DNA from: Xestospongia bergquistia
Lineage: Eukaryota; Porifera; Demospongiae; Haplosclerida; Petrosiidae
Reading direction: 5' to 3'
Assembly (NCBI GenBank): GCA_963965975.1
Contig: OZ014411.1
Location: forward strand, 11,663,501-11,727,500
Length of the DNA stretch: 64,000 nucleotides
Shown: piece after piece, positions 1 through 64,000 of the stretch
Layout of the letters: each line of letters opens with the position of its first letter
Position numbering within the stretch: position 1 is the first letter of the stretch
The notes under the pieces: model-generated
The model's database searches: none
What the model was told of the DNA's origin: nothing
Seen by the model: only the letters and a program-made list of their open reading frames with translations
Program-made: the position numbers and the translations under genes

Positions 1-1960
1 TACATATGTTATATTATAAATCCCAAATGTCAACATTTAAACACACCCTTGTTAATATCAAAATCTTCTTTTTACTCTAAATTACTAAGAAGTTACGAAA
101 TTTATCCAAGTTATTGTCAAGGTAGTAACAATGGTTTCTTGGAGGCTTTATTCTTTTAGTAGATTATTGTATGTTTTTACTGTTAGTTTACTATGTTAGT
201 GGTGAAATGGACATTTAATGATTTGTTTGTTATTACAATAGGAAGGATTGTCGGCTCTTCATTATGCAAGTAGTAGAGGCCATACTGATATTGTTGAAAT
301 ATTACTCAACCATAATGTTGATATTGACATTGTTACTAAGGTAACTGATATCATGAGAACGAGTGTACTTTACTCTAACATTTAATCTTAAGTATAGAGG
401 TAGTAACTAAACTTTAAAATACTAAGCCTCAATTAACAAATGAGATCTGTTCATTACAAGTCCATTAATAAATGTTGCACCTCCCAGATATGTGTATAAA
501 TTATTATAGACTTTTTTACTAATACGTTTTAATTGGAGATAATGTTGTCTAGGTTTATAATGTACTATTGTATGATATATTCCATTTGCAATAGTATTAT
601 TAAAGAGAATAAATAACAAATTATTATGATATGTACTCTTGGTTGACATGAATGTGTTTGTTGTAACATATTTAGGATGGATGGACTCCACTTTTGTTAG
701 CTGCAGCTAATGGTCACAAAGATGTGATTTTAATTTTAATACAGAGAGGAGCTAATGTAGACCTTGTTAATGCAGTAAGTGTTCAATGTGCATATGTTAT
801 ATTATAAATCCCAAATGTCAACTTTTTGAGCACACCCTTGTTAATATCAAAATCTCCTTTTTACTTTAAATTACTAAGAAGTAACCAAAATTATCCAAGT
901 TATTGTCAAGATAGTAATTATTTTTGATTTGTGTAACAATGATTTCTTGGAGGCTTTATTCTTTTATTAGATTATTGTATGTTTTTACTGTTAGTTTACT
1001 ATGTTAGTGGTGAACTTGACATTTAATGATTTGTTTGTTATTACAATAGGAAGGATGGTTGGCTCTTCATTATGCAAGTAGTGGAGGCCATACTGATATT
1101 GTTGAAATATTACTCAACCATAATGTTGATATTGACATTGTTACTAAGGTAACTGATATCATGAGAACGAGTGTACTTTACTCTAACATTTAATCTGAAG
1201 TATAGAGATAGTAACTAGACTTTAAAATACTAAGCCTTAATTAACAAATGAGATCTGTCCATTACAAGTCCATTAATAAATGTTACACCTCCCAGAATGT
1301 GTATAAGTTATTATAGACTTTTTTACTGATACATTTTTACTGGAGATAATGTTGTTTAGGTTTATAATATACTATTGAATCATAATTATATTCCATTTGC
1401 AATAGTATTAGACCTTGTTGATGTAGTAAGTGTTCAATGTACATATGTTATATTATAAATCCCAAATGTCAAACATTTAAACACACCCTTGTTAATATCA
1501 AAATCTTCTTTTTACTCTAAATTACTAAGAAGTAACCAAAATTATCCAAGTTATTGTAAAGGTAGTAACAATGATTTCTTGGATGCTTTATTCTTTTATT
1601 AGATTATTGTATGTTTTTACTGTTAGTTTAGTATGTTAGTGGTGAACTTGACATTTAATGATTTGTTTGTTATTACAATAGAAAGGATGGTCGGCTCTTC
1701 ATTATGCAAGTAGTAGAGGCCATACTGATATTGTTGAAACATTACTCAACCATAATGCTGATATTGACCTTGTTACTAAGGTAATTTATATCATGAGGAT
1801 GAGTCTGCTTTACTCTAACATTTAATCTGACATGTATAGATAGTAACTAGACTTAACCATGCTTAGCATTAATTGACAAATGAGATTGGTCTGTTACAAG
1901 TCAATTAATATATTGTACACTTGCCAGAGAGGTGTATAAATTATTATAGACTTTTTCTGA
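1..1960 (+). repeat. Three tandem genomic copies of an ankyrin-exon unit
   Basis: The same block recurs beginning near positions 1, 788 and 1438, introns included. Each copy shows the same opening (ATATGTTATATTATAAATCC), the same intron text and a 99-bp ankyrin exon with its splice sites. The first spacing is about 787 bp. The second is about 650 bp because copy 2 has lost nearly all of its second ankyrin exon; only its last bases plus the donor survive near 1410-1430. The third copy fades out near 1960. The very high identity of intron sequence indicates recent tandem duplication. Confidence 0.9.
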
Positions 1961-2737
1961 GTCTATGCTTTTCAAGGTTATTAGACGCAATTTGACTAAA
2001 ACTTCTAAAGTATATTTTAATTTTCTAAAAATCAGTATATTTATTGTTCCAAACTTTTTTAAAAATAGGTTGTAGTAACTAATTCAACACTTTATGTAAC
2101 TGAAGGATGTTGGATATTAAAGATAATGCTTTTGAATGCATTTAACAAGGAATGACTGAGTTTTAAGTATAAAGTTAATGAATGCTGATGATGAACTACA
2201 GTGGTAGTCATGTACAGTGGTAGTGTTAACTCATGAAGAATATGAAGGGGGATAACAAACCTTACTAGAATAGTTTTGTTCATGACAGTAACAAAAAATT
2301 TCTTTAAAAAGTCGTGCATTTTTAAGAAAAGTTAAGCAAAGAAATAAATATAAAGCATATTCTAAAAGAAAGGAAATATAAAGATGGCTAATATCAGTAC
2401 AATACAAAGAATGCAAACAAGATAATAGGGATGACAAATGCATCATCCCTACATAATAGCACAGATGTTTCAATCAATTTAGGATACTCACCAACTGTCT
2501 AATTCACTTAGTATTATCACTGATATATATTTGCATTCTATGCTTATGCTATTATGTAAGGATAATGTCCTATTATCTCATATTTCTGGCAATGTTAGTC
2601 TATGACTTCTTTAGTAATAATCTACTTTACACAGGATGGTAATACTGCATTGCATATAGCCTGCAAAGAAGGTCATATAAGTGTTATTCAATGCTTGTTA
2701 TCTCAAGGAGCAGATACGACTATTAAAAATATTGAGG
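242..2737 (+). other. Ankyrin repeat exons, one repeat per exon
   Basis: Exons 242-340, 676-774, 1050-1148 and 1682-1780 are each exactly 99 bp, phase 0 at both ends, and encode one 33-residue ankyrin repeat (for example ALHYASSRGHTDIVEILLN; the second is TPLLLAAANGHKDV). Exon 2635-2737 gives the last repeat (TALHIACKEGHISVIQCLL) and ends in phase 1 at a GTAAG donor. If that donor is not used, the frame reads on to a TGA at 2815-2817, giving a short ankyrin-only ending. Symmetric exons mean whole repeats can be gained or lost without a frameshift. Ankyrin repeats are protein-binding surfaces; the partner cannot be read from sequence. Confidence 0.9.
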
Positions 2738-5700
2738 GTAAGATTCCATTAGATGAATTTTGTGACACATCCAAGGATGAAATTGTTGGTTGTTTCTCTA
2801 AGCATGATCCAAAATGAGGTGAGGTATTAAACAACAACCATGTAGTATTCCTAGTTGTTTAATTTGTGATTATTTAGTTTTGGAAGATGTGTCTAAATGG
2901 AATATTGAATACCTCAATGAAGAGCAGGTTTTTGAGAAAGCAGACTATGGAGTCAAGTTTGTCATTCCACCATCATCAGTGGAAGTAGGGCGAGAAGTCC
3001 AAACTGAAGTCAAAGTAGTTGCACCAGAGGAATCACAAATCACCCTCCCTCATGATGTTGAGCTTGTGAGCTGTTTCTATAAGATTGAAATAACAGGAAA
3101 ATTCTCCAGACCTATTGAGCTTCATCTCCAGCATAACGTTGAAATAAGGTCACAAGATGAAAGTCAACAGCTTGCTTTTATAACAGCTAAAGGACCACCA
3201 CCTTATAAGTTTGAACTTGTGCCATTTGATATCGATCAAATGTTCAAACCTTATGACAATTCTGGTGCTATAAAAGCGTGTGATTTTTGTGTGTTCAGTA
3301 TTGTCAAGTTGCTAAAAAGTGTTTTCTGTCTACAACCTTCTTCCACCTATGTTATGACAGTTTTCTTAAAGCGAATTTTAAAGTCCAGTTGGGTAATCCA
3401 AGCTGTAATCACAAAGAACCTTGGACCTTTTATTAAGGTAGTCAGTTGAGTAATGATGCAAACTTTGAAACCACTAACTAAAATTTTCCTGTTTTTGCAC
3501 AATTATCAACTTATAATATTGTGTACTTTTTTTCTGTTCTAGAGAGTAGACACAGATAAAGTTTTTGAGAATTGGAAACAGATTGAACAATTCTCTTTCC
3601 ACTTTGATCCAGAGGTCAATAAGGTGACATACTTACTGGATAATCATTGTTATGAAGTTGAGCCACTGAAAATACCCTGTCAAGTAAAGATTTTAAAATT
3701 TGTTGCATTGGTATGATTAATATTTTTGACAAGGTCACAAAGGAAGATGTTGATAAAAGTCGTCCTGACACTGCTCTACTTTACTTAAAGTTTGAAGCCA
3801 CACATAAAGCTGAGCAGAAAAAGCTTTCAAATTTAAGGATTACATTTAAAGGAACGAGAGATGAAGAAAGTGTAATTATTACTAGTGGTGAATTACAATC
3901 AATACAAAGCCACAATGGTATGATACATAAAGATATTTGTTAGTACTGACTTTATTTTTGCTATCATATAGATAAAATTATTGAGTCAACTGCTCACTCT
4001 GTCTCAAAATACATAGAGCCCTTATCTCAAAAAGAAAAACCTAATGATTTATTATGTTAATTAGCTAATTTTTTCCTTATAGTATGATAACACTTTCCTT
4101 CCTTATTAGGTAAAGAGCCTAAGAAAGAACACCTGATGACACTACTTCACCTAATTAAGTATAAATGGAATGCTATTGGAGAACAACTTCAGGTGCCATA
4201 TGGTGATAGAATGTCTATAATGTCTGTTGGAAGCAATGTGCCATATGATGATACCAGAAAACTCTCTGAAGTCCTTCAAGTTTGGATGGATAGAAAAACT
4301 TGTGAGGTATCTTGGAAAATGATCATCACTGTTATAGATGATCCTCCAATTAAAGAAAAGGGAGTAGTTAATGAGATACGCAATTTTTTAGCAAGATCTG
4401 ACATCTGGAATGAATATCTCCTTTCTGATCAACCTGGTAAAATTAAAATGATATTAATTGATAAAATCATCTTAGAATTGTATTGGAAGATCCTGACCTT
4501 ATAGTAAAACATTGATTAGAACTACAAAGATAGTATTATTAACAGTAGTGTCTGTGGAAGACAACAGCTATAGAATGCTAGAAATATAGGCAGAGAAGCA
4601 AGCTATTGAGATGCTTCATCAAACATACTCATCGTGGTAGTACTCATGGTTAGGGTTAATTGATTCATAGGATGCTGTATGCTTTGGCAGTTGAAGCAAA
4701 GATCGCTTTCTATTGTGACTTATAGCAATAGTCTGTAATAAAACGAAGTGAATGAATGTAATTATATTCAGATGCAATTTTGTCCATAATGATTCTAAGA
4801 TGATCTGACAAGCTGTGTATGTTTGGCAGTAAAAATTATATTAAATTTTATTTAACAATAATTCCTGTGTCACTCTAGGTCAAGTGATTACCACTTTTAA
4901 TTCTGTACCTCCAGTTCAACCAAAACTTATTGGCATAAAAGGTATAACTATATAACTATAATGTTAAATTATGAAAATGACTAAAAGGTAATTACACAAT
5001 AACTGGGCAAAATTCATGCCATAAACTTATTTGAAGAATTTAAATATTTAATTATATTGTTTTTAGTAGAGATGGATGAAATGGAACAAGAAGCTCCCTT
5101 ACAGTCATCAAATCCTATTGGAGTATGTTAATTATTACTATGATTTATTGCTATAACATGTGATTTCATAAACTTTTATATATTGTAGTACAAATGGTTA
5201 TGCAAAGATGCAAATGTTCTTCAGAAGTTTAAAGTACATGCATAATAAATAACATTTCAGGTTGATAAATCTCTTTATATGCACATGTTTACAGTACAAT
5301 TTTAAAGGCTAATCAACTTGTTTTTACTTCCATCCTCCTCTAAAATATATATTTAGGTGATTGCTGATGACTGGAGTTAATAGAAATGAGATAATAGAGG
5401 CTTATTAACATTGGCTTAGTCTGCTCACAATGAAATAATAATTATAATATAAGATTCTGCTAAATACATTTTTAAAAATTACCTTGAAAAATATGGGCTG
5501 ATCATATTGAACCAATTAGTGGTCAATTCTGTAAAGCTACTATACTGTATATAATAATAATATTTGAGAATGCATGTAAGAATATGACATATGGATCTAT
5601 CTTTTAGTTTGCTGCTCATCATCTTTATAAACATGCTGAACAATGGGAGGAGAAAGATAATGATATGATAGTAGCTACTAAACGTATGGCCAAACTGATG

Positions 5701-8700
5701 ATGCATATGTCCAAGTTTGCCCAGTAAGTGTTATAGAGTTAAATGTATATTTCAATTTGTAGTTTATTTAATGTTAATAAATGTTCCATAGAAATAAACA
5801 TAACAAATAAAAATATTTTTACCTGTAGTTAATAGTCTCTAATTTAGCGTTGACACTAATACTAGGCAATGTATCACGGTTGGTTTGACAATAATTATAA
5901 TAATCTTTCTTTTATAGAGGTGAAGATAGTGATGTCAATTCTAAAGATTTTATCCAGACAGCTAATCTTATTGTTAAAGACAGCAATAAGGTTGTTAGAA
6001 TAGCTACACAAGTTGCTGAACTCTGTACAAATACAGAACTGAAAAATGTGAGTTACAGAGAGTAACAAAAGTATTTATACACACTGTATCATTTATGTTT
6101 GTATGTGTAACTAATAAGATTGTAATTAACCCTTGCTGCTCACTGCGAGGATGAAGGCTACAGAACTCGGTTTGTGTATGTGTTAGTACGTCTGTTAGTA
6201 CGTCTGTCTGTTTGCTGTTAGTTGGCAATACATTATGAAAGATAAAAGGCTGTCAACTGAAGACAAAACTTGAAAAGTAAGAAAGACCTTTCAAAAAAGC
6301 ACAGGCAAGACAGAACAGCTGTTTGATTGAATAAGAAGTACTATGGGTACAAATTACAACTTTATTGTTGGAATTTTCCTTAAAATGTTTCATTTTTAAA
6401 GTTATGGCGAATTTAACTTACCTTGACTGCCTTCTTTACCAACTATTATAACAGTAAATATATTATAGAGAAGAAAATCTTGTTGTCATAAGACTACTGG
6501 TATAGTTGCTTTTGCAAAAGCAATATTAATTAAAATTACGCAAGTTAGCAATCAAACAGAGTCTTAAAAGCTTCCACTTGACTGTGACTTTCAGGGCCAC
6601 TCCCATTAAATTTAAACTGCAATGCCACACCTATAGTTTTCTACTATAAGCCTCGTACACAGGCGTTCACGAAAGAAATGAACGTCTGGTTACTACTTCT
6701 TGCGTATACACATGATTATTCAAATATATTGACATCATAACTACAACATATTTAAAAAAAGGAGAAACAATAGACTGGGTTTATGTTGACGTTTTATTCA
6801 CTATAGGCGTCTTTCCATTCATGATGGATCACAAGCTAGGTCTTGGCTATCACATTTAAATCAAGATGATCACATACATGTTGGTGATAATGAAGAATCA
6901 TCAGGTTGTTCAATCTTGCTTGTGTCATCATGCATCTGAGATAGGATTTGATGAGATGAAGGGCACTAAATAAACGCTCGGAAGTTGCGTTTGTTGCAGG
7001 TAAGATCAGGATCAGCTGAAAAAGATGGGAAACTGCACTAACTAGCATTCTCTGTGTTGTGGAGAAGGCTTAACATTGCAGTTTTAATGCTATCAATTGA
7101 TGGCATTTCTTCAACTACAACTGAAGAATAGATTTGATAAAGAGTACATAGCTGAGACTCCAGTTCAACCTTATCAAAGTCATCAAAAAAGAAAGAACAC
7201 ACTGAATCTAATTCTTCTTTGAAACACTACCCTGTACATGCCTTGAAAATGAGCTGTTCCACATTGGAGAATGTTTGGAAGCCTTTTTGGTCAAATCTCT
7301 TACGAATGCTCATCACAGAGAGATCAATTGCTTCAAAATACACACAACGATATTCATCTTCAACAGATATAGAAAACTCACTTTGAACACTGCCTTCTTC
7401 AAAGCGTCTTGGACCTTTCCTTCTCCTAGGTAGGTTATGGCTCATCAACATCAAGCTCCTGCTGGCATCTAATTTTTTCAACCTTCTGCCAAAACAGGTT
7501 GAAGTTTTCAGCTGTACACATGCTTTCGAGAGTCCTTACTGTCAGCATAGCTATACCTTGTTCTTCAACACTTGAAAGTTTAGGCATCTGCAAAGTCTGA
7601 CGTAGTTTGTCAGTGTGTCGCAGGATCAGTTCTGAAAGTGAAATACCAAACAGGAACTTGAAGGTCTGCATTTGACTTGCCACTCCATGAGTCCTAGCCT
7701 TGATTTCGGTGTCAGATGTAGCAGGTATGGCAACCTCCCATAATGATTGAATGCTGTCATAATTAGTGATTATGCTGGCAAGTGACTCTGCACGGACTGT
7801 CCATTGTTTTGGACATAAGGTGCGTACACCAGAAGCATCATTGCCACTCTTTTCTTTCATGTCTTGTAGCATGGCTTCTCTCTTTGGAGAGAACTTGATT
7901 AATTTAATAATTTCATAACATGTGTCTAGGTAGTCCTTCGTAGGACGTGACTGCTTGATTGTGTCACTTACAGCCAGGTTGAGGGCATGCCATAACATTG
8001 TAGGAACACTGCTCTGGGCTCTAGCTCCTGTATCTTGGTGGCTTCACCTGCTTTTGCTCCAGCCATAGTGCTGCATCCATCATAGCAGTGCCCACGAATC
8101 TTTGTCAGGGGAATCTGGAAGGCATCCTTCATGACCTCCACAATACTCTGTGCATCAATTGCTGAAAGATAATACAGTCCTACAAACTCTTCAGACACAA
8201 TAAAGTCTTCACTGATCCATCTCAAGACTAAGGTCAACTGTTGTTTATTTGACTTGTCTGTTGTTTCATCAACCATGACTGCTATGAAAGAAGAACTGTG
8301 GATATTCTACAAAATCTTTCTCAGAGCATGATGAGCCATCAGCTTTAACATTTCGATTTGGTTCTCTGGAGAAGTATGCTTGTATGCAGACTTCTTTATC
8401 CATTTTAAAATTTCAGGCTTATCTTCTGCCCTCAACTGATGTAGCTGGATTAAAATTGATGACTCCTCTACATCCCCACGAAGTGCAAGCCCTTGTCGAG
8501 CAAGAAAGCAGATACTTGCCAATATCAAACGCAGCATATCCCTTGCACACTCTTTATCAGCTTTATAAGCTATGTCAAGCTGCTCTCCTACGTCTTTTGT
8601 CAACTTTGGGAGTGTTACAATGGCTTCAACAGCTTCATGGTGGGCTTTAGATTGTTGATGCTTCGTAAAAGCAGCTGTTGCATCTTTCCAATTACAGAAA

Positions 8701-9906
8701 CCTTTAGTAACCTAATCATCGATAAGTGAATTTAATATATTTCAAACTGCTTGCTGCCATTGATATCGTACAGTTCGTCGATCGTGAATTGATTTCGTTC
8801 CCACCCACTGGCAGCCAGGTGCGACCAAGACTTAATAAAATTTATTAACTCATTCGAAAAAAGTGGTCAGGTTAAAACTGTACCAACCATACCGGTGGCT
8901 ACGGCCTTGTACAAGCGAAAGAGGCTTCCACTTGTTCAGTACAATTGGGATCAAAAATGATTGGGCTTCATGAATAACTGGTTGATCCATCATTAGAGCT
9001 ACTAAAGGACTTATTATCAACACAGAATAGCCCTTCTCACTGGCAACAAGACCAATCTTGTGATCTATCATAAATTAGAGGACTTTGAAATGCAAAATCT
9101 TCCCAAAACCAGTATGTTAGTGACAACACAAAGATATCTTTTCCGTTATATACAGCTTCAAAAATACTCAAAAAAAGTACAAAAAGTACAAAATACTCTT
9201 ATTTATTCAAGATAGATTTAGTCTTCCTAGCTGCTTTAGATCGAAAAGTAGAGTAGCAGAGAAGTTTCTGTCTGCACTATAAGTTACCATTGTAGATAGT
9301 GAACATTTGGGTAAAGGAATTTACGTCAATGTTGACAGAGAATCCCTAGAGAATACCATTTTCTAAGGAATCTGTGGAAATTACACACATGCACAAGCAG
9401 TAGTTAATTACCAGGTGTTCTTTTCTTTTGTGAACGTGTTAGTATGAGTCGAGGCTACAGCTATCATCTGTATTATTTGCATAAAGTAAGGAAGTCTTCA
9501 TATAATTTTATGGCTATATTATTCTAACTAATTATCAAGTCCTCACTCAGTAGCAGCATGGCAATTGCAATCAATTAAACATCAATTCAGAAACCTTTGC
9601 AAGGGTTCATTATACTTTGGTAACATTTCTTATATGAATTAGTGGAATCTGCAATTTTTCTTTACACCTGATTTTGTCTTTACATTTAATAAATGTTGTA
9701 TATTCCTTAACAGACTCTGTCACAAGTTCTTGATGGTATTCCAAATACTGCAACACAACTCCAAATTAATGTTGGTGTACATGCAAGACAAGGAGGAGAT
9801 GGTAAGCTATGAACTGAATGGTATTAGTTACTATAATTGATAAACAGAAGTATATACATATGAATGGAGGGATGGATAGATAGATAGGGAGATAGATAGA
9901 TAAATG

Positions 9907-9968
<62 letters not shown>

Positions 9969-10456
9969 TTATATATGTACTTATTTAAGCATGATAATAT
10001 TTCTCCTTAAAAATAATTAACTTATAAGAGTAACAAAAGTAAATAATGTATTAGTCATCTTTGTTAAACAATAATTCATCCTGTAAATGTAAAAGTAAAC
10101 TATATGATTTATTTACATTGAGTTATTTGGTACATTGTGTCTTAAAAGAGTAACTCCAGTCCACACAATGGGTGGATAATATACCTTTTATCCTCAAATT
10201 ATATTGTGTGTATACAGTATATGCATATATGTACTTTCTATGTAGTATTATATATGTACCATCTCTACCTTGTTTGTGCTCCTTTGACATTATAGATCCT
10301 GAAGCAAATAAAGAATCCATTAAATTGGTGACAGTCAATGCTGAAAGTCTCATGACTGCAGTCAGTGAAGTACTTAATGCTACTGAGAGTGCTTTCATAA
10401 AAGTACCTCCAGAAGCTCGTGCACATGTGACTCAACTAAACCGGGTTAAAAAATAA
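242..10456 (+). CDS. Ankyrin-ZU5-UPA-death domain gene continuing into a vinculin-type tail (5' end outside window)
   Basis: Proposed exons: 242-340, 676-774, 1050-1148, 1682-1780, 2635-2737, 2878-3437, 3543-3683, 3734-3917, 3972-4055, 4110-4436, 4879-4941, 5067-5122, 5608-5723, 5918-6047, 9714-9801, 10296-10456 (TAA). All have GT donors and AG acceptors and all junction phases agree, including death-domain exon (ends phase 1) to linker exon. Domain order: at least five ankyrin repeats, ZU5, UPA-like, death, acidic/proline linker, vinculin tail. Ankyrin-ZU5-death proteins are cytoplasmic signalling or scaffold proteins; vinculin tails bind F-actin and acidic lipids. The fusion is inferred from continuous strand, phase and lack of any other vinculin exons upstream. 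The weakest junction is the 50-bp intron 3684-3733, where the reading frame must change. Alternative: two genes, the first ending at 4504 and the second a tail-only gene. The true start codon lies left of the window. Confidence 0.72.
2878..3437 (+). other. ZU5 domain exon
   Basis: The exon enters in phase 1 after a TTTAG acceptor, matching the donor at 2738. It reads VLEDVSKW..., then a ZU5 core with the typical YGVKFVIPPSSVEVG start, the TLPHDVELVSCFYKIE segment and the EDL/FELVPFD-like end. ZU5 folds occur in UNC5, PIDD, ankyrins and ZO-1, usually before UPA and death domains, and act in interdomain contacts. Donor after KNLGPFIK at 3438. Family assignment is by motif recognition, not by a profile search. 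Confidence 0.82.
3543..4055 (+). other. UPA-like region, three exons
   Basis: Exons 3543-3683, 3734-3917 and 3972-4055 lie between ZU5 and death domain, where UNC5, PIDD and ankyrins carry a UPA domain. The text (for example YLLDNHCYEVEPLK, ALLYLKFEATHKAEQKKL) suits a beta-rich fold, but I recognise UPA mainly by position. The first junction is doubtful: reading straight through 3684 gives a stop at 3714, and the chosen 50-bp intron uses a GTAAAG donor and an AAG acceptor at 3731-3733. A frame error in the assembly there is the alternative. Confidence 0.55.
4110..4504 (+). other. Death domain exon, with alternative read-through stop
   Basis: The six-helix death-domain pattern is clear: KWNAIGEQLQVP, KLSEVLQVWMDRKTCEVSWK, then MIITVIDDPPIKEKGV and IRNFLAR. 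Such domains pair with other death domains in apoptosis and innate signalling. The exon can be spliced at a GT at 4437 (after SDQP, phase 1) into the vinculin-tail exons. If the donor is ignored, the frame runs 22 more codons to a stop at 4502-4504. An AATAAA at 4737-4742 could end that shorter transcript. Confidence 0.85.
4737..4742 (+). terminator. Possible poly(A) signal for a short death-domain isoform
   Basis: AATAAA sits 233 bp past the read-through stop at 4504 and before the first linker exon at 4879. It could end an isoform without the vinculin tail. AATAAA is common by chance in AT-rich DNA, so this is weak. Confidence 0.35.
6836..8715 (-). pseudogene. Dead hAT transposase (TTF-finger/DUF4371 type)
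   Basis: Reading on the minus strand from 8715: a zinc-finger remnant (FCNWKDATAAFTKHQQSKAH), DUF4371-like segment (FLARQGLALRG at about 8480), the catalytic-region start (VDETTDKSNKQQLTL near 8270) and HCYDGCSTMAGA, and finally the hAT C-terminal dimerisation motif (ILPATNATSERLFSALHLIK) at 7020-6840. At least three frameshifts and a stop near 8300 break the frame. hAT proteins are cut-and-paste transposases with 8-bp target duplications. No clean terminal repeats were identified. Confidence 0.85.
8850..9125 (-). pseudogene. RecQ-like helicase fragment
   Basis: On the minus strand a Walker A-like stretch (TGFGK, near 9110) is followed by a stop, then VASEKGYSVLIISPLVALMMDQ, which is the motif I/Ia region of RecQ-type ATP-dependent DNA helicases. 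Only about 70 codons remain and the end is unrelated. It is a retro- or transposon-borne fragment, not a working helicase. It sits beside the hAT remnant in the same intron. Confidence 0.65.
9871..9960. repeat. GATA and AT microsatellite
   Basis: A GATA/GGATA-rich run at 9871-9902 is followed by an almost pure AT dinucleotide run up to 9960. It lies in the intron before the last vinculin-tail exon. Confidence 0.95.
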
Positions 10457-12521
10457 CATTGAATTGACAAATGTAATTAATTGCTCTATCTTTTATATGT
10501 ATCTCTTAGTTATTTGAAATAGTAGTGTTGCTTTTTAGATATATAGATATACTATTTTGTAACTGCTGATTTGGTTTACTTTATAAATGATGTCACTTTA
10601 AGTTCAGTAAACTCTATTTTATGTTAGACTTTGCAAAGTGACCATAACTTTGTTATGCTACTTGCTACTTGAGTTCAAATTGATATCATTGGAGTCTTAT
10701 CATTCTAGCAGTTTTTATACAATGGATTGATTGACATATTTAAGTATTGTTAATATAAACAAGTTATATACCTTGTTTAGTTAAACAAGGTATTATGATT
10801 TCTATCTGTGTTGAAGGTATGCCTTGTTAGAAAGATTGCTTTTTAGTCCATTACACTGACTTAACCACATTGATATTTTCAGTGGCCTAATCAGTGATTA
10901 GTCTGACTGATTCATAACCATAGTATGTGATGTAAAGAAAAGATACTGAAGCAATACAGGAATTGAAAACATTACGTACCCCTTACATAGTACAGTGGTT
11001 ATACAATTAGCGACAAAGTAGCTTAAGCAAAACATTTCTTAATGCATCTATCCTTTCATGGCATATTGTTACCTTGTACAACAGCTACTGGACTACTTTT
11101 TCTTAATAAAATCTAATAATACTAAGAATTTAATGAATCTATAAAGTATGTTTATTTTAATAAAGTAATTAATGAGAACATAACTATACATCTACATGGC
11201 AACTACAATAAAAAAGTGTAGCAATTATAATAATGACAAAAGTTACTCAGATAATTTTTATTTAGAGAACCCATTACCAGTTATTGACATATATTTTGAT
11301 TGTGTCCACATTTGAAGTGAGTGACAATACTAAACTATATAGGACAATGTACAAATGTAATGGCTTCAGTAAATGATAACTGAAACGCTGGATATACTCT
11401 ATGGAAAATGAAGTATATGTACTATAATATATATGTACACAATATCATGTGTGTAAATATATAATGAAGAAAATTATATGCAATCTATTAAAAGATTATT
11501 TTGGTAACAAGGACTAAACAAACTACAACTGATAACAGTTATCTATCTGTTGTCATAGTGATAATGATGCAAATATCTACCTGTTATCAGTAATTTCTAT
11601 AGGTCCCTCTTGCAATTTCACTAATTTTGAAAATGAAAGAGAAAAGAATAATAATTACATTATTAATAATAGTTATGTCTCTGAAAACAGTACTCCTTCA
11701 TTTGCAAAAGACTGTCAATTGCTGAAACGATGTCATCTACCTCTCACTAACCAACTATAATCAATATTTACAATTTTACATAAAGCATTTTAATACCTTT
11801 TGTTAGTAATATATATTATATACCTATTATTATGATAACAAGTATATATAGTGCAGTTACTATATTATATCTAGCTCCACCTTCATTTGCATACATCATC
11901 ACGTTTTACATACTTATGTTTTTGTTAGCAGTATTTACAACATTAAGTCAAACCATCTTCACAACTGTTCCTTATACTAAGAATGGTCCAGCTTATATTT
12001 GTTAAAGAAGAAACACTCAATGTAACTCTTTACTCTGAGGTGATTAATTAGAATATGCAAATACAAACAACAAAGTTGTCAGTATGATAATTATATAATT
12101 ACACACGTTGCTATCATATATTATTGCTAAATTTTATATGCTTATGTAATTTAGCAAGGTCACACAAAGACCCAACCATGCTATACTAGATTACAATAGA
12201 AATAAACATTGATGCTGTTACTTATATAAGATATATTGAATTTAGTAGTATGCTTTGTTTTTTCACTATTAGTACTCTTAGCTTGACACTTCCTTTTCTA
12301 AGTAGTTATAGAGATAGCCATACTTGTACCAACCATACTTGTTGAACTGGCCTTGAATTGTAGATATCATGTATATACAGTACTAACTAAAAATATAAAA
12401 AAGTAAAAAGCACTCTCAGTTAAAGTCAATATATATGAATATACAACATGCATACAATTGTTCAATGTGTATGCATTAACTCCATCTATCATATTACAGA
12501 AATATTACATCTTTGATCCAA
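10457..12521. other. Intergenic, no gene seen
   Basis: AT-rich sequence with no credible coding exon on either strand. It holds a perfect hairpin at 10768-10793 with 12-bp arms (ATACCTTGTTTA) and a 2-base loop, and should include the 3' end of the vinculin-tail transcript. No AATAAA occurs in the first 150 bases after the stop. Confidence 0.7.
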
Positions 12522-13611
12522 TTAAATTGTTCAAATTGTATGCATTAACTCCATCTATCAATTTATAACTATGCATTTCTCCTATAAAATTTGATATTGT
12601 TTCCTTAACCGTAACAATTGTGACTCCACAAGAATGTTTCATTAATGTACATCTAATTTTTTTGCATCTAATTTTTCATTTTCATATTTCATCTCTATGT
12701 ATATATGATGGATTGATAATTTATTCTATCTCATTTTGTTTTTATTTTGATTAATTTATTGGAAATTTAGCCAAAATTAACACTATGAATTGAACTGAGA
12801 TAGTTCATTCAAGACAAATTGAAATAGCACTTAAAAGGTTGTGAATATGTTTGAACATTGAATTGTCACTTGCAATGAATTGTGATTTATTTAGTAATAT
12901 CATGTTCTTTAGGTTGCATGCTATACATGTACAATGAGATCCAATTTCAAACTACCACCTCTGACACCATTAAATATATAGCTTTATAGGTTCTTAACCT
13001 CAACTCAATATTAATACTGACAAAAATTGACAAAGAGGCTAACAACAGGACATATAACAACTATTTGTACTAAGTCTTAGAAAAGAATTTTATACACACA
13101 CAAAAAAACTAAGTATTACAGTAACAGTGTTCAACACAGTTTATAAAACCAACAACATTGACTATAAGTTCAATCAAATTAAGTTAACCAACTTGTAAAC
13201 TTGATCAAAATCAACAACACTAATCTCAAGACAATTGAAGGCATTTTATTTGTTTCTACTTCACTATACTGGGAGTCTTGCCATTGATACTACTAGTTCA
13301 TATTCATAGCATTAGCTTGAGGGCTTTCTTCATTGCCTTAAATTTATTATAAGTTAAGTGGCAAAATGTAGTCATATCAGCACCATTAAATTTATTGGGT
13401 CACTAACTAAGTCTAATTACATTCTAGGTTATGTACTTATATGATTCATATTGTCTTTAGTAATTTGTGCAAGTAAATTAGATGTACATTAATGAAACAC
13501 TTTTGTGGAGTCACAATTGTTATGGTTAAGGAAACAATAACAATTTTGTAGGAGAAATGCATAGTTATAAATTGATAGATGGAGTTAATGCATACAATTT
13601 GAACAATTTAA
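12522..13611. mobile_element. 1.09-kb element with long terminal inverted repeats, no ORF
   Basis: About 135 bp at 12522-12659 match the reverse complement of 13475-13611 with only a few differences (shared core AACTCCATCTATCAATTTAT). The interior has no reading frame. A partial direct copy of the repeat's outer part also lies at about 12455-12490, just outside the left end. This looks like a MITE or foldback element; no clear target-site duplication was found, so the class is open. Confidence 0.8.
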
Positions 13612-13865
13612 AAGCTGCAGAAATTACTACAGTTTAAAGCTAGTAATTATAATAGTTGGTAAATTGTGTTCATTCATTTTATAGGTTGGTCACTAGGATT
13701 CATCTAAGTTGGTGTACTGTGTTGTGGTAGTGTTTAAAATACACAATGATTTTTACCTAGTCTGTAAAGATGATCTTTTATTTTCCTCATTGCTATTTAC
13801 CTGATTTACATCTTTTTTCAATTAAACAGATGAAAACAACAATTGGGTAATTGAACATTGATTAT

Positions 13866-13871
13866 TTTATT
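13866..13871 (-). terminator. Poly(A) signal of the transporter gene
   Basis: TTTATT on the plus strand is AATAAA on the minus strand, 123-128 bp past the stop codon of the POT-like gene. No other strong candidate lies closer. Confidence 0.5.
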
Positions 13872-13993
13872 CAACAAATTTCATATTGAGTCTCTTTTGC
13901 TAAACATCACACATTTACAGTTATTGATAATTGTATTTGTATATTATCAAGACCAAACTGACACAATATCAATTTTCAATTACAGAGAATCAA

Positions 13994-15550
13994 TCAATAA
14001 TAGAGACTACAATTATCTCCATGCATTTCACTCTGATATTCTTCCTCTTGATGCATGTATCTTTCATAATGTTCATCAACAATCTGAAGAATATTGACCT
14101 CATTCTCTCTTATTCTTAATTTGTACCATTTAGCTAGTACTATGAATACTAAGAGAATTACAAAAATAACAAGACTCTTAGTAATGTAGTAATAAACGTT
14201 TGGACAAATAGTCTGGTTATCACAACCAAAAGGAAACTTTGTGTTAATATTTATAAGATAACCCATTCCAGTTGAGGCAAACCACATTCCAACCATCATC
14301 CCTCTTATTTGTACTGGAGACTGTGCTATTGTGAACTCTAGAGATACTGGAAAAATTAGTGCAAATGCAATGCCATACAATGTCTGTGGGATTAGCAATA
14401 GGTAATGAAAAGATGACAAGATATTCCAATGATCATATTTAAATATGACCACAAGAGACAATGTGGTTGCCATAGCAAAAGCTAGTCCCAGACCTATTCT
14501 CTTCAGCATACTGGGAATGTATTTATAGAAACAGGGATGGATAAAGAATTGATGTAGAAGCAATATGGAAACTGAAGTTATAAACTTCATTGTGTTATTT
14601 GAAATAAAGCAAAATTTGAATGATGAATTGCCAGGATTAGAACCTAGCATTATACTCCAGTATACTTCATCAGCACAGGTAAGTCCAACAACACAAATCA
14701 TAAGTGGAATCAATCGTAACACTGTCTTCACATTCTCTACTTCCTCTTCTGAAAAAGGTCCACCATATTTTTCCTTACCTAGATCAATACGTGAAGGATA
14801 TTCTTTCTCCCAGTATGTTAAGGCACTACGATTCCTAGGGTACTTATTCTTCCAGGCATAGTTCAGTACTTCAGCAATCATTTTGATAGGGTTGGTAATC
14901 ATAGGAGTAGTTTCAAGCCAGTGCTTTAAAAGTGAAAATGTTATTAATGTCAAAGACGCTGTTACTCCTGTTACTACAAATGACAGAATGAGAAAATAAT
15001 CAAGGGAACACCTTCCAATTTGGAAAACAGTGAAAGCAGTTGGCAAACTAATACTATGCCAGTATATATAACTGCTTAGTTCATCTGCCGAAGCACCCAT
15101 AAGCTGATCAATATTGAATTGAACTATATTAGCTCGAAATCCAATATAACCAACTATTGTACAAAGAAGTCCAATTGCATGCAGTACAAAAAACATTACA
15201 GTATTTGGCCAATATTCCATTATTATATAGATTAAACCAGAAATAATCCAGACAATTAAGCTCAACCAGATACCAGTAACTATAATCTTATATCGCCCTG
15301 TCCACATATCGGCTATTAATCCAAGAAAAAAGCACATGAAATAGATAATACAAAACCCTATGTCAAAGATGATGGCTGTGGTAGAATCTGGTGTCTTATT
15401 CTGCTGAACATCGGTGTACACGGTACCTGCAAAATATCTTAAATAGATAATGTAGTTATACATCAGAGCATCCCAAACAAGTACCAAAATGGCTGGTCGT
15501 ATACTCAAACGACACAAATGAATAGAGAATCGAGACTGATGACTTGTCAT
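13994..15550 (-). CDS. POT/SLC15-like (PTR2 family) MFS transporter, single exon
   Basis: 518 codons with no intron. About twelve hydrophobic spans fit a major-facilitator fold. The strongest clue is GLIADMWTGRYKIIVTG (about residues 77-93), which matches the POT/PTR2 family signature (GxxxAD...GRYxT). A central cytoplasmic loop carries KYGGPFSEEEVENVKTVLR, typical of this family just before TM7, and GFRANIVQFNIDQL fits the second PTR2 region. Family members use proton gradients to import di- and tripeptides, nitrate or related solutes; the substrate here is unknown. The E-x-x-E-R-like motif of TM1 in classical peptide transporters is not evident, so specificity may differ. A TATATATA run lies only 11-20 bp upstream of the ATG on the coding strand. 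The frame is intact, unlike its transposon neighbours. Confidence 0.85.
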   Translation of the reverse strand: MTSHQSRFSIHLCRLSIRPAILVLVWDALMYNYIIYLRYFAGTVYTDVQQNKTPDSTTAIIFDIGFCIIYFMCFFLGLIADMWTGRYKIIVTGIWLSLIVWIISGLIYIIMEYWPNTVMFFVLHAIGLLCTIVGYIGFRANIVQFNIDQLMGASADELSSYIYWHSISLPTAFTVFQIGRCSLDYFLILSFVVTGVTASLTLITFSLLKHWLETTPMITNPIKMIAEVLNYAWKNKYPRNRSALTYWEKEYPSRIDLGKEKYGGPFSEEEVENVKTVLRLIPLMICVVGLTCADEVYWSIMLGSNPGNSSFKFCFISNNTMKFITSVSILLLHQFFIHPCFYKYIPSMLKRIGLGLAFAMATTLSLVVIFKYDHWNILSSFHYLLLIPQTLYGIAFALIFPVSLEFTIAQSPVQIRGMMVGMWFASTGMGYLININTKFPFGCDNQTICPNVYYYITKSLVIFVILLVFIVLAKWYKLRIRENEVNILQIVDEHYERYMHQEEEYQSEMHGDNCSLYY

Positions 15551-17189
15551 TATTCTAACAATATATATACTTGTCAGAATTGTCCTAAGATTATTTGATG
15601 GTACTGCTGCTGTGGTAAGACAGAGACTGGATTACTACTAACTTTGAAAACTGGAGAGTTGGTAGACGCTACGGAAATGATCAATGACGTTTTCTCACTA
15701 TGATCAAATTAAGCCCTGGCTAATTTAAAGCGCTCGCGGTAAAATAATATTTCCTGTTATAGTTAAATATGTATGTGATGACATCATAATTCTGTATGTT
15801 TTCGGCCTATTGTTGTTGTTGTTTTTAAATGTTGTTGTTCTAAATTAGATGATAATAGTTATAATGTTTTTATAAATACAAAATACGCTTTTGAACCAAA
15901 AAATCACCAAAATCTAATTACAATGATAATAACAAATTAAAAATGTGAATCTAATAATAAAAAATATAAATTTTGTTAAAATAATCTACATGTATGTATA
16001 CAACAAAGGGTTAATCATGAATTTAGTTAGAATTACATGTAATAAATCAGTACATATTCATCTAGTAGTTAGTTACCTACAATACAATTACATAATAGCT
16101 ATGTATAACTATCACAATAAAGCTGACCTATTGATAGTGGTACTTTCAGGGAACAAGGAGTGCTATCAGTATTACCACATGAAGTAATAATAATAGACAA
16201 TAAGAATAGACAAGCAATATTTTTGATTTTATTATTCAGTGATACATTGAAGATAAGAAATGTACTGACATGTTTTGTCTTAGTTGATCAATCTTAGGAT
16301 TCATTCCCGTAGGATGGTACAATTCAAGTATGGGAATCCATTTACTGTATTAATTTAATTTATTTTTTAACTTAATATTACATTTTTTCAACATTTCATT
16401 TGTTTATCTATTTATTTGTGTGCCAAATAATTTATCTTTTAATATGTTTACTCTAAATAGTTTATTTTTTCACCCCAGCAGCTGCATGACTCCTTTTATA
16501 AAGAGCTCTTTTTGTGTACTTTTTGTTACACACCTGAAGAAGACCAACCAGTGTTGAAACACTGTGAGAAAATTATAAGTTATTTATTACCTGTTGTTTC
16601 TCTATTTATTTTATTCTGATTAATTAACAAAGATTGCACTATTGATTATATCATATATGGATTAAGAAAATGAAACTGTATGTCAGTGTGACATATCATT
16701 GGTTGATTTATCCAATATATTATAATACAGGTTGCGAGTAAAGAAATTAGATGAAATTTTAAAGGAAATGTAATACTGTTTGATTAATAGCGTACTATGG
16801 AATTGACAGTTTTAGAATCATTCTTTGTCCAAGGCAATCCTTTATCACCTGTTCTCATCACAAAGTAACTTATAATCTGAGCATTTGTGAATGGTAGCAT
16901 ATGCTGCGTAGATGAATAGGGCAATCTGTTATCTAACCATTCTTCAGTAGGTAAAAGGGAAGTAGTCATTTTATCTGACTGCCTTGAATTATCTGAATCT
17001 ACAATATGCTTGTCCCATCCATTCATTTTTTTATTTTTATTAAAACACAAAAGATACTCAATAACAAAACTAATATGAAGAGCATCAAAAACAATAGAAA
17101 TAGAAGGTGAATGATTTATGAAGAGTGATGATATTAACAGATGAACAAATGAATAAATATGAACAACATGTAAGCTATATTTCTGATAA
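15551..17189. other. Intergenic, no recognised gene
   Basis: AT-rich sequence. An 88-codon minus-strand frame at 16784-17050 (WLDNRLPYSSTQHMLPFT...) has a less AT-driven composition than the surroundings and may be a repeat-borne coding remnant, but I do not recognise it. The plus-strand frame at 15945-16187 looks like chance. Confidence 0.5.
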
Positions 17190-17430
17190 TTTTAAAGTAA
17201 ATAAGAAATATTTTGCTTGAACTGACTTGCAGAGTTGAGATCTTTGAGTGATGAGGGAAAAGAATTCCACAAGGAAATATCACTGGGAAGAAAGGAATTG
17301 AGAGTAGCAGAAGATCTGGAGAGGGGCAGATTCAGGTTTAAAGGATGGGAAGAACGTAAATTATAATAGGACTGGTTTTGAATTGAAAAAGAGCCAGCAG
17401 GAATGTAGAGCTTACTGAAGATGAACTTGT
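17190..17430 (-). pseudogene. 3' end of a non-LTR (LINE) reverse transcriptase
   Basis: The minus strand reads a typical LINE ORF2 C-terminus: basic stretch, PLSRSSATLNSFLPSDIS, then LWNSFPSSLKDLNSASQFK followed by a hydrophobic-aromatic end. This matches the end of Jockey/CR1/RTE-like polyproteins just after the thumb region. Only about 75 codons remain; 5' truncation is normal for LINE copies. Confidence 0.65.
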
Positions 17431-17723
17431 ATAAAAGGACAAGCTTGGATGTTGTTCTACAGGAGGATAGATATGTATTATGTATGCATTAACTCTTGTT
17501 AATATTGCTGTTAATTGTGTAAATTTATTTATATTCATATTCATGTGTGCCTAATTATACAGCTATATGAATAGTCATTTTACCATTCAACCTGATGTGT
17601 CTCATGACCGTATATTTTAATTAAACGATAGGGGCTACTTATTGAACACGTGCGAGGAGTTTTCAAGGTACGTACTAGCAGTCTAGTGTGGCAGAACTTG
17701 GTTCTAAGATAACTCAAAAGTAG

Positions 17724-17759
17724 GACACACACACACTCATATATATATATATATATATA
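17724..17759. repeat. AC and AT microsatellite
   Basis: A run of AC dinucleotides (17724-17736) is followed by AT dinucleotides (17739-17759). Confidence 0.9.
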
Positions 17760-20049
17760 ACATATACATATGTAGGTATCGTTATGTGTAAATGTTTATG
17801 TTATAACATGATAAGCTTAATTAAACTCAGTAGTTCATTTTATCTTTTGACTTTCTTTGTATCGGCTTTGTTATGAATTTAAAGGATTAAAAGACTTTAT
17901 AATATTTAACTGAAGGACTGTCTCAATACTATTAATTTGTTGATAATGATTTTATAGAGCTATTGTTTGATGGATTCACATAGTACATTAAATACAATAT
18001 TATATCCAACTCAAATTTAGGCAAAAATAAGCTAATTGTAAACGAGACATGTATTTTGCTTAAGGTAATTAACTGTTCATAGTGGGTGTGGTCAATTATG
18101 GTTAAGTAATTGGTATTTACTGAATATTTACTGCTAGACATGGAATCTACTTTTGAGAAAGTCACTATTAATTTCATGAACATTTGTTTGTATTATATGT
18201 AGCTGGAAGATTATATACTTAAAAGTTTCATTAGAAACTTTGTTAAGAAGACTAAAGTCACCAAGGGACTTCTTTAGGTATGTCTATTCAAGTACATTGT
18301 GTAGTCATTCATTTTTGTCAATTTCCCACTCCAATTAAAACTTTGATCACTTATTGTCACATTAATGTCAATTCCAATGTTGTTTATGTTGCTATTATTA
18401 CAAATAATACTGTTAACCTATGTATTTAATTCCCTATAAATCATTAGAAAATGAAGCGTGCTAGAGACCCAAATGACACACCAGTTGTAAACAAAATAGG
18501 GAAAATAGAAAATGCAAAAGGTTAGTGAATTTTTATACATGTACTTCATTAATCTTGCTGCCATATGTGTGGTTGTGAGGTTATAGTGATTTGTTGTGTA
18601 TGTGTGTGTATCTTGTTCCAGCATTTAAGAAAGACATCTAGTATAACTTAAAGAAGTGGTTGCATTCCCAATGAAAAAAGTACAAAAAAACATGCTGCAA
18701 GCTAGTGTGCTATACAGTTAGTTATAACATTGTTTTGTAATTAACCTTCTGGTTATGGACTTCTACAAACCAAATTTAAAGCTCCTCTGTCTTTCTATGT
18801 CAGAGATAAGACCGGCAGAAAATCTAGATGCTCTGATTAACATGTAATCTATAGGAAACCAATCTCCTTTTCAAATATTTCAAATATAGAGGTGATTGTG
18901 TTGATAATGGCTGTTGGAGTTTCTTTTTACTTAAATGTTGTTGTTTTTGATGTGTTAATAATGGTCAACATTTATGAAGCTCTCCAGGATACTGTTAGTA
19001 AAAGATATAGTCATTTCATTTTTCTATGTCTCTGACTAACTACCTCAGCTAAATCTTTTAAGAAAAGAAAAACCTTATTTTAGCTAATACTTGGCATGTC
19101 ATGACTTTTCCCTTTTCAATCAAATCTGGTAGAAAAATTAGATCATCAAGTAAGTGTCCTAGAACAACAATCTTTAAGAATTGAGTGAGGTATAACAAAT
19201 ATTTTAGCTGTTGATCTTATACTATTGCCATCCTTGTCAACCACTCATGTCTTTCATTTTCATAAATTTTGATACAGCATAACTGAAACAAAATCTTCAA
19301 TTAAGGGATCTTCCTCTGATATACAAAGTAGTATGTCTAAATGTGTCATTTTTAGACTGTTCTTGATCTTTCTTTTATATGATTTTGAGTACTAAATCTA
19401 TGTTCACATTGTGCTGTTGATATTGGTACAACTTCTTTTGTAGACTTCTTACTCATTTCTCTGTTATTTGTTTTAAAATTCTACTGTTGTTGTTACCAGG
19501 AGCACATGAGTGTCACGAAGTGACGTGAAGGAGCATCCAACTGCCATGTATTCTAACCACTGTCCAAACACAGTCAGGGATTATTCCAAATAAGGAAAAT
19601 ACACTTAAGTAGCATAAGTACTGTTAAGTACGTGACAGAGCAATGAATATTATTACAATCATCTATGTAAACTAAGAAACTAATAAAGAAAGAAGTTATG
19701 TACATTGTGAAACGATTAAAAGAATTGGACTTGGAAGTTATGGAGGCTTTCGTCATTAAAGAGGTGGAAACAGTTGAGCAACATATATCTATTCAACAAG
19801 ATGAGTTCTCTGGCGCTACATAGCGACTATTCTCAGGCTAGAGAAGTTGCTGGAGATCTTATACAGAACTTTCTGCCATCTTTTTTGTGTCTATTACAAG
19901 GGTAATGAATGTTTTGGTCCGTTTCCTTGCTGCGTGGTACAAGGAAATAGACCCTTTGGTTTGTGACTCACAGAACACCAGCACACTGTGGAGTTATCTC
20001 GGTGAGATCTCTAGCTTGGACAGGAGTGCTCTGGTCTCAGATGTTGTTA
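17760..20049. other. No gene seen
   Basis: AT-rich DNA with scattered short open frames on both strands and no motif I recognise. The plus frame at 19887-20105 (72 codons) is richer in GC than its surroundings, which suggests a piece of a repeat, but its family is unknown. Confidence 0.5.
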
Positions 20050-20172
20050 ATTTTTATCTATTTAAAGTGCACCTAACTAAGAGGTTACAGCCCACAAGCT
20101 ATTAAAATGAAAAACACTTCGCAGTTATGTCCATATATGGACATATGTTCTAAGCCTTCATTTCACAACAGC
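20050..20172 (+). repeat. Direct repeat copy 1, with 20-bp palindrome
   Basis: About 120 bp recur at 21751-21882 in the same orientation (shared GAGGTTACAGCCCACAAGCT). Both contain an inverted repeat around a TCCATA...TATGGA core; here it is a perfect 20-bp palindrome at 20126-20145, followed by TGTTCTAAGCC. Copies flank the FLYWCH-MULE fragment. Confidence 0.8.
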
Positions 20173-21058
20173 ACGGCTGTAGGAAGCAGACAAAAGGCAG
20201 TGGGGCTATGAGAAGCTGTGCAGCAAAATTTTGACCTAAATAATATTCATGAGGGTGTAGTTAATAATGACAAGCGCTTTTCTCATGACTGAGCCTTGAT
20301 TTGTACATCTTCTTTTGAGCTTTTAATGGGCCTACCTCTGCTGCCTGTGAAGAAGTAGCTGTTGGCTGTGAGACTGTAGGTTGTTCTTCGCCACTACTAT
20401 TCATTAGACAATGTGTGTTTTCTCTTCTGTGTAACAAATCTTCTAATATCCATCTCAACAGTCACTTCTGTTTTAAAATTTTCTAAATTGTTTTAAGTAC
20501 AGCTGCTTAGAAGTTGATTCAGCTGCTTGGCTGCTTAGTAACAAACTAGCAATGCTTTGTTCAGTTAATTGTCACTGAAAATGTGTTAAAGTATTAAAGG
20601 CACAACAAAGGAAGTGCCAAGGCCAACCTCTTGGCTATTTGACTAGCAAAACCAACATGCTAGGTATTCATAATCAATTGCACTACCATTTAGATGTACT
20701 AGATATATTGTGTAGCCATGGTGAAATCAGCACATACATTCTTAGCTATAATACATGAGTTAGTACGGGTTCGCCTACTCTAATTTTAACACAAAAGTAC
20801 GGTTTTGCCTACGGATACCGTAATTCTAATTAATAGAAGTTTTTGAATTTTCTCATTGAATTAACATTCATAAAATTAAATTAAATCTCGTTGTTAAATA
20901 CACAAAGACTTTCATAAGGTCTATTGACTTCTTGGATCAACTATGCACCAACCTAAACATATTTTGATGAGTTTAGCAAATGTATATATAAATACAAGAT
21001 ACAGATAGCTTTCAGTCATCTCAGTTCAGAGAAAATTTTCTACAATAAAGCCAAAGCC

Positions 21059-21566
21059 ATGGAGTTTACTACTACTAAGCGAGGAGGAAGAGTACTTTTG
21101 TATGAAGGTCACAGATATGTAATCAACAGGAGAGGAAGAGATGAAAGGATATTTTGGAGATGCAGCAACAGAGAATGTACAGGGTCACTATCATAATCAT
21201 CCAGGAGATCAAGCTGCTATTGAAGTTGAAAAGATAGTCGTTGAACTAAAGGAAGCTGCTAAGGAGACTGTAAGGCCAATACCGACTTTATATCATGAGA
21301 AGATACAAAGGATAGCAGTAATGCCAAATAAGGAAGAGCTCTCTTCGAAGATGCCAACTTTTGAGCTGATCAAAACATCTTTATACGAGAGCCGCCGTCA
21401 AAGACTTCCTGCTTTACCAACAGAACGAGCTCAAGTACATTTCTCTGGAGAATGGACGAAAACAGCATCTGGAGAGTCATTTCTTTTAGCTGAAGATGGT
21501 TCTGGAGAAGACAAAATAGTTGTACTTGCAACAGACACTAACATAAACATACTTTATGAAGTCTAA
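21059..21566 (+). pseudogene. FLYWCH finger plus N-terminal part of a Mutator-like transposase
   Basis: From the ATG at 21059 the frame gives half of a FLYWCH zinc finger (RGGRVLLYEGHRYV, FWRCSNRECTG), then hits a stop at about 21200. The second half (HYHNHPGD) continues in another frame to 21566, so the finger is split by a small indel or deletion. The following text (LPALPTERAQVHFSGEWTK, FLLAEDGSGEDKIVVLATD) is the conserved lead-in to the MULE DDE domain. The catalytic domain itself is missing: the frame ends right before it. This is a truncated transposon gene. Confidence 0.75.
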
Positions 21567-21750
21567 GTAAGTCCCAGGTTTGCCATAACGAAAATTCCTT
21601 TTCTGATATAGTAGTTATTTTATATCCTGAATAAAGATATAACATTATTATGAGCATACTCCAACAGTAAGCCTGAAATGCTACTGTTTTTGTGTAGCAG
21701 GGACTTCTGTGTCTTCACAAGGTCGCTTTGCCATTTTCTTGACTTCTCTT

Positions 21751-21882
21751 AAATTTATCTATTTAAAGCACAACTAAATAAGAGGTTACAGCCCACAAGC
21801 TAATAAAATGCAAAACATTTAGCGGTTATGTCCATAATTATATGGACATATGTTCTAAGCCTTGATTCAACAACAGTTGGTT
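21751..21882 (+). repeat. Direct repeat copy 2
   Basis: Second copy of the 20050-20172 sequence, roughly 85% alike by eye, with the palindrome changed to TCCATAATTATATGGA. It begins about 185 bp after the FLYWCH-MULE fragment ends. Confidence 0.8.
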
Positions 21883-22057
21883 AAGGGAGTTGGACCCTCC
21901 ATCGCGTTGCTTTGCAACGCTCATGCATTCCTGTTGTTACTTATTAAAAAAAAATGAAAAATAAAATTTATAATTTTATCTCTAGCTTGAATAATTATCA
22001 TACTCAGATAAAAAATAATTTCATAAATAAATCATTAAATTGAGAGATCCATACCTC

Positions 22058-23470
22058 TCAACAACATCGTGAAAAATCCAGCAAATCACCATAAATCTTA
22101 TAATGTGTATAAATTTCTATATAATTTTTATTCATATTTTTTGGAGCGGGTTTACTTTGAGCATCACTAACTTCTTCCTCATTTTTTTCCTTCAATTCTT
22201 GACACTTCTTTTTGATAACATCATATACAGCTGACCATTGCCTTGGATTTAGAAAACTAAGCCAATGATAACAAGGATCCAAACATGCTGCTAGCACTGG
22301 AACTTTTTCAGTTATTATAATGCTGTCTGGACTGAAGCGAGCTATGAGGTCATTTCTGACATCTTTAACTTCTTAACCCCTTGTAGATCTCCATAAACCA
22401 CCAGATGATTCGATATCAGGCTAGAGACTATTGGATACACTAGAGATGTTGATACTATCTCAGCTTCACATAGTGCAGTTGTTACTACCTGAAGAGGGTT
22501 AAGAGTTGTTGTTAACTGTATCAGCAATGCCCATTGGTTCTCTTTTGGGTAGAGACTTCTATACTTAGCTTCTGTGACTTGCTCATCATGTAAAGCTTCA
22601 TAAATTGCCCACTGTTGCACCTGAAGTCTTTCAAACATAAAGTGCACCAAATTCCATGTAGTGGCAACATCTTGGATTAAATGGTGTTCTTTAACATTCA
22701 GCTGCTTCTGTTTTTCAGTTAGCCTAAATACTTCACTGACCTTTAATCCTTTGGTAACTGCTAATTGTAGTGTATGGGCAACACATGGTGAACTCTCCAA
22801 AAGGAAGCTTCTCAAGAGCACATGTCATATTACTGGGATTATCATGAACAACAACAACAACATGCTTCTCAGGTATTCCCCATTGAACACTACCTTGGCT
22901 AAGATGCTCAGCAATATTGACACCAATGTGCCTCTCAGAAATTTCAGAAGTGAAAAGAACTTTGTTTTGTAGCTTCCAATCATCACTTATCCAATGAGCT
23001 GTAACTGTGATATATCCCTTTGTTGCTTGGCTGAACCAAATGTCGGTGGTTAAAGAAACATGAGGTGAGTGCAGTTCTTTTACCAAAGCTTCTTTCAAGG
23101 CGTTGTAATCTTGGCAACAAGTAGTCTTGATGTGAGGTCTGGATGGTACATGATAGCCTTGTTCGATATAATTGAGTAGCTTTATGACTCCAATTCTGTC
23201 AACAACAGCAATAGGATGCAAGTCAAGTGCCACAGATAATGATATGGCTTTAGTTATTTCTACTGATCATTCACTAGAGCAAGGTTTAAACGAAGAGAGA
23301 GTAGTTTGGTTCTTTCCTTTATCACGGTCCAACATCATTGGGTGTTTCATATGTAAATGATGTAGCAGGTTTCCAGTTTTGTCAGAATAAGCCAGTGACA
23401 GGTTGTTACACATTTTACAACGTGCTCTTGGCTTACCATCTTCATTAAAAACCTCAAAAAAGTGTCATAC
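22058..23470 (-). pseudogene. BED-finger hAT transposase, C-terminus missing
   Basis: Minus strand from 23470: a BED zinc finger (CKMCNNLSLAYS, then HHLHMKH), a linker, then the hAT DNA-binding/RNase H start (YHVPSRPHIK, VSLTTDIWFSQATKGYITVT), a DNPSNM-type second acidic motif near 22830, CVAHTLQLAVTKGL near 22780, and the helical insertion to 22058 (MLAACLDPCYHWLSFL). Frameshifts separate the parts. The C-terminal dimerisation block expected after about 22050 is absent. Protein family is ZBED-like hAT. Confidence 0.85.
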
Positions 23471-23940
23471 AATACTTCATTTACCTGCCATACTCGTGTT
23501 CACTATTATTCAAAGAGCGCATGCACAAATACATGGTAGTCACATGTAGTACTTCAGATAGTATATTTTAGATCCAGATACAAAATTAGTGATCGGATAT
23601 CTGGTAGGATTGGGTATCCATTTCAGCACTATTAATGACTTCAGCTATATGGTATATACTTTATGGTATACCAACATTTATAAATACAACTTTCTCATAA
23701 CTACATACTTTTATTTTTATATAGCAAACCAATGCATCATATTGTGTCAAGATCAATTTTATTGTGTTGAAAGAACTAAAGTAGATGTGTTATACCATGT
23801 TGTTGTTACCACACAAGGAAACTGTCTAAGAAACGAGCCTGAAAGGTTTACTTGGCTAGCAACACTTGCTTCTGATATGAAAGAAAAGATTTTTATGAAG
23901 TTAAAATAATTAGTTTTTTAGTGAAAATGTAATAATAATA

Positions 23941-24970
23941 TTACAAAACTAAACTACCATAGAGCTCACTATTGACATAGTCTACCTTACCAACTCTCTT
24001 AACTACTTCATACGGTCCTTGCCATTGAGCAAACAGCTTATTAGTAGCTGTTGGTAGAAATACCACTATCTGATCTCTTGGCTGGAATTCATGAACCCGA
24101 GCACTCTTGTTATACCAGTTTTTCTGATGTTCCTGGACTTGTGCAAGATTCTTCTGAACTAGCTCTGTCATCTCTGTCATCAGCTTTTCTTGGGTTAGTA
24201 ACACATACGACATGACGACATGACATTGTCATTTTCAAGTTTACTGGCTTCTCATGACTCTCTTAATATGTCCAGCGGTCCTTATACGTTATGCCCATAC
24301 AGCAGTTGAAATGGTGAGAATCCAGTCGAAGCTTGTGGTACTTCACGATAAGCAAATAAAACATAGGGAACTAACTTGTCCCAATCTTTTCCTTCTTTTG
24401 TAGCCAACTTACATAGCATTGCCTTTAATGTGTGATTAAAGCGCTGGAGTAGTACGTATTGAATAATTATGTAGCAATTGATACTATTCAGCCAACAACT
24501 GTGATGTGAAATTACTTCTTTGATCCGTTAGGATCTCATGAGGTACCCCAACTCTTGCAAAAAGTTTGACCAATTCCTCTGCTATATGTTCAGCATCAAT
24601 ACACTTCAGTGGAATAGTTTCTGGGCAACAAGTACCATAATCACAAATTTCTAACTGGAATTGATTACTGCTCCTACTCTTATGGAGTGGTCCAAGAATA
24701 TCCAAGGCAATCTTTTTACATGGTTTTCAAACAATCGGCAAAGGTATGAAGTGGTACATGTTGTACTCCTTTGTTACTTGGTTTCTGACACTGGAGACAA
24801 CACCAACAATATTCTTCTATATCCTTGTAGCAAGAAGCCAAAAGACTCATTGTAGGATTCTACAGCTTGTTTTCTCTTTACCAGCAAGAGGGATCTCATG
24901 AGCTAACTCAATTACTTTCCTCCTACATAACTTGTGGAGAACCAACTGCTTAACTTTCATCTCTCCATTG
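23941..24970 (-). pseudogene. Ty3/gypsy integrase fragment
   Basis: Minus strand: degenerate H-H-C-C zinc region (IELAHEIPLAGKEKT, CLQCQK), integrase core (MDILGPLHKSRSSNQF, VGVPHEILTDQRSNFTSQLL) and the post-integrase segment (YEVVKRVGKVDYV). Frameshifts and stops interrupt it. Integrase inserts retrotransposon cDNA; this copy has no reverse transcriptase and no evident LTR, so it is dead. Confidence 0.8.
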
Positions 24971-25369
24971 TCTCTGCCTGGTCGTGTCCATCTTCTGTAA
25001 AGGAGTCTGTCACAATGGTAAAATTTAGGTGTCGTGTGTCTGTGATCTATTGGCCTCTTTTTGAATATTTTGTAACGTCTCTTTGCAAGTCTTTCAACTT
25101 GGTTGCAGACAATTTTAACACATGTGTTCTTGATCTCTCTTCATCTACTTTAGACTTCCAATATTGCTGATGAAGCTATGTCATCATCAAAACTGCTACC
25201 TGGGTTGATCATACCTTGCTCTGAGTCTTCTCCAATTGACTCCACTGGGCTTGACATTACCCCAGACTCCCATCTTTTCGAGCTATAACAGACTCCTCTC
25301 TGTTGTTAACCCCAAACACAAGTCATTACTACCATAGGATTGCCACTTGGGTTTCCCCAATGCTGTCCC

Positions 25370-25457
25370 TTCAAGCAACTGGGTCAATTCTGGAACATCA
25401 GTCCCTAACAGAACCTTCAAGCAACTGGGTCAATTCTGGAATATCAGTCCCTAACAG
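25370..25457. repeat. 44-bp tandem duplication
   Basis: Two adjacent copies of a 44-bp unit beginning CCTTCAAGCAACTGGGTCAA. It lies just upstream (in minus-strand sense) of the gypsy integrase fragment and may be part of the same dead polyprotein; 44 is not a multiple of three. Confidence 0.9.
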
Positions 25458-25520
25458 AACATCGACAGGCAACATTTCCGATATAGCCACCTCAATGCTA
25501 ATTGATTACGTATATATGTT

Positions 25521-25793
25521 GTATGCATAACCTGTGGTCCAAAATAATTTTAGATCTGCCTAGAATGCACAATGTGTGAGGAGGAAAAAAAGAAGGTGAA
25601 GCATATAGACATCTGTGCTGGATGCTGTGTCTGGCTTAGTCCATAACTAGTCCTTGACTAATAGCATTGATTGTATTTTGCACTTATGCTCTAACTGTTG
25701 TTAATTAGTATCTTTGAAAATTGTATCATAATTATATTTAAAGTATTCTCTCAAAAAACTGTAATCGTTATTCCAGACACATGAAACAGCTTT
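25521..25793 (+). repeat. Dispersed direct repeat, copy 1
   Basis: About 270 bp recur at 26350-26589 in the same orientation (shared TAGTCCTTGACTAATAGCAT), with indels. No coding content. Confidence 0.85.
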
Positions 25794-26349
25794 TATAAGT
25801 TTATTCCTAAATTTAAATAAGCTTTTATTGAGACTGCAAAAATGATTTTTCAGTTATTGTTCTATGCTTGTATATAACTTTTAAAGGCTTGACTAGTGGC
25901 AAATCCTACCATGCATTATGGTAATATCACACAATTGCTGATATATTAATAACTTAATGTGAAATCTTTGACCTTGTCAATATTGCTGTTCTCCACTTTT
26001 TGGTCCCTTCTGCCCTTTTAATTCTTGAATTTATATATTGTTTAAATATAAATGCTATTATATTTGTACCTATGCCTTATGGAACAACCAAATTGCTTGC
26101 TGCATTATTCCTATTTTTAGGTTGGAGAATTGGCAGAAACTATGGTAAATGTTTTCCCCATTCAGAAACACTGATCAGTCATGTCCATTTAAAACTGCAC
26201 TTGGTAAAAGTATTTATACTTGGTTACTACTACGTGTGTCAGCAGTTGCAGTATAGAGACTACTTTCTTTCATTTTTCTCACAAGTCACATGCAACAATA
26301 CAATAAAGGATGAAAACAATTATATTAACTACATATATATATATAAATT

Positions 26350-26589
26350 GTATACATAATCTGTGGTCAAAAATGATTTTAGAACTGCACAATGTGTGAG
26401 GAGGAAGAAGGTGAAGCATATTGACATCTTTACTGGATGCTGTGTCTAGCTAAGTGCATAACTAGTCCTTGACTAATAGCATTGATTGTATTTTGCATTT
26501 ACAATCTTACTGTTAATTGTTATCTTTGAAAATTATATCATATATTCTTTTAAAAAACTGTAATCTTTATTCTACACACGTGAAACAGT
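26350..26589 (+). repeat. Dispersed direct repeat, copy 2
   Basis: Second copy of 25521-25793. It runs directly into the first copy of the pyrimidine-rich repeat that is tandem at 27311-27960. Confidence 0.85.
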
Positions 26590-27310
26590 GTCCAGCTTAT
26601 ATATATTGTATATCTTAATTTGCTCACTTTTTTCAAGCAATTTTATGTTTTCCTCTAGTTATTCCTTCTTGGATTCTTCTTTGTGTATTTCTTCTCTTGT
26701 TTCTGTCCTTTTTGTTTTTTCTCTTCAGTTTCAAGACAGTTTCCCACTGTAAAAGACTTGCTAGTGAAACCTTTGATACTCCTTTTAAGAACACACCTCT
26801 TTTATATTGTAAAAATATCTTCATGGAATTTTATAAGAGATGATCTGTACCAAACTTCTTCAGATGTTGGTAGCATGCAGATTTTGCTTTTTGGTATTAA
26901 AATAGAGTATCAAGCATCAAATAATTTTGGCATTATTAACATTTATTTATTACTGATTATTCTAGAATTAACAAATGTATATATTGTGTAAGCACGTTTT
27001 GGAACAGTGAGCTTTGTTTTTGTGTTTTTGTACATGTTGTCTCTCTCTCTTGATTCTTATATATTTGTTGTTATATGTTGAATGTGGTTATACTTATGGT
27101 TGATTATAAAATCAATCAGTTCTCTGTTACTGTTTTAATTCTTCCTCTCTCTATCTGAACCACAACTGATCTATCATTGACTACAGTAGATTGATACTGC
27201 TTCCATAATTTTGGCACAATTAAGCAAAGTATTGGATGTTAGTTTTTTCTTTGATGCCAACTTTCATGTTTTGCTTTACATAAAGCAAAACATGAAAGAG
27301 TCTATAGTAT

Positions 27311-27960
27311 GTCCAGTATATATATATTATGTATCTTAATTTGGTCACTTTTTTCAAGCAATTTTATGTTTTCCCTGTAGTTGTTCCTTCTTTGATTCTT
27401 TTTTGTTTATTTCTTCTCTTGTTTCTCTCCTTTCTGTTCTTCGGTTTGGTTCAAGCATCAAATCATTTTGGCACTATTAACTTCTATTTATGGTTGATTA
27501 TAAAATCAATCCAGCAAAGTATTGGATGTTAGTTTTTTCTTTGATGCCAACTTTAATGGTGAATGAAATTGGCCAAGACATAAAGAAATTTAGCATTATG
27601 TTTGTTTTGCTTTATATAAAGCAAAACATGAAAGAGTCCAGTATATATATATTATGTATCTTAATTTGGTCACTTTTTTCAAGCAATTTTATGTTTTCCC
27701 TGTAGTTGTTCCTTCTTTGATTCTTTTTTGTTTATTTCTTCTCTTGTTTCTCTCCTTTCTGTTCTTCGGTTTGGTTCAAGCATCAAATAATTTTGGCACT
27801 ATTAACTTCTATTTATGGTTGATTATAAAATCAATCCAGCAAAGTATTGTATGTTAGTTTTTTCTTTGATGTCAACTTTAATGGTGAATGAAATTGACCA
27901 AGACATAAAGAAATTTAGCATTATGTTTGTTTTGCTTTATATACCAGTAACACTGGTATC
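27311..27960 (+). repeat. 325-bp tandem duplication with a pyrimidine-rich core
   Basis: Two nearly identical units begin at 27311 and 27636 (both GTCCAGTATATATATATTATG) and contain a T/C-rich stretch. A diverged third copy starts near 26592. The short open frames inside are low-complexity and repeated with the DNA, so they are not genes. A perfect 26-bp palindrome (TGTTTTGCTT-TATATA-AAGCAAAACA) lies at 27603-27628 at the unit boundary, and a near-perfect version lies near 27270-27297. Confidence 0.9.
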
Positions 27961-30156
27961 ATGTCCACATTATATAAAGCAATGATTTCTAAATCTTTTA
28001 AAAATTTAGATTATTTGTCCAACAATCCACATAGACCAGTTTTTTGAACTTCAGTTACTTCAGCACTTCTTTTGTCCAGTCTAATGTGTGTTAACTAGTT
28101 TCTTCCTAACAACCTTAGACCAATTCTTAATTAAAAAAGTGATATGCCATAGTGTATCAGGATTAAGTAGACCCTCTCAAAAGATATATATTTGTTGTGA
28201 CTACATTAGAAATCTTTCTAAGAAACTAGTCTAAAATATTTACTTAGCAACAAATACTGGTTCTAATGTGGTTTAAGAAGAAGAGACTTGTTTGAACTTG
28301 AAATAATTATTTTTAGTAAAAAATACAACAACAACATTGCAAAAATAATTACCACAAACTTTGTTATGATGATTAATGTGCAAATATTTCAAAATATTCT
28401 TTTAATTTTTTAATTAATTTGTAGCAGGTGGAAGTATTTGAAGTATTTCTTTTTGTCAACTTTAATGTTACATTGTAAATCATGAACATTTCAAAGAAGC
28501 CTCATCTATCTTTGGGAACTAAATACAAGATAGTTGTGAATATATCCCTTATGCCACTGTTTTATGGTGTATCCTGATCCTTAATCTCTTCTCTTAATTG
28601 CCTCACTCTCTTAAGTTTCTTTTGAAAGTGATAGTTAAGACTTTTGGAGCATCATGATTCATGACATGTGGACATACTTCATAATGTTGTCTTCAACTGA
28701 GAGTGACAACCACAGAGAGCCAGTCCTCCACTGTCTTTTCATCTACAAATTGGCATGTAATAACTATTAAATGTAATACCGCATTCTGATTGGTCAGTCA
28801 GCTTATTATGTCCATTAATGTCACCTTTTTTAGGATACCTATCACGCATTATCAATGGAAAATTTGTAATTGTTATGATTTTGTTGTACACTGATATTAT
28901 TGATGGATAACATTGGTTTCAACAATGACTTTAATGTGGTGTGTCTCCTTGGTGATTTGCTGTACATAAGCACTAATTTATACAAAATAATGAAACATTT
29001 TTCAGGTTTATCTGCCCTTTGAGAGTATGTTGGTATTTATGTTATAATATTGCTGTCATTTTCCTGGTTAGAAATGACACTTCGTTGGAATTGTATGTGA
29101 AAGAGGTACTCTTCATGTAGCTCAGGCAATGAGATTTTTAGTCCTGGAATGGTGTCATAATTAGCGATGTCATGTTCCACAAAGGCAGTTGTCTGGCAAA
29201 TGCCAAGCTGCCTTGTAATATGTGTAAGCTGGATGCTTGTCCAACTTCTTCAAGGACAAACAAAAGACTTGTTGAAGTAACTTCGTATTCTTCTTTTGCT
29301 CAGGCTCTGCCAGTTTTGACAACAGACAATCTGTTTCCATTCCAAAAGATGTCTTCTTGTAACCATTTTTAATCTAAGGTCCTCTAGGAGGTTTTACATT
29401 TTACATGCAAGTTAAACTTTCTTCTTTTAAAGTGCGGTTAGCATTTCATTATTTTCTGGCAATTCTCTTTGAGGAAGTAGAGTTGAAGGCTGATTTCAGG
29501 ATAGATCAGTTAGTGAGTGACAAACTCAATAATGCATTTAAGGGCCATTCCTGTTTCTTTCTCCATCTTGTAAAATCCCTCATAAAGATAGACTCTGGTA
29601 GTTGGTAAACAGCTGCCTCAAATGAGTTCCAATAATTGAGATGGAACTGGTCCTGGCAGAAGCTTTACCCTTCAGCTGGCAATGAAGTCACCCAATTACT
29701 TTAACCCTATGCCAGCCAAATTATGGGGACAAAAAATTTCCCTTTTTGACTTACCTTTAAATAAATCTGTTTTTTTGTTTGATGTAATAGTGTGAGTAAA
29801 TGTAAAGTCAGCTTGCAAGTCTGAAGTCATTCAATTCTTGTGAAAGCATAAGTTTTTTGATAGATTCTATATAAATATTATTCATTATCTTTTAGAAACA
29901 TGTTAATGGTTTACTAAAACAACATGTTCATAGCAAATTTTGTTACTTAGTTATTTTGCATTAAGTTTCATTTAGAGACTTTGACATACAGTTATCTTGT
30001 TGACTAGTAACCCTTAGAGGACTCTGGTATTATATAGTCCTCTTTGGGAGATAAAACAATGACATAACCTCCATGTTGGTCTCTTATTTAAACTTATAAT
30101 ATTGTTATGTAGAGTACACTATTGATAGCATTATTGATATATTTATTATTCTCTAG
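27961..30156. other. No gene recognised upstream of the F-box exon
   Basis: This stretch should contain the FBH1 start or an earlier intron, because the exon at 30157 enters in phase 1. I found no convincing first exon. Frames at 29172-29372 and 29405-29608 have mixed composition, perhaps dead repeat-borne coding sequence on the minus strand, but no family was recognised. Confidence 0.45.
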
Positions 30157-30278
30157 ATCACACTATATCATTTCCAACTGAAATACTGGAAGTGTTATTT
30201 GCTAACTTATCATTAACTGATCTATATCATTGTCAGTTAGTATGTCACAGATGGAATGACATTATATCAAGAGATGGA
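30157..30278 (+). other. FBH1: F-box exon of FBH1
   Basis: CTCTAG acceptor, GTAAGT donor, phase 1 in and phase 0 out. The peptide has the F-box hallmark LVCHRWN and the leading FPTEIL. F-boxes bind SKP1 to join the SCF ubiquitin ligase. The next exon (42106) opens with WRKLYYK, equivalent to the PWKKLYHR segment right after the F-box in the vertebrate protein, which proves the two belong together despite an 11.8-kb gap. Confidence 0.9.
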
Positions 30279-33200
30279 GTAAGTTATCATGACATATGTC
30301 ATTTGTATGAACTTACGGTATAATGATTAAGACCTAATTGCAAAGTTCTTGCTAATTTTTAAAGTTTCAGTGGAATTTCTTTGAACCTCTCTTTTCATAT
30401 AACCTATAACGTTGCTTAGCAACATTCTTTAACAAATAATTCACAAAGTCTAGTCAGGCCATGAACTCTTCATAATAAAAACAGTAATTACTTTGTTTAA
30501 ATGTTTATTATTTTGCCAAATCATGGCTCCAAATAATTTTTAGTAAAAAAAAAATTGATACAGGACAGTGTCTCTCTTTTACTGGTCATTATCGAAGGTC
30601 ATGTTTATTAAGAAGTTAAGACATCAAAGATTTTTATCAAAGCTTAACTTCAACATAGTTAAAATTGTTAATTGAAAAGACCTTGCCCTTCTTCTCATCT
30701 TCTTTGTTCTGCATCTGCTACTCTTAACATTAAGGTCTCCATTGGCCTTTGGGCATTCTTATCTGTTAGATGTAAGAACAGAAATAAGAGACAAAAAATA
30801 AGAGATAAGGAAGAAAGACAGTGCCAGAATGTCCTTATTGTCAGTTAATATTAAATATTTTTAAGTGAGAAAATCATTCTATAACACTTTTTAATATCCA
30901 CTAAAATTTGTCCCATGCTGGGGTGTGGCCTGTTAATAACTTCATTTATTTTTCATTTACAATGTTTGGAGGCATGGCTTGATGTTACTAAAATCATTTC
31001 AGTACCTTAATTCCTTTCAAGAGATAAGTATATTTTTCAGCTACCACATGTTATAAACTAAATGGTATAGTGAACTTAACTTAGCATAATAACATTTTGT
31101 TACCCAAATGTTTCAGTTTAATGGCATCTCAATGTCTCTATTGTAGTGATGTCTGTTGACATCGTTGCTTGTTAAATAAGACAAATTAAAAAAATATGTA
31201 TGAACATGATGTACAGTAAGTTAATTGAAGGCGGTGAAAAGATGTGACAATTTATTCATTTTAGTTGCTTTGGGTATACTGGTTGTTTCATTGGAGAAGG
31301 ATTGATATGTTATATAATGGTGTTATGAGATAATGACACAGAGTCAGGGATGGCTATGATTAGAGATAGTGATGGTATTATGAAGGCTGTTAGAGGTGGT
31401 AATGGTATTGTAGAGATGAGGTAACCATTAGAGGTGATGATGGTTTTGGCAAGCATGTCCAGTGGGAATTGTGGTCATCCCTTGGATTCCACTGGATTGA
31501 GAGTGCAGTGAGCAACAGGGAGTCAGATCACCTCGTGCCCTGTATGATGTACAGATCAATAAATAAAAAAAGTTGAGTGAGTACTTACCAGCAGCTTTTG
31601 CCATGTCATGAACAACATAGCGAGGAGTAGGTTTCAATCTTTGTATGATGCTATACAATTCAGCTTTCAAGACATTTGTTGTGAATTCAATTCCCTTTGC
31701 CTGAAGCCAATCTTGCATCTTTTGCTTTGTCCAACTCTTGACTAGAACAGGCTCACTACGACGACTATGATATGAGGACATGACAATAAGACTGTTAGGT
31801 GGAATATTGGGGAGAAGTTTGATAGCAAAGCACTCCTCAAAATGATCAGAAGTCATTTCATCATGATAATTACAAGTATTTGTTTTGATCTCAATATTAA
31901 AGTGGTATTGGAATCCATCCAATCTCACCTCACCATCTTAAAGAATAATAAGCCGTGGACCTTTTCCTGTAGGCCTTTTTATACCACCAAGGGTTCCACC
32001 AGTCACATCATCCCTCTCCACCCAAGCACAATCCTTACAATCGTGAGCATTAGGTAATTGTACCTCTGTTTGTAGTAGTGCATCTGTTATTCATTCTCCT
32101 ATGTCTATAATGTACAATATTAGTAGGCATCATAACAAAAGTTATAATGACTTACTTGAAACCCATTTTTCCTTAGCAAGATGTGGAGGGTTGACCTCTA
32201 ACCATGAAAGAGGTTATACTCTTTGAAAACAACATGCAACTTGGCAAGTGTTACATGGTCTTAGCCTGATAGAGGTGGTATATTTTTTGTCTGATGAGTT
32301 GACTAAGGGAAAAAATGATCAACAGGTTTCCTAACACTAGTTAGCATCAAATCATTGAACTGGTAATTATTATCACTATTATTGTGAGGTAATGTTATCA
32401 TGATTGGTGTACATGTGGCTCATGATTACACCATTCTTTGTGTCTACTTGGTACAATAAGGATCTCATCACCTTATCTAATTTTACTGGGATCCATTTTT
32501 TAGAACCGCTGTAGTTTTGAGCATAAAGTTTGTCACCTACTTTAAATTTAGGTGGATAGTCATGTGAGTAAGCTGTTTTTCTTCTTTGTAATTATTTTTA
32601 AAAATGTGGGTTGATTTGATCCAGCCATGTTCTTTGTTTGCTTTTCGTTAAAAGTTCAGCTGTGGAAATTTCAGTTGTACTTTGTGGTGTTGTCCAATAG
32701 GTGAAGAGAAATTTTGATATATGAGATTCCACACTTCCTTGTAGCTTGCTGATGATACTTTTGAAAGTTTGAACAGCTATTTCCACTAATCCATTGGATG
32801 AAGGTTGGTAAGGAAAGGTGTGAGTATATTACTATATTTGATTCCCTGCTGTTACATGAAACCTTTGCATTTTTTGACTAGTGAATGACTGTCAAAGATA
32901 ATGCATTCCTGTATTAATGAACAAAACATTCTTTCAATATTGGTCACCTTATAGAATGTTTTTCGTTATCTGAAGATTTAATGACATGCTAATTCTCTGT
33001 AGCAATAACCTTCCTAGTAATCACGTTTGACCAGCTATAAATAAAAGAAAATTATACATTTGTGATCCAATTTGGGAAAGCAAATATGTGGCTCTGCTTT
33101 GCCCTAGCTTGTGTATTTGTTAGCTTCTTTTTTGATGGAAGATCTGTCTTTCAATTCCATCTATTCTAGAACATTCTCCAGTTAAGTTCAAACTTAGTAT

Positions 33201-36200
33201 TCTATTTATTAATTTTTTGGCCTTGTATGTTACCTGTTTATAGTCTGTGGACTAAATTTGTACATCAGACTGTGCAAGACATATTTTTTTTAATATGAAG
33301 TCCTAGAAATTCCTCAGTCCCAGTATTAAGTCTCATATCTCAAGACAGAATGAAAAAAGGAAAGAAATATTTTCAAAGCTAGAGTGAGTACCTTTTCAAG
33401 CACCTATCTTGTACTTATTGAGATTTAGTCTTTATAGATACTTTTCTTTTATCACTTTAAAATAAAGCGTTATATAATGTTACTGGTATGACAGATGACG
33501 ATATGCTTCACTTGTCTAACATATTAGCTATTGACAAAATGATTTAATTATAAATATAGAACTCACTTTTGTAACAATTGTGACTATTTTCTCTTACCCA
33601 GGACATTTATTCCTGCTTAATGTTTATGGCAGATTCATTATGAAAGAATCACAGATACATCAATGTTATTTTTCCTGTTGAATGATTAGCGTGGCTACCT
33701 TTTCATTTGACAAGCTTTAAAATTGGCCTTATTTTACCTAGTTTGTTTTAGCCCTCCTAACCAGAAAATATTAAAATAAAATTGACAATTACATACAAAT
33801 ATGTATGGATTGCAAGAAATCATTAATTTTATTGAAAACAATGAGAAAAGCATTAGTTTAAAAGTAATCATGCATATGAGAAAAGTTGAACAGAGTAACT
33901 ATGCAATAACTGTTAAGGCTGGTTAACATAACGACGCAAAGCCTTGTGTCAGATTGTGTTGCGTACATACATCAATTTATGACATAGGGCGTGCACGATG
34001 CACAAATGTGACATGTTGCAACACGAGGATAGAATCAATTTCTATCTTGACACTCTAAGCAATGCGTCCAGCCAATTAGATTTCAATAACTACATGTTTC
34101 ATGGCAGACAAGAAACTTATTGAGGCTGTTCCTTATTTCCCTTGCTTGTGGCAAGTGTCTAGCAAAAGCTACAAAGATGTAACAGCAAGAGAAAATGCAA
34201 TATTCTGTGTTACACAATAAGTAAGCCATTTATGTTGACTGAACCATATACTCTTGAACATACGACATTGCTTTCCTTGCTTTCGTTTTGATGTGGCAAA
34301 ATCAATACGAGGATGATAAGGCTGGGGTAGATTATCATCACAACATTCTGATGAGCAATCACTAATAGCCTGAGAATTACAGGCACCACTTTCTGTAGAA
34401 CTAACTAATTCATCAACACGGACAACACCATTCTCAGTTTCATCACTTTCATGTGTTAGTTCATACCCAATTTCTGGGCTGTATTATCTAAATCTGCTGC
34501 CGAGTCAGAGTTAGCATTCTCGATCATGGCTTGATTTGGATTATCAAGTTGTGAGGTTACTTGTGGTCCACTCTGTGTGAAAAACAAAGCAATACTGGAT
34601 TGTTTCAACATGAAATTTGAATCCACAGGGTTAAATATTATTATTAATTAAAAAATGGTTTTTTAAATATAAGGGGGCTATAGCCCCCGTAGTTCTGCCA
34701 CCCATGTCTGAAACATTTCAAACTCTGGTTGATCCAGGGAGTGGAAAAGGTATTATCACAATATTAGAAATCAAAACTAACTGACAAAAATAACTAAGTT
34801 ATATATAAGACAAACAGGAAGTTACTAATCATGATATCATCTTATATTAACAACCATGAAGAACAAGTTACAACATTCCTCTCTTTCTAAATCTAAAGAT
34901 AAGGTCCATAGCTTTCTGGGTTCGAATAGAATACCAAAGGGAGGAGGAGGTGTGCGATGCAACCATTGACTGACCTTGAGCACATTGTAGGTTCGACTAA
35001 GAGTTATTAGTTGATGTAGAGCATGAAAAGGTCAATCATCAAAGTCATTTGACTCTTGATCATCATTGTTGTGAGAATAATGATATGGAAAGTGATCAAT
35101 GTGATGACGCTGAATGGTGCTAGAAGTAATTTGTACTTGGTATGAAACAGGACCAATAAGAGGTGTTATGGTGACAGGAACCCACTTGTCAGGCTTCTTG
35201 AAAATTCCTAAATACAAATGATCCCCCTGCAAATTGGACTTGGATGCTGGCCTTTTACAACAATTAACGAAAGAATGAGAACCTGTGACTTGTGTTTAAC
35301 TTGGACATCTGTGTATCCTAATAAGGCCAATTTTTGTGTACACAGCCAAGAACTAAATTTTGTGTCAGGTCTGATGTCAGTGACGATTCAAATTGTATCA
35401 GTTACATATGATTCGGCAACTTGGGGCAGTGTCCTGATCCAGCTTGAGCAATCAGAACTGATACGGTATTCAAGTCCTTGTCCACACCTCCTTGTTATTA
35501 TATATAACATCATATTTAGTTTATGCATTTATTCACTCACTTTGTCTCATCATAATATCCACCACTACAAGTAAATTGTAAGTGCTCCAATACAGCAAAA
35601 TTATATGCAATGTCCTTACTGGGTAAGTGTCTATTGCCATATATGTTGTTAGTCCTTATTAGAGAATTAAATGGTTCATATCTACATGACATTATGTACA
35701 GTATACATTACTTTCAACTCAAAAAATATACCTTTTTGTGTTTATAACAATCACATTGACCAAAATCAGTCAAATTATCAGCAATATGAAAAAAGAGATG
35801 TCTTCAACCTCCGAGAATATTCTGGCATATAATCAGTAGTACATTGAATGAACTCATTACATATGCATCTAATGTCAGTGATACCATCAAGAGACAAAGG
35901 CATATAATAGAGAGATCGGAAAATCTACCAGAAATATCAACAATGTAGATTTTGTGTGCATTTATACATATACCTTAGAGAGAAGGTACCAGCACTTTGT
36001 TTCAGATTCTGTCAAATAAGATGGAACAATAAACAATGCCATTTGCATCCATGCTTTGAAATCCCTTCCTACAAAGGATCTATAGTGATAGCATATGTTG
36101 CCAAATACTCGAATTGACAAGCCACAATGTGGAAATGTTGATATTTTTGCTAAAATCTCCTTTTTTTCAGATGTACTTCTAGAGTCCATGAATTTGACGA

Positions 36201-39200
36201 AGCATGTATTTGCATGGTCCCAGAAGAAGGGTGTGAAGAGCCTCAACTGGAGTAGATCTGTTGTGAGAAAAAAATTCACTTTGAGAGTTTGAGTAGGCAG
36301 AATTAGCACTATAAGTGCCTGAAAAAATCAGTTGACAAATCAAACCATGGATTGGCAGTCTCTCTCATGCCATATTTTGTCCATTCTTCATGCCTTACAG
36401 TAACAGTTTGTTTTATTTCTATCTCTCGAATATGACACAAATGCCAGTTCCTTTGAACATCTTTCACCTAGTGTTGTGGGATCACTGGTCTATGTAATGT
36501 AAGAGATTAAAATACCATTACAATATCTAACTAAACCATACATATCCTACAAAGTCTTTTCACCTTACTACCAAGATGGTTCACAATCTCTGATGCTCTC
36601 ACATTATCACACAAAGCACGGATTACTGGAGCAATTACTAATACTTCTGAATTTGTCAAATCATCAAACATACGGACACCCTTTTCAAGGGCTAATAGGT
36701 CATCCACTATGCGTCTGCTCATTTCAATGGCTGAGAGACGATTGGAGCAGGAGATAAAGTGCATGCTCTGAAATTGCTGTGCTTTATGTTTAGGAAGAGA
36801 AGCAAGAGTTATCTTGTCTTTTATTTCTGTAATCTCATATAGGTAGGAATTGGCAATATAAATATACATGTACATACTAGACCAAACCAGATGCGTGCAT
36901 GCATGTGCGCGCACACACACACACACATAGATGTACATGATGCCAGCAGGCATCCAGAAGCCTGAATACTACTAAATAAATATATATATATACTGACCTT
37001 CCAGTTCTGCTTTAAGGGCATCCATTTCTTCTTTATTTTTACTTGACATTGCTTATCCTGATTCTGGACGTTCTACTTTCATGCTGTTTCAAACACCCTC
37101 TGATTCTTTTAAGTCATAAAAAGTCTGAATCATATCACTGAAATTATGTATTAGTATGTTAAATATTCATTGTTGATTCCTATAAGTAGTCGAGTCTAAT
37201 TCATCTCTGATTGTGAAACATCATGATATGGATCTGTATATGCTTAGCTGTGTAGCTGCAAAGGGAAACACTTGTAGGTCTCAACTGATCAGTAATACTA
37301 CAAATAGATTCACAAGTGTCTTCAGTAATATGAATGAGGAACCCTATATGTCTAGTCCCATGGGAAGGACTGCCTTGTTTACATGGTCTGTCATAACAAC
37401 TGGGCAATTGGGTTGGACTTCCCTTTGACTGGGAAAGGTCATCCATATCACTGTATTGTAGCTTGTCAGAAGGGGGGGGGGGGGGGGAGGGGGGCAGTCT
37501 TGCAGTATGGAATGGGTGACTTGACCTTTTGACATTTTTTCTGATAATCTCTTTGTTTTACTTTGCCACAATTACAACATTTGACCTGTTGAAAATTACA
37601 TGTACTTGTGAGATGATTGTTGCTACATTGATAGCATAACAAGCATAAAGATGTTTGTTCTTGCAGGCATTGCACTATTGCAGAAGTCAACAATTGTTTC
37701 TATAGATCATTTATATCACAAGCTGCCACTACCATTGCCTGCACATTCTCAAGGGCTTTCTTGTACGTTAGATCTGTTTCTTTTATTAGACGCTGTTGTA
37801 TGGAAAGTCAGTAATATGGATTGCTTCTTCCTAGATCCTTGATATCATTTGCACTAAAATAAAACCTGAGTCGTTTGGAATATGATTTCCAAGTTTCTGT
37901 ACTAGCATGAAGAACAAATATCTTACAATGTATCTCCATCAGAAATGTTTACCCTCGTCTCACAAAAAAACAATGTTACAATCTGTGTTAGGTAATGATA
38001 ATTCTACTGGACACTGAACAGAGTAAATACACAATAACTTTACACATGAAAAACTGACTCACTTAAGTCTATGATAATTAACTCATATATAAGACAAACA
38101 GGAAGTTACTAATCATGATATCATCTAGCAGAATAGCATAATATTACAAATATTAATAAGAATTAGTTAAAGTATTCATATCCTTTTCATAGTAAATTAG
38201 GAGGATGCTTACAACATAAAGTGTTAGTCTATAATCTATCCTAAATTCAAGTTTTTGCTGTTGCATTATTTATCCATCTAATATCTATACTAATTTTTAA
38301 GTTTCTGTCATATTTTCTTTTCAAAAAAGACTGTGTTTGTGAAAATTGTTACATGATGATTTCAATTGTTTAGTTATATCTATAAAGGTCTCGCTAATTT
38401 AGGAAACGAGAGTTGGCGTAAATTATTGAATTTCTTAAAATATTTGTCAAGTTACTGAACATATCAGCCCTGCCTTTCCAATGTGTTTATATTCATTGGT
38501 TGCTATATGTGTTGGCAGATACTTTGTGTTGTTTATTGTCGTTTATTCACTTTAGAAAATTGCATACAACAATACAATAAAGCTTGGTTTAGAATATATG
38601 GCTAGCTCATTGTTGCATAATGTTGTGTTTTGAGGTGAAATTGTGAACGTGCATCATAAGTGCCAACGTGCATGACATTACGTTACGCTGGATTGGATTC
38701 AAGCTCTATTTTAGCGTCAACGATTGAGCAGGCAGCAATCAAAATTATTCTGATTGTTTTGTATTCTGCATGTATTGCACAATATTTATATAGCTTGCTT
38801 GACTCTGTAACTTCAAGTTATTCCAGGCCCTCATCTCCTGAGCCCAACCACTCCCTTTCCCAATCTCCATCTCCAAATTCTTCACCCCCAAACCCTTCAC
38901 CAAAGTCAAGTACATCTACTTGTTCCAAAGAAGCATCTACACAACCACCTAAAAAAAGGAAACCTTTAAAACAGTTCAATAAGCTTTTCTGTGTTTACAT
39001 CTGTCCATCTAAAATAAGGTTGTACAATATTTGTAGCAGAAACGTTCTCTGCATCATCTGCTGCATGCTCTGTTCCATTTTCACTGGTAGCCATTTTGTA
39101 GATTAGTCATGATGAGTCATACTTATCCACCCAAGAGCGGTGAGCCCTTTGATGTTTGGGCAACTTTGTTGCCAGAAATTGAACACGTTTAATTTTCAGG

Positions 39201-42200
39201 CAACATTTTTTTCTGTTACTAGCAACAGACAACACACAACATTCACTGACCAACTTTGTTGTTGATAACTTTGTTGCATGTTGCTAGCAACAAAGTTGCC
39301 TAGTGGACAGTGGCCTTGAGACCCTCTGAATCAACAACTTCTTGAACAATACTCAGCACATGCTTTCGAGTATATGGGTAACCTATTCTACAATAAACAT
39401 CAAGGAACCTCACTAGTTCTTCTTCCTTTCCAACAGTTAAGTAAGGCTTAGGGCCACACTTTGAATTATATTGAGATTTGCCTACACGGTGATCATGCAA
39501 AGTTGAATGTGGCACTCCATGCATCTTGGCAGCTCGTCTGTAAGATTCACCTTGTTCAACAGCAGCACTAGCCCTCTCCAACCCAATTTTGTTATAGTTT
39601 TGGTACATTCCTCCACTAATCACTGCTGAATACATAGGTGTTGGTGTAGATGATTGACATGATTTACCACAAATTATACACTGATGCAAGCAAGGATATT
39701 GTAACATGAAGATCTAATATAAAGTACAAAGATATTCAATTTGGTATAGACAATCATACATAGGAAAAAAATGACAGACAATCATACATATGAAAAAAAT
39801 GACAATTATGTGTACTATATAGCCTTAAACTAGCTAGACAGCAGTGAGGGCACACCTCTTCTAATGCCTGAAAAGGAGGAGACATATCTTTGTCCACTGT
39901 CTGTCTTTGTTGGTAGGTGTGCACCCAAAACCAGTCAATTACCAACTTTGTAAAAGGGCACACAAATGTTCACTGTAGGGGGACACCATAGAGGTCACGT
40001 GACCCTTTAATTAAAACAATATGAAATCACTGGTTACTAAAGTTAGAATCAGCTAGTTTGCCTTACTGAAACTTAAACATAAAACATAAGGCTTTATGGT
40101 CTACATATGATCTATGATAAGGATAAAGTGATAGGCAGAGCCTGCACATAGTGATTGATGTAGGTGCTAACTGTGAGAGATCTGAGTGAGAAGTGCAAGA
40201 GAAAGTGATAATGTCCTAAAATGAATATTATTGTAAGAAACATGACAACTCTTGTACCTGACAAAGATGGACAAGCAGAGATAGAGCAATCCGAGCTAAA
40301 CACATGGCATGACCAGAAACTTATATGTCCGTATTATTGATTGCCTCTCCTCCTTCAGTAATTATAATTTTTTCCATGTTGGAAGTAATGCTGAGCTTTT
40401 TCCCACTGGGGCAGCTCATCAATTCAAAAATGCTATTGCTGGAGGCAGTAACTACTGTTTTTCAAGGCTATTCATAAACACATGAACATCATATTAAGAA
40501 AGAAGACATAAAGTAACTAAATAATGATGCAATTTTTAAAATTTCCAAAATAGTCAACTCTTGTTTCTCAACAAACTCCTTCATATCTTCTTTAAAGTCA
40601 ATCTTTCTATCCTTATGAATGTAAATCATCATTAAATGATTAAACCTTTCCTGCTTCATAGTTGTAAATAGGTAGGTCTTGATATTGTTAAGTGATGAAA
40701 TGATCATTCACTTGTTGCCAATGTAGCTGGAATAGTTAGAAGAAGTCTGAACAGCTTTGACACTTGTGGAAATAATTCTTGATACACTGACAGTTTCTCT
40801 TTTAAGTTGGTGCAGAAAATTCCATTCCTTGCATTGTGTTTTTCAGTATTGCTAGTTCAATATGCAGTCAGCATCCTTAAGGTCTTCACCAAAATGGTCT
40901 ACGATATCTTTAACATCTGTGCAAGGAACATCTACTCCAGTAGTAAGCTCAGGCAGATTATTTCCAAATTATAACATGGCAAGACACTCCAAGGTAAGCA
41001 TGCATACGTCTGCTACTCCAGATGTCCAAGTGTCATTGAGCAAAAATCAACCATCTCTAAACGTGACTTTATTTTCTTGGTTATCTCAAAACTTCGTTAG
41101 GGATGAGTTTATATTGTAAGTGCTGTCTGCTTACTATCCTATAACAAGGATCTAGTATCTCCAGAAGATCTCTGAAACCCTCACACTCAACAATGGAACA
41201 TGGCCTCAAATCTTTTACTACCATTTTCATGATTCCATTACAATTACAACTACACTGCTGCCTTGATACAAAAATTAGCTAAATGTGTAAAGTTTGCCAC
41301 AACCCCCTAATACTCAGATCTGCAATCATTGCTGTTACCTCCTAGTTCATTGTCTCTTTCATTATAGCCTCTCTCAAATCATCTTTGCAGACCAGGGAAG
41401 CAATATCACCTAATGAGTCACAAAATCTTATGTCTTTGAGTCACAAGACCTCCTTACAGTCCAACACATATTCTAAACTAGATTAAAGTCCAAAACCATC
41501 ACAACATGCAGGCATCCTCAGCAGAGGCCTATGATATCTTAATTCCAGAACATCCTTAAATCTTTATGAGGAAGGTCAAAATGATATCTGGAAATTGGCA
41601 TTACAGTCAGCCAATTTGATGTCTTTTCATTAATACCTTTCCTAACAGATTTGGATTTCGTATCATGAATCACTTAAAGGACTGATTCTAACTTTAACTC
41701 ATCATGACTTCTTAGGTTATTATAGAAACAGGTTCTACTTCAAACAATCTCTTCCACATGATCAGCTAAGGAGAACTGATCTATACCTTTTATAGCAGTT
41801 ACTAATTTACTGGTACTTGCTCTAGATGATAAATATGCAAAAGACCTAACTCAACTGGGTTATGAATACCAATTCTTGCTGGGAGAGAGAACAAAACTTT
41901 TCATCTTCTGAAACTTTACCACCAAATATAGATGGCCAAAAGGTTTCATTAATAACATCTTGTAACAGTGAGAACAAATCAGCTGACGTGAATAAATGTT
42001 GTGCAACTAGTTACTAGGTAGTAACAGTGTAAACTTATTTTATCCTATTAATAATTTATTAGCTATCTTCCATATTATGTATATCTATTGTTGTTTTCGT
42101 TTCAGTATCTTGTATGGAGAAAGCTCTATTATAAAGTGAAGATCAAAGGACAGGATGATGATGTGAAACAGTTTGTTCAAGAACAAGGTCTTCTAGATAA

Positions 42201-45200
42201 GAGTCATTTTGTAGAGAGAATTGTGAGGTATGTATTGTAATGCAATCATGCAGTGTGTTTGGATTCATGTACATATAAACAGAGTATTGATCATTGTATT
42301 GGCTTTAAACAAATGTAATAGTGGATTGAATGTTACTCAGCATTGATGCATATTTGATGAAAATTCAGACAACTCAAAGTTGTGTTTCAATGTCTCTCTA
42401 CTTCTCCAAATGGTACTTACAGTCGTCTTTGATAGGTTTAATCTTCGACAAACAGATGCCTGAGTTTCCCCTTTTTCAATATCAGTGATAATATCTAACT
42501 TTTGGCCAAAAGAGATTGACTTCTTCGATTTTGCCATTTTTTTCCTCTCAGACACGTGACCAGGAAGTACGTGATAAGCAATTTATTTACACACGGTGTA
42601 GTAATTAGTAGTACGGCTTATAAGAAAATATGTATTAACAGTGTGCGTGTTAACAGATACGCTTTGTATGGTATGTAGTGACAGTGGTTATTGTGTCATG
42701 TGATTTTAGTATGCAATATCTGAGTGTACGTACTATCATGGGTACTTACTAGTGATGTTTCACTGTACTTCATGAAAGTTTTGTTAATAGACATGTTAGT
42801 GATTTGTGTATCAAAAATTTTTATGTTTTTTTTCAAGCAATAATGCTGACAAACCTCACTAAAATGGAAAAATTGTGATGCAATGATACTGAAATCTTGT
42901 GACAATAGTAGTAGTCTGGCTTTAAACTTGCCCTTTTATTATTTATAATCAAGACACTAGTTGAAAATATCCTCTCAGAAGGTACTGAAGTAGCTGGAAT
43001 ACACAATAGCTGTTTAGATACTTTTGATAAAATGGGGAAATGATGGTGGTTTAATTTCAACCATTTGAGTAGATCATTGTTAGGATCAGCTGCTGGTTCT
43101 TTAATGAAAACATCCATTTCATCATGTGGACTTCTGGTGTCACTTCTCCTTCCAAGACTTTCACCTAAAAGGTACTCAATAGCACTTTGTTTTAGGTTTC
43201 TTAGTGGTAGGTTCTTCAAATTCGTTATCACTTTCATGAGTTTCATCTTCATCTACTTGTGTTGCCTCAGCTAACTTCTCCAGTTTACTATATGTTAGAA
43301 TACGTTGCTCATTGCTTAGAAATTTCAAGTGGTGATACCTGGGGTCTATAACTGATGCTAATACTGAAATATGTTCTGCTACATTCTCACTGTCAGGATT
43401 GAATCGCTGTTTTAGCTGGGAGGTTACTGTTTCTTTGAACAGCTTTATTCTAAGGGGATCATCTGATAATGACACAAGATGTTTCTTAAGCAGACCATAC
43501 ACAACAAGGTAAACAGAAGATAATGAAGCATGGTTTTCACTGCAGAAAGCAGTAGTAGCTACTTGTAATGGTTTAAGCACAGCCAATAGCTTCAAAGATA
43601 GTTCCCACTGCTCCTCTTTAAGATCTAGTTTCTTGTGATATGGTTTACTAACAGTATCATCGTGTAAGACTACTGTTTTTAAAGCTTTCTAGAACATGCT
43701 GTTAGGCTACTGATATCAGATAGGCTAAGACTAGCACCAACACATAATTGTAGAGTATGGCCAAAGCAGGGAATATCAGGCCATCCAACAAGGGAAATAC
43801 CAAGGACCATATTGGCACTATTATCTCTGACTATACCTGAAATGTTATCTTTATTTAGACTCCAATCCATAGCTGTCTTCCAATCTCTCACAAATATTTA
43901 TACCTAATATTTAAATATAAATAATTATATTTACTACCTACATGGAGACAAACCTGTATGTCTTTCAGGCATCTCTTTAGTCATCAAAATATAACTCTCA
44001 ATCATCCACTCCTCGTTTATAAAATGAACTGTAACAGTCAAATATGCTTGAACTGCTAGACTAGTCCACAAGTCGCTTGTTAATGCTACATGTTTTGTTT
44101 GATGTTTAGTGATCAAATGCCCCCTTTCTGAATGGTATAGCTTCTGGCAGACACTCCTGACATGCGGTCGAGATGGCACTTGATAATTAGGTTCAACATA
44201 GTTCAAAAGTTGTCAAAATCCATCATCCTCAACAATACTAAGAGGACCAGGTCTCTAGCTACTAACTCGGCAATAAGCGTCATTATTTTCATTGCATTGC
44301 TGGGTGGACACTTCCTTGTATACTTAAGCCCACCATACACTATGCAACATATTTCTATCAACAAGTTGCTAGCAACTTGTTGCTCAATGTACCCCATGCA
44401 TACACTATGCAACTTGTTGCTGCAATAACTGTAATAATAATTAACAACACTGTAATAATAACTAGTATAACTGTAATAATAAATGGCAGATTCAACATAT
44501 GCTGGTGCCTGTGGAGTTGTAATAGCTGTAATAATGGCAAAAAGACGCAGAAGGAGGAGGAACCGGACAATATGGGTTAGGGATTGGATAAAAAATCGCC
44601 CTTCACATGGAGCATACCATCACCTTCTAAAAGAGCTCCAATTGAGTGACTAATAGTGGCTCATTCTATTGCAATTATAAGCAGAGTTTTAGTATTGTAC
44701 TCTTGGCAGTTGTCGATGCTGATTACAAATTTGTGTATGTCGACATTGGGTGCAATGGAAGGGTATCGGATGGAAGTGTTTTAGAGACAGTACAATGTGT
44801 GCTGCACTCGAAAGCAATTCTTTGAACATTCCGTCACAAGAACCACTACCTGGGTGTACTATACCAATTCCGTACATGTTTGTGGCAGATGAAGCTTTTC
44901 CGTTGAGAGATTACATACAAAAACCTTTTAGCCAGATTGGTTTGACAGTTAAAAGAAGAATTTACAACTATAGGCTCAGCCGTGCAAGAAGAATTGTTGA
45001 AAATGCCTTTGGAATCTTAGCCAATCACTTTAGACTTTTAATGTCACCAATTAACCTTGCACCTGAAAAGGTGGAAACAATAGTTTTAACATGCTGCCTT
45101 TTACACAACTACTTGCGGTCACAACCAGGTGCTCGTGCAACTTACACTCCTCCAGGCAGTCTGGATAGTGAACATCCTGAAACTCACCAGGTATATCCAG

Positions 45201-48200
45201 GTCAATGGCGAAATGAGAGAAAGATCCAATGTTTTGAGGATTTGAAAAGCAAGGCAGAAATCATACAAAAGGTACTTCAAAGCTATATCATGAATACCTA
45301 ATGGAGTACTTTAATTCTGAAGCAGGTGCAGTGTCTTGGCAAAATAATATGATATAACAGTATTTACCAATATCATTAATCAATATCACTTGTTGACTGT
45401 CATTATACTCTATATATTATATTATCATCATATTATCACTTACTTCATTCATTTGCATTTAACAACTTTTATCAACACTTCTTTAGTCTTATTACCGATT
45501 ATGTAAAACTAACTCACTGTTAAATTAGATGTAGTAGTCTTTGATGTCATGAAATCATCAAGAAAATGTAATTGGTCAAAATGTGGCCACATGCTCTTAT
45601 AGACGTCGTCACTTCCAGTACTAGTGGGTCTCTTTTTAAATTTCTGCCTTTCTCTTCCATACTGGGTACGGATGTTTCTGATTTTTTTGGTAACCTCCTT
45701 CTCTAAAAACAAGATGGAAAAATTCAGTCTTCCTGAAATAATATCTTTAAATTAATGGCTGAAGTTGTGGCAGACAGTCAAATTGTGTAATACATTTCTA
45801 AATCCACAACCCAACCATTATCATAAGGGACACAAAATAATGTATTGCCTTCAGTCAAGACTCAGCCACTACATAATATTTACACATCACACCTTCCAGA
45901 GCATCAGAAATTTCTTTAGTAGCTTTTCTCCTCAAAGTTCTGTCGTGATAACATTTATCTTTAGTGTTATACAAACATGGACGATCTTGTAGTAGTTCAA
46001 TAAGTTCAATGACTTTAGCCACAGTCCAGTGACAAGCCATTAGGGGAAGGATGTTATCATTTCGAATATTTCCGCATATTTTGGTATACTAGAAGAGGGC
46101 GGGGGGGACCATGCCTCTAATGATGACTTTAATTCATCATCTGTTGATAATAATATATGATATTATTGATATAATAATATCATTCATAGGGTTGGGTAAA
46201 TTATGCTACTTTTGTTGAGCATTATTCTAATTAGCAATGCTTCAATATTGGTATGATTATTCTCTTACATTTTATTAATTATGCCACTCTCGTTTTTATT
46301 ATGCTCGTTAATCGTAACACAATATCCACAATCTAAACAATGTTTGAATGACATTTCTAATGTTAAATGACATAGTTCGAGGTTATTAATTTTGGCGCTC
46401 ATTGTACTGTAGCATTATAAATGTTTCTACATAGTCATTCAAAGAGTGAATCTACTGCTCAGTAAAAGAAGAGGTCAGAAGAGAAAAGACACATTCTGGG
46501 GCTGCAGAGGATAGTTGTATGCTTTAGGCTAATTTCCTCACGGCAAGCTCTACAAAATAGTTTTGATATAGAAATGACTAGATGTTCACCTGGAAATTCT
46601 TTCAATCTCTGCTGCGGGCTAACTCATACGGTTCCAGAGCTGGAGGACGACGAACACCATCGTTTCCCACCTCTTCTGCGATTTCTCAGAATTTTCCGTT
46701 TTCTATTCTGCGTTGCTACACTTGGAGCTTTCAGTACGTCTAAAATTGATAATGGCTCATCGTCACATTCGGATTCCGAGCCAGAGGTCATAAAAGAAGT
46801 GGACTCTTGAGCGTCAGTTGTCTCTTCGGCCATAACGAACAACACACGTAGTTCTCTAATTAACGCACAGGGTTTTACACATGATTATGCTGGCATAATG
46901 CTTTATGCCAATAGCTTTTCATTATGCCAAAAATTATGCCGGCATAAATTACGCAACCCTAGTCATTCACGTCTATGATATTGATACTATCTAACTATCT
47001 AAAATAATATAAGTGGCTATATTTTCTTTTACTATAGGTCAGTTATAATAATGTCAGGTAAATTATTATTATACTGTATACATCACTAATATCAGTTATA
47101 GGCAATAGTTATTACTAAAATTAAAATGTAACAGTACAACTTTTGCAAAGAAAATTCTCATCTTCAATTGTACTGTCACAGCATGAGATATGACTCCATA
47201 AGCCACAGGAGTCACATTGGATCCATAAAATTTGTTCACCATTAGTGTCCTCATCATCCTCCTTCCAGCATACACCACACACTTTGACATTGGTTTTAAC
47301 CATCATCTTTTCAATTTTTCGTTGTTCTTCTATTGATGATTTAGCCCATCGTAACTTTGTCATTTTTCTCTTTTTTTTTTTGTTGAAAAAAACCTATGTT
47401 ATTTCACATGATTTGTATTGGGAGCTGGAGTGATAGTGGATATGAAGTTTTCTTTATTTTCTGAATTAAATTTTGCTTGGAGAACTGAAACAGCTGATTG
47501 AAGGTGAGATTTCACTGTTTTTAATGTATCTACATCATTACATGGTTGTATAAATGAAAGCAATTTATGTGTTATATTTTCTACATCACTTTTTAACCAT
47601 TAATTGGGTCTGTGTGTAGTATATGTGAAAAATATTCGCAAGTATTAAATTGTATTTGTGGAGTTTCAGCTTGGTCATCAGTTTCCATACTTGGTATTTC
47701 CATTCCACTCTTATTTTCATCCTCACATTCACTTTCTGTTTCTTTGTCATCACTTTGGCTATTGTATTCTGTCATGTCATCATCTTTCTGATCTTCTAAA
47801 CATTTGTTCATTTTTTGAATAACTTTATACTCGTCGTTTTGTCTAGAAATAGTCATGTGAAGGAGATGCATGTGCTTGCATATTGTACTATGTAAAGTAG
47901 CATCCATGCATGTACAGGTGTACATATGAACACATGCATTGCACATTGAGCAACGAAGTGGACAGTCACACTCTTGTTGTAGTTGTTGTAGAATATAGAA
48001 AGTACCTGTAGCATTGAGTGACTCAATCCTCCATGTATTTGTGTCCCGAGATAGATATAAAGTGGAATGCTTCTGTAGTTCTACTGTGGCTTTGTGTCTC
48101 ATGTTTATCTCACATTTCCTGTTGGTCATCTTCCCTTTCTCCATTTTTTGTAGTTGTTCAAAAATTAAGTTGCGTGCTATGCAAAGGAGGACATGAAGCA

Positions 48201-51200
48201 ATCTATCTACACGTCAATTCTGCATATTATTTAAATATACTACTTTTAAGATTCTATGGAATGACTCTGTGAACATGTTTGTATTTACTATTGTGCCAAC
48301 TCTATGGCATGTTGCCCATTCATCCACGTGAGGCACATATTGCTTTATAAAATATTCATAAAATCCTTCATATTTGTCATTCAAGTAAGACATCATTTGT
48401 TGTAATCTTACTGTGAAGTGACTAACTTCTCTCTCTAGTAATAAAACCCGTAACTGGTGGTAAATTTCCACCCTATCTTGCTTGTTGGGTACATGGTCAT
48501 TAAGTGCTTTCCGCCAAGCACGGTCAACATGCCATATGCACAGGAGTTTGCGAGTCTTGTGTGCTCCAAAAACACCACACCAAGCTTTGAAATATTGCTT
48601 AGCACAATCTGACATAAAATAACATGGTTTAAATCTCCTATACGTGCATGTACAGCTTTTAAGAACTGTACTAACAAGCTGGTATTTTCTCTGTTACTGA
48701 TGGCCCATGCTACAGGTAGGCCAGCACCATGATCATCAATAACAAAGATAGATATGAGCTGAAAATCATACTGCGTAGTGCAATGAGTAGCATCCATTAA
48801 AATACACTTATCACCATACTGCTTCATTGCATCTTTTTGAAATTCTGTTTGCAGTGCAAGTAGGAAATCGTCATTAGCTAAGTTATCCATAGCGTCTGAT
48901 TACTGTTCTCCTTGCTGTTTAAATATGAGCACAGGGTTATATGGCATTGCTCTCATATCCTCCACCCAAGAAGTACTTAAAAGGTCATTTGCATTTTTGG
49001 TGATGCTACCTAAGTTGAGATGACGTTGAATGTTATGAATATCTTGTCGTGACAGTAACTGTTCATGACCTATTGTATCATTTGTCATTTTTTCTCTTAT
49101 ATCATCTAGGATTTTGTCAACTGATACCCCATCATGTAATTTAGCTGCTACTTCGTGCTTAATGTCTGTTGGAACTGGAAGATGGACAAGTTCAACAGAG
49201 TGACTGTTATGCATTGGACAGTATTCAACAACAACCTGACCTGTTGCTATGTCCTGCATAACTTTCATGTGAGCTATGCATGATTTTCCAGTTTTGCAAG
49301 ACCCTTGACTTTTTGTTAGTTGTTTACCTTCACCTCTAAAGCGTCCTGTTCCAGATCTATTACAGTAGAGGTGCCAGTATTTAGTACTACCATACAATTT
49401 AGCAGACTAATTCTGTATGTAGTATGATTTAGATGTTTTCTCCTCTTGTACTTTCCATTCATTGAATTTTGTGAAATTTTCAAATGAATGTGTCTGGTTG
49501 CCTATCTTCATGTTATGGGCATTTTGAAGATGTGAGATAACACCTTGTATCGTGGGAAATCTGTAAGAATGTGTCATAAATGATCAGTATTATTACAATA
49601 TAACCACAACTAACCTAGAGTCACACAAATTACAGTCAATACTGCTGCTTGCTTCTTTTTTTGATAAGTGTTTATCTCTCTCTCATGTGCCGTGATAATC
49701 CACTTCGAAATGAAAATGTTTTTTCACAATAAAAAGAAGATAAATGTGAAGTTGATTTGACCATTATGTAGTTGTTAAAACAACTATTATATTATTATTA
49801 TCAATATTACAATGACAACTAACCTTATGTAATATTATGCAGTATAATGTAGTATGGAAAGATTGATATATACAAAAAAGGAAGATAAGGTAATTATTGA
49901 TTGTAATAATTACCTTTTATTGTAAGGTAAATTTTAACGTTTGATTGTAAGTTATTTGACAAAATATATCAAATAACTTACAATTAATAAAAAGGAAAAG
50001 AAAAACCAGTAAGTTCACAAAGTCCAATAAGTTCACAAGTTTTCACTCTGGCACGTCAGGTGCGATTATTAATTATTTAATATTTTTGGGTGTGGTGCTT
50101 TAATGCTGGCACGAATATAAATTATTTAAGATTTGTGGGTGTGTGGTCCCCCCACCCTCTTCTAGTATACCAAAGTATGCGGAAATATTCGAAATGATAA
50201 CATCCTTCCCCTAATGGCTTGTGTCCATTGTACCTTCCGCCATTTTCTATTGACCACGCCTCTTTTTATTAACTATGTTTAAGTTTATTAACTAAATACC
50301 AGTCCATCACTATGGCAACCTTTGAAGTTGATTGCACATGTTGCAAGGAATAGAACGGCTCTCTATTCCTTGCAACATGTTGCACAGACTACACAACAGA
50401 ACGAATTGTCATGTAACATTGAGCAACATGTTGCTTGCAACAGTGTTACTAGCAACATATTACATAGTGTATGGTGGATTTTAGACATCACTGTCTGTTT
50501 CTTGCCTACTTCCAGATCACCAAAACATTTTTTGGCTTCATCCACGTGTTTTCCTTTCTAATGTTTTTGAAGGTTTGATGTTCCTCCTCTATCTGCTAGT
50601 TGTGTCTTACAAAGATTACAGGTTATTTTAGCATCGTCTTGTTTAGTAAAATATGCCCAAACAAGACTAGTTCTTCTTTTGCTCAAAACTAAAAAAACAA
50701 CTTAATAAGCAAATTAGGATACTACTACCTATATCCAGATATTCAAACAACAGATTAATTAACTGGATGAACAACTATCTGTTCCAGCCCTAGAATATAC
50801 ACAAGTCACACACACCTTGATTACGAACCTTGTATTCATGCTCTATCTTTTCTTTCTGTTTGTTAAGTTTTTCCTGCTGTTCTCGAGTCTGTTTCAGTTA
50901 TGCCTTAATCTTCCATTGGTACTGGTCTTTCTTTTTTGTTCTTCTCATCTTATTTTCTTTCCCTTTCAATTTTTCTATTCAATGATTATTTTCTTTCCCT
51001 AATCTCTTTCGATTTTCTTCACTTGTGATACCTTAGTAAAGGAAAAAGGATTAGATAAAACAGGCAACGTCATATGAGATACTTGTTTGATCAACATTGT
51101 AGCCAGCGTTCCAGTTGGCTTGAGTGGATTGAGAGGTTGATTTCTACTAGCTATGTTTATGTCAAGCTGTTTTATCTTATCTTCGATACAAGATAATAAA

Positions 51201-54200
51201 AGCCATTTACATCCTGGTGAGCCCAGGCCAATAATGCTTCTACCCGTATGCCAACTATATAATTTGACGATATTAGATGAGTCTTAGTGCCACAGATACT
51301 GTAGTTATCACACCATGCTTTTATGCTTAATGTAGGTTTCTTCCATGCATAATTTCAATTAAATCATAAAATCTATTATGATTATAAAGTTATAACTATT
51401 CATGCATTACTTAATGCTTTGTCTTTTAACTGAGTCATCCTTTAATGCCTGTGAGCCAATTTCTAAGCTTTTTTTGTCGGTCGAGCCACAACATGCATTG
51501 ATTAATTAATAATTGAATTTATTGTGTAGATGAGCACATGACTGGTCTTACATAATTTTCTGCAATGCAATCCTAGAGCAATTATCTCTAATCTCTCATA
51601 CTTGTGCACCTATACATGAGTGGAATTAAAACTATCATCTACTAGTAAAACAACTAAGACTTCTATGAGAGTACATTCAATGTTGGGTTTGGGATCATTT
51701 CCTCACATAACCACTTACAAAATATGCAAGTATTCTTCCTTGTTATGAAGTCGTCTAAAGACTTCATTCTTTGCCAGATAATAGCAAAAACTTCACAGCA
51801 ATATTACCATTTCATGCATTAACATGCAGTTTAAAATACCTGCTTGTTCTAAATATAATAAGAATTTCCTTATTGTCTCCATAAGTTTATTCATTATTGT
51901 ATTATAGGATGACTCTTGATGAACAAAATGCTAGCTGGTCACACTGCAAAAAAATTACTTAAACTGCAAGTAAATGTTGAAACTATTTAGCACCATACCA
52001 ATTATGGATCAATTAACAGATTTAAATTAATAGAATTTGATTGGTTGGGTCTTGTTCTTGAAGCTAGACGGACAGACAGAGAGAGAGAGGTCATAAAATG
52101 TCCCATTTTGCCTATTCCCATTTCGCCTACTCCCATTTCGCCTACTCCCGTTTCGCCTACTAATTGACGACCAGTGCCATTTTGCCTTCTCATGCAAAAC
52201 GTGATGAAAATGATAGTTTGTAAGAAAATAAAAAAGGTTAAAAATCATCTAATAGTATTAAGTTCCAACAAAACTATGTATACACATATAGTTCAAATGG
52301 CAGTATGAGCAGAAATTCCTCTAATATACTCTTGTAAACTAATTTGATCAAATCTACTTTTTAGTTTTCCTATTTTATTGTCTTTTTCAACAGACTTCTT
52401 AGCTCTTTTAGGTGACTGGGATCCTGCTTCAAGTTGAGCAATGCTGACTTCAGTGCTTGATTGTTCTTGCTTGAAAATTTTGATGAGTTCAAACACATTG
52501 GGATGGGCTTTCCTTGCAATTTGCTTCAACTTGTTGTGCCATCCTTCAAGGTGGTTGTTGGTTCTAGGGCTGCTGGCATCTGAGGAGAAGATGTTCCATA
52601 GTCTAGGACCAAAGTTGCCCACCAACCACGTCTCTTCAAAGTAGGTCACAAACTCGTCCATTTTTTAATTACAAAATTACTTAAACTGCTAGTAAATGTT
52701 GAAACTATTTAGCACCATACCAATTATGGATCAATTAACAGATTTAAATTAATGGAATTTGTTAAAATACTAATTTTAATAATCATAACAATATTATCAC
52801 ATTTTGAATAGAAGTCCTATCAACAATTGAAAAAATAACAAAACACAAAAACTTAACCATAATTGTTTAAATTGATAAGATTAAGTCTTTCAAGTTAAAC
52901 ACCAAACATTTGTATGTCTCTAGTTACCATGATATATGTAGCATTTTTATGTTTCTTTTCTTCAGCAGTAGCTAGTAGGTTCCAAAGACAGTCTTAAAAG
53001 AATAAGGCCACTTCTTGAACTTGTTTTTCATAGCACAAGTTGAATATATAGTGGGATATGAACCACAAAAATAGTCTTTAGCAAAATCATTGGTTTGTAT
53101 TCAAACAAGAACATCCACAAAAATGAAATAGTCAGCTGAATCTTCATTTTCAAAAATGCTAAAGCATGGAGCTGTTCTTCTTGGATTCCTTGTAGCAATG
53201 TTTGAAGGATAGTCATTTGGGAAGAGCAAACAGATAGAAATTATTAAATAATAATTATTATCAAATTTCAATCAAATTCCAAGAGTAAGTAATGATTGCA
53301 ATAAGCTGGTTTTATACCATTCAATCTTATGAAAAGTAACACATTTTTATTAAAAGTTCATATTATAACTACCATACATTTGTCATTTATATAAATTAAA
53401 ACATCTTTGCTTCTTTAAACATTTACATAAAACAGATAAAGCAACCTTCTGTTTCTGATCATCATCATCTCTAATTTGAAAGCACTTGACATTAAATTAC
53501 TACTTCATAATATTAATCAAAAAATTGACCTTCGTTTCTTTGCTCTATTAAAAAGTTTCAGCTTTTTTTCCAGACAAACTAGTGTTACAATATTCTGTAA
53601 TAGCTGGGACCTACTTATTTGTCCAAAAATCCATGTCAGCTTTAAAAAGTCATGTGTCTTCAAGAATCTTGCTCAAGCTGTCAGTGAAAAAGGAGAAGAG
53701 CAAAATAATTTGTAAGAAGCCAATCAGTATCCTTTTTGCTAAACACTTAGGCCACGTTTACACAGGATCGGTCTGGCTGAATGCTGTATTAAACTCACAT
53801 GAATGATTGTATTTTCATATTCATTTACACATAAACGCAACATGCATTTTTAGATCATGTGTAGCAGATGGAGTGTAGAAGTACAGAAATGCCACCTAAG
53901 AAGAAATAGAAGAAAAAAGAGTTTATTTGGAATGATGACGAAGTTGAACTACTTTTAAATATAGCAAATGACTATAAAGTCTCGAAGGCTGTGGACTGAG
54001 AGTCAGTAAAATCCAAATATATTTTTCACACTGTCACTTGATTTTTGTTAATAATAAAAGTTTTAAAATCCAAATTTCGTCCGAACCTAGGTTTTCAAAA
54101 TAAGAATCCGATTAATCTGGATTTTATCTAGATTAATCCGGATAAAAGTTGATACCGTGGCAACACTGACAACATGGCTTTAAATTTGTTCTTGCACTTT

Positions 54201-57200
54201 TGTATTAAGAGCTCTTTCAACATCAGTGGGAAAATGCTGAAGCTAAAGAAAGGGGTCAGGTAATGGAACCTTGTTTTCCTCCTATCATTAACTTTCTCTT
54301 CCTGATTGGTGATTTAATTGTCTCAATAGTTGTCTCCATTACAGGAGAATCATCATCAATAGTCATTGGGGAACCAGTTTGATCTTCTAAATCTAATAGT
54401 TGTCATAGGACATTCTTAGTTATACATGATCATGCAGTAAAATACATAGCTGAACCTATTTTAATTTGGTATCTGCTGAGTAACTTGCACTATCATTGAG
54501 AATACTACACAAACATATCACAATTTGAGCTTTTCTTTCACTCTCAGAATACAATTACTACTAAGATCTACACACTCTTTCCAATCAGAGTAATATTTCT
54601 GAAAGGTAACATCAATACAAATATTATTGAAACAATTAAAAGCTTTCAAGAACTCTTTTCTAAGATAGGATAGATCACTTTCAGTTTTGTCAATTGGAAC
54701 AATGAGAACTTACTAAAATTGTCAAAAATTAAGATTGTTAACTAAAGATAGCAACCTGTCACCACAATTTTGTCCACGATAACTGTAATCATTAACAATA
54801 TTATTATATGTGTGAGAATTATCATCAGTAATGTGTTCTTTTTCATGACCACTTGTTTTAAGTGGAATTGAACATGAACCTGTAGGGGCAACAGTTGTGT
54901 TGGCATGTCCATCCAGCATACCGTATAATTCATGGCAAAAATACTATGATTAATGTTGTATTCCCAGTCACAAGTTACCATAAAAGAACTCAGAGTTATC
55001 ATTAAAATACAACTCACATACACAACTGCAGTTAATTACAAAAATGACAGTTTATATACCTACCCTAAACAATATTCATAGTCACAGTTATCACGTTATT
55101 CATAGTCATAGTTATCACATTCCTCCCTTTCTAAGAGGAAACATAGGGACTGAATCTGTCAACTGGTTGATGTAGTCGAGACGAATGTCAAATAGGAGGA
55201 CATGGAGGTTGTGCTGGAGATGGTGTGGCAGGTGCCAGTGTGGTGTATGGAAGTGGCCAATCATCCCAATCAGCGTCATTAGGACTGTCCAGTACTGGTT
55301 CTGTAATGCCAGCGACACTACGAAATCTTAGTTGATCAACATGACAACGAATACGTAGACCTGTTGTAGTTTAGACAAGATAAGAGACTGGTCCTGTAAT
55401 TTCAACAACAGTCACTGGGATCCATTGTGATGTTCTCCTATAATTCCGAGCATACAGACGATCTCCAATCTTGAATTTCCTACAGGTAGGAGCACGGCCG
55501 GTAGTTGACCATTTCTGTTGCCTTTCAGTAACCTTCCGAGCAATGTCGGGGTGGGGCAAATCTAACTGGTTCCGAAGTTTCCTACCCATTAGTAGTTCAG
55601 CAGGAGGCAATCCAGTGGTAGTCTATGGTGTGATACGATAGTGGAATAGCACAGTGAAGAGTCTGTTTTGTACATCACCAGTTAATTTCTTCATACTGCT
55701 TTTGAAGGTCTGCACTGCTCGCTCAGCGAGTCTATTGGAGCTAGGGTGATAGGGTGCCGTTTTGACATGATCAATTCAGTATTCTTCCATGAAAGATTCA
55801 AACTCAGAACTCGTGAAGGCAGGGCCATTATCAGAGACTAATTGTTCAGGGATTCCGTGTGTGGTGAAAATAGAACAAAGTGAATTAATAGCAGCTGAAG
55901 TAGAAGTAGTGGGTACAATATGTACTTCTAGCCATTTCAAGTATGCGTCTATAAGAATGAGAAAGTATTTGTTAAGGAAAGGACCTGCATGATCCACATG
56001 CACTCGAGACCATGGACGAGTTGGAACATCCCATGGATGAAGTGGTGCCCTGGTGGGATTTGCTTGATGAAGTTGACACGTGGAACACTGTTGTACCAGT
56101 TCTTGGATATCTTTATCTATTCCAGGCCACCAAACATACGATCTAGCCAAACTTTTCATTCGGCAAATTCCTGGATGAGATGAATGAAGCTGTTTAAGGA
56201 CGTGTTCCCTCCCTTCCTTAGGAATAACTACACGGGAACCTATAAGAAGACATCCATCCACGACACTCAATTCCATCTGTCTGCGGTGATATGGTTCCAT
56301 CTCTGGTTCAGCATTGTCTATTGCTTTTCCAGCTTGGATGAGGTGACACACTCTAGATAGAATTGGGTCCTTTTGTATCCACTGTCGTAGATGCTTGACT
56401 TTGGCTACATGTACAGAAAGATGGTTAATAGCAAATTTTACATCACCTGGTATTGGAACCTGTGAAGGAGAGACTGGTAAGGGCAGTTGACTCAGTGCGT
56501 CAGCATTACCCATACGAGTACCTGGACGATATTGGATAGAGTATTGATACACTGACAATGTGAGTGCCCAGCGTTGGATCCTAGAAGTAGTCAATGTTGG
56601 TACGTGCTGAGACTCATTTAGTAGATGTTCAAGTGGTTTGTGATTGGAGTAGAGGAGAAATGGTTTTCCATATAGGTACTGATGAAATCGTTTAACGGCA
56701 AAGACAATTGCTAGAGCTTCCTTCTCCAGTTGAGAGTAGTGTTTTTCTACTAGAGACAATGTGCGCGAGATATAAGCGATAGGTTTTTCACTGTTGTCCT
56801 CCATACGATGTGCCAGAACAGCACCGAGCCCATAGGGAGAGGCGTCACATGAAAGAATCAAGGGTTTGTGACTATCAAAATGTATTAGCAGAGACGATGA
56901 TTGTAGTAGGTTCTTAGCTTTTCAATAGGCTTGGTTGTGGACAATAGTCCAATTCCATTTAGAATCTTTACGAAGTAACTGATACAGTGGTGCCAACGTT
57001 GTAGACAGGTTTGGAAGAAATTTGTGTTAATAGTTTAAGAGTCCTAGGAAAGATTTCAATTCTGTAATAGAGGTAGGAGTTGGTGCATTTCGAATAGCTT
57101 CCGTTTTAGAGGGTGATGGATGCAATCCTTGAGCGTCAATAACATGCCCTAAATATTCAATTGACAGGACAGCAAAAACACACTTCGATTTCTTCAACGT

Positions 57201-60200
57201 CAGACCAGCTTTTTCAAGTCGATCTAACACTTTAGCTAGATTGTGAAGATGATCATCATGGTAAAGAGTGTGTACGTTTCATCTCCTTGTTGTGGTGAGG
57301 GAGGCTGGCTGAGTGAGGTGGAAGGTGAGCTGAGGTTTGTCTGATGAAGTGTCTGTCTGTCTGGTGGTTTAGCGCTGCTGTGGAAGGGCTGTTGTTGTGG
57401 ACTTGGCGATTGTTGCAAGTGCTGCCGGAGTTTGGACTTGCAGACTTTAGTGATGTGTCCAATTTTCTTGCAGTAACGACATTCTGCACTCTTGAATTTG
57501 CACGTGTCAGAAGTATGATTATCCGCTCCACAACAGTGGCAGGGGCTGGAAGTAGGTCTGGTAGGCTTGTGACTAGGTCTAGTGGTTTGATGCACACATT
57601 TGATATGATGCGTTGAGTGCTGCTGCTGCTGCTGAAGGTGACTAATGTCTTGATTTGCTAGTTCCATAGCTAGCGCTATGTGGAGAGCCTTCTGATAGTC
57701 GAGATCAGGTTCCTGGAGTAGTCTTCTTTGAATACGGCCGTCAGCTATGCCGCATATGAGTCGATTATGGACCATTTCTTCTAGAGAATGGAAGTTACAG
57801 TGTTCGCCCAGTTTCTTGAGTTGTGCCACATATGTAGCTACTGTTTCACCTGGTTGACAATGTCTGGTGTTGAATCGATACCGTTGCACTATCTGTGATG
57901 GTTTAGGGTTGAAATGTTTATCGAGGATCCTAACGAGGGCATCGTACGTTTTGTCAGCTGGTTTTTTGGGTTGTAGCAAGTTTTTGAGAAGTTTGTATGT
58001 AGTCGCTTCACAACAAGTGAGGAGAATCGCCTTTTTCTTAGCTTTGTTATGTGAAGGTCATTTGCTTCGAAGTAGTACTCCAATCGCTCCGTGTACGATG
58101 TCCATGACTGCGTGCTTGCGTCGAATTCCAGGAGTTTGCCGTGTGTAGCCATCAGTGAATCCAGTTACCCTCGTTGCCAGTAAATGTTGTATTCCCAGTC
58201 ACAAGTTACCGTAAAAGAACTCAGAGTTATCATTAAAATACAACTCACATACACAACTGCAGTTAATTACAAAAATGACAGTATATATACCTACGCTAAA
58301 CAATATTCATAGTCACAGTTATCACATTATTCATAGTAATAGTTATCACAGACGTCCTCATCATCTGAATCAGGACTCCCACCAGATGATTGGCTACACA
58401 AGGATGATGCCACAGTATGGTCACCATGAGTCACAGCAACTGCAGGTGACTTTTTTGAGCCAATTGAAGAGCCGGACGCTATTTTTCACACTGGCATATG
58501 ATTATTGTTAATAATAAAAGTTTTAAAATCTGAATTTATTAATGAACAAGATAAAGTCCATTCGAACCTAGATTTTCAAAATAGGAATCCGATTAATCCA
58601 GATAAAATCCGATACTGTGGCAACACTGACAACATGGCTTTAAATTTGTTCTTGCACTTTGTGTATTAAGAGCTCTTTCAACATCAGTGGAAAAATGCTG
58701 AAGCAAAGGAAAGTGGTCAGGTAATGGAACCTTGTTTTCCTCCTATCATTATCTTTCTCTTCCTGATTGGTGATTTAATTGTCTCAATAGTTGTCTCCAT
58801 TACATGAGAATCATCAAAAGTCACATCATATTCATTGGGGAACCCGTTTGATCTTCTAAATCTAATAGTTGTCATAGGACATTCTTAGTTATACATGATC
58901 ATGCAGTAAGATACACAGCTGAACCTATTTTAATTTGACATCTGCTGAGTAATTTGCACTATCATTGAGAATACTACACAAGCATGTCACAATTTGAGGT
59001 GTAGCAACTGCCTTGAGCTTTTTTTTCACTCTCAGAATACAATTATTACTAAGATCTACATACTTTTTCCAGTCAGAGTAATATTTCTGAAAGGTAACAT
59101 CAATACAAATATTATTGAAACAATTAAAAGCTTTCAAGAACTCTTTTCTAAGATAGGATAGATCACTTTCAGTTTTGTCAATGGGAACAATGAAAACTTT
59201 ATTTGTTTTTAGATGATGAAGAACTTATTGGACATGATGAGCATGAGGCTCATTCACTCCATGCATGCACAGTTGAAGTAGCTTAATGTAGCTTAAATTT
59301 TAGTGTGTGCAGATGATGTATCAGGAACTAATGTATTGTTGTCAAAATTACTCCAAATTCAGTCCACTTTGTTGATACACTTAGCAACTTTCTGAATGGT
59401 AAGTGGGGTCTTGTTTGCTCCCAAGCTGGTTATACAGTCTTTGCATAATCTATTCAAGTGTTCCATGAGTAGATCATGAGGTTTATTGTGTCTTCTTTCA
59501 TAGGTGTAGGAACAGATTTTAAGAAGGGGTGCTAGTTTCATTGCTTTACTACATATGTGCATGAAAACAATGCGGTTTACTCAAGTACCTGTTGATCAAA
59601 TAGTGATCCCCTTAGGAATGTTATGGATGGAGACAACTGTACTATGTGTGGTAGACCGGACATTTCCTCTCTAAGCAAAGGGTCTGGCCTTGCAATACTA
59701 ATATGATAGCTAAAGCTTTGACAGTGTTTTTAACAAAACAGAAAATCTCTCATTTCAAAGCAAAAAGTTGCCATTGTATGTATTACTTGGTTGTGAGATT
59801 GATTGTTACAAGAAATTTTCAAATTTCAACTATGCTTTCTCCGGTTAAATCTTCTGTTGTAATAGAATGTCTATTTATGCTGATAATAAACACAAAAGAC
59901 CCTTTTGAACTGTAAAATTGAGCAATAGATACTTCTACTGTGCAATGTCCATTTGAGGGTTGCATTAATTTCCATGACATACAGAGAAAGTGAAGGCTAA
60001 TATTCAAGGGTGTTGTCTACTTGAGGAAATATGATACCTGACACTTGTAACAATTTCCAAGTCTCTTATTTTACACCTGTTTATATCTATACTTATATTG
60101 TCTGACAATCCATTATACATACATTTAGTAGTAGATATTATTTAGCAAATAATAAAAGATATTTCATATGTAATACAATAATTATGCAATGTTGTTACTC

Positions 60201-63200
60201 TATAGTAATTTTAGTGCAGGCATAATATTTTATTTCTTTTTTTGTTTGTCATTGTTTCTATTTTTTTAGATCAATGAATTTGTTATTTCATTCAAAGTTT
60301 AACTTAGAGGAGATAAAACAAGTATTACCATCGCTAATGTGTCATCCTCAATACACTATTATTAAGCAATCTTTACTATTTCAAAATCTATTGAAGGAGT
60401 CAGAAGAGGTATTATCCAGTACTAATTTTATCAATATTCTGTATCACACACATTCTTGTCTTGAAGTTTACTGGTGCAAAATTAAAGCAAATATTACTAT
60501 AGTCATTAAAATAAGATACTATTAGTACAATATTGTATTTTGTATGATGATGTACATTTGTTTTTCATTTAGGATACCTTATTGGTCACTGCTGTCTCTC
60601 TTGTTTTGTTAAGTAAAGATGTATTTGAAACTAAACAAGTCTTTGACAGTCTACTTCAATCATATTGTATAGAGATTAGCACAGAATTGTTTTATTGTAT
60701 GGCAACATTGTTTTATTATCTTTGGAGAATCAAAGTCATCCCTCAAAGGTACCTATTTGTCTCCATTACTTTGTAATAGGGTGGTAGCCCTGTTTATAGC
60801 AAACTTTTGAAACTGGTATAGTACATCTTAATACATCAGTTTAATATGTGCATTGGTTAACTATTATTGTGCATTTTAATTGTAAACTGAAAATGGTGGA
60901 GTAATTAAATATAGCAAAGCTGTGGTTAGGCATGGCACTCTACCACAAGTATGAAATCAGATTATAGCTTCTGCTTAACTTTCCAAATAATGCACAATTT
61001 TAGGGTGATTTACATTTTTCAATTAATATTGTGTTACTTCTTATAGATTATATGATATAATTATAATTAATGTAATGTTAAATTGATGTATTATCTACTT
61101 TATTACTGACAGGCTACATTATCAAACTTACTACATTTTGAAGAACTTTCTCTTTAGGTAACAAAAGTTTGTAATATACTTATGACATTGTTTACTTATA
61201 ATTGAGTACCTCATCCTTCTTTGCCTAATAGTCCCGTATTTTGAGCAAGGATTAGTTTAACATAGGGAAATACATCACCTGTATTATAAATTGTAGTTTG
61301 ATTTCAAATAATTTGACTAATAAATAATATTGTCATATGACGGATTTTGTTTTCACTCATGTGCCAGGTAATTCACTATAAGTATTTTGGATGACATGGT
61401 ATTTATACATGTATGTCACATTTTAAATTTTGTTGTATGCAACTTTGATGAGCAATGAATGAAAGTAACTCTGCATCCTTAAACCACATAGCAACCAGCG
61501 AATTAACCCTCACCACTAGTGCTATGATGGTGTATGTGACTAATAAGTCTTAAAGCTTCTTGTTACCTTATTTTAACCATTTTATAGCTAGTAGTCTTCC
61601 ACAGACACTGCTAACAATTATGTAATCTTTATAGCTCTAGTCAGTGTTTCACTGAGAAGTTAGTATCTTCCAAAACAATTACAGGATGATTTTTTCAATT
61701 ATAAACTTGTTTTATTTTCATGTATAATCATGTGTAATAACAATAACACATTATATAGTTGTTAATATTATTGATAGAGGTGACACAAGTGTCAGATTAA
61801 CTGAAGAACAAAATGCAATAGTTAAACATCCTATATCACCTGGTCATGTCTGGAAGATTCTTGCTTTTGCTGGTAAGTGATACATATGCTGCATACTCAC
61901 TTTGTTCATTGTAACTCTTTTGCAAGTAAATGTGCACACAGATTATTACTAAACTTAAATTACTTTTGGCAAACATTTTGTTAGCTGCATGCAATGTAGT
62001 TGTGGCATTCTGTATGATAATTGTTCAATTGCAAATATTGTATATCATCTGTTCCATAAATATGTTCTCACTGTCAAAACGAGCAATATTATATTAGTGC
62101 ATTCTATACGCCTTATCACATTTTTGTTATGTAACATCTTTTGACGGCAGCATAGCTTTCCCTATATCTCTCCAGATTTAGCAAAATGTAGCTCTTCATA
62201 GCAATAGGAATAGTATAAAAATAATGTTAGAACTGTTCTTACAAATACAATCTTGTTATTTAGGTACTGGGAAGACAACTAGTTTGATTCACCTGGCTCG
62301 TAAAAACAGTGCTTTGAAGTTTTTATATCTTTGTTACAACAAGTCTGTTCAAGAATGTGCTCAAAAAGTCTTTGGAAGTAATGTAAAATGTCAAACATTC
62401 CATTCATTGGCTTTCCGAACAGCTGGGTTAGTATAAAAACATTTTCTTCACACACTTGTGTACCCAGGAATATTTAAGCAAAGAAGGAGTATACAGTCCC
62501 ATTTAATATATGTACAGAGGCAAAGATTATTATACTTTAAATGGCCTACTATATTGATAAAGAAGAGATGGATGGTCCTTATACTTTCTGTATACTCCTC
62601 CTCCATTTTATACTTATAGTGTACTCACACTTGTATTGTATTTTAATTGAAACATAAGCTTGTATTTAATATAGACTTGTTAATTTAGTTTAAATAAATG
62701 TGTGCAGTAGACTTTCTAAAACTACATTACTATATCGTTATGGAGGAGGAGTATACAGAAAGTATAAGGACCATACATTACTATATCGGCATTTAGTCTG
62801 TTCTTTCTGTATGTTCTGTCTTCCACATTACTTAGATTATAATAAATCCCAATCCATGCTTATATAGAAGTTTTGTCTAAACATGTTTTACAATGTACAT
62901 TTATTAGTAAGTCTAAATATATATCACAAAGATATTGACATATCATTTGTTTTGCAGATCAATGTACAAGCACAAGTTTCTTCATGGTAACTTTAATGTT
63001 AATTATGTTTCAAAGGCTGTTAATAAGCAAGATCAAAAAATATTAGATCACTTATCATATTCTAAATACATTGTGGAAACACTGGAATGTTTTATGGCAT
63101 CATCTGATCCTGTTATAACTGAAGATCATGTTCCCGAGATAAATGATATAGGAACTAAAGCCAAATTTTTGGAGTGTTTTTTTACACACCAATGTCTTCA

Positions 63201-64000
63201 TCTGATCAACAGAAATTAACTAAAATGGTATAATTTTGTATTATAATAATTGTCTCTTTTGTATCAATGAGTGTGTATTATTGTCAATATTGTACATATA
63301 TTAAATTGTCTTGATTATTTAATTGTTTACTTATAGGTAGTAACTGAAGCTCGCTCTTTGTGGTCTAAAATGAAAGATGTTAAAGACAAAGATGTATATA
63401 TGCCACATGATGGTAATGTTATGACTGTCTAAATATGTTTGATTAATCTTTGATGTATATTTACATGCCTTGTCAAAATTCTTGTTGTACACCATTTGTA
63501 TATTGTACATTGGTTACCTCGCATTTGGTCTAATAATGTTAGAAGTTGGATAGTCAGACAAAATGGAAGTACAAATGAAAACACAATGTTTGTATTATGG
63601 TGCATTGTTAAGCTATTTAACTTCTGTTTCTTTTATACAGGTTACCTCAAAGTCTATCAATTACAGAATCCTCAAATATTAGGTTATGACTGTATATTAG
63701 TTGATGAAGCACAAGATATTACTCCAGGTATTAAGTCAATATATACTGTAATAATATAATATAAAATATAGCTATAATCTCAGTGGTTCAAGGTCAAACA
63801 TGTCCAAAAGTGTTTGTTGGAGATCCTTATCAACAAATCTATGCATTTCGGGGAGCGGTGAGTGCTCTTGATGCTATAGAACCAACTCACACATTCTATT
63901 GAACTGAGGTATTTTGTGATATTTCTGGTCAGCATTCAGGAATTGTGCCTTTATCTTCATACAAATCTAGTCTTTCAGATTTGGTCCCAATATTGCATTT
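30157..64000 (+). CDS. FBH1: F-box DNA helicase 1, partial at both ends
   Basis: Exons seen: 30157-30278, 42106-42227, 60270-60408, 60573-60748, 61778-61872, 62264-62426, 62958-63227, 63337-63412, 63641-63727, 63772-63908 and 63971 to beyond the window. Splice phases agree throughout. Order: F-box ([28 protein letters not shown]), WRKLYYK segment, helical middle, then a UvrD-like SF1 helicase: motif I LAFAGTGKT (61860-62280), motif Ia [15 protein letters not shown], motif [10 protein letters not shown] (63690-63716), motif [19 protein letters not shown], then SFRFG. Vertebrate FBH1 is a 3'-5' helicase in an SCF ubiquitin ligase that removes RAD51 and limits recombination at stalled forks. Oddities: a one-base frame slip in a seven-T run at 63177-63183 and an in-frame TGA at 63900-63902; both may be sequence errors or real lesions. 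The start and the C-terminal helicase half are not in the window. Confidence 0.92.
30279..31427. other. FBH1 intron sequence, nothing seen
   Basis: AT-rich, no motif or repeat structure recognised. Confidence 0.5.
31560..32045 (-). pseudogene. Tc1/mariner-like DDE transposase fragment
   Basis: Minus strand: [16 protein letters not shown], a stop, then [27 protein letters not shown] and [16 protein letters not shown]. This is the DDE_3-type core common in sponge and cnidarian genomes. The second catalytic block, normally VMDNAPYHS, here reads VMSSYHSR, so the acidic residue is lost. The last part (catalytic E/D) is missing after about 31580. Confidence 0.7.
32440..32850 (-). pseudogene. Ty3/gypsy integrase C-terminal fragment
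   Basis: Minus strand: [38 protein letters not shown], then a degenerate tail. This matches the segment after the catalytic glutamate of gypsy integrases (ERAVQTFK...YRTTPHSTTG..PAELL). No LTR was linked to it. Confidence 0.75.
32851..34796. other. FBH1 intron sequence, no gene
   Basis: No recognisable coding remnant. Composition changes near 33900-34700 (less AT-rich), suggesting an unrecognised old insertion. Confidence 0.4.
35940..37050 (-). pseudogene. CACTA/EnSpm-type (TNP2-like) transposase fragment
   Basis: Minus strand: [26 protein letters not shown], then [29 protein letters not shown] (near 36640-36540), and further down a segment with [20 protein letters not shown] and a WYLLSKV end (36090-35960). 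I associate this order with TNP2-type transposases from animal CACTA elements. Stops and gaps break it. It lies inside the gypsy remnant and in the same orientation. Confidence 0.5.
37472..37494 (+). repeat. Poly-G tract
   Basis: Sixteen G, one A, six G. It falls within the dead gag region and is a likely site of length error in sequencing. Confidence 0.95.
38660..39106 (+). other. Open frame with Ser/Pro-rich stretch, function unknown
   Basis: 148 codons, with a Ser/Pro/Asn-rich central tract followed by a basic KKRKPLK cluster and a Cys-rich end. The composition is repeat-like and the frame sits among transposons in an FBH1 intron. I do not recognise it; it may be part of a transposon accessory protein. 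Confidence 0.25.
39159..39300. mobile_element. 142-bp inverted-repeat element (MITE-like)
   Basis: GGCAACTTTGTTGC at the left end is inverted at the right end, and similar GTTGCTAGCAAC text fills the inside. It resembles the ends of the Harbinger at 44327-50480. It abuts the truncated pogo-like frame at 39300. Confidence 0.5.
39300..39640 (-). pseudogene. N-terminal part of a pogo/CENP-B-like transposase
   Basis: Minus strand: a psq-type helix-turn-helix ([15 protein letters not shown]) followed by [19 protein letters not shown] and [13 protein letters not shown], the second DNA-binding part. The DDE domain is absent because the frame ends at the adjoining MITE. Only the DNA-binding half remains. 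Confidence 0.75.
40489..41230 (-). pseudogene. hAT transposase fragment
   Basis: Minus strand: [17 protein letters not shown] near 41225, a DTWTS-type motif near 41040, [12 protein letters not shown] near 40910, [12 protein letters not shown] near 40740 and [19 protein letters not shown] near 40680, the hAT dimerisation end. Several stops and frameshifts. It directly follows a non-LTR fragment with the same orientation, so one probably inserted next to the other. Confidence 0.7.
41231..41990 (-). pseudogene. C-terminal part of a non-LTR retrotransposon with a PD-(D/E)XK-like end
   Basis: Minus strand: [68 protein letters not shown], a [10 protein letters not shown] zinc-like pair and [14 protein letters not shown] recognise this order from RT-containing repeats in sponges and cnidarians, where a Cys-rich finger precedes a restriction-endonuclease-like core. 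Stops are frequent. The RT catalytic part lies outside the copy. Confidence 0.55.
42106..42227 (+). other. FBH1: Second recognised FBH1 exon
   Basis: TTTCAG acceptor, GTATGT donor, phase 0 in and phase 2 out; the next exon at 60270 completes an AGA codon (R). The peptide [16 protein letters not shown] corresponds to the post-F-box region of FBH1. It is isolated by 11.8 kb and 18.0 kb of transposon-rich intron. Confidence 0.85.
42355..42545 (-). pseudogene. Tigger/CENP-B-type helix-turn-helix fragment
   Basis: Minus strand: [20 protein letters not shown] and [17 protein letters not shown], the first helix-turn-helix of Tigger/CENP-B transposases. It starts 128 bp after the preceding exon's donor and stops after about 60 codons. 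Confidence 0.75.
42833..44323 (-). pseudogene. BED-type hAT transposase, split by a Harbinger element
   Basis: Minus strand from 44323: [44 protein letters not shown], a likely small intron at about 43940-43894, [36 protein letters not shown]-like block, and [18 protein letters not shown], the dimerisation domain, at about 43000. Frameshifts separate pieces. Its BED finger lies on the far side of the Harbinger at 50484-50690. Confidence 0.85.
44483..45301 (+). pseudogene. Harbinger (HARBI1-like) transposase, internally deleted
   Basis: 44483-44653 encodes the N-terminal part ([19 protein letters not shown]) ending at a stop. From about 44700 the DDE core resumes ([20 protein letters not shown]), then slips frame near 44780 and continues to 45301 with FVADEAFPL and [18 protein letters not shown]. 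The D, D and E positions are visible, but the middle (roughly 130 codons or more) is missing, so no active enzyme is expected. Confidence 0.8.
45509..46024 (-). CDS. MADF/Myb-like accessory protein of Harbinger, 5' end displaced
   Basis: Two exons on the minus strand, 46024-45893 and 45702-45509, joined by GT-AG. The product matches MADF domains: [64 protein letters not shown]. In PIF/Harbinger a Myb/SANT-MADF protein helps the transposase bind DNA. The natural start appears to be the ATG at about 50243 on the minus strand (MAEGTMD), now separated by a Mutator-like insertion. The ATG inside the inserted terminal repeat (MACH) could serve as a replacement start. Confidence 0.65.
46187..46961. 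mobile_element. 775-bp hAT-type non-autonomous element
   Basis: The ends TAGGGTTGGGTAAATTATGC and its near-complement at 46942-46961 form short inverted repeats. ATCATTCA (46179-46186) and GTCATTCA (46962-46969) make a 7/8 target duplication. Eight-base duplication plus TAGGG ends indicate hAT. The minus-strand frame inside at 46624-46845 (acidic then basic [14 protein letters not shown]) is not a transposase. It is inserted between the left end and the PHD frame of the Mutator-like element. Confidence 0.75.
47121..47363 (-). CDS. PHD-finger frame linked to the Mutator-like transposase
   Basis: 80 codons with a complete C4HC3 PHD pattern: CGVCWK, then [15 protein letters not shown] and FLCKSC. 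PHD fingers commonly read histone H3 tails. The frame lies downstream of the MULE transposase on the same strand, inside the same terminal repeats, so it is probably a C-terminal exon of that transposase, giving SWIM plus PHD. The intact finger contrasts with the broken transposase. Confidence 0.65.
   Translation of the reverse strand: MTKLRWAKSSIEEQRKIEKMMVKTNVKVCGVCWKEDDEDTNGEQILWIQCDSCGLWSHISCCDSTIEDENFLCKSCTVTF
47593..49560 (-). pseudogene. Mutator-like transposase with SWIM finger
   Basis: Minus strand from 49560: N-terminal part ([40 protein letters not shown]), the DDE start ([22 protein letters not shown] at about 48790), [33 protein letters not shown], and a SWIM finger ([22 protein letters not shown] at about 47910). 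Damage: in-frame stops near 49407, 48900 and 48214 and a one-base frame slip near 48640. The stop at 48214 stands where an Arg CGA would be expected, a typical CpG decay. Family role is cut-and-paste transposition with about 9-bp duplication. Confidence 0.85.
50484..50690 (-). pseudogene. BED finger of the split hAT
   Basis: Minus strand: [20 protein letters not shown], then TSNLQKH and GKH: a complete BED C2H2 finger with one stop after the first His. The frame continues to KKQTVMS at 50484, where the Harbinger begins; it resumes at 44323. Confidence 0.8.
50691..51949. other. FBH1 intron sequence, no gene
   Basis: The minus strand at about 51010-50815 reads as a Lys/Glu/Gln-rich, coiled-coil-like stretch with stops, possibly an old exon remnant or chance. 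Nothing else recognised. Confidence 0.45.
51950..52040 (+). repeat. 90-bp direct repeat, copy 1
   Basis: Near-identical to 52673-52762 (shared CATACCAATTATGGATCAAT). The two copies bracket a minisatellite and a MULE fragment. Confidence 0.9.
52102..52161 (+). repeat. 15-bp minisatellite, four units
   Basis: Four head-to-tail units of CCCATTTCGCCTACT with minor changes. Confidence 0.95.
52293..52661 (-). pseudogene. C-terminal fragment of a Mutator-like transposase
   Basis: Minus strand: [19 protein letters not shown], then [23 protein letters not shown] and [10 protein letters not shown]. This is the conserved post-catalytic helix region of FLYWCH-type MULEs. It starts with an ATG by chance; the DDE part is missing. 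The ORF is otherwise open for 122 codons. Confidence 0.75.
52673..52762 (+). repeat. 90-bp direct repeat, copy 2
   Basis: Second copy of 51950-52040, starting 11 bp after the MULE frame's first codon. Confidence 0.9.
52763..53744. other. FBH1 intron sequence, no gene
   Basis: Short open frames on both strands overlap each other with no recognised motif. Confidence 0.45.
53745..54718. repeat. Duplicated transposon segment, left copy
   Basis: The sequence from about 54035 to 54718 recurs at about 58505-59208 in the same orientation with many small differences (shared CAACACTGACAACATGGCTT). The left copy also holds, at 53894-54010, a broken plus-strand frame starting MPPKKK and continuing [20 protein letters not shown], typical of an accessory DNA-binding protein in sponge and cnidarian transposons. 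Class unresolved. Confidence 0.7.
55371..57255 (-). pseudogene. gypsy pol: end of RT, RNase H, integrase
   Basis: Minus strand: RT end ([20 protein letters not shown]), after a frame break RNase H with [15 protein letters not shown] and [14 protein letters not shown], integrase zinc finger ([17 protein letters not shown]), core with VDHAGPF and SDNGPAFTS, a stop at 55776, then the catalytic-Glu region and the post-integrase part to 55371. The RT active-site block and the protease are missing because gag joins directly to a point just after the YxDD motif. It could not replicate by itself. Confidence 0.88.
57236..58152 (-). pseudogene. gypsy gag with two zinc knuckles
   Basis: Starts [10 protein letters not shown] at 58152, shifts frame near 57980, and reads through the capsid region ([38 protein letters not shown]) to two CCHC knuckles ([12 protein letters not shown] and [14 protein letters not shown]). 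It packages the RNA in related elements. The frame ends right after the knuckles at the deletion junction with pol. Confidence 0.88.
58505..59208. repeat. Duplicated transposon segment, right copy
   Basis: Right copy of the 54035-54718 sequence. On the minus strand both copies carry a coding remnant, clearer here (58925-59137: [20 protein letters not shown]). The gypsy element lies between the two copies. Confidence 0.75.
59209..60269. other. End of the transposon-rich FBH1 intron
   Basis: A minus-strand frame at 59359-59562 reads [20 protein letters not shown], which resembles a repeat-borne protein (tentatively DUF6589-like) seen in cnidarians and sponges. It may belong to the duplicated element just to its left. 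From 59600 to 60269 nothing is recognised. Confidence 0.4.
61778..63908 (+). other. FBH1: FBH1 helicase motifs I to III
   Basis: Walker A is split across exons: FAG at the end of 61778-61872 and TGKTTSL at the start of 62264-62426. Walker B is LVDEAQD in 63641-63727, motif [16 protein letters not shown] in 63772-63908. ATP-binding residues (K of GKT, DE of DEAQ) are all present. A GTGAGT inside motif III (63856) is a possible cryptic donor. The TGA at 63900 follows HTFY; the frame then continues [12 protein letters not shown] across the next splice. Confidence 0.9.
62572..62774. repeat. Perfect 35-bp inverted repeat in an FBH1 intron
   Basis: 62572-62606 is the exact reverse complement of 62740-62774 (ATGGTCCTTATACTTTCTGT...), with 133 bp between. 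It is in the 531-bp intron after the Walker A exon. Related AT-rich text (CATTACTATATCG) is repeated beside the right arm, so this is probably a small foldback element. Confidence 0.9.

Follow-up and report, generated by a model that had tools for sequence, protein, structure and literature searches.

The window, a 64,000-nucleotide stretch of the Xestospongia bergquistia genome, carries 12 exons between 2635 and 10456 in which every intron is GT-AG and the splice phases agree (Table 1). They encode, in order, the last ankyrin repeat, ZU5, a middle region, a death domain, a proline exon, the vinculin strap and the vinculin tail. The original prediction had placed all exons on one strand and ended the death-domain exon in phase 1 at 4436, which is what the gene model gives through to the tail. 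Pfam Ank matches the four repeats upstream (242-1780) when they are taken together.

Table 1 Features of the fusion locus in the window (positions of the whole stretch)
Feature	Positions	Strand	Evidence and remarks
Ankyrin repeat exon	242..340	+	ANK profile 1e-20
Ankyrin repeat exon	676..774	+	ANK profile 4.5e-18
Ankyrin repeat exon	1050..1148	+	ANK profile 4.4e-21
Ankyrin repeat exon	1682..1780	+	ANK profile 2.3e-21
Last ankyrin exon	2635..2818	+	Pfam Ank 2e-10; in-frame TGA 2815-2817 in window copy
ZU5 exon	2878..3437	+	Phase 1 in, 0 out; Pfam ZU5 24.7 bits, cut-off 21
Middle-region exon 1 (where UPA would sit)	3543..3683	+	Gene model; no match in Pfam or PDB
Middle-region exon 2	3734..3917	+	Gene model
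Short exon preceding death domain	3972..4055	+	Not found in 9 of 21 other modelled loci
Death-domain exon	4110..4436	+	Phase 1 in, 1 out
Proline exon (LK1)	4879..4941	+	Phase 1-1
Acidic exon (LK2), the vinculin strap exon	5067..5122	+	Phase 1 in, 0 out
Vinculin tail exon 1	5608..5723	+	Pfam Vinculin
Vinculin tail exon 2	5918..6047	+	Gene model and Pfam Vinculin
Vinculin tail exon 3	9714..9801	+	Carries actin-site positions, kept as I and V
Vinculin tail exon 4 with stop codon	10296..10456	+	Gene model and Pfam Vinculin
Degenerate transposase-like element	6800..8860	-	Limits approximate, by eye; in tail intron 6048-9713

Domain identity and the state of the window copy

The predicted domains differed in how well they were recovered. 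ZU5 exceeds the Pfam cut-off in the window and was detected in 7/7 spliced family proteins. The death domain held at the level of the family, with weak matches, and not for the window copy, whose death-domain exon has no Pfam Death match: 17 of 21 family exons matched Pfam Death at E values up to 0.5 (best, 2.7e-7), as did 4/7 spliced proteins at E values up to 1 (best, 0.0021), and a family profile searched against the PDB returned FADD chains only (best E value, 0.0011). The proposed UPA domain found no counterpart in Pfam (7/7 spliced proteins) or the PDB, although the fold may still exist. Structure prediction reached a pLDDT of 53 for the death-domain exon and 46 for the ZU5 exon, too uncertain for comparison with known folds, and both models were set aside. 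An apparent frameshift between the middle exons (3710/3716) is instead a 50-nt GT-AG intron common to relatives. The PIDD-type HFS motif was absent from the ZU5 and middle exons in 22/22 cases, making self-cleavage an unlikely activation route.

The call of a full five-helix vinculin tail was upheld by a Pfam Vinculin match (5e-33; profile positions 683-834 of 852). By E value, the nearest solved structure is VIN1 (6bfi, 6e-29), a sponge vinculin; alpha-catenin, considered as another source, matched less well (1e-9 versus 6e-29).

The ankyrin exon of the window copy ends, in its last full codon, with a TGA (2815-2817) that the original prediction did not mention and that prevents ankyrin and ZU5 from forming one open frame. 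The aligned codon is a sense codon in 21/21 other loci (CGA in 15, CAA in four, AGA in one and AAA in one), so this copy is probably broken. With a nonsense codon and a transposon in an intron, it is probably an inactive family member. The transposase-like element is an insertion and no part of the fusion gene; it matches Pfam DUF4371 (3.4e-10) at 7968-8306, with no Pfam match at 7435-8043 or 8307-8711.

A gene family joining death domain and vinculin tail

The genome holds about thirty related death-domain/vinculin-tail loci. Among its 41 vinculin-tail clusters, 33 have a same-strand ZU5 no more than 8 kb upstream, where placement at random would give 0.09, with the proviso that tandem copies are not independent. 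We modelled 20 loci chosen for having both tail and ZU5, so that the informative part lies in their linkers, junctions and frames. In 18/20 of them the death domain is followed by both linkers before the tail begins (the exon finder returned no LK1 in L021 and no LK2 in L022). Because the finder is restricted to exons that have GT-AG introns and the phase seen in the window, its phase agreement serves as a consistency check; the directly read junctions also agree, at 14 loci for death domain to LK1, 14 for LK1 to LK2 and 20 for LK2 to tail. From the last ankyrin exon to the stop codon, 14 of 21 models (window included) are open and four contain one stop, while three could not be assessed. Intact copies include L025, L027 and L028, on C6. 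Relatives of the family were also sought in viral contigs, where none were found.

A different arrangement, in which an ankyrin-ZU5-death gene multiplied by block duplication together with an adjacent tail-only gene and each has a transcript of its own, could draw on an AATAAA near 4737 in the window and on a methionine in LK2 that could initiate a tail-only product. Relatives contradict the scenario that the original prediction had set against itself, in which polyadenylation occurs at 4737 and a second start lies ahead of 4879: the intron between death domain and LK1 measures 34-58 nt in 14/19 modelled loci. Together with the intron ahead of the tail, 45-46 nt long in four loci, this leaves no space for a terminator and a promoter, and the directly read junctions speak against it as well. 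In one locus (L028) the three introns leading from the death domain through LK1 and LK2 to the tail measure 48, 51 and 46 nt, and in three loci the whole distance from death domain to tail, spanning two exons and three short introns, is 264-286 nt, so separate genes are very unlikely and we regard this arrangement as highly improbable. The prediction that death-fold domain and vinculin tail belong to one protein is strongly supported for the gene family by domain order, junctions, open frames, conserved linkers, the very short introns and dN/dS values that mostly indicate purifying selection; for the window copy, with its nonsense codon between ankyrin repeats and ZU5, it is not supported.

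Origin and turnover of the strap-plus-tail cassette

The tail tree placed 21 captured tails in one clade (support, 100/99) adjoining the genome's own vinculins. One of these (L031) has EVDEMEQEAPLQAANPIG ahead of the same splice as LK2, identifying the latter as the strap exon; its tail resembles VIN1 (53%) and chicken vinculin (52%) to about the same degree, and 19 fused tails share 54-70% identity with L031. As judged from the tree and the exon structure, the cassette was captured once from this animal's vinculin. LK1 is also present in a tail-less relative (L030) and is thus probably native to the death-domain gene. A genome search with PF01044, in which 53/106 candidates were scored and profile positions below 660 were counted as head or rod, found no such position at fused loci, in agreement with the predicted lack of a vinculin head. 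The genome also contains vinculin genes that do have head or rod exons. Two actin-site positions, presumably I997/V1001, are kept as I in 18/20 and V in 16/20 fused tails. In vitro, a sponge vinculin reportedly interacts with actin (PMC6820919). The same strap-plus-tail cassette also terminates an SRCR/Ig/EGF adhesion GPCR (L053/L055, with SRCR repeats and 7tm_2).

Median dN/dS was 0.24 for ZU5, 0.30 for the death domain, 0.65 for LK1, 0.18 for LK2 and 0.46 for the tail, and by these estimates the tail is less constrained than ZU5. Tail values in the 11 close pairs listed ranged from 0.21 to 1.98, the two above 1 reflecting few changes, and the window copy's tail gave 0.73-0.84 against L009-L012. 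Ankyrin arrays, counting the last exon, vary from at least two to at least 23 one-repeat exons across loci. On the ZU5 tree, tail presence changes at least six times, and the tail is absent at 27 of the 56 nearest ZU5 sites; as read from this pattern, tails are exchanged or lost among copies. With its copy number, variable ankyrin arrays and tail turnover, the family seems closer to one for recognition or immunity than to an adhesion-stress sensor, and its evolution resembles that of immune or self/non-self recognition families. Phases and strap exon were preserved, making it a clear case of exon capture in which the cassette later spread and was exchanged and lost.

Proposed function and known systems

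Domain order, junctions, open frames and the single vinculin origin of the tail can be read directly from the DNA. The reading of function we favor (probability about 0.6) is that these loci encode multi-copy, fast-evolving, actin-anchored death-domain sensors built of an ankyrin array, ZU5, middle region, death domain, proline linker and strap plus tail. The protein would be cytoplasmic, with the variable ankyrin array binding a ligand as the recognition step and with ZU5 and the middle region restraining the death domain until then; death domains, once released, would assemble and bring in a FADD/caspase-like partner. Lacking a head that could mask it, the tail would tether the protein to F-actin or acidic membrane, thereby locating sensing and signalling at the cortex or adhesion sites. 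We give roughly even odds to a broader proposal, that strap plus tail is a mobile C-terminal cassette, taken once from vinculin and later distributed to at least two receptor classes of this animal (the fast-evolving ankyrin-ZU5-death sensors and the adhesion GPCR), with an actin-anchored recognition system as the outcome.

The original prediction instead suggested an adhesion-stress sensor, whose tail would read the state of actin and adhesion and whose death domain would be freed by loss of tension. Retention of strap, tail and, in most copies, the actin-site residues is consistent with this, as are the cassette's two adhesion-type hosts, vinculin and the adhesion GPCR; yet force sensing by vinculin requires the head, for which fused loci gave no match among the 53/106 candidates scored, and the variable arrays and frequent absence of the tail fit recognition better, so we consider it unlikely, although recognition and adhesion-stress sensing can be combined in one family. 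Still less probable is an integrated decoy, a vinculin mimic serving as bait such that a microbe targeting vinculin or actin would set off the death domain: the single capture followed by multiplication, exchange and loss recalls the decoys of plant immune receptors, but bacterial vinculin ligands bind the head and are not known to bind the tail. Fused tails might also act in trans by binding the head of full-length vinculin, in competition with its own tail, for which the coexisting vinculin genes offer a partner; this would leave the death domain and ankyrin arrays unexplained and seems the most doubtful of these three. If true, the actin-anchored sensor reading would establish a direct covalent link from death-fold signalling to the actin/adhesion machinery within a large, rapidly changing family of a probably early-branching animal, and make the family a test case for the coupling of immune or self-recognition receptors to the cytoskeleton. 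Our literature search found no prior description of an actin-anchored recognition system with a mobile vinculin cassette, and no death-domain-vinculin fusion in the titles and abstract openings covered (outside subscription papers).

Parts of the architecture recur in known proteins. The family shares with vinculin (PF01044) the strap exon, five-helix tail, tail splice phases and actin-site residues, but has a different N-terminal part and no head or rod match. Ankyrins (ANK1-3) likewise combine ankyrin repeats, ZU5 and a death domain, whereas the sponge family has one Pfam ZU5, no detected UPA and an added vinculin tail. PIDD1, a protein with N-terminal LRRs, also places ZU5 before a death domain; the sponge family differs in its upstream ankyrin array, in the absence of PIDD's HFS autoproteolysis motif and in the added tail. 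UNC5 and UNC5CL share the order ZU5-(UPA)-death domain and differ in that the sponge family carries an ankyrin array upstream of ZU5. Sponge NLRs and the Amphimedon Death/TRADD-N expansions are reported as large, lineage-specific families with death-fold domains (PMC12909245, PMC8195603), as is the case here; unlike in sponge NLRs, NACHT is absent from the family's Pfam matches (5' exons lay outside the scan), and 'vinculin' does not occur as a word in the main text of PMC12909245. SRCR-repeat adhesion GPCRs have been reported from the demosponge Amphimedon (PMC4302439, whose main text likewise lacks the word) and share with the cassette-bearing receptor the combination of SRCR repeats with 7tm_2.

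Gene model and its relatives

The window copy resolves into 12 exons with GT-AG borders and consistent phases, all on one strand as the original prediction had it, running from ankyrin through ZU5, two middle exons, a short exon and the death domain to a proline linker exon (LK1), an acidic linker exon (LK2) and four vinculin tail exons. The predicted domain order stood for ankyrin, ZU5 and vinculin, each above the Pfam cut-off. The death domain had no Pfam match in the window copy and was recognized weakly, only through the family: Death matches came from 17 of 21 exons (E ≤ 0.5, best 2.7e-7) and from 4 of 7 spliced proteins (E ≤ 1, best 0.0021), and the family profile matched FADD in the PDB (E 0.0011). 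The UPA domain, also predicted, was not detected by Pfam or PDB searches in the window copy or its relatives. Predicted structures of the death-domain and ZU5 exons were too weak for use, and none of these readings rests on them.

At the sequence level, it is strongly supported that death domain and vinculin tail belong to one gene in the family. Tail and ZU5 occur together in all 20 loci fetched from this genome by design, since loci were chosen for both, and in 18 of them LK1 and LK2 both separate the death domain from the tail (the exon finder returned no LK1 in L021 and no LK2 in L022). GT-AG junctions were seen directly at the same places between death domain and LK1 in 14 loci, LK1 and LK2 in 14, and LK2 and tail in 20, the window counted. 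As an exon had to be bordered by GT-AG and share the phase of its window counterpart for the finder to accept it, phase agreement is a consistency check rather than independent proof. Fourteen of 19 loci have a death domain-to-LK1 intron of 34-58 nt. L028 has its death domain and tail 264 nt apart in all, with three introns of 48, 51 and 46 nt between them, and the same distance is 284 nt in L026 and 286 nt in L025. Stops were absent from 14 of 21 models and single in the window copy, L013, L026 and L018, with L021, L022 and L023 outside this assessment.

The proposal of a single protein is strongly supported for the family but not for the window copy, where a TGA stands as the final full codon of the ankyrin exon; all 21 other loci have a sense codon there (CGA 15, CAA 4, AGA 1, AAA 1). 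Against L009-L012, dN/dS in this copy was 0.59-0.94 for the death domain and 0.73-0.84 for the tail, looser than the family medians and in line with decay.

Features in the window and at related loci
Feature	Location	Strand	Remarks
Four one-repeat ankyrin exons	window, starts 242, 676, 1050, 1682	+	5' of the 12-exon model
12-exon model	window 2635-10456	+	
Degenerate transposase-like element	within tail intron, window 6048-9713	-	
Single open frame, 545 aa	window 13994-15631	-	no Pfam match at 0.001; by eye, a putative multi-pass transporter
DDE_Tnp_4 transposase fragment	window 44723-45301	+	
MULE/ZSWIM-type transposase fragment	window 48435-48899	-	
Retrotransposon-like frame	window 55776-56921	-	RT RNase H and integrase domains
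Stretch beside that frame	window 57236-58057		no Pfam match
Tandem repeat of LK2 and LK1 exons	L010 (oriented) 6331-7071		between death domain and tail
Short acidic linker exon array	L021 4700-7930		death domain to strap
22 one-repeat ankyrin exons	L027:45-5525		
Degenerate copy L029	C1:21640500-21646500		middle-region exon joined directly to tail exon 2
Vinculin gene L031	C1:25.61 Mb	-	
Three vinculin-like genes, L031 and L052	C1:25.597-25.617 Mb	-	tandem; two are L052; one apparently decayed
Adhesion-GPCR gene	C3:8.14-8.16 Mb		L053 (C3:8148500-8156800), L055 upstream

Family size, constraint and turnover

The window copy is one member of a multi-locus family, not a singleton. Across the genome (146.5 Mb, 21 contigs), 119 tail-exon matches grouped into 41 clusters, 28 of which were read. 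A same-strand ZU5 match lay within 8 kb upstream of 33 clusters (among the best 80 ZU5 matches), as did a death-domain match for 33 (among the best 76). Behind the former stand 30 ZU5 sites, three clusters sharing ZU5 with a nearer cluster and one site being fragmentary. Eight clusters lack a ZU5 among those best matches: three vinculin genes, an adhesion-GPCR gene, a partial copy that lies behind this gene, and three that are fragmentary or degenerate; one of the eight does have a weaker ZU5 match. Tail clusters were absent at 27 of the best 56 ZU5 sites (identity at least 61%).

Median pairwise dN/dS (19 loci, Nei-Gojobori, 0.05<dS<1.5; L021, L022 and L023 left out) was 0.55 for the last ankyrin exon, 0.24 for ZU5, 0.34 for the middle exons, 0.30 for the death domain, 0.65 for LK1, 0.18 for LK2 and 0.46 for the tail. 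In 11 close pairs tail values ranged from 0.21 to 1.98, exceeding 1 in two, with few changes underlying them. By these ratios the tail is under looser constraint than ZU5.

We read the family as fast-evolving. Ankyrin repeats, one per exon, numbered 1 to 22 5' of the last repeat, counts that are lower bounds because no fetched locus extends beyond 10 kb; the L027 array, with a period of mostly 257 nt and several identical exons, suggests recent tandem growth. When 42 ZU5 sequences, half of them (21) from copies that have a tail and 21 from tail-less copies, were placed in a tree, tail presence changed 11 times, at least six forced by well-supported branches, and 31 of 500 shuffles gave as few, so tail presence is weakly clustered. 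Near-identical tails in otherwise distant genes (tail dS 0.01 versus ZU5 dS 0.40 for L011/L009; tail dS 0.05 versus death-domain dS 0.86 for L024/L025) are what gene conversion or exchange would give. Loss of tails occurs too, since a tail-less copy in L012 retains LK1 and a truncated LK2.

Vinculin origin and a second host

Besides rod exons, two of which match Pfam Vinculin (below cut-off when taken singly), the vinculin gene L031 has a stretch rich in proline and carries the exon EVDEMEQEAPLQAANPIG. This exon, together with tail junction phases (0, 2, 0, 1) identical at all four junctions in L031 and the fused genes, identifies LK2 as the vinculin strap; LK1, present in the tail-less L030, is probably native to the death-domain gene. 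Of 25 tails placed in a tree, 21 are captured ones, that of the adhesion-GPCR gene included, and these formed one clade (100/99; 100/100 with the GPCR and L021 tails left out) adjoining two of this genome's own vinculins, apart from VIN1 and chicken vinculin. Fused copy L020, with a tail (70% identical) among the closest to vinculin, lies about 75-80 kb from the L031/L052 genes, a neighbourhood that is a plausible birthplace of the fusion. The predicted lack of vinculin head exons was borne out: among the 53 of 106 candidates scored in the vinculin family search, head/rod matches fell only on C13 and C1:25.60-25.62 Mb, and none at any fused locus.

Strap and tail seem to have a second host, an adhesion-GPCR gene in which SRCR, Ig, EGF and 7tm_2 exons, all above the Pfam cut-off, precede them. 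The cytoplasmic tail of this receptor passes through eight acidic linker exons, each of phase 1-1 and bordered by AG/GT, into strap and vinculin tail in one open frame, followed from the last 7tm exon onward, and the vinculin tail junctions, read by eye, share the phases of the fused genes. The L021 linker array, about 30 kb away, resembles these exons, and the L021 tail is sister to the GPCR tail (100/99).

Proposed working

We take I997 and V1001 to be the vinculin tail residues essential for actin binding; the corresponding positions hold I in 18 and V in 16 of 20 fused tails. In vitro interaction with actin is reported for a sponge vinculin (PMC6820919). Such a tail, lacking the vinculin head, should be unmasked, and could anchor the protein to F-actin, with the ankyrin array as the recognition part and the death domain as output. 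PIDD carries an HFS motif, whereas none of 22 family copies has one in the ZU5 and middle exons, which makes release by self-cleavage unlikely. Several LK1 copies contain PPPIPPR or PPPIPPK, a proline motif that resembles an SH3 ligand.
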